In this document: piece by piece, positions 1 through 64,000 of the stretch | How positions within the stretch are numbered: position 1 is the first letter of the stretch | Layout of the letters: each line of letters opens with the position of its first letter | Source of the DNA: Acidimicrobiaceae bacterium | GTDB lineage: Bacteria > Actinomycetota > Acidimicrobiia > Acidimicrobiales > Ilumatobacteraceae | Direction of reading: 5' to 3' | Assembly: GCA_947467375.1 (NCBI GenBank) | Contig: CANIHL010000002.1 | Span: 1-64,000 of the forward strand | DNA length: 64,000 nucleotides | Program-made: the position numbers and the translations under genes | Notes under the pieces: generated by a model | What the model saw: the letters and a program-made list of their open reading frames with translations, nothing else | Databases searched by the model: none | What the model was told of the DNA's origin: nothing

Positions 1-43
1 TGATGTTATGCACAGAGTCATGTCTTCGTAGCACCGGTCGGGT

Positions 44-226
44 ATGGTCAAGGACATGACCGAAGCCCGCGAAGCAGCAGTAATCACCGAAGCCCTCACC
101 GTCATCGACGAGGCGCTCGCCAAAATGCTCAACCGTGAATTGGTATCAACCGAAGAAGTAGCAGACCTTCTGCTCGACGTTCGCGTGTTGCTTACAACTA
201 ACGCTTCTTCCACCACGCAAGCCTGA
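44..226 (+). CDS. small hypothetical protein (60 aa, acidic, helical)
   Basis: ORF with protein-like composition, ends convergent with the next gene (29-nt overlap); no family recognised. Confidence 0.5.
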   Translation: MVKDMTEAREAAVITEALTVIDEALAKMLNRELVSTEEVADLLLDVRVLLTTNASSTTQA

Positions 227-1667
227 AGCGTCGGCGCTTCGTAGGCGCATTGTCGCCGCGTAATGGTGCCGAATTTTTCGGCGCGTAATTTGCTAGTTCT
301 TGCATCGACCGTTCGATGCACTGTTTCAACAACACGGGGTAGGCAACCGCTTCGCTGTCAACATTCAGACCCATGTCGAGGCTGCCGTTGTAACTGAGCA
401 TGGTCAGGTTGAAGGCAACGCCGCCTAGTGGCCCAAGCGGGTAGTTCTCGAGCACCAGTCCGCCACAGATGTACAGCGGTATTCCGGCTCCGCGAACGTT
501 CGATGTGGCGAAGTCAACCGTTTGGCTTTGCGTGCGGGCAATGCGTGTGAGAACCGAAGTGGGCAACAGGCTGGATGCTGTTGCCAAGGTGTCGAGTTGT
601 GCGTTCTTCGAACCCTCACGCGCCGAATTGATCAATTCACTAATGGCAGCGAATCGTTCGGTAATGGGCATGTCGCTAGTTGGCACCAACATGCGCACCA
701 AGGTGAATGCGTTTCCACCCGAGTCTTCATTGCGCGTACTAATAGCCATGCTGGTACGAAGTGATTCAACCGGCATGCCAAGTTTGCGGTGGTAGCTGCC
801 AGCAGCATCGGCGGCAGCGGTGAGGAACGCAGTGTTCAACTTGCCACCAAGTGCACGCGAGGCGTCCATCATGGTGCGGTACGGCGCACGCAGCGTTTCG
901 GTTTGACGTTGCAACGAGCGCTGTGTCCACAGTGGCGAACGAGCAGGGTCAACGCTGTTCAGTTCGTTCATCAGTCCGCGCACAGTTGCTGCGGCTTGCG
1001 TGCCAAGTGCTGGCAGTTGCGATGGGTCTTGCAATAACTCGCGCACTTGTCGCAATGCGCCGAGTGGTGCGCGCATCACGTCTTGAAACGACGAGTTCAG
1101 TAAGTCGGAAGCAGATGACGTGCTTGGCTCTGGCTCGCTAAACAGCGCAGGGTCAAGTGGTGGCGGTGGGTTTGCATCGCGTTCAAGGTCAAGAAACTGC
1201 ATCGACAACGCCACGCCACCTTGGCCATCGGTAATGGTGTGGTGCAACTTTTGAATGACAGCCGACTTGCCGCCTTCAAGTCCGTCAATCACCGTAAATT
1301 GCCACAGTGGGCGAGTGCGGTCGAATGCGTCGGCAACAAGCAGTGTTGCAAGATCCAGCAGTTGGCGCATGGTGCCAGGGGCTGGCAACGCCATTCGTCG
1401 AACGTGATGCGCAATGTTGAATTCGGTGTCTGCAACCCAACGCGGTGGGCCTAGCGATACAGGCGCTGGTTGCACGCGCTGACGCAACCGCGGAATAACT
1501 CGCGAAGCACGGTCCATTCGCGCAACAAATGCATCGAAGTTTGGCGCACGATCAAGAATGGTGATGTTGGCAAACGTAGAAGTAAGGAACGGATCTTTTT
1601 CTGCTCTCCACATCAATGCCTCGGCATCGCTCATGCGATCTTCAAAGCGAGGCATGTCGTGGTTCAT
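198..1667 (-). CDS. WS/DGAT-type O-acyltransferase (wax ester synthase/diacylglycerol acyltransferase family)
   Basis: HHTITDG matches the HHxxxDG active-site motif; start set to 1667 because ATG there overlaps the upstream stop (ATGA). Confidence 0.88.
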   Translation of the reverse strand: MNHDMPRFEDRMSDAEALMWRAEKDPFLTSTFANITILDRAPNFDAFVARMDRASRVIPRLRQRVQPAPVSLGPPRWVADTEFNIAHHVRRMALPAPGTMRQLLDLATLLVADAFDRTRPLWQFTVIDGLEGGKSAVIQKLHHTITDGQGGVALSMQFLDLERDANPPPPLDPALFSEPEPSTSSASDLLNSSFQDVMRAPLGALRQVRELLQDPSQLPALGTQAAATVRGLMNELNSVDPARSPLWTQRSLQRQTETLRAPYRTMMDASRALGGKLNTAFLTAAADAAGSYHRKLGMPVESLRTSMAISTRNEDSGGNAFTLVRMLVPTSDMPITERFAAISELINSAREGSKNAQLDTLATASSLLPTSVLTRIARTQSQTVDFATSNVRGAGIPLYICGGLVLENYPLGPLGGVAFNLTMLSYNGSLDMGLNVDSEAVAYPVLLKQCIERSMQELANYAPKNSAPLRGDNAPTKRRRFRLAWWKKR

Positions 1668-2269
1668 CGAGGAACCGAAGTGTGCTTGAACTCGTTCAGT
1701 ATGTCCCAACCGATGTTGTCAAGAATGCGATCAATAGTTGACGTCGCAAGTTGTGCGTCACCCATTGGGCGATCCAACAATCGAACGAACACAGCCTTGC
1801 TGCCAACAATGAACGTTGGTACACCCCACACCGAATGCGTGCGCCCGTATGACGTGTGCTCTTCCTTGATGGTGGCAAGCGGGCGACCGCTGTCTACTTC
1901 TGTCCACATGGCGTCCACATCTACGCCGTGTTCACCAATCACTTCGCTCAACGGTGCGCGCTCGCGCAAATTTCCGTTTTGTGTATGGCGGTATTCGTAC
2001 AACGCATGATGCATGTTCAAAAACTTGTCGGGCTGTGTGTCACGCACGGCAATGGATGCTTGCAGCGCAAGAATGCCGGTGTCGTCTTGCGGACGATCCC
2101 AAATGTCGGTTTCACCTTCTTCAACATGAGCTTGTCCCAAGCAAAACGGAGTGAACTTCACATTCCATGATGCGCCTGCTTTCAGCGCAGTGGACACATG
2201 GTCGTGCACAATGCGGCCGTATGGGCAGCGGTAGTCGTAAGTGAGGGCAAACGTTGGGGTTGAGGTCAT
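1664..2269 (-). CDS. DsbA-family thioredoxin-like protein (CPYG motif)
   Basis: YDYRCPYGRIVHDH near the N-terminus and GVPTFIVGSKAVF near the C-terminus are typical of DsbA/FrnE-like proteins. Confidence 0.8.
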   Translation of the reverse strand: MTSTPTFALTYDYRCPYGRIVHDHVSTALKAGASWNVKFTPFCLGQAHVEEGETDIWDRPQDDTGILALQASIAVRDTQPDKFLNMHHALYEYRHTQNGNLRERAPLSEVIGEHGVDVDAMWTEVDSGRPLATIKEEHTSYGRTHSVWGVPTFIVGSKAVFVRLLDRPMGDAQLATSTIDRILDNIGWDILNEFKHTSVPR

Positions 2270-2814
2270 ATGAGATGTATAGCGTTTAAAAACACCAAGC
2301 CCACAACGCCCATCAGGCTTCCTGCAATTGCACCACCCGCAACATCACTGGCGTGATGAATACGCACTCCAACTCGGCTGGTGGCAATGATCAGCGCAAA
2401 CACGTAAAACAGCACCACCCACGGCCAGGTGAAGAAATAAGTCAGTACGAGTGCCGAGAAAAATGCCGAAGAGGAGTGCCCGCTTGGGAAACTTGACGTT
2501 CGCGGTGTGCGCAACGCAAACCGTTCGTCGCCGCTTGTGGTGGGGCGACTGCGGCGAAACAGTCGCTTAATGCCTTGATTCAACAACAAACTTTCAATAC
2601 CGATCATGCTGGAAAACACCAACGCTTGTTGAAAGCGGTCGACGCTGCCAATGGCTCGTAGTAATCCAACGATGTGCCACAAAATTCCGAAGTCGCCTAC
2701 AGCGCTCGCAATGCTGAACACCACTTTGACGAACTTGTAGTCGCGAATGTGTTCGAGCGCGTCGTCTACCTTGTTGTCAAAGTTTTCAAATCGGGCAGTT
2801 GGATCAAAAGTCAT
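2266..2814 (-). CDS. PAP2-family phosphatase (membrane)
   Basis: KRLFRRSRP, SFPSGHSS and SRVGVRIHHASDVAGG correspond to the three PAP2 motifs. Confidence 0.9.
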   Translation of the reverse strand: MTFDPTARFENFDNKVDDALEHIRDYKFVKVVFSIASAVGDFGILWHIVGLLRAIGSVDRFQQALVFSSMIGIESLLLNQGIKRLFRRSRPTTSGDERFALRTPRTSSFPSGHSSSAFFSALVLTYFFTWPWVVLFYVFALIIATSRVGVRIHHASDVAGGAIAGSLMGVVGLVFLNAIHLI

Positions 2815-3635
2815 GCGGCAGGACGAGGATATTTCACCGCAGCGCCAACCTCTGCATCGGCTGGGTTTCCGCCAAATTCAGGGCACCAGTCTTTAAACGA
2901 ACAGAAGTTGCACAGCGCACTTTTCTTTGTGGGGAAGTTGCCTGTGGTGCATGCATTGGAAATGGTTTTGTACAGCGCCGAAGTTTTGGTCACTACAAAC
3001 TTCATGGTTTGTTCCGTCACTGCACGTGTGTGCCGAATGCCGTCTTTCACGAACATGAGGCTTACCTTTGCGGGAGCTTCGCCGCGCATTTCGCGCAGCA
3101 TGTAGGCGTACATGTGCAATTGCTGCATCTTTGCGTCAACGTCTTGTTCGCGAGGAGCCTTGCCGGTTTTGTAGTCGCTAATAACAAGGTTGCCTTCGGC
3201 GTCGCGTTCAATGCGGTCAACATATCCGCGCAATCCAAAATCATTTATTGGTGCTTGCACCCACAGTTCCAAGTCCACCACGTTCACGCTTTTTGGGTCT
3301 TCCATGCGCAGGTAACTCTTCACCAACGCATCGCAGTCTTTCCAGAACGCTTCGAGTTGAGTTTCGTTCAGGTTCAATCCGGTGATGTCATACGTTGGTT
3401 CAAACTCGGTGCGTGCGGTGTGCGCAAAATTCAATGCAGCTTCTTCGGTGCGTTGTGCTGGTTCAAGACCAAACAGCAGCTCGAGTGCGCGGTGAACCAC
3501 ATTTCCTTTTACTGCAGCAACGCTTGGCGGTTGCGGAAGTTTCTGAATATTTTGAAAACGAAACTGCAATGGGCAGTTTTGAAACGTGCTGGTGCTCGAT
3601 GGCGAGAGAGCTTCAGGAATGGGCCATGTGGTCAT
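2811..3635 (-). CDS. PD-(D/E)XK nuclease family protein (RecB/Cas4-like)
   Basis: LVISDYKTGK nuclease motif and C-terminal cysteine cluster (CNFCSFKDWCPEF); start set to 3635 by ATGA overlap with the upstream gene. Confidence 0.85.
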   Translation of the reverse strand: MTTWPIPEALSPSSTSTFQNCPLQFRFQNIQKLPQPPSVAAVKGNVVHRALELLFGLEPAQRTEEAALNFAHTARTEFEPTYDITGLNLNETQLEAFWKDCDALVKSYLRMEDPKSVNVVDLELWVQAPINDFGLRGYVDRIERDAEGNLVISDYKTGKAPREQDVDAKMQQLHMYAYMLREMRGEAPAKVSLMFVKDGIRHTRAVTEQTMKFVVTKTSALYKTISNACTTGNFPTKKSALCNFCSFKDWCPEFGGNPADAEVGAAVKYPRPAA

Positions 3636-4495
3636 GTCAGTGTCGTTTCTATAGAGGAAATCAATTGGGCGATGCGCTGGGGGTCTTGCATTGGTCCGAA
3701 ATGGCCAAGGTCGTCCCACTGCACAAACGTGCTGCCCGGTATTGCATCAGCAAGTGGCTTGGCAAAGGAGGCTGGTGTCATGGGGATCATTGCACCTGAA
3801 ACTATCCACACGGGCATGCGCAGTTTTTCTAGGTCGTTCCATGTCTCATGTAACGCACCCGATTCATAGGTTCGTGCTTCGTGTTCTGGCTGGCACTTCA
3901 GCGAAACGGTGTTGTCGTCGTTTTCTCGGAATCCGAAGCGCACGTAGTCGCTTAACACTTCAGGAGTGAATACATTCAGCGGCGGTTTGGCCGAGTAGTT
4001 GGCAATCGCTTCATCGAATGATGCAAACGTGTTGCGTCGCCTACGGGCGCCTTCCGAAAGCGGGCTTGGTCCGCCAGCGTCGCCTTTTTCGCGTGTAATT
4101 GGCGGAAAAATAATTGGCTCAAACAACACCAGTGCGCGAAACAATTCGGGTTCGCGCAATGTGGCCATCACCAACGCAGCGCCACCCATGCTGTGGCCAA
4201 ATGCAATTGATGGTCCGTTGTCACGCGCAACATGTTGTGCAACAACTTGCGCGTCGTCGCCATACCCGCCCCAATTCACTTGCCAATCGTGGGGAAGCGT
4301 TGCGTCTCCGTAGCCCCGGTAGTCAAACGAATAACAATGTGCTTTATCGGCAAGCAACGCGGCAGTGCTATTGAAGCAGCGACCATGAAACCCTGTTGCG
4401 TGCGAAAACAACACGCTGCCAAGCGCTGAACTTGGTGCGTAGTCGTAAATAGGAATGTCCACGCCATCGCTAGATGCAACGTGGGCAGTGATCAC
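3632..4495 (-). CDS. alpha/beta hydrolase
   Basis: GHSMGG nucleophile elbow, FDYRGYGDA, C-terminal DLGHFGP. Confidence 0.88.
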   Translation of the reverse strand: MITAHVASSDGVDIPIYDYAPSSALGSVLFSHATGFHGRCFNSTAALLADKAHCYSFDYRGYGDATLPHDWQVNWGGYGDDAQVVAQHVARDNGPSIAFGHSMGGAALVMATLREPELFRALVLFEPIIFPPITREKGDAGGPSPLSEGARRRRNTFASFDEAIANYSAKPPLNVFTPEVLSDYVRFGFRENDDNTVSLKCQPEHEARTYESGALHETWNDLEKLRMPVWIVSGAMIPMTPASFAKPLADAIPGSTFVQWDDLGHFGPMQDPQRIAQLISSIETTLT

Positions 4496-4510
4496 AGTGG
4501 TGCGATCGTG

Positions 4511-5413
4511 TTACTTCAAGTACGGAAGGAACATTGAAGTTTCCTCGCCGATGTTGGCAGGAACTTTGTATCCCTCTTCGTTACGAATTTGTGTGAAGTT
4601 GTCGCGCACATCTTCCATGGTCAGGTTCGGGTTGTGGTAACCCTCGGTCTCGGCAATGAACACACGCGCAACACGTCCGCCACCAACGCTGTACACCTCG
4701 CCGCTAACAGGGCACTCATCGTGGGCTAGGTATGCAACGATCGGCGAAATAAGTCCAGGCTGCAACTTCTCGGCCATGGCACCGCTGAACAAACTCTCGG
4801 TCATGCGGGTAAGCGCAAGTGGGGCAATGGCGTTTGCCTTGATGTTGTACTTCGCACCTTCAACTGCAAGCACGCGCGTGAAACCAACGAGTCCCATTTT
4901 TGCAGCGCCGTAATTGGTTTGACCAAAGTTGCCAAATATTCCGGCTGCCGATGATGTGGAAACAATGCGTCCGTAACCCTGCTCGCGCATCAACACGAAT
5001 GCTGGTTGTGTTACGTGGAATGCACCTTTCAAGTGCACATCAAACACGGGGTTCATCAACGATGGGTCCATGTTGTGAAAGCTCTTGTCGCGCAAAATTC
5101 CCGCGTTGTTAATGACGATGTCTACGCGACCGAATGCTTTCACTGCGCCAGCAACAATCGCTTCGCCGCCTTCAGGAGTTGACACGCTGTTGGTGTCGGC
5201 AACTGCTTCGCCGCCAAGCGAGATAATTTCGTCCACCACTTTTTGCGCGGCACCTTTGTCGCTGCCACTGCCGTCTACTGCGCCGCCTAGGTCGTTCACC
5301 ACCACGAGTGCCCCACGTGAAGCCATCAATAGGGCGTGCTGGCGTCCAAGGCCACCGCCTGCGCCCGTAATAATGGCTACTTTGCCGTCATATCCAAGAT
5401 CTGCAGTGTTCAT
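4511..5413 (-). CDS. SDR-family oxidoreductase (MFE2/hydroxysteroid dehydrogenase-like)
   Basis: TGAGGGLGRQHAL, NNAGILRD, YGAAK motifs. Confidence 0.9.
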   Translation of the reverse strand: MNTADLGYDGKVAIITGAGGGLGRQHALLMASRGALVVVNDLGGAVDGSGSDKGAAQKVVDEIISLGGEAVADTNSVSTPEGGEAIVAGAVKAFGRVDIVINNAGILRDKSFHNMDPSLMNPVFDVHLKGAFHVTQPAFVLMREQGYGRIVSTSSAAGIFGNFGQTNYGAAKMGLVGFTRVLAVEGAKYNIKANAIAPLALTRMTESLFSGAMAEKLQPGLISPIVAYLAHDECPVSGEVYSVGGGRVARVFIAETEGYHNPNLTMEDVRDNFTQIRNEEGYKVPANIGEETSMFLPYLK

Positions 5414-5461
5414 CTAGGGGCTCCCTTGTGCTCGATTTGCACCAAGACTAGTTTCTGCAAC

Positions 5462-7030
5462 ATGACTATTGACATTCGAGACATTGCAGGAATCGTGCGT
5501 ACGCACGCCGCAAGCCAGCCGAACAACGTGGCGCTCATTCAAGGTGACCGCACCCAAACATGGGGACAGTTGTATGTGCGTGCATGCAAGGTGGCCAATG
5601 CGCTGAAGGCAGCTGGAGTGGGTCCGCAAGATCGCGTGGCTTTTCTGGACAAGAACGGCATTGACCACTTTGAGGTGTTCTATGCGTGCGCATTGCTGAA
5701 CGCGGTCAGTGTGGATATCAACTGGCGCCTCGCTCCACCAGAAGTTGCCTACATCGTGAACGACTCGCAAGCAAAGGTGCTCATTGTGGGGCCGGATTTC
5801 GTTCCTGTACTCGATGCAATTGCAGGCGACATTGTGAACGCCAAGACAATTGTGGTCATTGGTGGACACAGCAAGTTTCCGTCGTATGAAGATTTCTCAA
5901 ATAGCGGAGCAACATCAGACCCACATGCACCAATCGCGGCAGATGACGTTGCGTTCCAGTTGTATTCAAGTGGAACAACGGGCAGGCCAAAAGGCGTCAT
6001 GCTCACCAACACCAACTTCTTTGCGCTCATCCCGTTCGCAGCAGAGGTATGGCAGTTCACCGATCGCACGGTGAACTTGGTTGCGATGCCACTGTTTCAC
6101 ATTGGTGGTGGCGGTTGGGCTACTGCTGGTATGGCTCTTGGTGCGAAGTCGGTCATTGTTCGCGATGTGAACCCAGCCGAGTTGGTAACACTCATTGGCA
6201 AGCATCGAATTACGCACGGCTTCTTGGTACCCGCGCTGTTGCAGTTCATGTTGATGGTTCCCGATGTGGACAAAGCCGACTACTCAAGTCTCGAACTCAT
6301 TGCGTATGGTGCTTCACCGATTTCCGAAGAAGTACTTGCTGCGTCGATGAAAACGTTTAAGACCAACTTCATGCAAATTTATGGTCTCACTGAAACAACT
6401 GGCGCAACCACCATCCTCATGCCAGAAGATCACGATCTCACCGGGCCAAAGCGCAAGCTATTGCGTTCGTGCGGAAAAATAGTTCCAGGAATGTTGCTTC
6501 GTGTTGTCGATTCCGAAACCGGTAACGACATGCCTGTCGGTGAAGTGGGAGAAATTTGGGTGAAGGGTGGCCAAGTAATGAAGGGCTACTGGAACATGCC
6601 AGAAGAAACCGCGAAGTCCATTACCGCTGAAGGTTGGTTTAAAACTGGTGACGCTGCGTACTTGGACGAAGAAAATTATGTGTACATCTTCGATCGTGTA
6701 AAAGACATGATCGTCTCTGGTGGCGAAAACGTGTATCCGGCTGAAGTAGAAAACGCCCTTATGGCTCACCCTGCAATTGCCGACGTGGCGGTCATTGGTG
6801 TGCCCGATGAAAAGTGGGGCGAGGTGCCTAAGGCAATGGTCGTTCGCAAGCCTGATGTCGAGGTGACCGAGGAAGAAATCATTGCCTTTGCCAAGCAACA
6901 CCTGGCGGGCTTTAAGTGCCCGAAGTCGGTGAACTGGGTAGACGCCCTGCCGCGTAACCCAAGCGGAAAGATCCTGAAAAAAGACTTGCGTGCGCCGTTC
7001 TGGGAAGGTCGAACTCGCAAAGTCAACTAA
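5462..7030 (+). CDS. acyl-CoA synthetase, AMP-binding (FadD-like)
   Basis: YSSGTTGRPKGVMLTN, YGLTETTG, GWFKTGD, GKILKKDLR; start moved to ATG 5462 after a non-conserved N-terminal extension. Confidence 0.92.
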   Translation: MTIDIRDIAGIVRTHAASQPNNVALIQGDRTQTWGQLYVRACKVANALKAAGVGPQDRVAFLDKNGIDHFEVFYACALLNAVSVDINWRLAPPEVAYIVNDSQAKVLIVGPDFVPVLDAIAGDIVNAKTIVVIGGHSKFPSYEDFSNSGATSDPHAPIAADDVAFQLYSSGTTGRPKGVMLTNTNFFALIPFAAEVWQFTDRTVNLVAMPLFHIGGGGWATAGMALGAKSVIVRDVNPAELVTLIGKHRITHGFLVPALLQFMLMVPDVDKADYSSLELIAYGASPISEEVLAASMKTFKTNFMQIYGLTETTGATTILMPEDHDLTGPKRKLLRSCGKIVPGMLLRVVDSETGNDMPVGEVGEIWVKGGQVMKGYWNMPEETAKSITAEGWFKTGDAAYLDEENYVYIFDRVKDMIVSGGENVYPAEVENALMAHPAIADVAVIGVPDEKWGEVPKAMVVRKPDVEVTEEEIIAFAKQHLAGFKCPKSVNWVDALPRNPSGKILKKDLRAPFWEGRTRKVN

Positions 7031-7051
7031 GCCCGATCTAGTCTCATCATC

Positions 7052-8110
7052 ATGAAACTTTCCATGATGATCAACTACATCTCCGACTTTCAGTCATCGG
7101 CAAAGCAAGTTGTAGAGCTTGAAAAAGTAGGTCTCGACATGGTGTGGGTAGCTGAGGCATATTCATACGACTCCATTTCGCAAATTGGTTACCTTGCTGC
7201 GGTCACCAACAAAATGGAAATTGGTACCGGAATTATCAACGTGTACTCGCGTACACCTGCACTTGTTGCCATGACGGCAGCTGGTTGCGACTACGTAAGT
7301 AACGGTCGTTTTGTTCTTGGGCTTGGCGCATCTGGCGCACAAGTCATTGAAGGCTTCCACGGCATGCCGTACGAAAAGCCACTGCAGCGCACGAAGGAAT
7401 ACATCGACATCTGTCGCGAAGTATGGAAGCGCGAGAAGCCACTTTCATACCAGGGCAAAACTGTCGAAGCACCGTTGCCGGCAGGACAGGGAACTGGACT
7501 TGGTAAAGCTTTGAAACTCATTAACCATCCAGTGCGCAATGACATTCCAATTTGGTGGGCGAGCCTCATGGGTAAGAGCGTTGAAGCAACTGCAGAAATT
7601 GCAGACGGTTGGATGCCAATTTTCTTCTACCCAGAAAAATATATGAACGTGTGGGGCGATGCATTGAAGGCTGGTTATGCCAAGCGCGATGCATCACGTC
7701 CGAAGATGGACATTCAAGCTGGCGGAATGCTTGCAATCGATGAATCACTCACTGGTGAAGATCAACAAAAAGTGTTGGACTTCGCTCGACCAAGCACTGC
7801 GTTGTACGTGGGTGGCATGGGCGCTCGTGGCAAAAACTTCTACAACGACATTTGCAAGGCATACGGATACGAAAAAGAGGCCGTTGAAATTCAGGACTTG
7901 TACCTAGATGGCAAGAAGCAAGAAGCTGCTGCAAAAATTCCTGCAGAGTGGTTGTTGAACTCGCACTTGGTTGGACCAAAGAATTTCATAAAAGAGCGCT
8001 TGGCCGCATTTAAAGAAGCCGGCGTCACCGTGTTGCAAGTAAACCCAATTGGTCCAGATGCAGTGCAGCAAGTTGAATTGCTGCGCAGCCTCATGGACGA
8101 CGTTAAGTAA
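7052..8110 (+). CDS. LLM-class (luciferase-like) F420-dependent oxidoreductase
   Basis: MKLSMMINY start, GLDMVWVAEAYSYD, NGRFVLGLGASG patterns. Confidence 0.88.
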   Translation: MKLSMMINYISDFQSSAKQVVELEKVGLDMVWVAEAYSYDSISQIGYLAAVTNKMEIGTGIINVYSRTPALVAMTAAGCDYVSNGRFVLGLGASGAQVIEGFHGMPYEKPLQRTKEYIDICREVWKREKPLSYQGKTVEAPLPAGQGTGLGKALKLINHPVRNDIPIWWASLMGKSVEATAEIADGWMPIFFYPEKYMNVWGDALKAGYAKRDASRPKMDIQAGGMLAIDESLTGEDQQKVLDFARPSTALYVGGMGARGKNFYNDICKAYGYEKEAVEIQDLYLDGKKQEAAAKIPAEWLLNSHLVGPKNFIKERLAAFKEAGVTVLQVNPIGPDAVQQVELLRSLMDDVK

Positions 8111-8112
8111 TC

Positions 8113-9288
8113 GTGGCCTACGAGGGTTTTGTTGCCGACGGATGGTCGGAAGTAGCAGAAGCGTTCGCGCACAACATTGATAGTCGTGAAGACATTGGCG
8201 CAGGCGTGTCGGTGTTTCATAAGGGTAAATGTGTTGTCGACATTGCTGGCGGCTATTTCGATAAAGAAGCAACACAGCCGTACACACTGGACACCTTGCA
8301 GTTGGTATTCAGCACCACGAAGGGTGTGGTTGCAACAGCAGTAGCTATTTGCGTAGAGCGTGGGTTGTTGTCCTACGAAGAACCCGTTTCGTTGTTTTGG
8401 CCAGAGTTTGCAGCACATGGCAAAGAGCACGTCACCGTTGCTCAATTGCTGTCGCACCAGGCCGGTTTGTACACCGTGGAAGGGTCGCTGACTTATGAAG
8501 AAGTGCTCGATTGGAACACCATGGTGGCGCGACTTGCCGACACGGCACCGCTGTTTCCCGTCGGTTCAACGCACGGTTACCACGCAATCACATTTGGTTG
8601 GTTGGCTGGCGAGTTGGTGCGTCGTGTTGACGGCAGAAACATCGGTCGCTTTATTGCCGAAGAAATTTCCAACCCACTTGGCGGTGAAATCTATGTTGGT
8701 CTTCCCGAGCATCTTGAACATCGCGTGTCACCCGTAAATACCGGATGGCCACGCAAAGAGGGAAGCGTGCCTTCCACTCCGTCGCAACCAGCGCCTGCAC
8801 AAAGCGAACAATTGCTTTCGGCATTCTCGTTGGGTGGAGGAATGGATGTGAAGGGAGTGTTCAATCGTCAAGACATGCACGCGGCCGAAGTTCCTGGAGC
8901 AAATGGAATTGCCAATGCACGTAGTTTGGCTTCCATGTATTCGGCAACGTTCACTGAAACAGAGACGCCGAATGGACTCGTTCGGTTAGTCACTGAAGAC
9001 ACACGCAAAAAAATGACGGTGCAACAAACTCCAGTAGGGGAAATTGATTTGTGCTTGCAAAACATGCGCTCGTTTGCCATGGGCTTCGTAACGCCAAGTG
9101 AAAAGTTGGCGTTCGATGCTCCAGGTACTTACGGTCACGCAGGAATGGGTGGCTCGGTGTCGTTTGCTGACCCAAACCGACAGATGGGTTTCAGTTACAT
9201 CATGAACAGAATGCGCAGTTCGATGTTTACCGACCCGCGTTCGGTCAGGCTGATTGAAGCTGCATCGCGCTGCGCAGACGCTTCCTAA
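8113..9288 (+). CDS. serine hydrolase, beta-lactamase/esterase (EstB-like) family
   Basis: STTKG (SxxK), GYHAITFGWLAGE, HAGMGGSVSFADP; GTG start 2 nt after the previous stop. Confidence 0.88.
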   Translation: MAYEGFVADGWSEVAEAFAHNIDSREDIGAGVSVFHKGKCVVDIAGGYFDKEATQPYTLDTLQLVFSTTKGVVATAVAICVERGLLSYEEPVSLFWPEFAAHGKEHVTVAQLLSHQAGLYTVEGSLTYEEVLDWNTMVARLADTAPLFPVGSTHGYHAITFGWLAGELVRRVDGRNIGRFIAEEISNPLGGEIYVGLPEHLEHRVSPVNTGWPRKEGSVPSTPSQPAPAQSEQLLSAFSLGGGMDVKGVFNRQDMHAAEVPGANGIANARSLASMYSATFTETETPNGLVRLVTEDTRKKMTVQQTPVGEIDLCLQNMRSFAMGFVTPSEKLAFDAPGTYGHAGMGGSVSFADPNRQMGFSYIMNRMRSSMFTDPRSVRLIEAASRCADAS

Positions 9289-10480
9289 GACCAATCGTTC
9301 CTAACAAGTAGGAAAGCGAACACAGTCCTGAAATTCCCGCAACGAGTGCAATAGCAATTCGAATAGGAAATATCTCGCCAAGAATTCCTGTTCCCAGGCT
9401 GCTCAGTCCAGTAACCAGCATGGCAAAGCCCATGTCACCAGCAAGTACGCGACCGCGAATGTGATCTTCTGTGCTGGTTTGTAATCCGTAACTTGCCATT
9501 GTCCAAATTGCGCCACCACCAACGTGGGCTGCGCCGATGGAAATTGCAGCGAGCCAAAGCGTTGGGCTGGCTGAAGCAGCGAGATAGAAAATGCTCCACA
9601 TCACTCCACCAACTCCGCACAACAGCAACAGTCGCGGCATGTTGTTGCGAGCAAAGCGCATGAAAATGAACGGGCCAATTGCAGCCCCTAAGCCACGCGC
9701 AGCAAGAAGCAATCCGCTACCACCGTCTCCGGTGTTGAACGCATCAATTGCCAACACGGCAAGTTGGCCCACCGCACCTGCTCCAACTGCTTGTGTGGTT
9801 TTTGATGCCATCAACGCAAAAATCACATTGTTCTCTTTGGCGTAATGGAATGCTTCGCGCATGTCGGCAATGGGTCGAACCGGTTCGCGCTTGGCATCTG
9901 CTTTGCGCTCCTGCATCGGAATCTTGATCAGTGCAATGAGCCCCGCACACACGGCAAATGTTGCAATGTCGGCTGCAAACGTTGCCGTTCTGCCAAACGT
10001 TGCTGCAAATAAACCGCCAACTGCAGAGCCGATGAATACTGAGGCACCCCAGCTAGAGCCGAACAACGCATTTGCTTGCCGCAGTTCCTCGTCGTTACGA
10101 GTGATGTTGGGTAGTGCCGAGCCAAACGCCGGAAGTGTGATGACTGCGAGAGACGAAATAACAATTTGAGTTATGAGTGCAAGCCATATGCGATCGGCAT
10201 TTGACAGTAAGAACCCAATACCGCAAATGGCTTGCAGTGCCGAAACAACGACAATGATCCTGCGACGATCGAATTTGTCCACGATCGGGCCAGCAATTGG
10301 CGAGAAGAAAAACGAAGGCAGCACATATGCGGCGTACACCAGCGACACCAAGAACGTGGAGTCGGTTGCTTCTTTAATTAATCCAACGAGGGCAACGTAC
10401 GTGAAATAGTCACCCATAACCGAAACGTTCTGCGCAATGAACAAATTGCGCACACTGGCGTTAGAGCGAAGGACTCCCAT
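9245..10480 (-). CDS. MFS transporter
   Basis: 12-TM-like hydrophobicity pattern, GPIVDKFDRRRIIV (motif A-like). Confidence 0.88.
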   Translation of the reverse strand: MGVLRSNASVRNLFIAQNVSVMGDYFTYVALVGLIKEATDSTFLVSLVYAAYVLPSFFFSPIAGPIVDKFDRRRIIVVVSALQAICGIGFLLSNADRIWLALITQIVISSLAVITLPAFGSALPNITRNDEELRQANALFGSSWGASVFIGSAVGGLFAATFGRTATFAADIATFAVCAGLIALIKIPMQERKADAKREPVRPIADMREAFHYAKENNVIFALMASKTTQAVGAGAVGQLAVLAIDAFNTGDGGSGLLLAARGLGAAIGPFIFMRFARNNMPRLLLLCGVGGVMWSIFYLAASASPTLWLAAISIGAAHVGGGAIWTMASYGLQTSTEDHIRGRVLAGDMGFAMLVTGLSSLGTGILGEIFPIRIAIALVAGISGLCSLSYLLGTIGLRKRLRSAMQLQSA

Positions 10481-10490
10481 TGAGAAACAG

Positions 10491-11456
10491 TTACTTGCGC
10501 ATTGCTTGAATGCGGTCGAGCGATTGCTCGGCCTCTGCCATCATGCTGCGCACCAAGTCGCCTGCATGCACGATGCTCTTAATTGCGCCAACACCTTGAC
10601 CAGCAGGCATGAATTCTTGTTCAACATCTACTTTGGTTCCTTCTGGGTAACCCAAGTGGTTCACGCCGGCTTGCATAGAAGCAATTGCTTGTTGCGGAAA
10701 CCCTTGCAACGTTTCAGGGTGCTCTTCGAACTTGTTCGTCCAGTCGTTGCGCACTACACGGCATGTCTTGCCCGTGTAGCTGCGCGTAATCACGGTTCCG
10801 TCTTCAAGGGTGTCAATCAGTTTTTCTTTGTAGCCATCAACACCGCGCGCTTCGTGTGTGGCAATAAAACGAGTTCCTACCCACACACCATCGGCACCAA
10901 GTGCAAGCGAGGCAGCAAGACCACGGCCATCAAACAAACCACCGGCCGCAACAACCACCATCTTGTCGCCAACTGCGTCAACAACTTGTGGCACCAGCGC
11001 CATTGTTGCAACGGTGCCGGTATGTCCTCCGCCTTCGGTGCCTTGTGCAACCACAAAGTCGCATCCACTTTCATAGGCAGCAGTTGCGTGGCGAACTTTT
11101 CCGCACATGGAACCAACGAGCACGCCGTTTTTGTGCAAGCGATCAATAATGTCGCGTGGCACACCAAGGCCTGCAACAAACACTCGCGCGCCGCTCTTAA
11201 TAATCAAATCAACGTCACGTTCAAGCGTGTGGGGAAGTGCGGTCAGTAAGTCCACACCAAATGCTTTGTTCGTCAGTTTCTTTACGCCTGCAATTTCATC
11301 TTCTAATTCGCCAGCCTGCATGGTGCTTGCACCCAATGTGCCAAGCCCGCCAGCCTCGGAAACCGCTGCAACCAAACGGTGATACGACACGCCTCCCATG
11401 CCCGCAAGCATGATGGGAAATTCAATGTCGAGCATGTCAGTTAAGCGTGTGCGCAT
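10491..11456 (-). CDS. nitronate monooxygenase family (2-nitropropane dioxygenase-like)
   Basis: PIMLAGMGGVS, GCDFVVAQGTEGGGHTG, GADGVWVGTRF. Confidence 0.9.
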   Translation of the reverse strand: MRTRLTDMLDIEFPIMLAGMGGVSYHRLVAAVSEAGGLGTLGASTMQAGELEDEIAGVKKLTNKAFGVDLLTALPHTLERDVDLIIKSGARVFVAGLGVPRDIIDRLHKNGVLVGSMCGKVRHATAAYESGCDFVVAQGTEGGGHTGTVATMALVPQVVDAVGDKMVVVAAGGLFDGRGLAASLALGADGVWVGTRFIATHEARGVDGYKEKLIDTLEDGTVITRSYTGKTCRVVRNDWTNKFEEHPETLQGFPQQAIASMQAGVNHLGYPEGTKVDVEQEFMPAGQGVGAIKSIVHAGDLVRSMMAEAEQSLDRIQAMRK

Positions 11457-11460
11457 GGCT

Positions 11461-12711
11461 CTAACCGTAGTTCTTGAAGGCGCCGTCACGCTTCAAAAAG
11501 CCCTTGTGCCAGCGGCGTGGAGTGAATACAGCGGCGCGTGGTTCGTCCTCAAACATCCAGCGCACAAAGTTGCGTCGTGTCCATGGAGTAAGGCTTGCAA
11601 GGCGCAGTGCGCCTCGAGCGCCGATGCTGCTCTGCAACACTTTGCCAAGAGTCACACTCATGCGGTGGTCGGCAAATAGGTGTTGCTTCACCAATTTTTC
11701 GTAGTTGCGACGGGCGATAGATGCCTCGCGATTTCCGGTTTTGATAATGGCTCGGCCAGCAAGTTGACCCGACAACAATGCTTGCCCAATTCCTTCGCCG
11801 GTCAACGTATCGGTAACGCATGCTGCGTCGCCAACAATCAACACTCGACCGCTGCTAAGCGTTGCAGTGGTCACTCGTGCGGGAATTGGCCAAGCAGTGT
11901 GGCGGTCTTCCATTACTGCAGTTGTGCCAAGTGCCTCGCGAATGTGTGGGCGTTGTAACAAGTTCGGCCACAGGTCTTTCATTTCCTGCACCGAATATTT
12001 TCCGCCGCGCAAAATGCCAAAGCCCACGTTTGCGCGTCCACCTTTTAATGGGAATGACCATGCGTAACCAGGCAGCAAGTCTTTGTCGAACCACACATGC
12101 AAACGATCTTTTGCTGTGCCAGTCACGTTGCTTGCATATTGGCGAAACGCATGCCACTCGCCAAGGTATGTGCCTTGTGACAACCCAAGTGCTTTGCGCA
12201 CTGGCGACCACATGCCATCGGCGGCAATAACAAACTGTGCGCGAATTGTTCCAATGTTTTCAACATCGATCGTTGCGAAGTCGCGCGATGAGTTATCAAT
12301 TGCAGTAAACGCGTTGCCTTCAAGCACACGCACGCCTGCTCGCTTTGCTTGCTCTACTAATGCGTTGTCTAATTCAATGCGTGGAGTAATGGCCGCAAAC
12401 TGTCCGGCACCATGGGGCAACGGCATGTGCATTTCGCGACCGCCAGGCGAGCGCAATCGCACGTCTTCACACACAGTCCAACTGGGCACGGTGCTTGGGT
12501 CAAATTCCAGTTCTTCCAAGATGCGCAATGCGCCTGTGGTTAAACCATCTCCACAACATTTGTCGCGAGGAAACGTTGCTTTATCAACCACAACAACGTC
12601 GTAACCCGACTTGCGCAACGTGAGTGCAGCGGCAATTCCCGCAGGCCCTGCGCCAACAATTGCCACATCGCACTGCGTGGCAGGAGTGGTGTTCGACAAA
12701 GTTTCCGGCAC
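11461..12711 (-). CDS. geranylgeranyl reductase family FAD-dependent oxidoreductase
   Basis: DVAIVGAGPAGIAAALTL, KCCGDGLT, RVLIVGDAACVTDTLTGEGIGQAL; GTG start at 12711 chosen because the longer ORF is antisense to the adjacent SDR. Confidence 0.85.
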   Translation of the reverse strand: MPETLSNTTPATQCDVAIVGAGPAGIAAALTLRKSGYDVVVVDKATFPRDKCCGDGLTTGALRILEELEFDPSTVPSWTVCEDVRLRSPGGREMHMPLPHGAGQFAAITPRIELDNALVEQAKRAGVRVLEGNAFTAIDNSSRDFATIDVENIGTIRAQFVIAADGMWSPVRKALGLSQGTYLGEWHAFRQYASNVTGTAKDRLHVWFDKDLLPGYAWSFPLKGGRANVGFGILRGGKYSVQEMKDLWPNLLQRPHIREALGTTAVMEDRHTAWPIPARVTTATLSSGRVLIVGDAACVTDTLTGEGIGQALLSGQLAGRAIIKTGNREASIARRNYEKLVKQHLFADHRMSVTLGKVLQSSIGARGALRLASLTPWTRRNFVRWMFEDEPRAAVFTPRRWHKGFLKRDGAFKNYG

Positions 12712-12736
12712 GGGGTAGAGACTAGGGTTTGTCGTT

Positions 12737-13660
12737 ATGAGTCGCTTATGTGAAGGTCGTGTAGTAGTTGTCACTGGTTCGGGTCGCGGTATTGGTCGTG
12801 AACATGCCTTAAGCCTTGCCAAGCATGGCGCTTTGGTCGTGGTGAACGACATTGGCGCAGGTGTAGACGGCAGTGGCGGCGACACATCGCCAGCGCAGCA
12901 AGTGGTGAACGAGATTGAGGCCATGGGTGGCCGTGCGGTTGCCAACGGCGACGACATTTCAACATGGGCCGGCGCCGAGCGCCTCATCAACACGGCAGTC
13001 GAAACATTTGGTGACTTGCATGCAGTGGTCAACAACGCAGGAATTTTGCGCGACCGCATGATGGCCAACATGAGCGAAGAAGAGTGGGACGCCGTTATCA
13101 AGGTTCACCTGAAGGGCACGTTTGCTCCTTCGCGTATGGCTGCCGCATATTGGCGCGATCGCAATAAGGCTGGTCATCCAGTCGATGGTCGCATCATCAA
13201 CACCTCGTCGGTGTCGGGTATTTACGGCAACGTTGGTCAAACCAACTACGGCGCAGCAAAGGCTGGCATTGCAGCATTCACCACCATTGCAGCACTCGAA
13301 CTTGCTCGCTACGGAGTAACAGTGAACGCAGTTGCACCAGTTGCACTTACTCGCATGACGGAAAACTTGGGGCCTGCTCCAGAAACCGAAGAGGAGCGCG
13401 AACAACGTTCACCGAAGTGGATTGCACCAATCGTTACGTGGTTGGCAAGTGCAGAATCAAAAGACATCACCGGTCGCGTGTTCGAAGCAAGTGGTCAGGT
13501 GTTGGCAATTGCTGAAGGTTGGCACCGTGGTCCAACACATGCGCCGGTGGAAGACCCAACTGCGCTTGGTCCAATTGTTGAAGAGCTCATGTCGAAGGCT
13601 CGCTTGAATGCAGGCATGGACGGCCGCGACGGCACCTGGCCACAACCACAAAAGAAGTAG
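12737..13660 (+). CDS. SDR-family oxidoreductase (paralogous to 4511..5413)
   Basis: VTGSGRGIGREHALSLAKHGALVVVNDIG, NNAGILRDRM, YGAAKAG. Confidence 0.92.
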   Translation: MSRLCEGRVVVVTGSGRGIGREHALSLAKHGALVVVNDIGAGVDGSGGDTSPAQQVVNEIEAMGGRAVANGDDISTWAGAERLINTAVETFGDLHAVVNNAGILRDRMMANMSEEEWDAVIKVHLKGTFAPSRMAAAYWRDRNKAGHPVDGRIINTSSVSGIYGNVGQTNYGAAKAGIAAFTTIAALELARYGVTVNAVAPVALTRMTENLGPAPETEEEREQRSPKWIAPIVTWLASAESKDITGRVFEASGQVLAIAEGWHRGPTHAPVEDPTALGPIVEELMSKARLNAGMDGRDGTWPQPQKK

Positions 13661-14452
13661 CTACTCTTCACATTTATAGAGTTTTTCGCATAACGCATCG
13701 GAGTCAACTGCAATATTCCAGACGCCATTTTCGATTCCCGATGTTGCCCACGTATTAATGCCGATCAATTCACCTCGACTGTTAACCAAGGGACCACCGG
13801 AGTTCCCATGGTTAACAGTCGCTGTTGTGTAGTTGTAGAAGTCATCAATCACGTTTGTGATATTTCCGAATGTCACATTGTTATATAGGACGTTTTCAAA
13901 AAGTGGGTCGTAGGGATTGCCAATAGCCATAGTCCACCATCCACGCTTAGCGAATGAAGAAGATTCTGGAAGAATTGGAATACTTGCTTTTATTTCAATT
14001 AGTGCCAAGTCGTTATCTTCGTCGTAATCGTAAATCTTTGCTTCAGATTCCTGCTCATAATCGGGTCCGATAGCAACTATTGGTTCAATTCCAGCATCAA
14101 GGCAGTCTTCAATTACGTGATGATTAGTAACAATCACGCTTGCAAATCCTTCTGAAACATTTCCATCAATTGCAAAGCCAGTTCCACCCGACTCACCGCA
14201 GGTGATGTCAACAAGTGATTTTTCAACTCCGGCGATCATGTCAGGCAAGTTCAATGGAGATGAATACAAATCAGTTTCTTCTATTGGCTGTCCAATAGAA
14301 GAAGTGTCATTGGATTTGCTGGAAATGGAGTAGATCGATATTCCAAGGGCAATAATCGCGACTATCAAACTGAGCGAAACCTTTTTTGGTTTTGCTTGTT
14401 CGGGTTGGTTCATTGGAATTTCAAATACCTCTGGAAGTTGCTGGTCGGTCAT
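13661..14452 (-). CDS. membrane-anchored trypsin-like (S1C/HtrA-like) serine protease, no PDZ seen
   Basis: N-terminal TM (VSLSLIVAIIALGISIYSI); catalytic triad regions TNHHVIED, DNDLALIEI, GNSGGPLV. Confidence 0.85.
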   Translation of the reverse strand: MTDQQLPEVFEIPMNQPEQAKPKKVSLSLIVAIIALGISIYSISSKSNDTSSIGQPIEETDLYSSPLNLPDMIAGVEKSLVDITCGESGGTGFAIDGNVSEGFASVIVTNHHVIEDCLDAGIEPIVAIGPDYEQESEAKIYDYDEDNDLALIEIKASIPILPESSSFAKRGWWTMAIGNPYDPLFENVLYNNVTFGNITNVIDDFYNYTTATVNHGNSGGPLVNSRGELIGINTWATSGIENGVWNIAVDSDALCEKLYKCEE

Positions 14453-14508
14453 GAGTGGAGAAGGTAGCAGGGTGGAGTGCCAGAGTTGGGATACTCTAGA
14501 TTTTCGAA

Positions 14509-15168
14509 TTAGAATAGGCGGAGTTCGTCGGACTTTTTGCCGCGCAACTCGTCGTAGTCCACCTCACACCAACCAAAGCCACGGCTTTCTGCAAGCACGC
14601 GTGCCTGTGGCTTTATGGTTTGCGCAACAAAAATTCCACGAATTGCACCAAGCGATGTATCGGCATGCAAGCAATCGATGTACCGAGTCAGTTGTTCAAC
14701 GCCATCAATTTCGCCACGACGCTTAATTTCAATCGCGACGGTTTGACCACTTGCATCGCGACACAACAAGTCCACAGGGCCTACTGCAGTCGGGTATTCA
14801 CGGCGAATCAACGTGAGGCCTGGCTCAATGCTTTCCGGTAATTCGGCAAGCAACACCTGCAAGTGCGCTTCAACACCGTCCTTAGTAAGGCCTGGGTCTT
14901 CGCCAAGTTCGTGACTGAAATCCGAATGCACTTCGTGCAAGTGAATGGTCAACGTTTCGCCTTTGGGGTTGGTCACTACCCAACGGTCATCAAGTTCGCG
15001 AATGGTATTTGGCGGGTTCATCCAGTTCAACGGTTTGTACGCACCACCATCGGCATGAATGGAAATACTGCCATCAGCCTTCACAAGTAAGAGGCGAGTG
15101 GCTTCAGGCAATGACGTATCAAGACGACCTTCGTACACCACGCTGCATCGCACAACAACAAGTCTCAT
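14509..15168 (-). CDS. nucS: endonuclease NucS (EndoMS, non-canonical mismatch repair)
   Basis: [16 protein letters not shown]...[23 protein letters not shown]...[20 protein letters not shown]-terminal LRLF. Confidence 0.93.
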
Positions 15169-15198
15169 GAACGTGTCCTCACGGGACACGAAACTAGA

Positions 15199-16809
15199 TC
15201 AACGACCGACGTGATCTCTCATTCGCTTTTGAATCAGTTCGCGGCGTGCTTGTAGGTCGCGGTAGGTCAGCGAATTCACCGAGGCATCAACACCCAAAAC
15301 GCCAGTTTTCACACTGTCGAGGTTGATCTCAATGGCTGTGTGATCCACACCAAGTTCACGGCCCAGGCGCTCGCCATGACGCTCGGCAAACAGCATTGAA
15401 ATAGAGGCAATCTCGGCCAAAATGTCGAGCTCTGGTGCAAGGCGGGCAATGGCGCCATCCAAGAACACCATGTTCTTCACATACAGCATCAATTCCTTTG
15501 GCATGCGTGCGCCGTAACCCATCAGCGCTTTCACAATGCGCTGTACTTCCTGCACCAACTCTTCGCCCGACAGCGATGTTGGGTCAATGGCGGCATCGCC
15601 CAAGTTCAAGTCTTTAATGACTGCGTGAATGTCGGTGTCCATTGGCAGTGCGCCAAGGTCGCGCAACGCTTCAACTTGGCCAACCACATTGTTGGTGGTG
15701 GCGTTCAGCATCAAGCGCAAAAACGCCATGCGGCGTGCACCGGTTAAACGACCAACAATTCCGAAATCCAGCAATGCGGTGCGGCCGTCTGGCATGACGA
15801 ACAGGTTTCCGCCGTGCAAGTCACCGTGGAACACGCCGTAAATCATGGCGCCTTCCATGAACGCGATCATTCCCGTGCGAATAACAGCATGTGTATCAAT
15901 GCCGGCATCTTTCATGCCAGCAACATCATCAAACTTGAAACCGCTCAACCGTTGCATCACTAACACGCGCTGCGTTGCAAGTGTTGGGTGTGGGCGAGGA
16001 ATGATGTAGCGGTCTTGCTTCAGTTCACACAACATTTTGGCAACGTCCAACATGTTGGAAGCCTCAATGCGGAAGTCCAACTCTTCAACAATGGTTTCGG
16101 CAAAGAGTTCAACGAGTGCTGGCGGGTTAGCAAGCGCACTTACTTTGATGCGACCAACAAGGTGTGGTGCAATCCAGGCCATCACGCGCAAGTCTTTGCG
16201 CACCATTTTTGAAACCGTTGGGCGTTGAACCTTTACCACAACTTCTTCGCCAGACAACAGTGTTGCTAAGTGCACCTGAGCAATAGATGCTGCAGCAAGT
16301 GCTGTGGTGTCAATAAATGAAAACACTTCGTTCAGTGGTTTTCCAAGTTCGCTCTCAATGGTTTTCTTCACCAACTCAAACGGAATTGCTGGCACCTGGT
16401 CGCGGCAGAGTTTGAATTCATTCACCAGTTCAACTGGAAACAAGCCTTCGCCACTCGAGATGATTTGTCCAAGCTTGATGTACGTTGAACCAAGTCGCTC
16501 AACTGCTTTGCGCATGCGCAACGAAATGTATGCGCGTGAATCTTCAGGCGTTGCAAATGGTCGCAACTTCTTCTTAATCAGCCACGGCAGCAAAGCTTTG
16601 CTCAATACCCACACCACAACAACCAAACGTGCAACCGGTGGTATGCGCGTTGGCGTCGTTAAAACAGGAACTTCACGTTGCGCAGATATGCGCAGTTCGA
16701 TGGCTTGTTTTTCCCATGCAATGTTGTTTGGGTCGAGCACCCAAGGGGCAACTTGATCGAATGCGCCCCATGCGCAATCTGCTGGGCTTGAACTAGCGGG
16801 GGATGTCAC
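15199..16809 (-). CDS. AarF/ABC1/UbiB-family kinase-like protein
   Basis: KLGQIISSGEGLFP, AAASIAQVH, VVVKVQRP, FHGDLHGGNLFV, LLDFGIVG. Confidence 0.93.
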   Translation of the reverse strand: MTSPASSSPADCAWGAFDQVAPWVLDPNNIAWEKQAIELRISAQREVPVLTTPTRIPPVARLVVVVWVLSKALLPWLIKKKLRPFATPEDSRAYISLRMRKAVERLGSTYIKLGQIISSGEGLFPVELVNEFKLCRDQVPAIPFELVKKTIESELGKPLNEVFSFIDTTALAAASIAQVHLATLLSGEEVVVKVQRPTVSKMVRKDLRVMAWIAPHLVGRIKVSALANPPALVELFAETIVEELDFRIEASNMLDVAKMLCELKQDRYIIPRPHPTLATQRVLVMQRLSGFKFDDVAGMKDAGIDTHAVIRTGMIAFMEGAMIYGVFHGDLHGGNLFVMPDGRTALLDFGIVGRLTGARRMAFLRLMLNATTNNVVGQVEALRDLGALPMDTDIHAVIKDLNLGDAAIDPTSLSGEELVQEVQRIVKALMGYGARMPKELMLYVKNMVFLDGAIARLAPELDILAEIASISMLFAERHGERLGRELGVDHTAIEINLDSVKTGVLGVDASVNSLTYRDLQARRELIQKRMRDHVGR

Positions 16810-17597
16810 GCACCAATTCTGCCTGCACGAAGGGCATCAATGACTTGTTGTGCGAGATGTTGTTGACAAACCACCAGGTCGGGGAGCCACGCGTCACGCC
16901 GGTTGTATATAAGAGGTGTGCCGTCAATCCGGCTGGTGAACAATCCGGCCGCCGCAGCAACTGCAATTGGCGCAGCCGAGTCCCATTGGTACATGCCACC
17001 TGCGTGCACATAAATGTCCACTTCACCCAGCACTACGGCCATGGCCTTTGCGCCAGCCGAACCAAGTCGGGCAACATCGCAGTCCAACGCCTCGGCAACA
17101 ATTACGGCTTCGCGCGTTGCGCGGTTACGCGAAACCACGAGTCGCGGTTTGCCCTCATGTCGGTCTGGAGTCTTTGGTAGTTGATGCGTGCTCAGCGTCA
17201 TGTTGTACGCAGGCAATGCAACTGCAGCTTCCGTAATGCTTCCTTCATCAGATGGTTTGCCGTCTGCATCTTTGCGTTCCCACAACGCAATGTGCACAGC
17301 CCAGTCAGCGCGATCGAACTCGCTGTATTCCTGCGTGCCGTCAAGTGGGTCAATAATCCATACGCGGTCTGCGGTTATTCGATCGGAATCATCGGCAGCT
17401 TCTTCCGACAACACGGCATCGTTCGGTCGGTGTTCAGCAAGTGTTTCGTCAATGAATCGTTGCGCGGCTGCATCGCCAACATCTTTTGCGTACCACGTTG
17501 AAGCGCCATCGTTGTACAAGCGCTCACGAACTGCCATCAAACGTTTGCCGGTTTCTTCGGCAAGGAAATGTGTCAGTTCTCCGTCGGTCAATTTCAC
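16806..17597 (-). CDS. cysQ: inositol monophosphatase/CysQ-like 3'(2'),5'-bisphosphate nucleotidase
   Basis: WIIDPLDGTQEY, GGMYQWDSAAPIAVAAAAG. Confidence 0.82.
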   Translation of the reverse strand: MKLTDGELTHFLAEETGKRLMAVRERLYNDGASTWYAKDVGDAAAQRFIDETLAEHRPNDAVLSEEAADDSDRITADRVWIIDPLDGTQEYSEFDRADWAVHIALWERKDADGKPSDEGSITEAAVALPAYNMTLSTHQLPKTPDRHEGKPRLVVSRNRATREAVIVAEALDCDVARLGSAGAKAMAVVLGEVDIYVHAGGMYQWDSAAPIAVAAAAGLFTSRIDGTPLIYNRRDAWLPDLVVCQQHLAQQVIDALRAGRIGA

Positions 17598-17911
17598 GAA
17601 GCGCTACGTCCAAGATTGATCGCGTCGCTCACCAACTTGCGAACGGTGTCTTCCTTCGCACCACCAGCAACAAGTGCGCCAATTTGGCCTTCAACTTGTT
17701 CGGCAAGTGCATCATTAAACGCATCGATGCGTTGACGATTGGCAACAGTGGAAGCAGTCAGCAACACAATCGCGGCAAGCGAAGTTGTTAAACCAATGGT
17801 GGTGACAACACCAACGTTGTTGCCAGCGATAGAAGAAATAATGAGGCCTGCAATTCCGCACACAAACACGACTGCACAGATAATGCGAATGCGTTTGAGA
17901 GCAGAGTTCAT
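17594..17911 (-). CDS. small two-TM membrane protein
   Basis: two hydrophobic helices; 4-nt overlap with downstream gene. Confidence 0.65.
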   Translation of the reverse strand: MNSALKRIRIICAVVFVCGIAGLIISSIAGNNVGVVTTIGLTTSLAAIVLLTASTVANRQRIDAFNDALAEQVEGQIGALVAGGAKEDTVRKLVSDAINLGRSAS

Positions 17912-17920
17912 ACCAATTCC

Positions 17921-19597
17921 TTAACGGGCAAGTGGCTTGTACTTAATACGACGCGGTTGGTCTGCGGCAACGCCCAGTTCCTTCTTGCGCCATGCTTCGT
18001 AGTCGCTGAAGTTACCTTCGTACCAACGCACTTGGCTGTCGCCCTCAAATGCCAACACGTGTGTGGCAATGCGGTCAAGGAACCAGCGATCGTGCGAAAT
18101 AACCACCACGCAACCAGGGAATGATTCAAGACCAGTTTCCAATGCGCGCAGTGTGTCTACGTCCAAGTCGTTTGTTGGTTCGTCCAACAGCAACACGTTT
18201 CCAGCGTGCTTTAGCAACTTGGCCAAATGCACGCGGTTGCGCTCTCCACCCGACAAATCGCCAACACGCTTTTGCTGGTCGCTGCCTTTGAAGTTGAAGC
18301 TTGCAACGTATGCGCGGCCATGAACTTCGCGTCCACCAATCTTCAACGTTTCTCCACCGTCAGTAATTTCTTGGTACACCGTTGCATCGGCATCCAGCGT
18401 GTCGCGGTTTTGATCCACGTAGCTCATTTGCACGGTGTCACCAATGGTGATGGTTCCAGAGCCCGGTGCTTCTTGACCGGTGAGCATGCGGAACAACGTG
18501 GTTTTACCCGCGCCGTTTGGTCCGATAATGCCAACAATGCCTGCAGGTGGAAGCGAGAAGGTCAGGTCTTCAATCAGCATTCTGTCGCCGAAGCCCTTCA
18601 CCAAGTTCTTCACTTCAATAACGGTGTCACCCAAACGTGGGCCGGCAGGAATCATGATTTCTAATCTGTCGCTAACACCATCGGAAGCTTGTGCCTCTGC
18701 ATGCAATTTTTCGTATGCAGCAAGACGCGCTTTACCTTTCGACTGACGAGCCTTTGGTGCCATGCGCACCCATTCAAGTTCGCGTTGCAACGTGCGCTTG
18801 CGTGCATCGTTTGCTTTCTCTTCTTTGCCAAGTCGTTCTTGTTTCTGTTCCAACCAACTTGTGTAGTTGCCAGAAAACGGAATGCCGCGACCGCGATCAA
18901 GTTCAAGAATCCATTTCGCCACGTTGTCCAGGAAGTAACGGTCGTGGGTAATTGCCACAACAGTGCCTGGGTATTCCTGCAAGAAGCGCTCCAACCAGTC
19001 AACGCTCTCTGCGTCTAAGTGGTTGGTAGGTTCGTCCAGCAGCAACAGGTCGGGGCGACTGAGCAACAAACGGCACAATGCAACGCGGCGACGCTCACCA
19101 CCAGAAAGTTTGGTGACATCAGCATCGTTAGGTGGGCAACGTAATGCGTCCATTGCAATTTCTACGTTGCGTTCCAGGCTCCATGCATCGGCTGCTTGAA
19201 TTTTTGCTTCAAGGTCTGCTTGCAGTGCGCCAACTTTGTCGAAGTCTGCATCGGGGTCGCCCCACATTGCGGTTACTTCTTCGTAGCGCGTAAGCAAATC
19301 GCGAATTGGTGCAACGCCGTCCATCACGTTGCCGAGCACATCTTTGTTCGGATCAAGAATTGGTTCCTGCTCAAGCATTCCAACGGTGAACCCTGGGGTT
19401 AGGCGTGCTTCGCCGGTGTATCCGTCGTCAACGCCGGCCATGATGCGCAACAGGCTGGATTTACCGCTGCCGTTCGATCCAATAACGCCAATTTTCGCGC
19501 CAGGGTAGAACGACAGTGAAATGTCTTCTAGAACTGTGCGGTCGGGTGGGTAGAAGCGGGCAAGTTTGTAACACGTATATATAAATTCAGCAGCCAT
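17921..19597 (-). CDS. ettA: ABC-F ATPase EttA (energy-dependent translational throttle)
   Basis: two Walker A/LSGGE sets (GSNGSGKSSLL, LSGGERRRVAL; GPNGAGKTTLF, LSGGERNRVHLA) and EttA-like N-terminus. Confidence 0.93.
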   Translation of the reverse strand: MAAEFIYTCYKLARFYPPDRTVLEDISLSFYPGAKIGVIGSNGSGKSSLLRIMAGVDDGYTGEARLTPGFTVGMLEQEPILDPNKDVLGNVMDGVAPIRDLLTRYEEVTAMWGDPDADFDKVGALQADLEAKIQAADAWSLERNVEIAMDALRCPPNDADVTKLSGGERRRVALCRLLLSRPDLLLLDEPTNHLDAESVDWLERFLQEYPGTVVAITHDRYFLDNVAKWILELDRGRGIPFSGNYTSWLEQKQERLGKEEKANDARKRTLQRELEWVRMAPKARQSKGKARLAAYEKLHAEAQASDGVSDRLEIMIPAGPRLGDTVIEVKNLVKGFGDRMLIEDLTFSLPPAGIVGIIGPNGAGKTTLFRMLTGQEAPGSGTITIGDTVQMSYVDQNRDTLDADATVYQEITDGGETLKIGGREVHGRAYVASFNFKGSDQQKRVGDLSGGERNRVHLAKLLKHAGNVLLLDEPTNDLDVDTLRALETGLESFPGCVVVISHDRWFLDRIATHVLAFEGDSQVRWYEGNFSDYEAWRKKELGVAADQPRRIKYKPLAR

Positions 19598-19706
19598 GAC
19601 GCCTACAAACTAGTAGCCACAGCCCGCAGAAGGGCAGTGCTAGTTTTGAAGCCAAGCGGGGAATAACTATTCAACGCTGTACCGATACCAAAAGGGGATC
19701 ACTTTC

Positions 19707-20465
19707 ATGGAACTTCTCAGCCGCGCTTACCTCGGAACCTTCGGGCTTCGCTGGTTGCACATTCTTGTAGGTATTGCCTGGATTGGCTTGCTCTACTACT
19801 TCAACTTGGTGCAAGTGCCAGGTCTCGCTGCTTATGGCGATGAAGGCAAAGCTCGCAACATCACCATCGACAAGGTCGCACGTCGCGCTTTGTGGTGGTT
19901 TCGTTGGGCATCAATCGCAACGCTTGCAACCGGAATTCTCATTACCGGTGCAATCGAAAACTATTACAAGGACTTCATGTCTGATGCTTCGGCTTCAGGA
20001 ATTGGCCACGACGTAGCAATTTCAGTTGGCATGGTTCTTGGAATCTTGATGGCAGCAAACGTATGGATGATCATCTGGAAGAACCAGAAGGTTGTTCTTG
20101 CTAACGCAGCAAACGTGTTGGGTGGCGGCGAAGCAAATGCCGATGCACCAACCGCTGGCCGCAAGGCATTGCTCGCATCACGCCAGAACATGATCTTCTC
20201 GGTAAGCATGTTGTTCTTCATGGTGGGTTCAGCTCACTTCTACAACGCAGCATTTGGTGCAGCAACAGCGAACAATGCATGGACATTCTTTGCAATTGCA
20301 ATCGCACTCATCACCTTGCTCGAATTGAATGCAGTCGGAATCTTCGGCGGCATCAAGGCTGGCAACAAAATGTTGTGGATGTATGAGAGCCATAAGAACG
20401 CACTCATCACCAGTGGAATTCTGTGGTTGATCCTCTGGATCTCTTCAGAGGTATTGCTCGGCTAA
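19707..20465 (+). CDS. urate hydroxylase PuuD-domain-like membrane protein
   Basis: GLRWLHILVGIAWIGLLYYFNLVQVP and ALWWFRW signature. Confidence 0.8.
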   Translation: MELLSRAYLGTFGLRWLHILVGIAWIGLLYYFNLVQVPGLAAYGDEGKARNITIDKVARRALWWFRWASIATLATGILITGAIENYYKDFMSDASASGIGHDVAISVGMVLGILMAANVWMIIWKNQKVVLANAANVLGGGEANADAPTAGRKALLASRQNMIFSVSMLFFMVGSAHFYNAAFGAATANNAWTFFAIAIALITLLELNAVGIFGGIKAGNKMLWMYESHKNALITSGILWLILWISSEVLLG

Positions 20466-20490
20466 TTCAGCCTGCAATCAACTTTCTTAC

Positions 20491-20526
20491 GAAAGCCGGT
20501 CTCACTTAACGGTGAGATCGGCTTTC
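20491..20526. terminator. hairpin between convergent genes
   Basis: GAAAGCCGGTCTCAC-TTAACG-GTGAGATCGGCTTTC, 15-bp stem with one G-U. Confidence 0.7.
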
Positions 20527-20888
20527 ATGTTTTGGTGGCCAGGCACCGTGCACATCAGCACGTAGTTGCCGGCGGTAAGTGAAACGGATCCAACGTCGGT
20601 GCTTCCCTTGGCATTCACTTTCAATTCGAAGTTCGCGACCTTTGTGCCATCTTGCACAACAACCAGGGTGTGGCGAATGGAATCGTCATTCACGTATCCA
20701 ACTTCAATGTCGCCCGCGGTTGCGTCGTATGCAGCCTTGTCAAACTTGAGCCCTGAAACCGCGTGAACCTCTAGGCCAACAGTTGCCGGAAGGGTCTCTG
20801 GGGTGGCAGTCGAGCCACTGCAAGCTGAAAGTGCAAGTGCGGCGGCAACAGCGGTAAGTGAAATTTTGGTGAAGCGATTCATGCCCAT
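20502..20888 (-). CDS. cupredoxin-like lipoprotein
   Basis: lipobox LALSACSG; SIRHTLVVV...YVLMCTVPGHQNMKADL type-1 copper ligand pattern. Confidence 0.87.
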   Translation of the reverse strand: MGMNRFTKISLTAVAAALALSACSGSTATPETLPATVGLEVHAVSGLKFDKAAYDATAGDIEVGYVNDDSIRHTLVVVQDGTKVANFELKVNAKGSTDVGSVSLTAGNYVLMCTVPGHQNMKADLTVK

Positions 20889-20944
20889 ATGTTATGAGGC
20901 TTTTGGGAAGCACCGATGGTCGTGGTCGAAAGACACAGAGTACG

Positions 20945-23900
20945 ATGAGGGCGATGCTTGATCGCTCAAAGCCCGAAGAATTCGGGGCCAATTCGTGGCT
21001 CGTCGAAGAGATGTATGAGCGTTTTCGCGAAGACCCAAACTCGGTCGGCGATACGTGGAAAGAGTTCTTCAGCGACTTCAAGCCAGCAGGCACGCCAAAG
21101 GTTGACAGCACGGCCGAAATCATTCGCCCGGCGCTGCCTGCCGAGTTGCGTGAAGAAGGCGCAAAGCCACAGCCAGTGGTTACTTCTCCTGGCGTAGAAC
21201 CGCCAACTCCAAAAATTTCAACATCGGAAATTATTCCCGATGGCGAACCAGAACCATTGCGCGGTGTGTCGGCAGCAATTGCTTCAAACATGGAAAAGAG
21301 CCTCACGGTTCCTACCGCAACAAGTTTCCGCAATGTGCCAGCAAAGTTGTTGGAAGTGAACCGCAAGGTCATGAACAACTACCGCTCGCGCACGGGTCAG
21401 CCAAAAATTAGTTTCACGCACATCATCGGTTACGCCATCGTTCGCGCCATTGCCGACACTGTTCCAAACATGAAGAACGGGTTCGTCGTTGATGCTGATG
21501 GCAAGCCACAAATTCAACGTCACAACAACGTCAACATTGGACTTGCTGTCGATGTGGATAAGGGCAAGGGCCAACGTTCGCTCGTTGTTCCTGTGTTGCG
21601 CAATGCAGATGCTCTTGATTTCGCTGGCTTCTTGCTTGCCTATGACGAAATCATTCGCAAAGTACGCGCTAACAAACTGACAGTTGAAGACTTCCAAGGT
21701 GCAAACGTCAGCCTGACTAACCCAGGCACCATTGGCACTGTTCAGTCGGTGCCACGTTTGATGCCAGGCCAAGGCGTCATCGTTGGTGTTGGCAGCATCG
21801 ATTACCCAGCAGAGTTTCAGGGCAGTGATGAACGTTCATTAACTCGTCTTGGTGTGTCAAAAGTAGTCACCATCACCAGCACATACGACCACCGCATTAT
21901 TCAAGGTGCCGAAAGCGGCATGTTCTTGAAGTATGTGCACGAACTGCTCATTGGTCAGCACAACTTTTATCACGACCTCTTCCAAAGCCTCGGAGTTCCA
22001 TACGAAGCAGTGCAGTGGCATCAAGACAGCAACTTGCTCGATTCCGAAGATGAAATGTTGCATAAGCAAATGCAGGTGGCAACACTCATTCGCGTGCACC
22101 GCGTGCGTGGTCACCTCATTGCCGACCTCGACCCACTTCGCTGGCAAGAACCACAGATGCCAAAGGAACTCGACCCGGCAACGTATGGCCTCACCATTTG
22201 GGACTTGGATCGTCAGTTCCTTACTGGTGGCGTAGGCGGAGTTCGCAAATCATCGCTTGGGGATTTGCTCGGTGTATTGCGCGACGCATATTGCCGCACC
22301 ATCGGCATTGAATACATGCACATTCACTCCACCGACGAACAGCGCTGGATTCAAGAGCGTGTTGAAGGTCATGGAGTTTTCAATTTCACGGTCGACAAGC
22401 GTCGCGTGCTTGAACGACTCAATGACGCCGAGGCTTTTGAGAAGTTTTTGGCCACAAAATATGTGGGAACAAAGCGTTTTGGTTTGGAAGGCGCTGAGTC
22501 GGCAATTCCAATGCTTGACACCATTTTGACTGCAGCTGCAGACGGCGGCCTGGATTCGGCTGTGTTGGGTTCAATGCACCGTGGTCGTCTCAATGTGCTT
22601 GCCAACATCATGGGCAAAAACCCGCAAGATATTTTTGAAGAGTTTGAAGATTACGTAGACCCAACATCCGTTCAGGGTTCAGGTGACGTGAAGTATCACC
22701 TTGGCGCAGTGGGCACGTACGTTTCGCCAAAGGGTGCGCAGTTGCCAATTGAGTTGTCGGCTAACCCAAGTCACCTTGAAACCGTTGGGCCAATCATTTT
22801 TGGAATGACTCGCGCCGCGCAAGATGCAATCGATCCGCCGTTGGCCTACAGCGTGTTGCCAATCATGATGCACGGCGACGCGGCGTTTGCTGGTCAAGGA
22901 GTTGTTGCCGAAGGTTTCGCTATGAGCGACACCAGTGGTTATCGCATTGGCGGAACCATTCACGTCATTATCAACAACCAAATTGGTTTCACCACATCGC
23001 CGCAGTACGCGCGTTCATCGAAGTACCCAAGCGATGTTGCGAAAACTGTGCAGGCACCAATTTTCCATGTGAACGCAGACGACCCAGAAGCGTGCGTGCG
23101 CGTTGCACGTTTGGCATTCGACTACCGCCAGCAGTTCCACAAAGACGTGGTCATCGACCTCATTTGCTACCGCCGCCATGGTCACAACGAAGGTGACGAC
23201 CCGAGCTACACCCAACCGCTGATGTACAAGGCAATTGCAGAGCGCCGCAGCGTTCGCAAGCTGTATGTAGAAACGTTGGTGAAGCGCGGCGACATCACGC
23301 TGGAAGAAGCTGAGCAATCGCTTGCCGACTACCAAGGCAAGTTGCAGGGAGCGCTCGACATTGCGCGTGCAGGTAAACCAGAGCCAATCAAGGTTCCACC
23401 TCCGCCAAAACCAATTGGTGTGGTGCCACACGTGGCAACAGGTGTTGACCGTGCAATCTTGGACGGCATTTTCAATCACCTCACCGAATATCCAGAAGAC
23501 TTTGCACCGCATCCAAAACTGTTCAAGCAGTTTCAATTGCGCGCACAGAACTACGAAACACAACAAGATGTGGACTGGGCAACCGCCGAAGCATTGGCAT
23601 TCGGTTCACTCGTTGTTGAAGGAACGCCAGTTCGTTTAATGGGCGAAGACGCTCGTCGCGGTACGTTCAGTCAGCGCCATTCAACACTTGTTGATTACAA
23701 CAACGAACGCCGTTGGGTTCCACTGAATACGTTGCCAAATGCGAAGGCTCGTTTCTGGGTATATGACTCGTTGTTGTCTGAGTACGCAGCGCTTGGTTTT
23801 GAATACGGTTACGCACATTCCAATAGCAAAGCGTTGGTTATGTGGGAAGCCCAGTTCGGCGACTTCGTGAACGGCGCGCAAATTGTGATTGACCAGTACT

Positions 23901-24598
23901 TGGTGGCTGCAGAAGACAAGTGGGGCCAGCAAAACGGTGTGGTCATGTTGTTGCCACACGGTTATGAAGGCCAAGGCCCAGAGCATTCCTCGGCACGCCT
24001 CGAGCGCTTCTTGCAGTTGTGTGCCGAAGACAACATTCAGGTGTGTTACCCAACAACGGCAGCACAGTATTTCCACATGTTGCGCCGTCAAGTGCGTCGC
24101 GATTTCCGCAAGCCACTTGTGGTTATGACGCCGAAGCAACCGTTGCGCATGAAGGAAAGTCGCTCGCTCATTACCGATCTAACAAAGGGCAGTTTCGAAG
24201 AAATTTTGGACGATCCAACAGTTACCGACAAGTCGAAAGTAACGCGCATTGTGTTGTGCACCGGCAAAGTGGCGTGGGACGTGATGACCGAGCGCAACAA
24301 GTTGGGTGCAAATGTGGCAGTGGTTCGAGTAGAGCAGCTGTACCCATTCCCAATTGTTCAGTTGCGCGAAATTCTTGCCAGCTATCCAAACGCTAAGCAA
24401 GTGGTGTGGGTGCAAGAAGAACCAGAGAACATGGGCGCTTGGCGCTTTGTCGATGCCATTGTGTGGCCAATTAAGAATGACGGCTACGACTGGCGCCACG
24501 TTTCACGTGTGGAGTCGGGTAGTCCTGCAACGGGTTCGAAGACCATTCACGATCAAGAAACTGCCAGCATTCTTGAACAAACTTTCGCTAACTGGTAG
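20945..24598 (+). CDS. kgd: multifunctional 2-oxoglutarate decarboxylase/dehydrogenase E1 with E2-like N-terminal acyltransferase domain
   Basis: NSWLVEEMYERFREDPNSVGDTWKEFF start, E2 catalytic domain (TSTYDHRIIQGAESG), E1 signatures (GMAHRGRLNVL-like, HGDAAFAGQGVVAE). Confidence 0.95.
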   Translation: MRAMLDRSKPEEFGANSWLVEEMYERFREDPNSVGDTWKEFFSDFKPAGTPKVDSTAEIIRPALPAELREEGAKPQPVVTSPGVEPPTPKISTSEIIPDGEPEPLRGVSAAIASNMEKSLTVPTATSFRNVPAKLLEVNRKVMNNYRSRTGQPKISFTHIIGYAIVRAIADTVPNMKNGFVVDADGKPQIQRHNNVNIGLAVDVDKGKGQRSLVVPVLRNADALDFAGFLLAYDEIIRKVRANKLTVEDFQGANVSLTNPGTIGTVQSVPRLMPGQGVIVGVGSIDYPAEFQGSDERSLTRLGVSKVVTITSTYDHRIIQGAESGMFLKYVHELLIGQHNFYHDLFQSLGVPYEAVQWHQDSNLLDSEDEMLHKQMQVATLIRVHRVRGHLIADLDPLRWQEPQMPKELDPATYGLTIWDLDRQFLTGGVGGVRKSSLGDLLGVLRDAYCRTIGIEYMHIHSTDEQRWIQERVEGHGVFNFTVDKRRVLERLNDAEAFEKFLATKYVGTKRFGLEGAESAIPMLDTILTAAADGGLDSAVLGSMHRGRLNVLANIMGKNPQDIFEEFEDYVDPTSVQGSGDVKYHLGAVGTYVSPKGAQLPIELSANPSHLETVGPIIFGMTRAAQDAIDPPLAYSVLPIMMHGDAAFAGQGVVAEGFAMSDTSGYRIGGTIHVIINNQIGFTTSPQYARSSKYPSDVAKTVQAPIFHVNADDPEACVRVARLAFDYRQQFHKDVVIDLICYRRHGHNEGDDPSYTQPLMYKAIAERRSVRKLYVETLVKRGDITLEEAEQSLADYQGKLQGALDIARAGKPEPIKVPPPPKPIGVVPHVATGVDRAILDGIFNHLTEYPEDFAPHPKLFKQFQLRAQNYETQQDVDWATAEALAFGSLVVEGTPVRLMGEDARRGTFSQRHSTLVDYNNERRWVPLNTLPNAKARFWVYDSLLSEYAALGFEYGYAHSNSKALVMWEAQFGDFVNGAQIVIDQYLVAAEDKWGQQNGVVMLLPHGYEGQGPEHSSARLERFLQLCAEDNIQVCYPTTAAQYFHMLRRQVRRDFRKPLVVMTPKQPLRMKESRSLITDLTKGSFEEILDDPTVTDKSKVTRIVLCTGKVAWDVMTERNKLGANVAVVRVEQLYPFPIVQLREILASYPNAKQVVWVQEEPENMGAWRFVDAIVWPIKNDGYDWRHVSRVESGSPATGSKTIHDQETASILEQTFANW

Positions 24599-24606
24599 AA
24601 ATAAAA

Positions 24607-24649
24607 AAATCCTGGGCCAACATGCTTGTGGCATGTCAACCCAGGATTT
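24607..24649. terminator. bidirectional rho-independent-type terminator
   Basis: AAATCCTGGG..ACATGC TTGTG GCATGT..CCCAGGATTT; T-run on the minus side. Confidence 0.85.
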
Positions 24650-24669
24650 CTATTTGTAATCGTTAACGA

Positions 24670-25194
24670 TCAGCCTGGCTCTCCAAAGGTTGCAATGCTG
24701 TCAACCTTGCATACGAACAACACGCGACGCTCATCGATTGATGGGTCACGTAGGCCGTACTCATCGCCTTGGCCAATGTATTTTTGCCAAATGCGGTTGA
24801 GCTGCGAAGTTACCCATGCGCCTTCTTTTGCATCGTCTTCCAAGATTTCACGCTCAACGCTGACCTTCATGCTCATCCAGTGGTACATGTTCTCTGGGTT
24901 CACAATGATGATGGTGATTTTTGGAGTCTTGCGAATCCACTTGGTCTTGGTGCGCTGCGAAGCAACGTTCACCAACACTTTGTCACCTTCGTAGTCGAAC
25001 CACATTGGTGTCAGGTTTGGACGTCCGTCTGAACCCATAACTGCCATGACGCATGCGAATGGCTTGTCCATCAACATTTTGTATTTTGGATCTACATCTG
25101 CAATGGAGTTCACCGTTGTGCGGTCTCCAACTGCAAACTGACCTGGCTGTAAGCCGTTGGCTACGTCACGAAATTTTGCGACTTTGATTCCCAT
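24670..25194 (-). CDS. pyridoxamine 5'-phosphate oxidase-like/PPOX-class F420-type flavin-binding protein
   Basis: PFACVMAVMGSDGRPNLTPMWFDYEGDKVLVNVA split-barrel pattern; start MGIKV with GGGGGG upstream. Confidence 0.83.
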   Translation of the reverse strand: MGIKVAKFRDVANGLQPGQFAVGDRTTVNSIADVDPKYKMLMDKPFACVMAVMGSDGRPNLTPMWFDYEGDKVLVNVASQRTKTKWIRKTPKITIIIVNPENMYHWMSMKVSVEREILEDDAKEGAWVTSQLNRIWQKYIGQGDEYGLRDPSIDERRVLFVCKVDSIATFGEPG

Positions 25195-25275
25195 TTTCCC
25201 CCCTTGATAGTTACGAACTTTCCCCAAGGGAAACGGTAGCAGGCGTTCTGGGGCAAGTCATTTAGGCTTTGCAGA

Positions 25276-26448
25276 ATGAAAGTTTCCATAGTCGGAGGGT
25301 CGTTAGGCGGGTTAACTGCTGCCTGCTTATTGCGCGACCTTGGCTATGACGTCTCGGTATATGAACGCTCGTCGGTTCGGCTTGAACAACGCGGCGCAGG
25401 AATTGGGTTCTTGCCAGCGACGTATCGTTACCTGCAATCTCGTGCAGGAGTGGACTTAACAAAAATTTCAGTTGCCACCAGCAAGATTGTGTATCTCGAT
25501 GCAGACAGCACTGTGACGTACGAAGCAGCACACAATTACTTGTTCAGCTCGTGGAACACGGTGTATGCGTCAACGCTGGATCATTTTGGAATGCAGGAAT
25601 ATCACCTCGGTTCTGAAATGGTGGACTTCGACCAAACTCCAGACTCGGTAACGGTCAATTTCAAGGACGGTCGCAGTGTGACATCCGATCTACTTGTAGC
25701 CGCGGACGGCATTGGTTCATCGGCGCGAAGCAAGTTGATTCCATCGTGCAAGTCTGAGTATTCGGGTTATGTCGCGTGGCGTGGAATGGTGCCTGAGTCG
25801 CAACTGTCCGCCGAAATGGTGGAGCGATTGGGAAGCGCAATTACCTATTTCGTGTATCCGCACTCGCACATTTTGGTGTATCCAATTCCAGACCATGATG
25901 GGCGAGTAACACCGGGAAATCGCCTCATCAACTTCGTGTGGTATTGCAACTATGCGGTAGGTGAAGAATTCAATACATTGATGACCGATAAAAATGGAAC
26001 GCTTCGCGACGTGTCCATTCCGCCTGGTTATGTAAGCGAAAGCAACGTTGCAAGCATGAAGGCAATGGCTGTTGCGAATTTGCCAAAACTGTTGAGCGAT
26101 TTGGTATTGAAAACAGCGGAGCCATTTATTCAGGTGGTCTACGACATTGATATTGACCAAATGGCGTTTGGGCGAGTATGCCTCATTGGCGACGGAGCAA
26201 TTGTTGCTCGTCCTCATGCTGCGGCCGGCACTGCCAAAGCTGCGGCCGACGGTTGGGCACTTGCCGAAGCATTAGAAAAATACGATTCTGTGCCCGAAGC
26301 GCTTGAAGTGTTCCAACGCTCGCAGCTTGCACTTGCCAAGAACCTGCTCGATCGAACACGTAGGGTTGGTGCGAAGTCGCAGTTCTTGAATACGTGGGAC
26401 CCTCGTGATCCTGAAGTCATTTTCGGTCTGCACAAACCTGGCGAGTAG
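25276..26448 (+). CDS. FAD-dependent monooxygenase (salicylate hydroxylase-like)
   Basis: VSIVGGSLGGLTAACLLRDLGYDVSVYERS, LVAADGIGSSAR, CLIGDGAIVARPHAAAGTAKAAADG. Confidence 0.9.
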   Translation: MKVSIVGGSLGGLTAACLLRDLGYDVSVYERSSVRLEQRGAGIGFLPATYRYLQSRAGVDLTKISVATSKIVYLDADSTVTYEAAHNYLFSSWNTVYASTLDHFGMQEYHLGSEMVDFDQTPDSVTVNFKDGRSVTSDLLVAADGIGSSARSKLIPSCKSEYSGYVAWRGMVPESQLSAEMVERLGSAITYFVYPHSHILVYPIPDHDGRVTPGNRLINFVWYCNYAVGEEFNTLMTDKNGTLRDVSIPPGYVSESNVASMKAMAVANLPKLLSDLVLKTAEPFIQVVYDIDIDQMAFGRVCLIGDGAIVARPHAAAGTAKAAADGWALAEALEKYDSVPEALEVFQRSQLALAKNLLDRTRRVGAKSQFLNTWDPRDPEVIFGLHKPGE

Positions 26449-26457
26449 GGGTACGCA

Positions 26458-27561
26458 ATGTCACGACACATGATCGAATCGGCACAGCGCCTACTTTCCA
26501 GTTTTGACGCCACTCAGCGTGCTTCAGGATTCCTCGATTTCGCTAATGCGCAAGAGCGTGTGAAGTGGTTTTATACGCCAACCGATCATGGTGGCTTGCC
26601 GCTTGCGAGTATGTCTTCTACTCAACATCGACTTGTGCATCAACTGCTTGCTTCGGCTTTGTCGGAGGGCGGTTATGTAACGACCACAACCATCATGGGT
26701 TTGGAAAACGTTCTCGACCGTCTTGAGGGTTTTGTCGCTGGTTTCGAACGCGAACGCGGAAGAGACCCGCTGTTGTATTGGGTGTCCATTTTTGGAACGC
26801 CATCTGAAACCGATACGTGGGGTTGGCGATTTGGCGGACATCACGTTTCGTTGAATTTCACGTTGCATGACGGTGTGGTGGTGTCGTCTACGCCGTGTTT
26901 CTTTGGCGCCGACCCTGCAAACTCCATGTTGCTTGGGCCGCACTTGTTGCGTCCACTTGCTGCGGCGGAAGATCTGGCTCGAGAATTTATCCATTCGTTG
27001 TCTGTTGATCAACGAAGTGTTGCCACGGTGAGTGCGACTCCACCTACCGACTTGGTTGGTGCGAACAGAAGTGTTTTGGCCGAGGGCGATACCGCTTTGC
27101 CGTTGACCATGGTGTGGCGTAAGCAGTTCGATGGCGCTTTGGGTGATGCCATTCAGGCCATTCAAAATAAGGCTGATGCCGAGCTGGCTATTACCGAAGA
27201 GCACTTAAAACTCGTGTCGTTTTCTCAGGTGCCGAAGGGGCTTTCGGCTCGCGAAATGACAGCCACTCAGCACAGTGATTTGCGGGAGTTGCTGAAGGTG
27301 TACATCAACCGAGTGTCAGACGATGTTGCCGATAGGGAATGGGAAAAGTTGTCTGGTGACAAGATCCAGGACTTGTCGTTTTTGTGGGCCGGCGGAATAG
27401 AGAAGGGCGAGCCGCATTATTACCGCGTGCAGGGTTCGCGATTGTTCGTTGAGTATGACAACACTCAGCGCGGCACGAACCACATACACACGGTGTGGCG
27501 TGACTTGTCGAATGATTTTGGTGGCGACTTACTTGCTCACCATTACGTCCACAGCCACTAA
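26458..27561 (+). CDS. DUF3500-family protein
   Basis: GWRFGGHHVSLNFTLHDGVVVSSTPCFFGADPA and flanking pattern resemble DUF3500. Confidence 0.75.
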   Translation: MSRHMIESAQRLLSSFDATQRASGFLDFANAQERVKWFYTPTDHGGLPLASMSSTQHRLVHQLLASALSEGGYVTTTTIMGLENVLDRLEGFVAGFERERGRDPLLYWVSIFGTPSETDTWGWRFGGHHVSLNFTLHDGVVVSSTPCFFGADPANSMLLGPHLLRPLAAAEDLAREFIHSLSVDQRSVATVSATPPTDLVGANRSVLAEGDTALPLTMVWRKQFDGALGDAIQAIQNKADAELAITEEHLKLVSFSQVPKGLSAREMTATQHSDLRELLKVYINRVSDDVADREWEKLSGDKIQDLSFLWAGGIEKGEPHYYRVQGSRLFVEYDNTQRGTNHIHTVWRDLSNDFGGDLLAHHYVHSH

Positions 27562-27577
27562 CGATTTGCTATCCCCG

Positions 27578-27673
27578 CTACTTGCGGAGCAGTCCAATCG
27601 CGTTGAGGACAATTACCGATGGCAACATAACACCGAACACAAAAAACATCGAGATTCGTTGTGATCGTCTCAT
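27578..27673 (-). CDS. 31-aa putative membrane peptide
   Basis: MRRSQRISMFFVFGVMLPSVIVLNAIGLLRK; below ORF-track cut-off. Confidence 0.35.
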   Translation of the reverse strand: MRRSQRISMFFVFGVMLPSVIVLNAIGLLRK

Positions 27674-27708
27674 GGACCTATCGAATTTATCTGGCGACTC
27701 GAAGGCGC

Positions 27709-27909
27709 TCATTTTGTAGCACTCGCAACAATTGCAACAATCAAGAACGAAAGCGCTGCGAGATTGAGTAACGCAAGGATGGTGTATGTGACTACATCGC
27801 TGATCTTTTGCTTTAGCGCTTCTTTGGCTTTTGTATAACGATTCAACTCGTCAACAATTGCATTTATATCGGCTTTTGTTGCTGGTGTCATGAAATCATC
27901 TGATCTCAT
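27709..27909 (-). CDS. small C-terminal-TM protein (66 aa)
   Basis: amphipathic N-terminus then YTILALLNLAALSFLIVAIVAS. Confidence 0.6.
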   Translation of the reverse strand: MRSDDFMTPATKADINAIVDELNRYTKAKEALKQKISDVVTYTILALLNLAALSFLIVAIVASATK

Positions 27910-27974
27910 AAATCTCCTTTAAATTTTTGTTGGTGTAAGCGAGAAAATTCGCGATGTAGGTCAGTACTGACGAT

Positions 27975-28280
27975 TTACCTTGAGAAAAATCCTGTAAGGC
28001 CCAATATGGCAACTCCAGTTCCAATTACTACAGCAGCAAATTTGTACATTTCCATGCGGAATGACTCTTTGAGATTTAGTGATTCTTCCTTTATTGCTAA
28101 TCGAATCGCAGGGAATTGGGTATCAATCTTTGCGAAGCGACGGTCGATGCGAGTGGCGAGGATGCGCAAGTCGTTGCGCGTTGCGGGTTCGTTTGGCCAA
28201 TGCTCAAAGTCATCGGCGAGGTTTTGCTCAGGTTCGTTTTCCACGGCACTTCCAGATGTAAAAGTTTGCATATGGCACAT
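27975..28280 (-). CDS. coiled-coil plus C-terminal TM protein
   Basis: heptad-like region RNDLRILATRIDRRFAKIDTQ...LNLKESFRMEMYK then TM; start 28280 or 28271 assumed because the ORF extension crosses the divergent promoter. Confidence 0.55.
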   Translation of the reverse strand: MCHMQTFTSGSAVENEPEQNLADDFEHWPNEPATRNDLRILATRIDRRFAKIDTQFPAIRLAIKEESLNLKESFRMEMYKFAAVVIGTGVAILGLTGFFSR

Positions 28281-28353
28281 GTGTGCGAGGAAGGCCGAAG
28301 CCGACTTCGCAATTGTGACATACCCCGTGCTTTGTCTGTCAAGTACCAAACAG

Positions 28354-28369
28354 GTATCCGTTCGGATAC
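28354..28369. promoter_or_regulatory. perfect palindrome, putative operator of the HTH gene
   Basis: GTATCCG-TT-CGGATAC ending 9 nt upstream of the XRE ATG. Confidence 0.6.
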
Positions 28370-28378
28370 GCTCAAAAT

Positions 28379-28882
28379 ATGGCGAGAAACCTTATAGAAG
28401 AAGCTCGAATCGGGGCTGGGCTTACCCAGCAGGAGATGGCCGACAGGGGCGGCACATCGCGAACCACGCTTTCTGCCTATGAACACGGCAGAAAGTCTCC
28501 CAACTTGGATACGGCGGAACGTCTACTGGCAGTTGCCGGGTACGAGCTCACGCTGCAGCATCGAATCAAGTTCTCAGAAGTAAAGATGCCACGAGGGAGG
28601 CGGATTTATGTCCCTAATCGTTTATGGCAATTGAACCCAGTAGATGCATTTAGAACGGTTCAGATGCCTCTCAGCATTAACTGGTCGAATCCGGGTAAAG
28701 AATTCGATCTGAGTATTCGTCGGCAGCGTGCACGACTATATGAAATCGTTATTCGTGAGGGTATGCCAAAAGACATGTTGAAATTCATTGATGGATCATT
28801 GCTCATCGATTTATGGCAGGAAATCGTCCTTCCACAAGCAATTCGCACACATTGGGAGGTGACGATTGATGCAGCGTTCTAG
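28379..28882 (+). CDS. XRE-family HTH protein, putative antitoxin of AbiEii-like toxin
   Basis: IEEARIGAGLTQQEMADRGGTSRTTLSAYEHGRKSPNLDTAERLL HTH; 1-nt overlap with the next gene. Confidence 0.85.
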   Translation: MARNLIEEARIGAGLTQQEMADRGGTSRTTLSAYEHGRKSPNLDTAERLLAVAGYELTLQHRIKFSEVKMPRGRRIYVPNRLWQLNPVDAFRTVQMPLSINWSNPGKEFDLSIRRQRARLYEIVIREGMPKDMLKFIDGSLLIDLWQEIVLPQAIRTHWEVTIDAAF

Positions 28883-29511
28883 TGACAGAGCTTTCTGGGT
28901 TTCAGCAGGAGATCGCTCGACTGTTTTTCTCACTTCAATCATCTCAGGGGTTCGTGCTCGCGGGTGGAGGAGCGCTCCTCGCTTCTGGCCTGTCCATTAG
29001 ACCAACTCAAGATTTAGATTTCTTTGGTTCACCTGGCCAAGTCAGCGTTTCGCTTGCCTTAGATCAATTTCTTGACGCGATTGAGCAACAGAATTGGGAC
29101 TACGAATTGCTCAGTCATGCGAACGACTTCGCCCGAGTTCGCGTTATTGGCTCGGCTGAACTCGTTGTTGACCTTGCCATTGACGTCGCACCAAGGTTTC
29201 CCGTCTCCCAAACGCTAGTCGGACCTGTTTTCAGCCCATTGGAATTAGCGGGCAGAAAATTGCTTGCACTATTTGACAGAGCTGAGGCTCGCGATTTTGT
29301 TGACGTGTACGTACTGTCAAAGAAGTTTGGAAACCAGAAGATATTTGATGCGGCAACGCAAATTGAAGTCTCTCTAAACAAACAAATCCTGGCTCGCATG
29401 ATGAATGCTCTAGATCGGTTCTCGGATGATGAACTGCCAATTGATCACAGTGAAGTCGGAGCGCTCAGAAAGTACTTCGCTAACTGGGCGAAAGATTTGG
29501 ATGGGGCTTAG
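28882..29511 (+). CDS. nucleotidyltransferase, AbiEii/AbiGii (MenA-like) toxin family
   Basis: VLAGGGALLASGLSIRPTQDLDFF NTase motif, ELVVDLAID, LFDRAEARDFVDVY; GTG start. Confidence 0.82.
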   Translation: MTELSGFQQEIARLFFSLQSSQGFVLAGGGALLASGLSIRPTQDLDFFGSPGQVSVSLALDQFLDAIEQQNWDYELLSHANDFARVRVIGSAELVVDLAIDVAPRFPVSQTLVGPVFSPLELAGRKLLALFDRAEARDFVDVYVLSKKFGNQKIFDAATQIEVSLNKQILARMMNALDRFSDDELPIDHSEVGALRKYFANWAKDLDGA

Positions 29512-30164
29512 CGGGGGAGGATGCTGGCAAGGCCAAGCACCTGCGATAACTCAGTTAATGCCTGCGTACTGTTCGCAACCTTGATCGTCTGCATTCCCAT
29601 CGCCGCAGCTGGCTTCAAGTTAATTCCCAAGTCATCTAAGAACACACACTCATCTGGCTGCACGTTCACCGTTTCGCACGCAATTTCATAAAACCGTGTT
29701 TCCGGTTTGCGAACTCCAACTTTGCTGCTTTCAATCACCGCACTAAATCGCGCAAGCACTGCGCGCAGTTCGTCTTGGCGCTGGCGATCAGCAGCATCAA
29801 CCGCAACCGGCTGATCCGACAACACATTGTTCGTCAAACATGCCAATACATAACCGGCTTCGTTAATGCGGTCTAATGCATGCACCATGTCGGGGCGAAT
29901 TTCGCCGTGCAACAAACTCAACACGTCAGCACCTGGCACGCGATGCCCCAGTGCTTCGCTTTCGCGCGCAAAAACGTCATCAAATTCAATGGGTGAAATG
30001 TCGCTGCGTTCCAATTTGGCCCACGCGTTGTCGTCGGGGTTCACCGAATTGACCGAGCGAATGAAGTTGGCAGGTAACCCCTGGGCGGCCTCGTAGTGGT
30101 TAAACGCCTCAAAGGGGCTCGACAAAATGACCCCACCGAAATCAAAAAACACAGCCCTAAGCAC
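29508..30164 (-). CDS. HAD-superfamily hydrolase
   Basis: VFFDFGGVIL, CLTNN, SSKVGVRKPETRFYE, CVFLDDLGINL. Confidence 0.9.
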   Translation of the reverse strand: MLRAVFFDFGGVILSSPFEAFNHYEAAQGLPANFIRSVNSVNPDDNAWAKLERSDISPIEFDDVFARESEALGHRVPGADVLSLLHGEIRPDMVHALDRINEAGYVLACLTNNVLSDQPVAVDAADRQRQDELRAVLARFSAVIESSKVGVRKPETRFYEIACETVNVQPDECVFLDDLGINLKPAAAMGMQTIKVANSTQALTELSQVLGLASILPR

Positions 30165-30226
30165 GCATTGAGCGTACGGGGTAAGGGATCACCTAGCGGG
30201 GGTCCTCATGCTGGTTGACTGTCCCC

Positions 30227-31225
30227 GTGGCAAAAACTGGGCCAAAGCATGTGGTGGTGGACGGGTCGAATGTGGCGACCGAAGGCCGAACCTCGCCCAG
30301 CCTGAAGCAGTTGAACGAAGCCGTTCTGTCGTTCATGAACGAGTTTCCGAACACCAAAATCACGGTGGTGGTGGACGCCACGTTTGGTCATCGCATCGAC
30401 AAGCGCGAAGTGTCCGAGTTCAATAGCGCCATTAACAACAACGAACTTGTTGCGCCGCCTGCCGGTGCAGTGGGCCGCGGCGACGGATTCGTGCTCACTA
30501 TCGCCGAAAAAATTGGCGCAAGCATTTTGTCGAACGACAGCTATCAAGAATTCCATGAGCAATACCCGTGGTTGTTTAACTCTGGTCGGTTGATCGGCGG
30601 CAAGCCAGTGCCAAACGTTGGATGGGTGTTTATCGAACGCTTGCCTGTGCGTCCTTCGGCAACCAAGTCAGTGAAGAAAGCAAGTCGCGAAGCAAATAGG
30701 CCAATGCCGGTTCCAAAAGCTCCGCCGCCTGCATCAAAACTTCCTGCACCAAAGCAGCAAGCACCTGCAGCGAAACCACAAGCCGCAAAAACTCCTGCAC
30801 CAAAACTTTCTGCAAAACCAAAAGCAGCAACCATCAACGAGCTCACACCGTTTCTTGAATTTGTCGAGAAGTATCCGGTGGGCAGCAAAGTAAAGGGTGT
30901 TGTCGATCAATATTCCGCACATGGCGTGTACGTAAAAATCGGCGACGTTCGCGGTTACTTGCCACTTCGCCTTATGGCCACACCAGCACCGCGCAGTGCG
31001 CGCGAGCACGTGAAAATTGGCCAGCAGGTAAACCTTTCGGTCGACAGTTTTGTGGCATCGCGTCGAAGCATCGACGTAGCCATTGTGGGCACGGTTACAC
31101 CAATGAAGAAGGCCCCAGCGCCTGCCGCAACGCCTACGAAAGCCAAGAAGAAAAAGAAGCGCCCACAGCAACAACCTGTGCGTCAACCTGCGCCAACTCG
31201 TAAGGCAGCCGCCAAGAAGAAGTAG
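30227..31225 (+). CDS. NYN/Zc3h12a-like RNase domain fused to S1 RNA-binding domain via Pro/Ala/Lys-rich linker
   Basis: HVVVDGSNVATEGRTSPSLKQL...ITVVVDATFGHRID...ASILSNDSYQEF...GRLIGG; C-terminal VGSKVKGVVDQYSAHGVYVKIGDVRGYLP S1 fold; GTG start 30227 (TTG 30215 possible). Confidence 0.82.
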   Translation: MAKTGPKHVVVDGSNVATEGRTSPSLKQLNEAVLSFMNEFPNTKITVVVDATFGHRIDKREVSEFNSAINNNELVAPPAGAVGRGDGFVLTIAEKIGASILSNDSYQEFHEQYPWLFNSGRLIGGKPVPNVGWVFIERLPVRPSATKSVKKASREANRPMPVPKAPPPASKLPAPKQQAPAAKPQAAKTPAPKLSAKPKAATINELTPFLEFVEKYPVGSKVKGVVDQYSAHGVYVKIGDVRGYLPLRLMATPAPRSAREHVKIGQQVNLSVDSFVASRRSIDVAIVGTVTPMKKAPAPAATPTKAKKKKKRPQQQPVRQPAPTRKAAAKKK

Positions 31226-31234
31226 TTTGTTCAC

Positions 31235-32002
31235 GTGCTTATCGCTACGTGGAACGTGAATTCATTAAAGGCCCGCTTGCCAAGAGTGCAAGGTTGGATA
31301 GAAGAAAACCAGCCCGATGTGCTGTGCATTCAAGAAACCAAAATGACCGAGGCTGCGTTTCCTGCACTCACATTCCAAGAAATGGGTTACGAAACCGCAC
31401 ACCTTGGTCAAGGTCAGTGGAACGGCGTGGCAATTTTGTCGAAGGTGGGCTTAACCGATGTGGTGGCCAACTTTGCAACAGGCGAGCCCGATGCCGAAGC
31501 GCGCATTATTAGTGCAACTTGTAACGGCGTAAAAGTGGTGTGCGTGTATGTGCCTAACGGTCGCGAACTTGAACACGAGCATTACCAATACAAACTGCGT
31601 TGGATGAAGCAGTTGCGCGATCACGTTGACACCATTGCCAAGCCAACCGAAGATGTCGTGGTTACGGGCGATTTCAACATTGCGCCAACCGATATCGACG
31701 TATGGGACCCGGCCGTATTCATTGGCGCAACCCACACCAGTGAGCCAGAGCGCAAGGTGCTCAGCGACTTGTGTGCATGGGGCCTCACCGACATTTTCCG
31801 CGAGCAACACCCCGAGCCAAAGCTGTATTCATGGTGGGACTATCGCGACGGCAGTTTCCATAAAGCTCACGGCATGCGCATTGACTACTTATTGGTCACC
31901 AAATCGCTCGCTGCCAAAACCATCGAAACGGCAATTGATCGCAACGCACGCAAGGGCGAAAAGCCAAGCGATCACGCGCCAGTCACCATGATCGTTTCAT
32001 GA
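31235..32002 (+). CDS. xth: exodeoxyribonuclease III
   Basis: IATWNVNSLKARLPRV, QETKM, GDFNIAPTDIDVWD, RIDYLLVT, SDHAPV. Confidence 0.93.
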   Translation: MLIATWNVNSLKARLPRVQGWIEENQPDVLCIQETKMTEAAFPALTFQEMGYETAHLGQGQWNGVAILSKVGLTDVVANFATGEPDAEARIISATCNGVKVVCVYVPNGRELEHEHYQYKLRWMKQLRDHVDTIAKPTEDVVVTGDFNIAPTDIDVWDPAVFIGATHTSEPERKVLSDLCAWGLTDIFREQHPEPKLYSWWDYRDGSFHKAHGMRIDYLLVTKSLAAKTIETAIDRNARKGEKPSDHAPVTMIVS

Positions 32003-32583
32003 CCGAGCCAATTCAGCCAGCAAACAATTTCGCGGGCTTTCATGTGCGCCAAGTGCCCATGACTCCTGAAGAAGAAGCGAAGGCCAAAGTTGCCGAAACC
32101 ATGCGCAACGACATTCGCGAGTTTGCAACTGGCAACGATGTCAGCTTTTTAGACCGCAGCCCAATCATTGGTGCAATTAATCCGTTGTCAGCACCAATGC
32201 ATATCGACACGCACATCAATAGCGAAGGCGTCAACATGGTGACGGGCACTGTTACCTTTGGCCCGCAATACGAAGGCGCACCAACGTGTGTGCATGGCGG
32301 TTTCATTGCTGCATATTTCGACGAAGTGTTGGGCGTTGCGCAAAGCACCACGGGCAACCCGGGCATGACAGTAAACCTCACCATCGACTACCGATCACCA
32401 ACGCCAATCAACAAACCATTGGTATTCAACGGTTGGGTAGAGCGCGTAGAGCGCCGCAAAATCTTTACCGTTGGCACCTTGCATCACGGCGAAACGCTGT
32501 GCGCCGAGGCTCACGCAATATTTGTGTCGATGAGCCCCGAGTTAATGGCCAGAATTTCTAACAACGCCGGCCCAACTCGCTGA
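31999..32583 (+). CDS. PaaI-family thioesterase (hotdog fold)
   Basis: CVHGGFIAAYFDEVLGVAQ hotdog motif; ATGA overlap with upstream gene. Confidence 0.87.
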   Translation: MTEPIQPANNFAGFHVRQVPMTPEEEAKAKVAETMRNDIREFATGNDVSFLDRSPIIGAINPLSAPMHIDTHINSEGVNMVTGTVTFGPQYEGAPTCVHGGFIAAYFDEVLGVAQSTTGNPGMTVNLTIDYRSPTPINKPLVFNGWVERVERRKIFTVGTLHHGETLCAEAHAIFVSMSPELMARISNNAGPTR

Positions 32584-34448
32584 GCAGTGATGTCGCCAAA
32601 GATTGGCGCAAAGTCGGCAACACCCGTTGGTGTCATCGAAGACAATTCCAGCAAGTCAGCATCAGTACAAATTTCTTGCGGAGTTAAGTTCGACGAACGC
32701 GCCAAGTGCCTGCGCCATGTGGTCAATTTGTCCAGAACAGTTGGTTGACCAGAATTCGTGCGAGGCATGGCAGCACGTATTACTGCAGCAGCCTCTTCAC
32801 GAGCCAAGTCTTCAGGCGAAGGCGCACGCTTAGGCAAACCTTCAAGCAATGGGCTTAGCCCACCATTTCGCGTGCCACGCTTTTCTGCATACGTAACAAA
32901 CAACTGATTCGCTGCGCGAGTTAACGCAACATAAGCAAGTCGAATTTCTTCCTTCTTCGCATCGGCCGAAGTTGCCGAGCCATGGGGAAGCAGTCCGCTT
33001 TCCGCACCTGCAACAACCACGCAATTCCATTCACGGCCTTTTGCACTGTGAAACGTGAGCAAATCCACACCACTATCGGCGGCCTTCGAAATGTGGTTGG
33101 CAGTTGTCCACGCACTGAATGCGCGTCCATCGACAACGCCTGGCTGGTCGAGGTGTAAAAACTCGAACACCATTGCTGCTACTTCGCGCTCGGCTTCGTC
33201 TAACGATTCGGCCAAGGTGTCAGAAGCCCAGGTGGTCAGCGCATTACGGCTTCCGCATTGTGCGGCAAGCCCAATGGCGGCAGTGATGTCGGCCGATTGC
33301 TTGGAAGACCCAATAGGAATTCCGGCCTTCTTCAACGCCTTGGCAACCGCAGCAACTTGATTATTGGTGCGCATTAATACGGCAACCGAACTCCATGGGT
33401 CGGCGCCAGCAGTTGGCGCGTATTTCCACAGCAGTTGCGCAATGCCGGTGGCTTCTTTTTCGGCATCATCAAAACCAACCAACTGCACAGGTGGGCCGTC
33501 TTCGCGCACCGCAACAATGTCTACGGGTTCGCCGCTTTGCTTCGCAGCGTGCCTGGCCGCGTGCACAATGTGTGGCGTACAGCGATAGTTGTTTGGCAAC
33601 TTCAACATGGTGGTTTGCCCAAGTTGTTCGGGCAAGGTGTCGAACAACATGCGGTCTGCGCCGTTCCATCCGTAAATGGCTTGCAATGGGTCACCAACAA
33701 CAAACACATCGGGGCGTCCGCCACGTATTGCGATGAACAACGCGTGTTGCAGCGGGTTCATGTCTTGTGCCTCGTCTACAAAAATGTGACGGAAGCGCCA
33801 GCGCACCACTTCGGCGTACGCCGCATCAGTTTGCATGTCGATAACTACTCGCGCCAATAAATCATCAAGGTCAACCACTTGGCGTTTCTTTTTCAATGCT
33901 TCGTATTGCTTGAACATTTCGGCAATGTCGGCAGCTGGTGCAGGTACCGAACGTTGGTTGCGTTTCACCGCGGCTGCATAGTCGGCTGGTTCAATCATGC
34001 GTGCATGAGCCCAGTCAATTTCCATCAAGAGGTCGCGTGGGCGTTGCGCCAAGAAGTGCGCGCCTGCAGCACTAGTTGCTAACGCATTGCGGTTGTGCAC
34101 AATGTTTGGCACCAACTGCCCAAGATCGGTGAGTCGCTGCCGCAACAGTGCCAACGCAACAGCGTGAAACGTGCCAACAGTTGGCCCCATGGTTCCGCGT
34201 GCACCAACTCCTAAGCCGTGTAACCGCCTGCGCATTTCACCAGCAGCTTCGCGCGTAAACGTAATAGCCAAAATATTTTCAGGTAACGCACTGCCGGTAA
34301 GTACGCGGTACGCAATGCGGTGGGTGAGTACTCGTGTTTTGCCCGAACCCGCGCCTGCGTGCACCACGGTGGCAGAAGGTGGGCACGTAACTGCATCTCG
34401 TTGCTGGGCATCGAGCCCCATCAGCAGTTCATTCACATCCACGCGCAC
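32511..34448 (-). CDS. UvrD/Rep-family DNA helicase with C-terminal HRDC domain (UvrD2-like)
   Basis: AGAGSGKTRVLTHRI, VDEAQDMN, SAKGREWNCVVV, VALTRA; C-terminal HRDC-like LDKLTTWRRHLARSSNLTPQEICTDADLLELS. Confidence 0.9.
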   Translation of the reverse strand: MRVDVNELLMGLDAQQRDAVTCPPSATVVHAGAGSGKTRVLTHRIAYRVLTGSALPENILAITFTREAAGEMRRRLHGLGVGARGTMGPTVGTFHAVALALLRQRLTDLGQLVPNIVHNRNALATSAAGAHFLAQRPRDLLMEIDWAHARMIEPADYAAAVKRNQRSVPAPAADIAEMFKQYEALKKKRQVVDLDDLLARVVIDMQTDAAYAEVVRWRFRHIFVDEAQDMNPLQHALFIAIRGGRPDVFVVGDPLQAIYGWNGADRMLFDTLPEQLGQTTMLKLPNNYRCTPHIVHAARHAAKQSGEPVDIVAVREDGPPVQLVGFDDAEKEATGIAQLLWKYAPTAGADPWSSVAVLMRTNNQVAAVAKALKKAGIPIGSSKQSADITAAIGLAAQCGSRNALTTWASDTLAESLDEAEREVAAMVFEFLHLDQPGVVDGRAFSAWTTANHISKAADSGVDLLTFHSAKGREWNCVVVAGAESGLLPHGSATSADAKKEEIRLAYVALTRAANQLFVTYAEKRGTRNGGLSPLLEGLPKRAPSPEDLAREEAAAVIRAAMPRTNSGQPTVLDKLTTWRRHLARSSNLTPQEICTDADLLELSSMTPTGVADFAPIFGDITAQRVGPALLEILAINSGLIDTNIA

Positions 34449-34492
34449 ACGCTAGGCGAACCCTGTAACACAGCGCACATTACGCTTGGCAC

Positions 34493-34990
34493 ATGGGCTT
34501 TTCAACAAAACACTTCAACCACGACGAAGTGTTGGTGCTCGATCTGCACCCACATTGGTGGCGGTTCGTGAAACCAAGCCTGGTGCTGTTGGCCGCTGTG
34601 GCAGCCATTGCTTACAACAATGAAATTCCGAATGATTTCCTCAAAGACCTTGCCCTCATCATTGCCCAAGCAATTACCGCGCTAGCCGTCGTCAACCTGG
34701 CCGCTAAAGCACTCAAGTGGTATCGCACACATTTCGTACTCACGTCGCAACGCGTCATTTTTCAGTCGGGAGTTGTAGCCCGAAAGCGCGTTGAGATTTC
34801 CCTTCACAAAATCAATCTCGTCACATTCCACCAGTCGGTGTTTGAGCGACTGGTGAATGCAGGAGACATCGTTATTGAATCGGGTGCTGAAGACGGTATG
34901 GAAACGTTTAACGATGTAAGGGATCCTCAACAGGTGCAGGCCCTTATTCATCAATGGATGCGTAAGAATATCGACGACATCAATAACTAG
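34493..34990 (+). CDS. bacterial PH (bPH)-domain membrane protein
   Basis: HPHWWRFVKPSLVLL, two TMs, THFVLTSQRVIFQSGVVARKRVEISLHKINLV. Confidence 0.8.
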   Translation: MGFSTKHFNHDEVLVLDLHPHWWRFVKPSLVLLAAVAAIAYNNEIPNDFLKDLALIIAQAITALAVVNLAAKALKWYRTHFVLTSQRVIFQSGVVARKRVEISLHKINLVTFHQSVFERLVNAGDIVIESGAEDGMETFNDVRDPQQVQALIHQWMRKNIDDINN

Positions 34991-34999
34991 ACTGTTTCA

Positions 35000-35902
35000 A
35001 TGCCAAAAGCGAGTTTTACCTCTACCGATAACCGTCAAATGGAAGTTGAGTACGAAACTTTCGGCGATCCGTCGCACCCAGCGTTGCTCATGATCATGGG
35101 TTATAGCGCCCAAATGACAGCGTGGCCAGAAGGTTTCATTAAGAAGATTGCCAACGAGGGTTACTTCGTCATTCGTTTCGACAATCGCGACTGCGGCCTC
35201 TCCACACACCTCGACGGCGTGTTTGTCGACGTTGGTCCGGTTATTGCAGCCGCATTGTTCGACGATCCGATTCCACCAATTCCATACACACTTGTCGACA
35301 TGGCAGGCGATGCAGTTGCAGTGCTCGACCACTTGGGCATCGAACGCGCACACGTTGCGGGCATGTCACTGGGTGGCATGGTGTCGCAAGTGGTGGCGTA
35401 CACATATCCGCATCGCGTCATGACACTCACTTCTATTTCGTCACAGCCTGGCGACCCCGAAGTTGGTCAACCAACAATGGAAGCATCAGCAGTCATTTTT
35501 GAAGAAGCACCAGCAGGCATGTTGCGTGAGGACTACATCGAGTCATCACTGAATTGGCAGGTGTGGCAAAGCAAGAAGTATCGCGATGACAACTTGTCGC
35601 GTGCAGCTGCTGCGTTGTCATACGATCGCGCGTTTTACCCAGAAGGCGCAACGCGTCAACTTGCTGCGGTGTATGGAACGGGTCGTCGTCACGATCAAGT
35701 TGCAACTATTTCAGTGCCAACACTGGTTATTCACGGCACTGACGACACGTTGATCACTCCAGGCGGTGGCGAGCGAACAGCGGAACTCATTCCTAATTCC
35801 ACACTGGTCATGGTTGACGACATGGGTCACGACCTGCCGCAACCGTTGTGGCCATTGCTCACCAACGCAATTGTCGACCACCTGTCACGCGTTCAGGCCT
35901 AA
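35000..35902 (+). CDS. alpha/beta hydrolase
   Basis: FDNRDCGLS, GMSLGGMVSQ, HGTDDTLI, GHDLP. Confidence 0.9.
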   Translation: MPKASFTSTDNRQMEVEYETFGDPSHPALLMIMGYSAQMTAWPEGFIKKIANEGYFVIRFDNRDCGLSTHLDGVFVDVGPVIAAALFDDPIPPIPYTLVDMAGDAVAVLDHLGIERAHVAGMSLGGMVSQVVAYTYPHRVMTLTSISSQPGDPEVGQPTMEASAVIFEEAPAGMLREDYIESSLNWQVWQSKKYRDDNLSRAAAALSYDRAFYPEGATRQLAAVYGTGRRHDQVATISVPTLVIHGTDDTLITPGGGERTAELIPNSTLVMVDDMGHDLPQPLWPLLTNAIVDHLSRVQA

Positions 35903-35917
35903 CTAGCCTGTATCGGT

Positions 35918-37096
35918 ATGGCATCTTCGCAAGAGCGCACGGGTCCACTCAGCGGTTATCGCATTATTGAAATTGCAGGCATTGGGCCAGGCCCGTTTGC
36001 CGCCATGATGCTTGCCGACATGGGCGCCGAAGTCATTCGTGTTGAACGCGCGCAATCAGTTCGAGGTCCAGCACCCGACACCGCTCATTGGGACGTGTTG
36101 TTGCGCGGTCGCAAAAACATTGCAATCGACTTAAAGAATCCGCAAGGTGTTGAAGCGTTGTTGCAACTGGTTGAAAAAGCCGACGCTCTTATTGAAGGTT
36201 TCCGCCCTGGTGTTATGGAACGCCTGGGCATTGGCCCCGATGTGTGCGCACAGCGCAACCCCAAGTTGGTGTTTGGTCGCATGACGGGTTGGGGCCAAGA
36301 AGGCCCATATGCACCGCTTGCCGGCCACGACATTAATTACATTGCTCTTGCTGGCTCGCTTGCTCACTTTGCTCGCGCAGGCGAAGCACCCGTTCCACCA
36401 CTGAACATGGTGGGCGACTTTGGCGGCGGAGGCATGTTCCTTGCTTACGGCGTGGTGTGTGCATTGCTTGAAGCACAAAAAAGCGGCAAGGGCCAAGTGG
36501 TCGATACCGCAATGGTCGATGGCGCAGCAGCACTCATGAGCATGTTCTGGGCGTTCAAAAACATTGGCATGTTTAACGAAAACGCTCCTGGCACCAACAT
36601 GCTCGACACTGGTGCACATTTTTACGACGTGTTCGAATGCGCAGATGGCAAGTATGTAAGCATCGGCAGCATCGAACCACAGTTCTACGCATTGCTGCTC
36701 GAAAAAACTGGCCTTACGAACGACCCAGAGTTTGCAAAACAAATGGACACTTCACAGTGGCCAGCGCTGAAAGCAAAACTGCAAAACGTGATGAAGCAAA
36801 AAACACAAGCCCAGTGGTGCGCAATTATGGAAGGCACCGATGTGTGCTTTGCGCCAGTACTCACCATGAGCGAAGCAGCTCTTCACCCACACAACGTTGC
36901 GCGCAATACCTTCATCGACATTGCAGGCATTAAACAACCGGCTCCTGCACCACGTTTTTCACGCACCAGCCCGAATACGCCAACACAACCAGCACACGCT
37001 GGTCAACACTCCAAGCAAATCCTTCAAGACTGGGGCGTCAGCAATGTTGACGATTTGCTTGCCAGTGGGGCAGTCGTAGACGGCTCGGCACAATGA
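35918..37096 (+). CDS. CaiB/BaiF (class III) CoA-transferase, alpha-methylacyl-CoA racemase-like
   Basis: [55 protein letters not shown]. Confidence 0.93.
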
Positions 37097-37869
37097 GCAC
37101 GATGGTTGCGTTTCACGCTCACCCCGACGACGAAAGCTTGGCCATGGGTGGCACGCTTGCCCGCGCATCGGCAGAAGGTCATCGCGTTGTTGTTGTAGTT
37201 GCCACTAATGGCGATCATGGCGAAAAGCCAGAAGGCACAACCGTTGCGCAACTGGTTGAAACACGCAAACGCGAAATGGAAGCATCATGTGCGGTTCTTG
37301 GCGTGCACCGTTTGGTGTGGCTGGGTTACGACGACAGCGGAATGAATGGCTGGGAACAAAACAAAGCCCCAAACGCATTCATTAACGCCGACACCGAAGC
37401 CGCCGCACAAAAGCTTGCCTTCGTACTTATTGAAGAAGGCGTCGATGTGTTCACCACCTACGACTGGCACGGCAACTATGGCCACCCCGATCACCTGAAG
37501 GTGCACGCGGTTGGTCATCGCGCTGCAGAAATAGCGAATGTAAAAAACGTGTACGAAATGACCATGAACCGCGACCACTGGAAGCGCCTCATGGAATTTG
37601 CACCCGAAGGTGAGAAGTTCAACCCCGACGAACCAGCAGATGACGGCAACCCAATGGGCGAGCCCGAAGCAAACATCTCGCACAAAATTGACGTCACCAA
37701 ATTTTGCGAACTGAAACGTCAAGCCATTAAATGCCATGCCAGCCAAATAACCGACACCGGTTTCTTGGGCACACTCACACCAGAAATGTTTGAAATGTCT
37801 TTTGGCTTCGAGTGGTTCATCAAAGTTGGCGAAAGCGGCCCACCGCGCGACGCCTGGCTATTCGACTAG
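37093..37869 (+). CDS. PIG-L family deacetylase (mycothiol amidase/Mca-like)
   Basis: [34 protein letters not shown]-type zinc motif. Confidence 0.87.
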
Positions 37870-37884
37870 CTAGAACTCACCAAC

Positions 37885-38439
37885 ATGACACGTATATATA
37901 TGGTCAGGCACGGCCAAGCCGATGCCGCCTGGCACGAAAGCCCCGACCCGGGCTTAAGCGAACTTGGCCGCCAACAAGCAGCCACCGCCGCTCAACAACT
38001 CAGCCACCTCAACAATCACAACATCATCAGCAGCCCACTGCTGCGCTGCCAACAAACCGCACAGCCATTTGCAGAAGCAAAGAACACACCAATCAGCATT
38101 CACACTGAAGTGTCCGAAATTCCTACACCCAGCAACATCGCATTCGAAGAACGCGGCCCATGGTTGCAACAAGCCATGGCCGGCACCTGGCAACAACTAG
38201 GCCAACAATTTGTGGACTACAAAAACAACATTGGCAACTTCGTGAAAAATCTGAACCACGACACCGTCATCTTCAGCCACTTCATTGCCATCAACGCCGT
38301 CATTGGCTATGCCACCAACAATGACAACCTCATGGTTGCCCGGCTCGACAACTGTTCTGTCACCACGTTTCATATAGACGACAACAAAAACCTCACCATC
38401 GTGGACACTGGCAATGAAGCCACCACCACGGTGGGGTAG
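37885..38439 (+). CDS. histidine phosphatase (phosphoglycerate mutase-like)
   Basis: RIYMVRHGQADAAW, LSELGRQQA, ISSPLLRCQQTAQ. Confidence 0.87.
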   Translation: MTRIYMVRHGQADAAWHESPDPGLSELGRQQAATAAQQLSHLNNHNIISSPLLRCQQTAQPFAEAKNTPISIHTEVSEIPTPSNIAFEERGPWLQQAMAGTWQQLGQQFVDYKNNIGNFVKNLNHDTVIFSHFIAINAVIGYATNNDNLMVARLDNCSVTTFHIDDNKNLTIVDTGNEATTTVG

Positions 38440-38451
38440 ATTGTTCTTTCT

Positions 38452-38829
38452 GTGAACGCCGAAACACTGCTGAACCTCCACACCAACTGGGCATGGGTTG
38501 TCATTATTGGCAACGCCCTCGCCGGCATTTGGGCACTGTCAGCTCACAAAATGGAAACCCTACGTACCCGCGCATTGTGGTGGTACACCGGCGTTGCACA
38601 GTTCACCGTTTTCATTCAGGTCATTTTCGGCGTCATCATGGTGAACCGCGACAAAGCAGTGTTCCCAGCGTTTCACGCGTTCTACGGTTTCGTAGCAATC
38701 ATCGCAATCGCCATTATCTATTCGTACCGCGCACAACTAAAAAGCCGCGTGTACCTGTTGTACGGCTTCGGTGGGCTCTTCATCATGGGCCTTGGCATTC
38801 GAGCCATGCTCGTCGGCCAAGCCGCCTAA
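38452..38829 (+). CDS. membrane protein, ~4 TM
   Basis: hydrophobicity pattern; GTG start. Confidence 0.7.
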   Translation: MNAETLLNLHTNWAWVVIIGNALAGIWALSAHKMETLRTRALWWYTGVAQFTVFIQVIFGVIMVNRDKAVFPAFHAFYGFVAIIAIAIIYSYRAQLKSRVYLLYGFGGLFIMGLGIRAMLVGQAA

Positions 38830-38914
38830 CCCCAGCAAATTTTTGTTGCGAATTGGTTACAAAGTTCTAGTACCACTAATACCCAACGGATACGGGCATC
38901 TAGTCCACCCCTAG

Positions 38915-38958
38915 GTCACCTTTAGGCAAGGTCTTTGCAAGGCAAGGTGACTATTTTT
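38915..38958 (+). terminator. putative terminator hairpin
   Basis: GTCACCTT ... AAGGTGAC followed by TATTTTT. Confidence 0.55.
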
Positions 38959-39005
38959 AACTTTGTGGGCCACAAGGTCTTCACTTAACTAATGGGGGTT
39001 AGTTC

Positions 39006-39563
39006 ATGTTGTTATTTCATAGGGAAATTCAAACCACGGGTGATCTACCAGCGATGATGCCGCTGGTTCAAGAATTTGTGGATATAGCAAAGAGCGTTGG
39101 AGTACCACTCCATGTTTGGACAGGTACTAACGGTTGCGTTGCAGGAACTCTGACGTTCAACTCCATGTACGAATCACTTGCTGCACGTGCAGACGGAACC
39201 GCAAAATTGATGGCCGCAAAAGGTTGGTGGGAAACACTTCGCAAATTCCGCGAGTATGCAGTTTCTTCTCAGCCAGACACCATTTACAACTATGTTCGCG
39301 GTGGAACAGAAAATGTCGAAATTCCGGTTGGCACAATCATTCAGCAGAACTACTTTCAACTCAGTGCAGCGGGTGGAGACTTCCTAGCAGCGATTAAGTG
39401 GATGACAGAACTCGTTGAATTGACAAAGTCAATCACCGGTGTCGATGCCAACATTGTTAACAGCATTTACGGAACGCTTGGTCAAATTGGCTACTTCGCT
39501 GGTTATGCAAATGCAGGACAAATTGACGAAGTCCGCGCAAAACTTACAGCCGATGCAAAGTGA
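39006..39563 (+). CDS. hypothetical protein (185 aa)
   Basis: long ORF with GGGGG upstream and good protein composition; no family recognised. Confidence 0.7.
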   Translation: MLLFHREIQTTGDLPAMMPLVQEFVDIAKSVGVPLHVWTGTNGCVAGTLTFNSMYESLAARADGTAKLMAAKGWWETLRKFREYAVSSQPDTIYNYVRGGTENVEIPVGTIIQQNYFQLSAAGGDFLAAIKWMTELVELTKSITGVDANIVNSIYGTLGQIGYFAGYANAGQIDEVRAKLTADAK

Positions 39564-39683
39564 TTCCCGAAGTTCATGGAGGGTGGAAAGTTCGCCATTC
39601 CAGGAACCGTTGTGCAACGTCACATCGTAAAGATCGCGTAATTGCGAAACGTAACTACCGATATACGAAAGGAAAAATAGAAA

Positions 39684-40043
39684 ATGGAAGATTACAAAAA
39701 CAGAGCATCAGCACTTGGGCGTTCGAATATGGCAATGGCTACTGCATACCAAGCGGTAAACGTTGCTGTTCTTGCAATCATTGTGTTTGGCAAAATAGCT
39801 GAGGCAGACGACAGCATCAAGCGACTCGTTGCATTTACTGCAGTTGTCACCGCTATCACTGCGTGGCTCTTCAGCAGCAATGGATTGAAAATTGCTGAAG
39901 ATGCTGCAAAAGATATGACTGCGGCAGAAGCAGCAACAGCAGCAGGAAAGAACGGTGCTAAGCAGCCTTGGAAGATCTACCAGCTCTACACCTTGGCAGT
40001 AACTATTGCGTCCATCGTTATCACGCTTACCGCTATTTACTAA
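39684..40043 (+). CDS. small membrane protein (119 aa)
   Basis: three hydrophobic stretches; followed by terminator. Confidence 0.7.
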   Translation: MEDYKNRASALGRSNMAMATAYQAVNVAVLAIIVFGKIAEADDSIKRLVAFTAVVTAITAWLFSSNGLKIAEDAAKDMTAAEAATAAGKNGAKQPWKIYQLYTLAVTIASIVITLTAIY

Positions 40044-40070
40044 ACAGCTCAGAAGTTAAGTAAGTCAATT

Positions 40071-40106
40071 GGGTGCCAGTGGCGTAATGCTGCTGGCACC
40101 CTTTTT
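40071..40106 (+). terminator. rho-independent terminator
   Basis: GGGTGCCAG ... CTGGCACCC TTTTT. Confidence 0.87.
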
Positions 40107-40159
40107 GATATCCAGTTCGCTATTGTCGTTAATTCAGGTTTGACTACAAGGAGATCATC

Positions 40160-40321
40160 ATGGGTACATGTGGATGCGGATATACGACAGATGCCAACAA
40201 GAACTGCAATGGAACCCATCGCGTGGTTCAAGCAGTTAAGGCCGACATTGTGAAAGACCTCGAAGCCAATGGCTTCGCAGAAGCTTCAGCACACGTCAAG
40301 GGTGAAAAAGCCGAAAAGTAA
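40160..40321 (+). CDS. 53-aa CDGSH-like iron-sulfur peptide (CGCGYTTDANKNCNGTH)
   Basis: AAGGAGA RBS 5' of ATG; MGTCGCGYTTDANKNCNGTHRVVQAVKADIVKDLEANGFAEASAHVKGEKAEK; not in ORF track because <60 aa. Confidence 0.65.
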   Translation: MGTCGCGYTTDANKNCNGTHRVVQAVKADIVKDLEANGFAEASAHVKGEKAEK

Positions 40322-40328
40322 CCGTTCG

Positions 40329-40553
40329 CTACAGCGAGCGAAGTGTTTCAATTTCTAGTTCTTGACCAGAAATAATTGCCTGTGCAAGAGCCAGATTTTC
40401 TGCATTCTTGCCATCGGCAAGCACAGTCTTAGCCATTTCAATAGCACCTTCATGGTGGGCGATCATGGCCGCGGCCCAGGCTGCATCAAATGCTGCACCG
40501 GTCAGCGTGCCCAGTTCAGCCAGTTCGTCAGTTGACATCATGCCGCTCATCAT
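40329..40553 (-). pseudogene. C-terminal half of a DUF305-family protein (truncated)
   Basis: GMMSTDELAELGTLTGAAFDAAWAAAMIAHHEGAIEMAKTVL matches the second repeat of DUF305; first HH repeat and signal region missing. Confidence 0.65.
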
Positions 40554-40554
40554 T

Positions 40555-40683
40555 GACGAGTGGGCAGTAGTTGCCGATTCGGTGGTGGGTTACCGCGTGA
40601 AAGAAATTCTGTTTGGTCAAGACACCGAAGGTGTTGGCCGCATTTCAGCAGTGTCGGGCTCACTTGCAATTGCCAATGATTAA
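40555..40683 (+). pseudogene. fragment of a YceI-family protein
   Basis: DEWAVVADSVVGYRVKEILFGQDTEGVGRISAVSGSLAI resembles the N-terminal beta strands of YceI; no start, early stop. Confidence 0.6.
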
Positions 40684-40739
40684 CCACTTGGTTAACCAGT
40701 TTTGACCTTGCTTCTGGCTAAGGCATAAATGAGACTATT

Positions 40740-41417
40740 GTGGAACGAATGAGAACAACCTTCAAAGCACTTTTTGTTGCGGTCCTTTTTGTTGGGGGAA
40801 TCGCAAATTCAGCTCATGCTCAAACTTCCTCGCTCGATGGTCAAGCATGCAAAAAGGCTGGTCAGACTCAAAAGAAGGCCGGATCTTCTTTCAAGTGCAC
40901 AAAAGTCGGAAAGAAGCTTGTCTGGAAAATTACCTCAACAAATGCAAACGCAGGTGGGTTCGGAAATGGCACTCACATGGTTGGCACAGCGGTTAAGCCT
41001 GGACGTTACATAACAACTACAGCGTCAACGATGTGTTATTGGGAGCGCGTGTCCGGGTTTGGCGGAAGTTTCGATGAAATTATTTCAAATGGAAGTGGTG
41101 ACGGCGCTCACTTAGTTATCGACATTCTCGGAACAGAAAGAGGCTTCAAAACAAGTGGTTGTGGAACGTGGGTTCCTTATTCTCCGAAACCAGCGGCAAA
41201 AATAACTGATGGTAATTGGGTTGTAAATGATGAGATCGCACCTGGTCTTTGGCAAGCATCAAAACCTACCAAGTGCTATTGGGAGCGCGTCTCGGATTTC
41301 ACCAGTGGTTTTTCATCGATCATCAGCAATGAATACGAAGGTGGATTGGCACAGATTGACCCTTCAGACATCGGTTTCACTTCATCGGGTTGTGGCACTT
41401 GGACGAAAGTCGGTTGA
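40740..41417 (+). CDS. secreted protein with two tandem CYWERVSxF...SxIISN...GFxxSGCGTW repeats
   Basis: signal peptide ALFVAVLFVGGIANSAHA and two visible internal repeats. Confidence 0.8.
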   Translation: MERMRTTFKALFVAVLFVGGIANSAHAQTSSLDGQACKKAGQTQKKAGSSFKCTKVGKKLVWKITSTNANAGGFGNGTHMVGTAVKPGRYITTTASTMCYWERVSGFGGSFDEIISNGSGDGAHLVIDILGTERGFKTSGCGTWVPYSPKPAAKITDGNWVVNDEIAPGLWQASKPTKCYWERVSDFTSGFSSIISNEYEGGLAQIDPSDIGFTSSGCGTWTKVG

Positions 41418-41468
41418 TTCAGAATTGGGGCCTGAAGTCTTTCGTTAAGGAGTAATCCTCTCGGCAAT

Positions 41469-42260
41469 TTATCCCTCAAAAAGAATTGTCATATTCATGC
41501 CAGAGTCAGGGTGGTATGACCAGGATGCTCTGAAAGTTCCCCAACTTTCCTCAATTCGGCCGTCGAGTGCTCGTGTCCGCATGACTGAATCGAAAATGTA
41601 GTCAGGCGCATCTAAGGCTTTGAGTACGCAGAACGCAGAGAAAAGAGCGTCTCCATCGGCGTCTTCTTCACCTTTAGTGTCGAAAGCAATCGAGACAGCA
41701 TCATTTGACATGAGTTCGCTCGCCACACATCCATCTGCAGTTTCGGTCATACCACCATTTGCGGATTTACTAGCGATTTCCTCGAAAACACCATTTTGAA
41801 AATCCACATCAAAACTTGAATGGAATGAACCTCCCATTTCGTCTGCAATTTGCTGCGCTTCAGATTCTGTATAGGCATCTCGAGGAAGATAGATATATGC
41901 GCTGCCCACAAAAATACCGTAGAACTCAGTTTCTTCAGACCCAATTGAAAGACTAACTCCATCGACTAAGGAATTTGAAAAATATTGTGCTTTTTTGGCA
42001 TCGTCTTCTGACTTGTAAACAGTTATTGACGCCTCTTTTTCTCCACAGTTGATGCTCTCAACAATTGGGTAAGTAGGTACTTTTCTGCTCACAGTGGTAG
42101 TTGTTGCTGGTCCGTCGGAATTAGAGCACGTGCCACCACTTTTAATGAAAGCGTCTCTCACTGTAGAGGCAGTCTGGCCTGATGACCCGCAGCCCAATGA
42201 AAGGAACAGTAATGGTGCTAGAACCGCTGATGTTAAAAAATTGGCCTTTGTTGTTGACAT
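41469..42260 (-). CDS. lipoprotein, C-terminal domain shared with 61010..61501
   Basis: lipobox LFLSLGCG; C-terminal LDAP...TRALDGRIEESWGTFRASWSYHPDSGM. Confidence 0.75.
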   Translation of the reverse strand: MSTTKANFLTSAVLAPLLFLSLGCGSSGQTASTVRDAFIKSGGTCSNSDGPATTTTVSRKVPTYPIVESINCGEKEASITVYKSEDDAKKAQYFSNSLVDGVSLSIGSEETEFYGIFVGSAYIYLPRDAYTESEAQQIADEMGGSFHSSFDVDFQNGVFEEIASKSANGGMTETADGCVASELMSNDAVSIAFDTKGEEDADGDALFSAFCVLKALDAPDYIFDSVMRTRALDGRIEESWGTFRASWSYHPDSGMNMTILFEG

Positions 42261-42296
42261 GAAATTTTGCGTTATCAGGGCTATTCAAGATAATTG

Positions 42297-42902
42297 ATGT
42301 ATGTTTTTGCCAATTTCTGTATGATCTATTTTGTGCGAAATCGTAATTCTTCAAAGGTAAAGATTTTTTTGGGGGTTGTGAGTATTCTTGTAGCTACATC
42401 TTGCAGCAACGATGTAAAGGTTGACGAGAAGTACTTGCCGTGTACCAATTACAATGTTGTTTCAGAGAGAGAGCTCCCTCTTGTGAAATGTGATCAAAGT
42501 CGTTTGATCGGAAAGCTGCAAGAGTTACTAGGAATTCCAGTTACCGAAAAATTTGATGTAGGTACAGCTATAGCGGTAGAAAAGTTTCAAGTTAGCCAAG
42601 GCCTTTTTGCTTCAGCGAGCATTGACGTCGACACTATAAATCGAATATCGGAACTATTTGGAAATGGGCTAAACGGCGAGGCATGCCTTTTCAACATAAG
42701 TCAGCCATCGCGACCGTGGAAGAAATGCGACTTCAATAACGAAATTATTCCGTTTCAGAGATTTATGGGAATTGAAGCCGATGGTTTTATTGGCCCTGGG
42801 ACGGTTGAGGCAATAATTGCCTTTCAGAACCAATACGGTTTACCGGAATCAGGTGCACTAGATGAACCAACATGGAAATTATTTGTTTCAATAACTAATT
42901 GA
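42297..42902 (+). CDS. lipoprotein with two peptidoglycan-binding (PG_binding_1-like) repeats
   Basis: VATSCSN lipobox-like; KLQELLGIPVTEKFDVGTAIAVEKFQVSQGL and FQRFMGIEADGFIGPGTVEAIIAFQNQYGLPESGALDEPTW. Confidence 0.75.
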   Translation: MYVFANFCMIYFVRNRNSSKVKIFLGVVSILVATSCSNDVKVDEKYLPCTNYNVVSERELPLVKCDQSRLIGKLQELLGIPVTEKFDVGTAIAVEKFQVSQGLFASASIDVDTINRISELFGNGLNGEACLFNISQPSRPWKKCDFNNEIIPFQRFMGIEADGFIGPGTVEAIIAFQNQYGLPESGALDEPTWKLFVSITN

Positions 42903-42915
42903 AACTAAGTAAGCA

Positions 42916-42961
42916 CCTAATATCTGGCAACAGTTTATTGGAACTGTTGCCAGATATTAGG
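42916..42961. terminator. 20-bp perfect inverted repeat between convergent genes
   Basis: CCTAATATCTGGCAACAGTT-TATTGG-AACTGTTGCCAGATATTAGG. Confidence 0.7.
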
Positions 42962-42977
42962 AAATACAGCGGGGAAG

Positions 42978-43397
42978 TTACTTGCAGAGCTCGCTCTTGC
43001 CCCAGTAAGGCGCGATTACAGACAGCCGGTTATACGGATAAATGATTTTGATGACATCATTCGTGTCAAGCCTTGTAAACACGTACTCACATCCAGCAAG
43101 TAAACCACTCTTATATCCAACAGCTTGCCCGCTGGAGTAGCCATCGCTAACTCCTTCTTCTCGTGCGACATCTTTTGCTGCCTCAAGTTCAGAGGTTGAA
43201 TATTTCTTTCCAACAATCCCCGACAGCGCACCCGCAGATGTTAGGACGACTCCCAAGAGGAATGTTGCAGAAGCTACAGCAATCATTCTCGCTATCGGAC
43301 GTTGATGCAGTTTCGAAGCGCTCTTTTCACTCTTTAAAGATTGCGCTCCAGCTGGTGTCGTATCAACTGGCATATTATTTGTTGGTTCACTTTCCAT
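42978..43397 (-). CDS. single-TM protein with extracytoplasmic GYxxG-type domain, paralog of 43425..43937
   Basis: TM AVASATFLLGVVLTSAGAL; GYSSGQAVGYKSGLLAGCEYVFTRL...PYWGKSELCK. Confidence 0.7.
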   Translation of the reverse strand: MESEPTNNMPVDTTPAGAQSLKSEKSASKLHQRPIARMIAVASATFLLGVVLTSAGALSGIVGKKYSTSELEAAKDVAREEGVSDGYSSGQAVGYKSGLLAGCEYVFTRLDTNDVIKIIYPYNRLSVIAPYWGKSELCK

Positions 43398-43424
43398 TGG
43401 TCCCTCACTTTTGTTTTGTAGCGG

Positions 43425-43937
43425 TCATTTGCAGACTTCGCTTCTGGTCCAGTAATAGCCGTAAATATCGCTTGCGTAAAACGGAGATTCAATTGCAATC
43501 AAATTTGGGCCAATTTTTGTAAATACATAGTAACAACCGTCTTTGTAACCCTGTTTGTAGCCTTCATCATTGCCGTTCGTGTATCCGTTTAGGTTTCCCT
43601 CTTGGTAACCCGTATCGAAAGCTACTGACCGCTCCTTCTTCAAGTCGATAGATGCCTTGCCCGCAACGAACCCACCAACACTTCCACCTACTATGAGCAC
43701 GAACCCCAATACGGATAGAAGGACCTTACGTTTTGTGGAGCGCTTCTGTTTTGGCTCCGAAGTGTTGTTCGAAGGCGAAGCCTCCATAGGGCTGGTCGCT
43801 AAAGGCTGAGCCGCAATTGAAGGAGTCGCAATTGAAGAGACCGATTGTGAAACGTCAGTGGCTAACGAAGTTCCACAAGAGGTGCAAAATGAAGAGCCGG
43901 AGTTCTGAGCTCCGCATGAAGTACAGAATTGGCTCAT
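43425..43937 (-). CDS. zinc-ribbon plus TM plus GYxxG-type domain protein
   Basis: CTSCGAQNSGSSFCTSCG; TM VLLSVLGFVLIVGGSVGGFVAG; GYQEGNLNGYTNGNDEGYKQGYKDGCYYVFTKI...YYWTRSEVCK. Confidence 0.8.
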   Translation of the reverse strand: MSQFCTSCGAQNSGSSFCTSCGTSLATDVSQSVSSIATPSIAAQPLATSPMEASPSNNTSEPKQKRSTKRKVLLSVLGFVLIVGGSVGGFVAGKASIDLKKERSVAFDTGYQEGNLNGYTNGNDEGYKQGYKDGCYYVFTKIGPNLIAIESPFYASDIYGYYWTRSEVCK

Positions 43938-45025
43938 GGTTTGCCAATGGTCTGCAGTTTGCTCTGAATTGCAGTGGATTTCTTTATTGCGAGATAGCTG
44001 AGACCAGCTGAAGAGAGAAGCATCAGTGCGATAGCCGGTCCAATGCCATCACTATTTTCAGTAATTGCAGTAATGAAAGCAATGATTCCGGCAAATCCGG
44101 CAAATCCGCCGATGAGTAGTGAGGTTTTGCGTGAGCGTTGGACTGCAACAGAAATAAGAAGAATTCCCGCAACTGCAAGAAGAAGCGATGCTGCGGTTCG
44201 ATCGCCGCTCGATCCAAGTACGCCAAATGCTCCTGTTCCCTCGAAGACGATACCTACACCGATAAAAATACGACCGAGTGAGGGCCAATCTTTTCGATCG
44301 AGATTCCATGCGACTGCAAGCAAGATAATTCCAACAATTAGAAGAAGAGAGGATGATTGCTGGGCTACGGAATCAAGTAGGTCTGTAGGGGAATCAAATA
44401 CGGAGTACCCCCTAATTGATGACTGCATAATCCAGATGACAATTCCAAAGCCTATTGAGAGCAGTCCAGATGAAAGCAATGCAGGTCTGCCGCGAAGGAT
44501 TGGTAGGGCCCATGCAGCTCCAAAAGCAATTCCAAGGACAATTAGAGGAAATCCGATATCTCCATCATCGATTGAGTTCCCAAAAAGGAAAAGCACACTT
44601 AGTGCAAGCAGAGGAATTGCTGCAACCGTTGCCCCAGGAATCAGGTCTTTACTGATGAATCTGATTGAAAGATATGTAACCGCAAAACCAATTGCTGTCC
44701 ATACGAATCCGATCATAAACGGCGAATCTGAATAGCTTGAGTCGATCGCGTCAAAAGCAAGTGCCAGGACAGCAAATGCAAATAACGCTCCGCTGATCAT
44801 TGTGATCACTGACTGCAAGTCTGTGGGTGGGGACGTATGGCGCTGAGCTTGCAAATCCTTTAATAGATCTGCTTTTAGTGATTGGACCTTGGACGTTTGA
44901 GCTTGTGGAACGTACGAGGTTTGCTGTGGAGTGGAATTAGTGACCACACCTATATTCAGTGGCTGACCGCAAGCCCTGCAAAACTTTGCATCGGCTGCAT
45001 TTTCGTGCCCATTAGTACAAAACAT
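43934..45025 (-). CDS. zinc-ribbon (CxNGH variant) polytopic membrane protein
   Basis: MFCTNGHENAADAKFCRACGQPL then many TMs; AGGGGGA RBS. Confidence 0.8.
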   Translation of the reverse strand: MFCTNGHENAADAKFCRACGQPLNIGVVTNSTPQQTSYVPQAQTSKVQSLKADLLKDLQAQRHTSPPTDLQSVITMISGALFAFAVLALAFDAIDSSYSDSPFMIGFVWTAIGFAVTYLSIRFISKDLIPGATVAAIPLLALSVLFLFGNSIDDGDIGFPLIVLGIAFGAAWALPILRGRPALLSSGLLSIGFGIVIWIMQSSIRGYSVFDSPTDLLDSVAQQSSSLLLIVGIILLAVAWNLDRKDWPSLGRIFIGVGIVFEGTGAFGVLGSSGDRTAASLLLAVAGILLISVAVQRSRKTSLLIGGFAGFAGIIAFITAITENSDGIGPAIALMLLSSAGLSYLAIKKSTAIQSKLQTIGKP

Positions 45026-45092
45026 TTGTCCCCCTTGGTTTAGTACCATTCTGGCACCAGATGATTTTTCCTGTCAAACTTGAAACTAGTGT

Positions 45093-45632
45093 TTACTCGC
45101 CGGGCTGGCATGGATTGTAAACAAAAAACACTTCTACGTAGACTCCGTTTGTGGGTATAAAGTCACCCGCAGGGCCGCCGTAGAAGCGCACATTTGTATC
45201 CTTTGTTTCAGACAGACTTGGTCCGTCTGTTTTTGGGAACTCGTCAGGCGACACTAGATGAAAACTCGCGTCGTAGAACTTTTGCGCATTTACTTGGCCA
45301 TCACCTGCAGTTTCGCCCGGTTTGTAGTATCCATAAACAAGCGCAACGGCAACCTCGTAATCGTTTAACTTGTTGGCTTTACTGAAGTCATCCATTTTCT
45401 TACGAACAGTGCGTAGAGCTTCATTTTCATCTGTATAAGTCAACGGTAGAGGCGTCGGGAAGTACGTCCTTTCCGCTAACTTGCATTCTTGATCCCGGTT
45501 TCCCGCTACCTGAAAAGAAGCAGTTGCGAGGAACACAAGAGCAACACCTAAAAGTAGGTCAGTGAAGAGCCATCCAGCTAAACCAACGACGTCTTCACTG
45601 CGACGGCTCTTATTTCTTCTTAAATACGACAT
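45093..45632 (-). CDS. N-terminal single-TM protein, possibly MotB/ZorB-type
   Basis: GLAGWLFTDLLLGVALVFLATASF TM with internal Asp; no OmpA domain recognised. Confidence 0.7.
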   Translation of the reverse strand: MSYLRRNKSRRSEDVVGLAGWLFTDLLLGVALVFLATASFQVAGNRDQECKLAERTYFPTPLPLTYTDENEALRTVRKKMDDFSKANKLNDYEVAVALVYGYYKPGETAGDGQVNAQKFYDASFHLVSPDEFPKTDGPSLSETKDTNVRFYGGPAGDFIPTNGVYVEVFFVYNPCQPGE

Positions 45633-45635
45633 TTT

Positions 45636-46109
45636 CTACTTTGAATCTGATTCGTAACTGATGACTACGCCTTGTTTACTAAATGCAATTCGGCAATATG
45701 TATCTTTCGAAACTGCAGCGTATTGAAGGTTCACATTCTCTGTGAAATTTGTGTAGGTATCTGGTAGACCTGTGTTTTCAAAATCGAGGATGACTTGGAG
45801 TAACGCTTCATTTAATGCCCAGGCGTCAGCAAGGGGTTGCCAATAGTTGTCCGCCGCCGCTGCCTCCGCCGCCAAAATCGCTCGTTTTCGAACGTCAGTT
45901 AGATTTGCGTCTGAGTCAGCATTCTCTCCAACTTTCAAACCAACTTCAACGATGTTTGCTGAATCCAAACTGCTTGTGATGTCTTGCATGCATGACATCG
46001 CTGCTTTTTCATCACCATTACTTCCCCCAGTAATTCCACATGAGGTCATTAACAACGCCATTCCACCTGCTGCAAAAGCAACTTTAAGTGCAGAGTAAGT
46101 TTTCATCAT
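45636..46109 (-). CDS. lipoprotein
   Basis: AGGMALLMTSCGITGG lipobox; 4-nt overlap with upstream gene. Confidence 0.72.
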   Translation of the reverse strand: MMKTYSALKVAFAAGGMALLMTSCGITGGSNGDEKAAMSCMQDITSSLDSANIVEVGLKVGENADSDANLTDVRKRAILAAEAAAADNYWQPLADAWALNEALLQVILDFENTGLPDTYTNFTENVNLQYAAVSKDTYCRIAFSKQGVVISYESDSK

Positions 46110-47512
46110 CGGCCTCCTCTAATAATGCCTTGTAATTGCTGGTGAATTGCATCTAAATCTTCACGGAGTTGCTTGGTTCCGTATTCAACTGAAGCGTTTG
46201 TTCTTGCCAATTGTTTGCTTGCTTCCTCGATGGTCAGGGCTGCTTCGGCAAATAGCGTGGTCACGTTTCCTCCAACTGCAGAATTCAAACCTTGCACTGA
46301 TGAAACAAGATCTTTAATTGAATCAGAAATTTGAACTCCTGTGCTAGCGACAAAAGTGTTGGTGCTTTGGTTTAGCGCTTCAATGTGTGGGTTTAGAGCG
46401 GCCACACCTGCTGATACCGACTCAAGACGGGATGCACTCTCGTTTACATCGCGAGCTGCTTGCGTGAGGTCATTGAGTGCCTCAGCCAAAGCTTCGCCGA
46501 TTGATTCAGGGTTTGCCTGACGCTTTCCGTGCAACGTGTTTGAGATTTCCAGGCCGAGAGCAAGTCTTTTCTTTTCAATTTTCTCAAGCGCCTGCGCGTT
46601 TTCGGCTTCAGCCTTTACGGAGGATGCACCAGATACAAAAGTAAGAACGATGATGGCAAGGATCAGAATTGCGTCCAGGAATGCCACATGTTGAATTTTC
46701 CAAAATGGATTCAAGTACATGTCTGCATTCGTGAGGTATTTGTTTGGGTTTTGCCAGAATTGTAGAAATTGAAGGTTCAAGTTGCTGCTTCCCTCTTTTT
46801 CGTACCATTCTGCGTATTTTCCGAACGCACTCACTGCACGACCAATACTGAGCCAGGTGAGAAGCACTGGAACGAAGACCAAAACGTTGCGGAAAAATCC
46901 TGTCAAGCGAGAAATCGTGTCCCAACGACTTCCGTCCACCGGTTCTGGATGAGGGAGCATTTCCTGTGGGTCTAAAGACGCCCACATACTTAGGTCGTCA
47001 CGGTTTGCAACAGCCTGTTGTAGGCCCCTGATGTAGGGGTGATCAGTTTCGTTGTATTCAGAGGCCCAATTCTGGAGATTTTGCATCGCGTCTATGTTGA
47101 CGGTTGTTCCGAATAGAAATGGTCGAGGAGTCTGCGAGTCATCCTGGCCTAGGTCATCTGCGTCGTCGTCAAGGTCATCTGCATCAGTGGCATCTGTGTC
47201 GTCGTCAAGGTCATCTGCATCGGTGGCATCTGTGTCGTCGTCAAGGTCATCTGCATCGGTGGCATCTGTGTCGTCGTCAAGGTCATCTGCATCGGTGGCA
47301 TCTGTGTCGTCGTCAAGGTCATCTGCATCGGTGGCATCTGCATCGTCGCCCATCAAGTCAAGTTCAAGAGCTTCGCCAGCCACTTCCGCCCACTCGGATA
47401 GTGCCGAATCGTCCGTCGAATCGCTCTGAATAGTCGGTTCAATTACCGATCCACATATACCGCAAAATTTCGCGTCATCTGGTTGTTCATGCCCATTTAT
47501 ACAATTCAACAT
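46106..47512 (-). CDS. zinc-ribbon / Asp-rich repeat / two-TM / coiled-coil protein
   Basis: MLNCINGHEQPDDAKFCGICG; (TDATDADDLDDD)n; VLVFVPVLLTWLSIGRAV and HVAFLDAILILAIIVLTFV TMs; long coiled-coil tail. Confidence 0.8.
   Translation of the reverse strand: MLNCINGHEQPDDAKFCGICGSVIEPTIQSDSTDDSALSEWAEVAGEALELDLMGDDADATDADDLDDDTDATDADDLDDDTDATDADDLDDDTDATDADDLDDDTDATDADDLDDDADDLGQDDSQTPRPFLFGTTVNIDAMQNLQNWASEYNETDHPYIRGLQQAVANRDDLSMWASLDPQEMLPHPEPVDGSRWDTISRLTGFFRNVLVFVPVLLTWLSIGRAVSAFGKYAEWYEKEGSSNLNLQFLQFWQNPNKYLTNADMYLNPFWKIQHVAFLDAILILAIIVLTFVSGASSVKAEAENAQALEKIEKKRLALGLEISNTLHGKRQANPESIGEALAEALNDLTQAARDVNESASRLESVSAGVAALNPHIEALNQSTNTFVASTGVQISDSIKDLVSSVQGLNSAVGGNVTTLFAEAALTIEEASKQLARTNASVEYGTKQLREDLDAIHQQLQGIIRGGR
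47163..47342. repeat. five 36-bp tandem repeats encoding TDATDADDLDDD
   Basis: unit TCGTCGTCAAGGTCATCTGCATCGGTGGCATCTGTG x5, units 1 and 5 slightly diverged. Confidence 0.93.
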
Positions 47513-47517
47513 TGGAA

Positions 47518-49413
47518 TTATCCCCCCACACTTTCTGCGCGCTTGTCACTGTATACCAATAAGTACTCTGATCCCGAAAAATTGAAATAACTAGCTGATG
47601 AAATTTGTCCACTGATGTCGTAACGACATTTTCCAATTTTTTCGAGTGAAATATTTCGACAAAGTTCAAGTGTGGATTTTTGAGTTAACTGGAAATATGT
47701 AAAGCCACTCAAAGGAAGGAGAATTGCGGCTGCGCAACTTGCCAATATCTTTTTTTGCTTGGCTTTGTGACGAGCTATTTCTGCAAGTTCCTGATTTCGC
47801 TTTTGTACTTCTGCGTCATAAAAACTGGCATCGTCATCGTCATTGCCGTTTCGAGACGAAGCTTGACGCTTTTTGGGAGCATCAGGAATGTATGGCGCAG
47901 CGGGAATCGATATTGAATGGCGCAATTTTTCGGGTGCGAGAATAATTATTCCTGAAGGAGAGCGGACTCCCGTAATCACATCAATCTGTACATCGCCCCC
48001 ACCGGGAAGATTCAATTTTCTATCTTCGATTAGCTTCCCGGGTTTTCTTTGAATTTCATGTGAAATAGTTTTCCTAGGCGATTTGATTTGAATCTGAGCG
48101 TAATTCACATAAGGAGAAACTGGCCAAGTCCACTGCACTTCTGCTGACTCGATGGAAATTCGCGACGTGATCGAAGCCAAGCCTGCTTCAACTAGCCCAT
48201 GTTTTACGGCTCTGTCTAAATGCGGATGATTCTCAAGAGTCGAAAGTGCCCCAGTTGAGAAATGGAGAGAAACTTCAGTCTCACGGGCGTCCGAAAGCAT
48301 TTCCTCGAAATCCTCTTTGGATTGAGGCGCAGCAAACATTGTCATTGCCGGGGGTAGGTCAAGTTTGAAATGTCCAGAGCTGTGAGTTTCTCGACTCAAC
48401 AAGATTCTCTGCCGAGCCTGAGTCGAAGTTTCTATTAGACGTTCTTTGGCAAGATGAATTTCGGCTAACGCGACAGTTTCTCTATCAATTTCACTTTTGA
48501 TCTCTGCAGATTCGCGAATCACATATCTTGCGAACCCTGATTCATATGCTCGTCTGATCGCAAGTGAATCTCGAGAGTTATCTCTGATAATCCTGAGTTC
48601 ACTCGAAAGGGAATTGAATGCATGTTCTTGGCCAGAGTTGTAAGTCTCAATCAGTGCATTGACGAGTGATTTACTTTGAAGATGATGGAATTTATGGATT
48701 TCGTTAATCGTCGGGTAGACGGAATACTCTTCGATGAGAAATCTCCAACACCAGAGTGCAAACAGGGCGCGATCTGATTGAAGAGGGTCGAGTCCGTTTG
48801 GTACGTCCCAGGTAGGAGATTTGATTGGGTGCTTTTCGCGTAATTCTGGAGTTGTGATGGAATCGGCATCAAGGATAAATATCGACGGAGTTATTCCTAA
48901 GCGAACAACCAAATTGTTCCCCGAGTAATCGGAATAGACAAGACCATGCCGGTGGACAGTATGAATCGCATCGTGCAAGTCGATTGCGATTTCTAGGCGG
49001 TCCTGTTCGCTGACATTGGGTTTTGCGGACGTAACCGCTTTGCGGTTGAAGTAATTTTTGTCCATTAAAAACTTCATTTGCAGCAACTGCTGGCTTGTTC
49101 GACCTGCAGTTGTAAGCGAGAAGTAGGCATCGTCTGGTGCTTTTGGCATTGAAAAACCCGAAATATTGCCGCTTACCCCAAAACCTTCCACTGGCCAACT
49201 AAACCGAGTGAGAAAAGTTGCACGATCGCTTGGGCGTGCCCACTGCTGGATATCGATCAATCGTTCAAGCATCTGCGCTAGCTCACCCGTTAGTGGTGAA
49301 TTCAGCTTCTTGAGGTATCGATCTGGAAACCCAGGATCGCGGTAAACCGATGCAAATCCGCCGCTATTGACGAATTCGTTCTTGGTTACGTTCGGGAAGT
49401 TTGGGTTGATCAT
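47518..49413 (-). CDS. TerY-P-type protein kinase-like protein with C-terminal TM
   Basis: GGFASVYRDPGFPDRYLKKL; HGLVYSDYSGNNLVV; IFILDADS; TM ILASCAAAILLPLSGFTYF. Confidence 0.72.
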   Translation of the reverse strand: MINPNFPNVTKNEFVNSGGFASVYRDPGFPDRYLKKLNSPLTGELAQMLERLIDIQQWARPSDRATFLTRFSWPVEGFGVSGNISGFSMPKAPDDAYFSLTTAGRTSQQLLQMKFLMDKNYFNRKAVTSAKPNVSEQDRLEIAIDLHDAIHTVHRHGLVYSDYSGNNLVVRLGITPSIFILDADSITTPELREKHPIKSPTWDVPNGLDPLQSDRALFALWCWRFLIEEYSVYPTINEIHKFHHLQSKSLVNALIETYNSGQEHAFNSLSSELRIIRDNSRDSLAIRRAYESGFARYVIRESAEIKSEIDRETVALAEIHLAKERLIETSTQARQRILLSRETHSSGHFKLDLPPAMTMFAAPQSKEDFEEMLSDARETEVSLHFSTGALSTLENHPHLDRAVKHGLVEAGLASITSRISIESAEVQWTWPVSPYVNYAQIQIKSPRKTISHEIQRKPGKLIEDRKLNLPGGGDVQIDVITGVRSPSGIIILAPEKLRHSISIPAAPYIPDAPKKRQASSRNGNDDDDASFYDAEVQKRNQELAEIARHKAKQKKILASCAAAILLPLSGFTYFQLTQKSTLELCRNISLEKIGKCRYDISGQISSASYFNFSGSEYLLVYSDKRAESVGG

Positions 49414-49455
49414 TTAGAGGTACCAAGACGCACAATAGGGCAATACAGGCAAAAT

Positions 49456-49485
49456 CACATAATTTGGTATGTACCAAATTATGTG
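49456..49485. promoter_or_regulatory. perfect 30-bp palindrome in the divergent promoter region
   Basis: CACATAATTTGGTA-TG-TACCAAATTATGTG, 14-bp arms. Confidence 0.75.
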
Positions 49486-49523
49486 CATAGAGTTAGGCTA
49501 AATAGAGCGTGTTCGGGGGGACT

Positions 49524-50585
49524 ATGTCAAATGGTACGAATTCTGCAATGAATCAAATTCATGGCCTTGCTAAAGGTAAGTCACCTGTTGTTGTGATGAC
49601 TATCGCGGGCCTTTTGGGTGGTATCGCTGGTTATGTCTTGTCGGAGTTGATCCAAGGCGGAGATACAAGCCGATTTTTTCCCGAAAGCTTGTACCTATCC
49701 ACTGGAGTCTGGTTCATGCTTATCATCGCTGGCATCGGCCTGCTGCTAAGTGCATCTCAAGGAATCATTGAGAAAAATGTTGAGAAGAGCACATCAAATA
49801 TCTTGACTGCGTTACCGGCATTAGCTATCGGCGGGTTTATCTCTGGAGCAGTTGCTCAAAAAGTGTATGAAAAGTTGCTTGAAAACGATGGAAGTCAAGT
49901 AACTGCTCGCACGATTGCTTGGGGAATTGCAGGTGGACTCGGAGGCTTAGCCGTAGGCGCCGGATTTAGATCTCTAGTGCGCGTGCGAAACTGTGGCATC
50001 GGTGGTCTTGGTGGTGGCTTGCTCGGAGGATTGCTGTTTGACCAGATTGCAACAGATGGCGGAAGCTCAGCAAGGTTTGTCGGGATTGTGTTGATTGGAA
50101 CCCTCATGGGTCTCTTCATCGCTCTATTGGATGCAGCTACAACGGACTACTACCTAGAACTTGCAAGCGGTGAGCAACGCGGTCAGCAATTTGTACTCTT
50201 CGACAATGCTTCAGTTATTGGATGTGCTCGAACTGTGGCTGTGACCTTGGTGCGTGATCCTCTCGTTACTGAACAGCACGTCCGTGCAACAAAAACAAGT
50301 GGCGGTTTGGCCATTGAATGCCTTAAGGGCGCATCTGCAGTTTTGATTAATGGTCAATCAACTCAAAATGGCACACTCCCAGTGGGGGGAACTATTCAAA
50401 TTGGGAACACGGTTCTTGTTTTGCAAAGCAAGAAAGGGAAATCCGTTCGACCAGTTGGATCTGTTGCAGCTGTGCCAAATGCTGGAGTGCAGGCGCCACA
50501 AACATCCTCTAACGAATCAAGCCGAGCAAGCGAACCGGTGAGAAGTCGTCCAACCATTCAAATGAACAACAATCCAAAGCAATAA
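49524..50585 (+). CDS. polytopic membrane protein with C-terminal FHA-like domain
   Basis: several N-terminal TMs; YYLELASGEQRGQQFVLFDNASVIGCA...VTEQHVRATKTSGGLAIECLKGASAVLINGQSTQNGTLPVGGTIQIGNTVLVL FHA pattern; GGGGGGA RBS. Confidence 0.78.
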   Translation: MSNGTNSAMNQIHGLAKGKSPVVVMTIAGLLGGIAGYVLSELIQGGDTSRFFPESLYLSTGVWFMLIIAGIGLLLSASQGIIEKNVEKSTSNILTALPALAIGGFISGAVAQKVYEKLLENDGSQVTARTIAWGIAGGLGGLAVGAGFRSLVRVRNCGIGGLGGGLLGGLLFDQIATDGGSSARFVGIVLIGTLMGLFIALLDAATTDYYLELASGEQRGQQFVLFDNASVIGCARTVAVTLVRDPLVTEQHVRATKTSGGLAIECLKGASAVLINGQSTQNGTLPVGGTIQIGNTVLVLQSKKGKSVRPVGSVAAVPNAGVQAPQTSSNESSRASEPVRSRPTIQMNNNPKQ

Positions 50586-50594
50586 GGAGCGAAC

Positions 50595-51269
50595 ATGTCA
50601 ACTGAAACTTCAGGTAACGCAGTACTTCCGTTTTATATTCTTTGCGACGAGTCTGGATCCATGGATGCAAATGGTGGAATCGATGCAATCAACAGTGGTT
50701 TGCCGGAGTTGCATGCAGCAATTGCAGGCGACCCGCTGGTTTCAGACAAATGTCGAATTGGTCTTTTGACGTTCTCTGATATTGCAGAGGAACTATTGCC
50801 GCTTTCCAATTTGTCGGATGTAGGCGCAATGCCTGGATGTGCCGCGAAGGGTTTAACTAACTATGGCGAGGCATTTAATCTGCTTCGCGTTGTTATCCAG
50901 CGAGATATTGCAAATTTGAAAGCGCAAGGCTTACAGGTTTACCGACCTGCTGTGTTTTTCATTACTGACGGAGAGCCAACAGATGACTGGGAAGCAAATC
51001 ATCGTGCGCTTACAGATAAGGCAATGAATCCTCAAGCCCCACACATCATTTCGTTTGGAGTTGCAGGTGCCAATCCAGCAGTTATCGGAAAAATTGGAAC
51101 CAAAGCAGCCTTCATTGCAAACAACGGTGTAGATCCTGGAAACGCATTGAAGGAAATCTTGAAATCGTTAACAAACACGATTGTGAACTCGAGCAGTTCA
51201 TCGGTACCTACTCTGGTTGTCCCATCAGCACCACCTGGAACTACTGCAGTTCCGCTGGACACGATGTAG
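50595..51269 (+). CDS. vWA-domain protein, TerY-like
   Basis: ILCDESGSMDANGG (MIDAS DxSGS), GLTNYGEAF, FFITDGEPTDDWEA. Confidence 0.88.
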   Translation: MSTETSGNAVLPFYILCDESGSMDANGGIDAINSGLPELHAAIAGDPLVSDKCRIGLLTFSDIAEELLPLSNLSDVGAMPGCAAKGLTNYGEAFNLLRVVIQRDIANLKAQGLQVYRPAVFFITDGEPTDDWEANHRALTDKAMNPQAPHIISFGVAGANPAVIGKIGTKAAFIANNGVDPGNALKEILKSLTNTIVNSSSSSVPTLVVPSAPPGTTAVPLDTM

Positions 51270-51283
51270 ATAATTCGATAGAC

Positions 51284-52885
51284 GTGAAAAATAGGGCAAA
51301 ACTACTCAGCTCGTCGTATCTGCGCTTCTTTGTCGCGGCTTGTGCAATTACATTGCTTTCAGGCTTTTCAGTACATAGCCATAACGAAGTTCGGCCATTT
51401 GTAAATTGTGTTGAGCCTGGCAATCCACCTGGTTGCGAACAAGAGAAAAAGAATGAGAAGACCGATACTACAAATGCGTCGAACGAGACAGTCCCCACTG
51501 CTCAGCCTGCTGAAGATGAACCCAGGAGTTCGGGATTTTTTGATGGAGTACTTGAAAAGACATTACTTTTACTAGTTTTTTCCATGTTGGCTACTGGCAT
51601 ATTTTTTCTTGCTAAAGCTTTAGTAAGTCCACGCAGTCAAAACAGTTACACAAGTCCGACTAACCGCAATTTGCCTTCGGCCGCCGGGTACAGACAATCT
51701 TCGAGTGCACAAGCTCCAGTTCGAAACCGGCCACAAGTAAATCCTGTAGTAACGGCGAATACAGGTTCAGGAATTCGAACCCAAATTCCTCGTGTAGAAA
51801 GAGAATCAATCGAGTTGGCTGCTCCGGTGCAGGCCAATGTAGATACGAATAACGTTGCCGAGCCAGAGCAAACCTCGGCGCGCGTTCGCCCGAACCTTGT
51901 ACCAGTAGGAATGCCAGAAGCTGAAGAAACTCCAAATGTTCTGGATGAGGTATCAGAGAGAAATATTATTAAGCCACCTCAAATAGGGGACCCTTCGGCA
52001 TTCAGAAAGAAAAACTGGTGGGATCCAAAGGTTGAATGGTGTCAACTATCGCCATTAGGTATGACCAGCGACATCACCTGTGATATCGGGACGTTTGGCT
52101 CTTCTGCAGTAGCTGCTGCCTCGTTACGTGGCAATAAACACAAACTTGACGCAAAGCCTTGTCAAGACGCATTCAATGTTCAATCTGCAACAGATATGTC
52201 TGGCTCCCAGTATGTAGTTTCCGTGTTGTGCGACGGTATGAGCAGTGCACGTTATTCGCATTATGGAGCACGCAGAACCTCTCAAGTGTTGTCAGATGCA
52301 CTTTGCAGAATGATTGAAAGTTCAGACTTCGTTGACATCGATTACGTGAATGCGAATATCGAAAATGTTCTTGAATATTGTCGACAGAAGGTAATTCCAT
52401 CTGAGATCGATTTATTTGGAGCCTCTGGAATTGACCCAAGTAGTGTCGAGGAATCAGACTTCAATACGACCGTCACGTTTTTAATCGCACCGTCTACTAC
52501 GAGCAGTAACAATACGAATGCGATTGTCGGATGTATTGGTGATAGTCCGATATTTATCTTGCACGGCCCTGAAGGTGTGTGGGAACAAATTGGTGTTATT
52601 GACTCACCTGATGAATTAGTCAATCCTGCTACTGCAGCCTTCCCGGGCTCTATTGCAATTGCAATTGATGAACTTGTTATGCAAAAAGGTGATGTTTTGG
52701 TTGCTATGAGCGATGGTGTTGGAAATTTCATCAACGTGAGAGGAAATCAGACATTGCTTGGAACATATTTGGCCAAGCAATGGTCGACGCCGGTAAACAT
52801 GGCAACTTTCGTCAATGATGTTTCGTTTGACATGAAGTCCGCTGATGATGATCGAACTGTCGTTGCAATTTGGCAAAGAATATAG
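51284..52885 (+). CDS. membrane-anchored PP2C-type protein phosphatase
   Basis: signal/TM, extracytoplasmic loop, second TM; catalytic CDGMSSARYSHYGA, GCIGDSPIF, MSDGVGNFI, ADDDRTVV. Confidence 0.83.
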   Translation: MKNRAKLLSSSYLRFFVAACAITLLSGFSVHSHNEVRPFVNCVEPGNPPGCEQEKKNEKTDTTNASNETVPTAQPAEDEPRSSGFFDGVLEKTLLLLVFSMLATGIFFLAKALVSPRSQNSYTSPTNRNLPSAAGYRQSSSAQAPVRNRPQVNPVVTANTGSGIRTQIPRVERESIELAAPVQANVDTNNVAEPEQTSARVRPNLVPVGMPEAEETPNVLDEVSERNIIKPPQIGDPSAFRKKNWWDPKVEWCQLSPLGMTSDITCDIGTFGSSAVAAASLRGNKHKLDAKPCQDAFNVQSATDMSGSQYVVSVLCDGMSSARYSHYGARRTSQVLSDALCRMIESSDFVDIDYVNANIENVLEYCRQKVIPSEIDLFGASGIDPSSVEESDFNTTVTFLIAPSTTSSNNTNAIVGCIGDSPIFILHGPEGVWEQIGVIDSPDELVNPATAAFPGSIAIAIDELVMQKGDVLVAMSDGVGNFINVRGNQTLLGTYLAKQWSTPVNMATFVNDVSFDMKSADDDRTVVAIWQRI

Positions 52886-52894
52886 TGGCGGCCC

Positions 52895-53896
52895 ATGCCA
52901 TTACCCATTGAATTTAGGACTCTCACATCCTCTGGTCAGATGGTGGAGTTAGGCAGGGGAGGCGAAGGAGCGGTTTTTAAAGTTCCCAACTTGGGTGACA
53001 AGGTGTACAAAGAATTTTTGGCTGCTTCGTACACTTCACCTGATCACTCAGCGTTGACTCGCCTCATTGATTTGCAAAATCAGTGGACCCCAGAAGAGAA
53101 GGTATGGCTAACTAATAGAACGGTATGGCCAGAAACCATGGTTCTCGACAATGGAAATCTTAAAGGCTTCGTCATGCCTGGCATACAAAGACGATATTTT
53201 CGTAAACATGGGATTCGGGTAAACCCAAAGACGGTTTTATGTGAGTGGAATTATCTTGCCTTAAGAACAAAATTTCATAACAACCCGAACATAGTTACTG
53301 AGGTGCCTCGAGTTACGCCGCCAGATGCGCTCGCACTTGTGCATGACTTTGCAAAAACTATGAAGATCCTGCATAAGTACGGCGTAATCATTGGAGACAT
53401 TTCAGGTAAGAATCTTCTTTGGACAGATACGCCGAGTTTTCAGGTGATGATTATTGATTGCGACAGTTTCAGAATTATGGGTCAAGGCGGTGTGGCATCA
53501 CCAAAACAATCACCAGATTGGGATGATCCCCATTTAAATGGAAAGCCAACCAGTCAAGAAAGTGATATCTACAAACTTGCAATTGCAGCTTTCCGAGCAA
53601 TTTGGGCAAGCGGCACCGATAGGCCATCAGCACCTAGCTACGTAGTTCCTGCTGCACCTCAAGGAGTGCCAGATGAGATAAGAGGTCTCATTGCGCGAAG
53701 TTTGCAGCCAGCTGGTCGACCTACTGCGGAGGAATGGGAGAAAGTGCTGGCCCTACCCGCGATGTTCAGGGGGCGCCCTGCTGTGAAGATGGGCTCAAGT
53801 TCTGGGCTACGTCCATCTCAACCAAATTCGAATCACGGTACGCCAATGGGAACCCCTAGGCCGACGGTAAACATGAAACGTGATGAAACTCAGTGA
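52895..53896 (+). CDS. TerY-P-type protein kinase-like protein (soluble)
   Basis: LGRGGEGAVFKV...KVYKEF; HKYGVIIGDISGKNLLW; MIIDCDSF; SPDWDDPHLNG. Confidence 0.82.
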   Translation: MPLPIEFRTLTSSGQMVELGRGGEGAVFKVPNLGDKVYKEFLAASYTSPDHSALTRLIDLQNQWTPEEKVWLTNRTVWPETMVLDNGNLKGFVMPGIQRRYFRKHGIRVNPKTVLCEWNYLALRTKFHNNPNIVTEVPRVTPPDALALVHDFAKTMKILHKYGVIIGDISGKNLLWTDTPSFQVMIIDCDSFRIMGQGGVASPKQSPDWDDPHLNGKPTSQESDIYKLAIAAFRAIWASGTDRPSAPSYVVPAAPQGVPDEIRGLIARSLQPAGRPTAEEWEKVLALPAMFRGRPAVKMGSSSGLRPSQPNSNHGTPMGTPRPTVNMKRDETQ

Positions 53897-54873
53897 ATCA
53901 CATTCCGCCAGACCGCCCAACTGTAGGTATGGATGGAAAAATTACACCTCCAAAAGCTCCGGTCTCACTTAAAACAGGAATTGTTTATCCGAAAAAAAGG
54001 AGATTTGCGGTAAGTAATCCCAATGTCGCCGCACTCTTGATAGTTGCTTCAATCTTGGTCTTTGCTGGGTTGGTCATTCTTGGAGATAAAAATCCATCGC
54101 CAAGCAGCACAGAGGATGGAGCACCAAATTCTACTGTTGCTGAATCAGACACTGTCGACCTTGCACCAGGAATTGAAATTGTAAGTGGTGTAAATGTGAT
54201 TAAGTCAATTGTTCAAGTTGTTGCACAAGATAGTGGTGAAGATTGCGCATACGGTTCTGGTTCAATGATTATTGATTCAAGCTATGTATTGACAAACTTT
54301 CATGTTGTAGAAGATGATGAAGATTGCGATATAGATAAAATATTTATCGAAACGATCGAACGAATAGATCTTGCGCCAGTGAGAACGCATAGTGCAGAAA
54401 TCTTTGCTATCAACGAGGATGCCGATTTGGCGATTCTGAAAATCAAGCCGCTGTCGAGTAACGGCGTTGAATTAATTCCTGTGAAAATTGCCCCAGAAGT
54501 TCGATTGGGGGATGAGTTGACAGCGATTGGATTCCCAGCAATTGGCGGCGAATCGGTAACAGTAACGAAGGGTGAGATTTCAGGTTTCAGCAATTATGGC
54601 GGAGTGAGATGGATTAAGTCATCGATCTCCATTTCTGGTGGAAACAGTGGAGGGGGAGCATTCAATTTGAATGGCGAACTCGTTGGAGTTCCAACTTTAA
54701 TGGGGGTGCCTGGCATTGATGAAACAACCGACTGCAGACCAGATCGCGACACAAATGGAGACGGAGAGATTGATTCCGATGATGAGTGTGTTTCAATGGG
54801 CGGCTTCATCAATTCACTTTCGCCTGGGTCGGGGGCAATTGAGTTGGCAAAATCTAAGGGGCTAATCCCTTAG
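53893..54873 (+). CDS. membrane-anchored trypsin-like serine protease with EF-hand-like insert
   Basis: TM VAALLIVASILVFAGLVIL; TNFHVVEDDEDC, EDADLAILKI, SGGNSGGGAFN; DTNGDGEIDSDDE; GTG start, 4-nt overlap. Confidence 0.85.
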   Translation: MNHIPPDRPTVGMDGKITPPKAPVSLKTGIVYPKKRRFAVSNPNVAALLIVASILVFAGLVILGDKNPSPSSTEDGAPNSTVAESDTVDLAPGIEIVSGVNVIKSIVQVVAQDSGEDCAYGSGSMIIDSSYVLTNFHVVEDDEDCDIDKIFIETIERIDLAPVRTHSAEIFAINEDADLAILKIKPLSSNGVELIPVKIAPEVRLGDELTAIGFPAIGGESVTVTKGEISGFSNYGGVRWIKSSISISGGNSGGGAFNLNGELVGVPTLMGVPGIDETTDCRPDRDTNGDGEIDSDDECVSMGGFINSLSPGSGAIELAKSKGLIP

Positions 54874-54929
54874 GAAGATTGTTTGTTAGTTTGATTCAGG
54901 TTGATAGTCCAAGAATTAAAGGAGTAATC

Positions 54930-55499
54930 GTGGCACTGTGTTCAAGTTGTGGGAACGATATTTTTGGTGGAAAGGTTTGTTACAAGTGTGGTGCTCGAGT
55001 TGGTGGATTTGTTGGAGCTAGCCCACAGGGGGATGTAGCGAACCATCAGCAAATGCAACCCCAAACTCAATTTCAATCACCGCCGCAATACCAACCTCCG
55101 CAGCAATACCAAGCACCAGCGCAACAGCAGTACCAAGCGGCTTCACAGCAGATGATTCAGAGTCGAGGAATGCCGAGGTCAATGGGATTCTCAGAAGCAA
55201 TTAAGTATTGCCTGTCAAATTTTGCAAACTTCAATGGACGCGCAAAAAGATCTGAGTACTGGTACTTCGCGCTGTTTGCTGCAATCACATATTTCATTTT
55301 GGCTTTATTGTCACCAGGTTTATACGTAATCGCATTATTTGCACTGATTATCCCTACTACTGCTGCTGCAGTTCGCCGATTGCATGATGGGGGACGATCT
55401 GGCTGGAATCTCTTGTGGTCGATAGTTCCCTTCGGCAGTCTGGTGATTCTTGTTTGGCTTGCAAGTGAAGGTAATCCTGGAGCAAACAAGTACAACTGA
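54930..55499 (+). CDS. zinc-ribbon plus DUF805-like membrane protein
   Basis: LCSSCGNDIFGGKVCYKCGARVG; Gln/Pro linker; FANFNGRAKRSEYWYFALFAAITYF...VRRLHDGGRSGW. Confidence 0.88.
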   Translation: MALCSSCGNDIFGGKVCYKCGARVGGFVGASPQGDVANHQQMQPQTQFQSPPQYQPPQQYQAPAQQQYQAASQQMIQSRGMPRSMGFSEAIKYCLSNFANFNGRAKRSEYWYFALFAAITYFILALLSPGLYVIALFALIIPTTAAAVRRLHDGGRSGWNLLWSIVPFGSLVILVWLASEGNPGANKYN

Positions 55500-55506
55500 A
55501 TAAGTT

Positions 55507-56409
55507 TTAGTCTCCCATGCCGTTTATGAGGTTGTAGGTCTCAATTAGTTCGTGGTACCACTGGCCTTCAACTAAGCCGTCTACAGGGAGATGATTCTGG
55601 AATTGGTAAACCTTGATTGAGTATTCAGTATCAGGCCCAAAGTAACCATCCACTGGATTGCCTGCCAAATAATAGAGCAACCCATATTCGTACAGAACCT
55701 GCTGAAAGTCACGAATTCCATCGCCTCTGTCACACAATTTGTATGGCTCAAATTCTTTTACGGCAAACGACGAGCACTTTGGAGAAAGGTTTAAGGAAAA
55801 TTGATTTCCAAAATCGTCTACAGCGCTACCAGTGAATTCTGAGCCATTCCATGAATAAGAAATTGGGATAGCACCACCGTCGGCGCAAGAGGGTAAGCAC
55901 GGTTCGTGGTACGCAGTAATTGATGTTCCGACTATTTCAGAGGCGTGTAAGCCGAGATCAAAATTCAGCGACTTCCAAGATCCAGATACTTGACTGAAAA
56001 CCTGGCCTTCAGGGTCGTTTAGGTGGTAGCCGGTATATATATCGTCGTCACCTTCGCCCGTGAGATCAACAAGTTGGACGCTGTCGATTCCCCATGTGCA
56101 TTCATCTCCGCACCAATCGTCAATAAGGATTAAATCGGTGCCAAAAACGAACTGTGATCCATCCCAGTTCCAAATAGAAATAACTCCTTTATCCGAGTTT
56201 GCAGATACTCCGAATATTGCACCGTTTGAGATTCCAGCACCACCACTGAGGGCCGGTTCAGCCAAAGATTCAATCGTTGTCTCAAAGTTCGATCTAGCAG
56301 CAGCCAACTCTTCAGCGCTTATTGAGGGAGCAGAATTTGGATTTGAGGACCCACCACACGAAACCAGTACAACAAGGGCGCTGAGAAGAGTCAATTTCAT
56401 AAATCGCAT
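55507..56409 (-). CDS. lipoprotein with C-terminal PG_binding_1-like domain
   Basis: VVLVSCGGSS lipobox; YLAGNPVDGYFGPDTEYSIKVYQFQNHLPVDGLVEGQWYHEL. Confidence 0.78.
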   Translation of the reverse strand: MRFMKLTLLSALVVLVSCGGSSNPNSAPSISAEELAAARSNFETTIESLAEPALSGGAGISNGAIFGVSANSDKGVISIWNWDGSQFVFGTDLILIDDWCGDECTWGIDSVQLVDLTGEGDDDIYTGYHLNDPEGQVFSQVSGSWKSLNFDLGLHASEIVGTSITAYHEPCLPSCADGGAIPISYSWNGSEFTGSAVDDFGNQFSLNLSPKCSSFAVKEFEPYKLCDRGDGIRDFQQVLYEYGLLYYLAGNPVDGYFGPDTEYSIKVYQFQNHLPVDGLVEGQWYHELIETYNLINGMGD

Positions 56410-56467
56410 GATTAAATTGTAATCTGATTTGTACCGTAATTGGTAACAAAATTCGTTTGGAACCTAA

Positions 56468-57094
56468 ATGATGAAAATTTTTGTAATTATTACAATGGTT
56501 ATTTCTCTGAGTAATGGAACGCTTTTACAGGAGCCTAGAGACAAGGAACCAACCGACCCTGGATTAAAACAGGTCCTACTTTTGGGTGACTCAGTAATGG
56601 CGGGCATTGGTCGAAGCGATCAAGGAATGAAATACTTGGAAACCAACTTCCGAGTGATTTTTAAAGCTATTGGGTGCCAACGTCTTGAGGCGATAGGTTG
56701 CACTAAGAGTTCAGTGCAAAGTGCATTTGAAATTCTGAAATCCAATGCAGGACTATTCACCAAAGCAGTAGTCGTGTCAACTGGTTACAACGAATTTGAT
56801 AACTCAAAGGCGTTTAGGAAGACAGTGCTGGATTTCTGCGGAGAAGCTAGTCGTCAAGGGGTTCAGATTGTTTGGCTGACCTACCGAGAGGCAGGGAACG
56901 TAAAGAAAAAAGCTGAAGGGTTTAACAAGATATTAAACGCACAAGTTGATACTTGCAAAAATCTGAAGATCCTGGATTGGAACGCGTTGTCTAAGGGTAA
57001 AAAGGGGTGGTTCGCGGGGGACGAAGTTCACCTGCAAGGGGTTGGGCCTTTAAAAATGGCTCAATTTATTGCAGACTTTGTGGACTCTAATTGA
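56468..57094 (+). CDS. secreted SGNH/GDSL-like hydrolase
   Basis: LLLGDSVMAGIGRSD (block I) and AGDEVHLQGVG (block V DxVH). Confidence 0.72.
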   Translation: MMKIFVIITMVISLSNGTLLQEPRDKEPTDPGLKQVLLLGDSVMAGIGRSDQGMKYLETNFRVIFKAIGCQRLEAIGCTKSSVQSAFEILKSNAGLFTKAVVVSTGYNEFDNSKAFRKTVLDFCGEASRQGVQIVWLTYREAGNVKKKAEGFNKILNAQVDTCKNLKILDWNALSKGKKGWFAGDEVHLQGVGPLKMAQFIADFVDSN

Positions 57095-57339
57095 CACTTT
57101 TACAATTTGTGAATACCATGAGTAGCACACAACTAATGGGGGTAATTGTGAAGCGATATAAGGTTATGACTCAAAAAGACCGCATGTTCGGCGGAAAGTT
57201 CAATCCGGAAAAAGTTGAAGAAGCATTGAATTCATTGGGCCAGGAGGGTTGGGAACTAAAAGGTGTTGCCACCGCAGAATTCCCATCACTAACGGGAGGA
57301 CGCCAAGAGCTCGTAATCTTTCTGGAAAAGGACATTTAA
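57091..57339 (+). CDS. DUF4177-like small protein
   Basis: KRYKVMTQKD...VEEALNSLGQEGWELKGVATAE. Confidence 0.65.
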   Translation: MTLLQFVNTMSSTQLMGVIVKRYKVMTQKDRMFGGKFNPEKVEEALNSLGQEGWELKGVATAEFPSLTGGRQELVIFLEKDI

Positions 57340-57648
57340 TTGATCCATCGTTTCGGTCGTAAGGGCACCGAGTTCGGAGGAGTCTTTTTTACGGAAGGAC
57401 CAATAGTCGGCGGAACCAAGCTCGGCGAACTTATGGCTGAAAGTAGAAAACAGAACACAAACCTTGATGAGTTAAAACAACAGCTTGCATCACAAGTGAA
57501 AAACCTTGGAGGGAATGCTCTGGAAAATTTTAATTATGTCCAGCAGGGAACCGTTTTTTCGTTTTCTAGTACTCGATGGCGAGCGACAGGAACTGCTGTG
57601 CGCGCAATTGATGACGCAACTTCTCAGATGCCTCCACCGTCTATATAG
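57340..57648 (+). CDS. small protein with YbjQ-like fold signature
   Basis: LASQVKNLGGNALENFNYVQQGTVFSFSSTRWRATGTAV; TTG start immediately after previous stop. Confidence 0.5.
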   Translation: MIHRFGRKGTEFGGVFFTEGPIVGGTKLGELMAESRKQNTNLDELKQQLASQVKNLGGNALENFNYVQQGTVFSFSSTRWRATGTAVRAIDDATSQMPPPSI

Positions 57649-57653
57649 GGTGG

Positions 57654-57776
57654 GTGACGAGGTTGTTTGGTTTTTTCAACATAGTGCACCTTGTGGTCGG
57701 ATTTATGGTTTTGATTGTTGGGTTGCTTCCGGCAATTTTTGCCAGCTTAAGAGAACTTTGGATTAGATCGAAATAG
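57654..57776 (+). CDS. 40-aa putative membrane peptide
   Basis: GTG start; VTRLFGFFNIVHLVVGFMVLIVGLLPAIFASLRELWIRSK; not in the ORF track. Confidence 0.45.
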   Translation: MTRLFGFFNIVHLVVGFMVLIVGLLPAIFASLRELWIRSK

Positions 57777-57851
57777 TTACATACATTTGAGCCAGCAGCG
57801 GGTTATGTACCGTGTATGGTTGGTTCGCAACCGAGAATCAAGGGAGAGTTT

Positions 57852-58361
57852 ATGGACGCAGCAAAAGAGGCAAAAGCTAAATCAAAGGCTCTTAGGCCTT
57901 GGTTCAAAAAAAAGCGTTTTTGGGTATTAGGAATAATCGGACTGATCGTTATTATCTCGGTTTCCTCACAGGGAGGCTCAACAACGACAACAAATTCTGA
58001 CGGTACAAGTCAAAATGATCAAGGAGCTTCATTGGACGCGAGTTCTGACTCTGGGTCAAGTAATTCGAGCGAAACCGCATCGCAAAAGAATGCGAGAGAA
58101 TCCGCAGAAAGCTATTTGAAGTATCAATCTTTTTCACGTTCTGGATTGATTGATCAACTTGAATTTGAAAAGTTCAGCACTGAAGATGCAACGTATGCGG
58201 TTGACGCTGTCGAGGTTGACTGGAATGAACAAGCTGCAAAAACTGCAGCTTCCTACTTGGACACTTCATCTTTTTCGAGGCAGGGGCTGATTGATCAGTT
58301 GCTTTTTGAGGGTTTTAGTCAATCTGAGGCCGAATATGGCGTCAGCACAACCGGTCTTTAA
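57852..58361 (+). CDS. single-TM protein with two Ltp-family (host cell surface-exposed lipoprotein) repeats
   Basis: AESYLKYQSFSRSGLIDQLEFEKFSTEDATYAVDAVEVDWNEQAAKTAASYLDTSSFSRQGLIDQLLFEGFSQSEAEYGV. Confidence 0.83.
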   Translation: MDAAKEAKAKSKALRPWFKKKRFWVLGIIGLIVIISVSSQGGSTTTTNSDGTSQNDQGASLDASSDSGSSNSSETASQKNARESAESYLKYQSFSRSGLIDQLEFEKFSTEDATYAVDAVEVDWNEQAAKTAASYLDTSSFSRQGLIDQLLFEGFSQSEAEYGVSTTGL

Positions 58362-58384
58362 TCGATTGTTTTCCTGAGCATTTT

Positions 58385-58531
58385 ATGAAACTTGGCCCAG
58401 GGCTTACCTTCTCATGGAAGCGTGCAATTGGTGTGACTAAGGCGAAGAGATCAATTGCGCGTGCAACGGGAATACCAACAACTCGAAGCGGACGTCGAAA
58501 CAAACTCGGCCGATGGATGGGAATGAAGTGA
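58385..58531 (+). CDS. 48-aa basic peptide
   Basis: MKLGPGLTFSWKRAIGVTKAKRSIARATGIPTTRSGRRNKLGRWMGMK; overlaps start of next ORF; not in track. Confidence 0.4.
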   Translation: MKLGPGLTFSWKRAIGVTKAKRSIARATGIPTTRSGRRNKLGRWMGMK

Positions 58532-59130
58532 ACCATTGTCCAAACTGTGGTCAAGACAGTCCCTCGAATACAAATTTTTGTATTAAATGCGGTTCAGCAT
58601 TTGTGGCTTCTGGTTTGAAAACTTTTCCTGGTCGTCCCGTCATTTCTATGGACTCTCAAAAGCAAGGACATCTACCTGCAAATTCGTCGGATTATTCGTA
58701 TCAAAACCAAAATCCTCAAACCCCGCAGTTTCAACCTTTGGCTAATTCGCTGCAGGTACGAAATAGAGGAAAGCAGCAAAATAAAATCGTCGTAGGTGCG
58801 GTCGGTGCTTTAGTTGCTGTCTTAGCTCTGTTTCTTGTGTTCGGTAAAAGCAGCTCGAGTTCGCAAAGCGTTACTCCAAATACCCAACAATCCGGAACCG
58901 ATTACGTCCCGGCGTCAACTGAAAATAGCCAGTACTACTCAAGCTACGACAACTACCCTCAAGAGTTTCGTGATGCATTTGTCAACAGTTGTATAGACGG
59001 TAGCCAATATGACTACTGCGTTTGTGTGCTTGAGGGTTTGGAAGCAACCTATTCCGCAGACGAACTTATGTATCTGTTTGATTCGGGCGATTCGACGTAC
59101 ATGAATGCTGCGGTTCTAAGTTGCATTTAG
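58513..59130 (+). CDS. zinc-ribbon plus TM plus Cys-containing extracytoplasmic domain protein
   Basis: CPNCGQDSPSNTNFCIKCG; TM IVVGAVGALVAVLALFLVF; C-terminal CIDGSQYDYCVCVLEGLE. Confidence 0.82.
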   Translation: MDGNEVNHCPNCGQDSPSNTNFCIKCGSAFVASGLKTFPGRPVISMDSQKQGHLPANSSDYSYQNQNPQTPQFQPLANSLQVRNRGKQQNKIVVGAVGALVAVLALFLVFGKSSSSSQSVTPNTQQSGTDYVPASTENSQYYSSYDNYPQEFRDAFVNSCIDGSQYDYCVCVLEGLEATYSADELMYLFDSGDSTYMNAAVLSCI

Positions 59131-59343
59131 TACAAAGTTCGAACTAGTTCTTTCACGTAGCCTGCAGGATCAAACTCAAGATTTGCAATTGCATAACCTG
59201 CGGTGCCAATTTTCATAATCGTTTCATGCTGAGCATCTGGTTTTGATCAAAGATTCCTAACTCAATCGAAATACTATGGTGTAATGTCCCATTAAACGGT
59301 CACATGTTATGGCACATACCGAAACTCAACAGAATGGTGAAAC

Positions 59344-60057
59344 GTGAGCCAAATCAGCCCGCAGGAATGGTATGAGAACTTCTCTGTTGTTCTGAGTTCC
59401 CTATTTGCGCAGCACCTAAGTGCCATAAAGACCCTAGGGGCCCAAACCATTTCGCCTGCTTCAAAGCATCCAGTTCTCACTACACGACAAGCCTTGATTG
59501 AGGCATTTTCAAAGTTTGAAACTGGGTCAATAGAGAGTGCAAAGCGTCTAGTTGCTGCAGCAGAATTGACATCAGATTCTGGAGCTGTCTCGCCAGACAC
59601 CGCGGAGTTTCAATTCGACGGCATTGAAGTAGGTCGCGGACATGCATGTATGTGGGGTGCGATTTCAAGAGTGCTTGCCCACAAGCAGGCAAACTCATTC
59701 TCTTCCCCAGATGCGACACTCGCTGATTCATGGTTTGGCGTTGCTTTTTTGATTTTTTCTCAAAGTGGGGAGACCACTATGGCGGGTCGAGTGCTTCAGG
59801 AGTGGGCAGAGTCGCGAAGACTATTCGGTGACGAAAAAGGAGCGGAGCTTCTATTTGAGGCAGCAACATGTAGTTTTCTTTTGGTTGGAAATCATCAGCG
59901 AGTTTCATTGGTCGCCAATCGAGCGAGCGAGCGAGGTCCGGTGCCGATGGAATCAAGTTTTTTTCTTAAACGTCCGGCAACAGAACAGGAATCGAGAGTC
60001 TTGAGTTCCGTGCTAGGCGCGCGAAACACTCATAGATTTTTTAGAGCCTTGAAATAA
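59344..60057 (+). CDS. hypothetical soluble protein (237 aa)
   Basis: long GTG-start ORF with helical repeat-like composition. Confidence 0.65.
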   Translation: MSQISPQEWYENFSVVLSSLFAQHLSAIKTLGAQTISPASKHPVLTTRQALIEAFSKFETGSIESAKRLVAAAELTSDSGAVSPDTAEFQFDGIEVGRGHACMWGAISRVLAHKQANSFSSPDATLADSWFGVAFLIFSQSGETTMAGRVLQEWAESRRLFGDEKGAELLFEAATCSFLLVGNHQRVSLVANRASERGPVPMESSFFLKRPATEQESRVLSSVLGARNTHRFFRALK

Positions 60058-60202
60058 TGCTTTCCGAAGTACGAACTAGGACGGTCGCATTTTTGAATCT
60101 CTAATATCTATAACCAGCTAAACGGTTACAATCCTAGTAATGGTATGAATATGTAATAAGAGTCTGCGGCTAGTAGATCTAATCAGATTGGAATTTTTTT
60201 AT

Positions 60203-60919
60203 ATGAAACTATGGATTGATTTTGCGAAATTCCAAAAACGAAGGTCAACCTTGTTGCTTGCTCTGTTGCCTTTTTTTCTAGTTTCCTGTGGCCCGTCCTC
60301 TTGTCAGAATGAATTGCCAGCAGGCGCAGCGGGCGATTCTCAACATGTTGTCATTTTGCTCGATAAATCTGCATCGATGGATTACCTAGTAAGTGATGTG
60401 ATAGCTGGTTTTAATAATCTCGTAGATCAACTTCCAAGCTCAAGTTTCGTTTCATTGTTTGGTTTTGAAAGCATTAATGGACTTGAGAGCATTTTCAGTC
60501 ACGTACCAGCAAATTCAGTACGAGAATTAACTTCTGCGGATTATTATCTTGGTGATGGAACACCGCTTTACGATGCAATTTCAGGAGCAATTAATCAAAT
60601 TAAAATTGGAAGCGTAACTAGTTCTAACGAGAGAATTCTGTTTGTGGTCATTTCTGATGGGATAGAAAATTCAAGTACTAAATACAGCCTTAGTGATACA
60701 CAGGAAGCGATTAGACAAGAAATTTCAAATGGCTGGGATATTCGTTTTTACGGCCTTGGCCCCGATGCAGCGAGCGAAGCAATTAATCTTGGTATTCCAA
60801 TTGATGATGGGTCGACTTATTCGCCGAGTCAATCTGGCGTCGATGGTGCCTTTGACGATATTGCTGGTTCGTTGATTCAAGGCAATGGGGAATCGAGTTG
60901 CGTAAGAGCGATCCCTTAA
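60203..60919 (+). CDS. vWA-domain lipoprotein
   Basis: ALLPFFLVSCGPSS lipobox; VILLDKSASMD, LGDGTPLYDA, VISDGIENSS MIDAS pattern; ATG 60203 or TTG 60188. Confidence 0.82.
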   Translation: MKLWIDFAKFQKRRSTLLLALLPFFLVSCGPSSCQNELPAGAAGDSQHVVILLDKSASMDYLVSDVIAGFNNLVDQLPSSSFVSLFGFESINGLESIFSHVPANSVRELTSADYYLGDGTPLYDAISGAINQIKIGSVTSSNERILFVVISDGIENSSTKYSLSDTQEAIRQEISNGWDIRFYGLGPDAASEAINLGIPIDDGSTYSPSQSGVDGAFDDIAGSLIQGNGESSCVRAIP

Positions 60920-61009
60920 TTAGCCCGCTTTAAGGACCCATTGGTGACTCTGGAATGTTGAATTAGTATAAGGTCGTAATTCTTAGCGGCTTTTAGATAA
61001 GGGGAGAAT

Positions 61010-61501
61010 ATGTATTGTCAAAAATGTGGTCAAGAATTACTGCCAGACAGTAGTTTTTGCGTTGGTTGTGGTGATCAAACTGGACCACTGACTGCATCCA
61101 GTGGAACGACACCATCTACTGCGCGAAATCGATCTAAGAGTAAAAAAATCGTACCGATAGTGGCTGTGGCTTGTGTGGCAATTGTTTTGGCCGGGTACTT
61201 TTTTATGAGTAATAAAAAGGGAGAAAGACTCGCGAGCGCGGTTGATACTTGCAACGTTGGCGGGTACGCAAATCTTTCCGAAGATCACAAGTCTTTAGTG
61301 TACGACGGATCATCTTCTGACGATTATATAAGTCTGAAATGCTTACTTTCCACACTTAATGCCCCGAGCACTGTTTGGGAGCGCATGACGCACACCACTG
61401 CTTTAATGGGCGCAATAGATGATGAATGGGATGGAATTACGATTTCTTGGACCTACCATCCCGATAATGGTCTTGATTGCTATTTTGAAATCTCTTCATA
61501 A
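61010..61501 (+). CDS. zinc-ribbon plus TM protein with domain shared with 41469..42260
   Basis: MYCQKCGQELLPDSSFCVGCG; TM IVPIVAVACVAIVLAGYFF; LNAPSTVWERMTHTTALMGAIDDEWDGITISWTYHPDNGL. Confidence 0.82.
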   Translation: MYCQKCGQELLPDSSFCVGCGDQTGPLTASSGTTPSTARNRSKSKKIVPIVAVACVAIVLAGYFFMSNKKGERLASAVDTCNVGGYANLSEDHKSLVYDGSSSDDYISLKCLLSTLNAPSTVWERMTHTTALMGAIDDEWDGITISWTYHPDNGLDCYFEISS

Positions 61502-61624
61502 CGAATCAATGTGATCCTGCATCAAAATCACAATTCGGTGGATCTAATGCTCGGAATGCTTGAATCCTGGCACCAGAAATAGTTCCCTTTGTTTATTGGT
61601 CAACTGACAAATTTTGGGGGAACT

Positions 61625-61840
61625 ATGGACAACGATAAATTGGCAAAAAGTTTCGTAAAAGCAGGTGGAATATGCGCAATAATTGCGTTCTTTATCATTC
61701 CGCCATTGTTCGGAATTCTAGGAATAGTTTTTGGTTCGATTGCCTGGTCAAAGGGTGAAATTCAGGGTCGAAATGTGGTTGTAGTGAGTGTTGTTGCCAT
61801 GATTGCTGGAATGGTCATTGGCGCAATGATGGCGTCTTGA
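61625..61840 (+). CDS. DUF4190-like small membrane protein
   Basis: GICAIIAFFIIPPLFGILGIVFGSIAWSKGE; GGGGGA RBS. Confidence 0.75.
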   Translation: MDNDKLAKSFVKAGGICAIIAFFIIPPLFGILGIVFGSIAWSKGEIQGRNVVVVSVVAMIAGMVIGAMMAS

Positions 61841-62114
61841 AAAATCAGCTTTCTTCGTTGTTTCTTCACTCCTTTTACTAGGAGCATGCGGATCAAAGTC
61901 TGAGCCAGAAAAATCAGACAAAGTTGATATTTCGGATATTGTAAATGCGACCTGTACTGACCTGTTTTCTGCAACTACTGATAGTGAAGCCTCTGCAACT
62001 TTGTTAACCGGGGCAGCACTCGCAGAGAAAATAGGCGTGCCGGGTGAAACATTTGGAAACTATTTGCAATCTTCATGCAGTGACGCAATTAGTCATGCAT
62101 CGAATTTGCCGTAA
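61837..62114 (+). pseudogene. lipoprotein gene interrupted by a 1-nt change in an A-run (or assembly error)
   Basis: adding one A after TTGAAAAA gives MKKSAFFVVSSLLLLGACGSKSEPEKSDKVDISDIVNATCTDLFS...SNLP; as given, no in-frame start. Confidence 0.6.
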
Positions 62115-62282
62115 CTTGTTGAACAGATGACCCACTTGGGTCGTGCGGTGCAATGGTGAAGAGGTCATCGTCTGTAGCTACTAGGGGTACAGGATGGCTT
62201 ATCTACTGCTAGCGAAAGCTGCCCTAGATTGACCCTTTCGACGGTCAGCGCAATGTCGTCTGTAACAGTGGAAAGGAAACAG

Positions 62283-62897
62283 ATGCGAATCTTCAGATGG
62301 GCATTAATTGGTTTCGTTGTTTTGGTGGCTTCGTGTGGGGGTGGATCATCGTCCACTACGAGCGAGGCATCGTCCACAACAAGTGAAGCTCCGTCCACTT
62401 CAACTGTTGCTGATCTGGCAGTCGCTTACAAGGTGGGAGATACTGGACCTGGTGGTGGCATCATCGTCTTTGTAGACGAAGGAGGTTTTGATAATTCCTC
62501 TGGAGACGACTCTTTGATTGGTGCTGTGTGCCTGCTAGTCAGCTGCAATTACTTAGAAATTGCCCCAGCAGATGTAGAAGGGGAGTTTTCCATGTCTGAC
62601 GCAATCAATGCTGCAGAAAATTACTCAACTGCAACTGCAAACGACTGGGTGTTGCCTTCAAAAGATGCTTTAAACGAGATGTGTAAATACGCATTTGGCG
62701 ACACAGTTAATGTGATATGTAACGAATCTGGTGATGGTTCGTTCTTGAACACTTTTGGTAATTTTACGGATGACTACTATTGGAGTTCGTCTGAGCGCGC
62801 TGACGGCGACGCGTGGACCCAGGGTTTCGGTGATGGTTATCAGGGTGGCGTACCTAAGCGATTCTTGGACTTGGTGCGCCCAGTGCGAGCTTTTTAA
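62283..62897 (+). CDS. lipoprotein with DUF1566-like domain
   Basis: VLVASCGGGSSS lipobox; YKVGDTGPGGGIIVFVDEGGF...DWVLPSKDALNEMCKY...YYWSSSE. Confidence 0.75.
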   Translation: MRIFRWALIGFVVLVASCGGGSSSTTSEASSTTSEAPSTSTVADLAVAYKVGDTGPGGGIIVFVDEGGFDNSSGDDSLIGAVCLLVSCNYLEIAPADVEGEFSMSDAINAAENYSTATANDWVLPSKDALNEMCKYAFGDTVNVICNESGDGSFLNTFGNFTDDYYWSSSERADGDAWTQGFGDGYQGGVPKRFLDLVRPVRAF

Positions 62898-63049
62898 TCA
62901 TTCATCTGTTTAGTTTTTAGTGTTGCTGTTCCACATTTTTCGTTTATAACTACCCAGATTTCGACTTTGAATGGAAGATTAATGGGAACGAGGAAATGGT
63001 CGAGAGAGTGTTGGACGTCTCATAAAGACTTAACAGTTCGGACTTGCGT

Positions 63050-64000
63050 TCAAGAATCGGTAGAACGGTGCTCACGCGTATCTGACAAAGAGAAGTAGAA
63101 GTCTGTCTCATCCACGTGGGAGAACTCTGTTTCACCAGCGATTGAAAATTCTTGTGCTACGAGTTCTTCCTCGAAAGATGCAATGAACTCTTTGGTACTG
63201 AGGTAACCGGACGCATCAAATTCATAGGCGAGAATCGTGTTGAACTCAGCACTAAGAATTTCGATGGAATCTTTTGAATCTTCTGCTAGTTGGCAAGCCT
63301 CTTGAACAATCAAAGCCATTTGCGCATTAGTTGATGCTTGAGTGTTGCTGCCGATTGATATCTCAAATCGTTGTAGGTTTTCGGATATTGCTTGACGAAG
63401 AAAACTGTCTGCTTTAATTCGACGCTCGTTCATGGGTTGAAGAATCCACGCTGTGTACCACGGCTGTGTATCCATCTGATTATTGTCACTTGAGGTCCGG
63501 TTCCAAAGGTCTTCAATCACGCCTTTTAATTCTCTGCTTGAGTTGTAAACATGCTCCAGTTTCACTCGTAAGAAAACTCGGTTTGACGTTTGCTCAAGAT
63601 TCATTACTTCATTAACGACAGTTTGAGCAATGGAGGAGAGGAACAACTTCCGGTTTAGATCCTTCAAATTCTTCCATCCTGATTTGCTCATCAATTTGGT
63701 CCGGATTGCGATTGCAAGTTCAAGCACATCATTCTTGAGCTTGTCACTGGAACTACCGAGAAAGACTGATTCTTTTGAGAAACCTATAACCTCGTCTCCA
63801 TCTATGAGAAGGTCAGATTGGGAATAACGACAGAAGACCAAATCTGCGAGTGCAGTCAAGAGCCATTTAAAGCGTTGCAAGTCTTTGTTAATCAGCACCG
63901 GCTCGATAACCAATTGTGATGTTTCGCTTGAGCCTTTTCCCTGGCCTATTGCAGTTGTGGAGCCAGGAATCTCGGACGTCAAAGTAAGAAAATACGACAA
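63050..64000 (-). CDS. hypothetical protein (>=316 aa), runs to window edge
   Basis: long open frame; TTG at the edge is probably not the real start. Confidence 0.6.
   Translation of the reverse strand: MSYFLTLTSEIPGSTTAIGQGKGSSETSQLVIEPVLINKDLQRFKWLLTALADLVFCRYSQSDLLIDGDEVIGFSKESVFLGSSSDKLKNDVLELAIAIRTKLMSKSGWKNLKDLNRKLFLSSIAQTVVNEVMNLEQTSNRVFLRVKLEHVYNSSRELKGVIEDLWNRTSSDNNQMDTQPWYTAWILQPMNERRIKADSFLRQAISENLQRFEISIGSNTQASTNAQMALIVQEACQLAEDSKDSIEILSAEFNTILAYEFDASGYLSTKEFIASFEEELVAQEFSIAGETEFSHVDETDFYFSLSDTREHRSTDS

What the first reader, a model, noticed from the sequence alone, without database searches (positions are those of the whole stretch)
42978..55499. Divergent TerY-P-like membrane phospho-signalling locus with FHA, protease and zinc-ribbon components
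Seen: the minus arm (kinase-TM 47518..49413, coiled-coil TM protein, lipoprotein, Asp-in-TM protein, zinc-ribbon membrane proteins) and the plus arm (FHA-membrane, vWA, membrane PP2C, kinase, membrane trypsin-like protease, zinc-ribbon DUF805) diverge from one ~110-bp region. Gene spacing is operon-like (4-nt overlaps to ~45 bp). Established: vWA (TerY) + PP2C + atypical kinase is the TerY-P triad described in tellurium-resistance-associated stress/defence systems. Inference: duplicated kinases (one soluble, one TM), an FHA reader, a secreted-facing protease, lipoproteins and zinc-ribbon TM proteins make this an envelope-spanning variant that I do not recognise as described. No TerC/TerD genes are visible in the window.
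Basis: partly seen in the sequence, partly recalled or inferred. Interest (0 to 1): 0.9.

Follow-up and report, generated by a model that had tools for sequence, protein, structure and literature searches.

The report
Motor-like membrane pair plus kinase switch
A bacterial two-armed gene cluster couples a known protein-kinase/phosphatase switch (TerY-P) to a pair of membrane proteins that look like an ion-driven, cell-wall-anchored motor (as in the Zorya anti-phage system), and that core pairing recurs in other actinobacteria, often beside DNA-helicase defence genes, which suggests an undescribed envelope-alarm type of immune system.

Summary
In detail: 13 genes in two divergent arms (42978-55499) encode two YegI-like kinases, a TerY-like vWA, a membrane PP2C, an FHA membrane protein, a trypsin-like membrane protease, a lipoprotein and zinc-ribbon membrane proteins. 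The 'coiled-coil TM' protein (mF) and the 'Asp-in-TM' protein (mD) form a conserved pair resembling a Zorya/ExbBD/MotAB motor. mD has an invariant TM motif GWLFxDxxL, and its predicted outer domain finds OmpA-like peptidoglycan-binding domains first; mF has two TM helices running into a long cytoplasmic coiled coil. Among the 80 genomic loci with the closest vWA, 16 carry both genes and 64 neither; the 16 always have them beside the triad, in several gene orders. Ten of the 16 add BrxD plus BrxHI helicase. The ten-gene arrangement recurs in one distant MAG, intact, with synonymous sites near or at saturation. Restriction and helicase genes lie about 14 kb downstream. Best reading: a cell-wall-anchored motor/sensor gating a TerY-P phospho-switch, probably anti-phage. 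mD as motor B-subunit is fairly supported, mF as A-subunit only suggestive, function inferred. No paper I could search describes this combination. New variant of known kinds.

The parts
42978..43397 (-). mA: 1-TM protein, Gly/Tyr-rich repeat outside, paralogue of mB
   Evidence: ORF; blastp mA/mB 31%, E 1.3e-19; only copy pair in the genome. Not testable in L038 (contig ends)
43425..43937 (-). mB: N-terminal zinc ribbon, 1 TM, Gly/Tyr repeat outside
   Evidence: PF13240 E 2.9e-4, below cut-off
43934..45049 (-). mC: zinc ribbon + about 10 TM helices
   Evidence: PF13240 E 1.4e-4; hydropathy
45093..45632 (-). mD: motor B-subunit-like (ZorB/MotB/ExbD-like): TM with invariant GWLFxD, OmpA-like outer domain
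   Evidence: 17/17 invariant motif; AF2 TM + b-a-b-a-b-b, pLDDT 76; Foldseek top hits OmpA-like, best E 0.013, prob 0.87; weak ExbD hit E 0.14
45636..46109 (-). mE: lipoprotein between mD and mF
   Evidence: lipobox LLMTSCG; conserved in L038 49-54%
46106..47512 (-). mF: zinc ribbon, acidic repeats, 2 TM, long cytoplasmic coiled coil; motor A-subunit-like (ZorA/ExbB-like)
   Evidence: pairs with mD in 16/16 loci; invariant F.P...TW in TM1; AF2 and Foldseek suggestive only; weak ZorA-tail hits E 0.002
47518..49413 (-). mG: second YegI-like kinase, C-terminal TM and short outer tail
   Evidence: homologous to pD, E 7e-16; catalytic motifs present; present in L038
49456..49485 (.). 30-bp palindrome (14+2+14, perfect arms) in the divergent promoter region; candidate operator
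   Evidence: only copy in the genome (20-bp core, up to 3 mismatches); not conserved in L038
49509..50585 (+). pA: 4 TM + cytoplasmic FHA domain, C-terminal RPTIQM motif
   Evidence: PF16697 E 1.6e-7; 77% in L038; motif
50595..51269 (+). pB: TerY/YegL-like vWA with complete MIDAS
   Evidence: DxSxS, T, D present; 95.5% identical in L038 although synonymous sites are saturated
51284..52885 (+). pC: PP2C phosphatase behind two N-terminal hydrophobic helices
   Evidence: PF13672 1.4e-13; acidic motifs present
52895..53896 (+). pD: YegI-like soluble kinase; tail with RPAVKM and RPTVNM
   Evidence: tblastn to YegI; motifs
53893..54873 (+). pE: cytoplasmic N-tail with RPTVGM, TM, extracytoplasmic trypsin-like (DegS-like) protease
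   Evidence: PF13365 6.8e-25; catalytic H, D, S; topology by positive-inside rule (inference)
54879..55499 (+). pF: zinc ribbon + DUF805 membrane protein
   Evidence: PF05656 1.2e-22; 61% in L038

Best explanation
The locus is a motor-coupled TerY-P system. mF and mD form a membrane complex of the ExbBD/MotAB/ZorAB kind: mD supplies the membrane Asp and an OmpA-like domain facing the cell wall, mF supplies the channel helices and a long coiled-coil tail into the cytoplasm. The complex senses a disturbance of wall or membrane (most likely phage DNA entry) or uses ion flow to do so, and its tail controls the vWA/kinase/PP2C triad: kinases pD and mG phosphorylate partners, the vWA scaffolds them, the PP2C resets the switch, and the FHA protein reads phospho-threonine. 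Output differs by lineage: in Streptosporangiaceae the BrxD ATPase and BrxHI helicase act on DNA; here the likely outputs are the membrane protease pE and the pA/pF/mC membrane proteins. Shown: genes, motifs, co-inheritance of the core, conserved gene order, nearby restriction genes. Inferred: motor activity, direction of signalling, phage as trigger, effector identity.
For: mF and mD occur together in 16 of 80 loci and never one alone (one weak mF-like hit, L075, aside), always beside the triad, in different orders. The 17 motor-linked vWAs, window included, fall in one 24-row clade (97/79), clustered far beyond shuffles (5 changes vs 15.9 mean, 0 of 500). mD: invariant GWLFxD in the TM, AF2 + Foldseek to OmpA-like domains, the architecture reported for ZorB/MotB (PMC11890865). 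mF: two TM helices, the second running straight into a cytoplasmic helix, as the ZorA tail. Ten loci add BrxD (7e-175) and BrxHI (E 0). Nine genes of window and L038 have dN 0.05-0.44 against dS 2.6 or more. Catalytic residues intact in both kinases, PP2C, vWA and protease. Restriction/helicase genes at 69.9-76.4 kb on the contig. RPx[VIL]xM occurs five times in 21,940 residues of called proteins (0.26 expected), four of them in pA, pD (x2) and pE and kept in L038.
Against: Homology of mF to ExbB/MotA/ZorA is not statistically established: hhalign probability below 1%, Foldseek no hit below E 0.18, PADLOC ZorA matches cover only the coiled coil. mD Foldseek hits are also above E 0.001. Peptidoglycan-binding residues of OmpA are not evident in mD. 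64 of 80 related triads lack the pair, and 7 rows inside the motor clade lack it too, so it can be lost or replaced. The window locus has no recognisable DNA effector. No experiment exists.
Confidence: 0.55

Rival explanations
1. Envelope-stress or cell-wall homeostasis regulator: the membrane pair and lipoprotein sense wall damage and the kinase/PP2C/FHA switch adjusts wall synthesis through the DegS-like protease; not an immune system.
For: FHA, PP2C, membrane kinases and a DegS-like protease fit wall signalling; flanking genes encode PG_binding_1 proteins; the window version lacks BrxD/BrxHI.
Against: The same core stands next to BrxD/BrxHI in 10 of 16 loci; sporadic distribution (kinase mG matched in no other genome of 247 sampled from the class; mF in 1 of 298 phylum genomes, the window's own) is unlike a housekeeping regulator.
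Confidence: 0.25
2. The triad is a TerY-P defence module and mF/mD are an unrelated coiled-coil scaffold plus a single-TM anchor, not a motor.
For: No significant mF homology to motor proteins; coiled-coil proteins accompany TerY-P elsewhere, e.g. CoCoNuTs (PMC11090510).
Against: Invariant Asp in the mD TM, OmpA-like outer domain and strict pairing of the two genes are what motor pairs share.
Confidence: 0.25
3. Tellurite/metal-stress response in the sense of classical ter clusters.
For: vWA is TerY-like; many zinc ribbons.
Against: No Ter genes among the proteins scanned (TerC/TerD not specifically searched); the motor-linked vWA clade is tied to BrxD/BrxHI, not to ter genes, in the loci read here.
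Confidence: 0.05

Closest known systems
TerY-P triad (vWA-PP2C-kinase; described as an accessory of CoCoNuTs and others, PMC11090510)
   Same: vWA with MIDAS, PP2C, YegI-like kinase, adjacent genes
   Different: kinase lacks the C-terminal zinc ribbon or OB fold described there; second membrane kinase; PP2C is membrane-bound; FHA, protease and motor-like pair added
Zorya (ZorAB; PMC11890865)
   Same: paired A/B membrane proteins, B with TM Asp and OmpA-like domain, A with long cytoplasmic tail, link to DNA helicase genes in relatives
   Different: no significant sequence match to ZorA/ZorB, mF has two predicted TM helices, no ZorC/D/E; output is a kinase/phosphatase switch
Type-2 BREX / Shango (BrxD+BrxHI, SngB+SngC)
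   Same: BrxD-BrxHI dyad is present in 10 of 16 related loci
   Different: no PglX, PglW or TerB recognised among the operon proteins scanned; absent from the window locus
ExbBD / TolQR / MotAB ion motors
   Same: B-subunit layout; mD TM aligns with TolR TM around its Asp
   Different: similarity below significance

Membership tests
TerY-P triad | TerY/YegL-like vWA with MIDAS | tested here: met
TerY-P triad | adjacent PP2C with intact metal-site motifs | tested here: met
TerY-P triad | adjacent YegI-type Ser/Thr kinase | tested here: met
TerY-P triad | kinase C-terminal zinc ribbon or OB fold (as reported in PMC11090510) | tested here: not met
   pD ends in a short low-complexity tail
Classical ter cluster | TerC / TerD genes nearby | not tested
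   none appeared among proteins scanned but TerC/TerD were not searched for by name
Zorya | ZorA/ZorB homology by HMM | tested here: not met
   mF only weak tail matches (E 0.002), mD none
Zorya | B subunit with TM Asp | tested here: met
   invariant D in 17/17
Zorya | B subunit OmpA-like peptidoglycan-binding domain | tested here: inconclusive
   AF2 fold and Foldseek ranking agree, E above 0.001; binding residues not evident
Zorya | A subunit with long cytoplasmic tail | tested here: met
   hydropathy, AF2
Zorya | 5:2 complex and ion flow | not testable with these tools
   no multimer modelling
Zorya | ZorC/ZorD or ZorE effectors | tested here: not met
   none in the arms
Type-2 BREX / Shango | BrxD and BrxHI at the locus | tested here: not met
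   absent from window locus; BrxD absent from the genome at E 0.001, helicase query finds only distant helicases; met in 10 relatives

The most novel reading that the evidence does not exclude
A previously undescribed class of bacterial immune system in which a cell-wall-anchored ion motor gates a serine/threonine kinase-phosphatase switch, with interchangeable outputs (DNA helicase module in some lineages, membrane protease in others).
Probability: 0.4. Interest if true: 0.85.

Novelty: new variant of a known kind. Interest (0 to 1): 0.68.

Why it matters
Zorya showed that bacteria use motor-like complexes in phage defence, but how such a complex talks to its effectors is unsettled. Here a similar-looking pair is genetically tied to a kinase, a phosphatase and a phospho-reader, i.e. 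to parts with assayable chemistry. If right, it makes the question of how an envelope event becomes an intracellular alarm directly testable by phosphoproteomics, and it would explain what the widespread TerY-P triad listens to in at least one clade.

Tried and rejected
(1) Class-wide search with the second kinase, 247 genomes: only the window's own two kinases. (2) Plasmid tblastn with mF, mD and their L056 relatives: nothing. (3) Viral contigs with mG and mF: no relatives. (4) hhalign of mF/mD against MotA, TolQ, MotB, TolR: registers sensible, not significant. (5) ZorA family in 248 phylum genomes: nothing, so no ZorA alignment could be built for comparison. (6) PDB profile search with full mF: only coiled-coil noise. 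(7) Phospho-Thr reading of the RPTVxM motif: rejected as a general rule, because L038 has Ile in two of the four positions and Ala stands in a third in both; kept as a docking-motif idea. (8) Genomic-island claim from GC: weak, since other contigs range 0.46-0.52. (9) Rhodococcus L011 DUF4407-kinase locus as a relative of mF/mD: no HMM match.

Full report
What is there. The window is the first 64 kb of a 76.8-kb contig in a 1.68-Mb, 101-contig genome. The 13 ORFs of 42978-55499 are real by ORF listing and codon-model calling. The arms start 95 bp apart; that gap holds a 30-bp palindrome with perfect 14-bp arms whose 20-bp core is unique in the genome. Domain evidence is: vWA, PP2C, trypsin and DUF805 are solid, FHA and kinase pD are near or below cut-off, kinase mG is recognised by similarity to pD. 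Motifs for catalysis or metal binding are intact in both kinases, PP2C, vWA and protease.

Relatives. The triad proteins are YegI/YegL-type and triads without the membrane genes are common. A scan of 85,462 species genomes with a vWA alignment returned 129 relatives, best 80 kept. HMM annotation of these loci gave the central result: mF-like and mD-like genes are both present in 16 loci and both absent in 64 (one weak mF-like hit in L075 not counted), and the 16 always have the triad next door (L042 is cut by its contig end after the vWA). Gene orders vary: mF-mD-vWA-PP2C-kinase (Streptosporangiaceae and others), mD-mF-vWA (L045, L054), kinase-vWA-PP2C-kinase-mF-mD (L040, two kinases as here), and the divergent form here and in L038. 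Ten loci carry BrxD and BrxHI. On a vWA tree the 17 motor-linked rows, the window among them, fall in one clade of 24 (97/79); nine of the 17 are one tight Streptosporangiaceae/Thermomonosporaceae group, so the independent lineages number about six.

Conservation of the window version. L038, a 10.6-kb contig labelled Nanopelagicales (MAG, binning unchecked), has mD(partial)-mE-mF-mG | pA-pB-pC-pD-pE-pF in the same order. Nine gene pairs: 50-95% protein identity, no stops, dS 2.6 or saturated, dN 0.05-0.44. The two loci are therefore anciently separated or moved between lineages and have been kept under purifying selection. mA-mC lie beyond the L038 contig end and cannot be tested.

The membrane pair. 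mD relatives share an invariant GWLFxDxxL in the TM. The AF2 model (17-row alignment, pLDDT 76) is a TM helix plus b-a-b-a-b-b; Foldseek against the PDB lists OmpA-like domains first (YfiB, OprF, FopA, OmpA), best E 0.013, probability 0.87. mF has a zinc ribbon and acidic repeats, two TM helices and a long coiled coil; invariant positions include F.P...TW in the first TM. Its model shows a second helix of 59 residues running from membrane to cytoplasm; Foldseek is not significant, although ExbB chains recur among the helical hits. hhalign gives no significance. ZorAB is reported as a 5:2 complex whose B subunit binds peptidoglycan and whose A subunit has a bundled cytoplasmic tail, both needed for defence (PMC11890865). 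The layout agrees; membership in Zorya is not met by HMM.

A shared short motif. RPx[VIL]xM occurs five times among 74 called genes (21,940 residues; shuffle mean 0.26, maximum 3): once in the pA tail, twice in the pD tail, once in the pE N-tail, once in a zinc-ribbon TM protein at 58513-59130. All four inside the locus are kept in L038. Related RPx[IVL]x tails are in kinases of L040, L045 and L054. I read it as a docking motif; the Thr is not always kept, so phosphorylation of it is not required by the data. The pattern was defined after seeing the first copies, so the count against expectation is partly circular; its conservation in L038 is the firmer point.

Surroundings. Genes up to about 40 kb look housekeeping (by eye); from 40 kb on come lipoproteins, this locus, a vWA lipoprotein (60188-60919), then at 69.9-76.4 kb a PLD-helicase restriction protein (PADLOC mREase_IV 5e-246), HNH, Schlafen-type helicase and small nuclease-like genes. 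This fits a defence neighbourhood but is 14 kb away.

Literature. Searches for combinations of TerY/TerY-P, PP2C, vWA, ZorA, ZorAB, MotAB, BrxD, BrxHI, Shango found no description of this pairing. CoCoNuT and GAP1-N2 papers describe the triad in other settings. The library lacks most subscription papers, so absence is not proof.

Verdict. Observation confirmed; interpretation partly supported and extended. The five-gene core is the unit; calling it a motor rests on mD more than mF; anti-phage function is inference from BrxD/BrxHI linkage, neighbourhood and resemblance to Zorya.

Noticed in passing
L014 (contig 64001-76820), 5944-12411: Restriction/helicase cluster downstream: PLD-helicase-DUF3427 (mREase_IV), HNH, Schlafen group 3 helicase, possible MazG-like protein, PDDEXK-like protein.
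   Followed up: partly
window 49456-49485: Perfect 14+2+14 palindrome between the two arms; unique in genome, not in L038; possible operator.
   Followed up: partly
window 46106-47512: mF carries five identical acidic units (DATDADDLDDD, 12-residue spacing) absent from the L038 homologue.
   Followed up: no
window 58513-59130: Zinc-ribbon TM protein outside the locus with the same RPxIxM motif (RPVISM).
   Followed up: partly
window 60188-60919: Second vWA protein, lipoprotein-like, extracytoplasmic by prediction.
   Followed up: no
window 42294-42902 and 55507-56409: PG_binding_1 proteins lie tail-to-tail with both ends of the locus.
   Followed up: no
window about 38000-40000: GC falls from about 0.52 to 0.45 and stays low to the contig end; other contigs range 0.46-0.52.
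   Followed up: partly
L056 11575-13065 and relatives: BrxD-linked kinases have an extra C-terminal stretch that matches the C-terminal end of a PADLOC PglZ model (E 1.4e-18).
   Followed up: no
L051 11724-16013: nSTAND1-WD40 protein near a motor-linked triad.
   Followed up: no
L011 7986-11266: Rhodococcus plasmid locus DUF4407 - hypothetical protein - YegI-like kinase, beside restriction genes.
   Followed up: no
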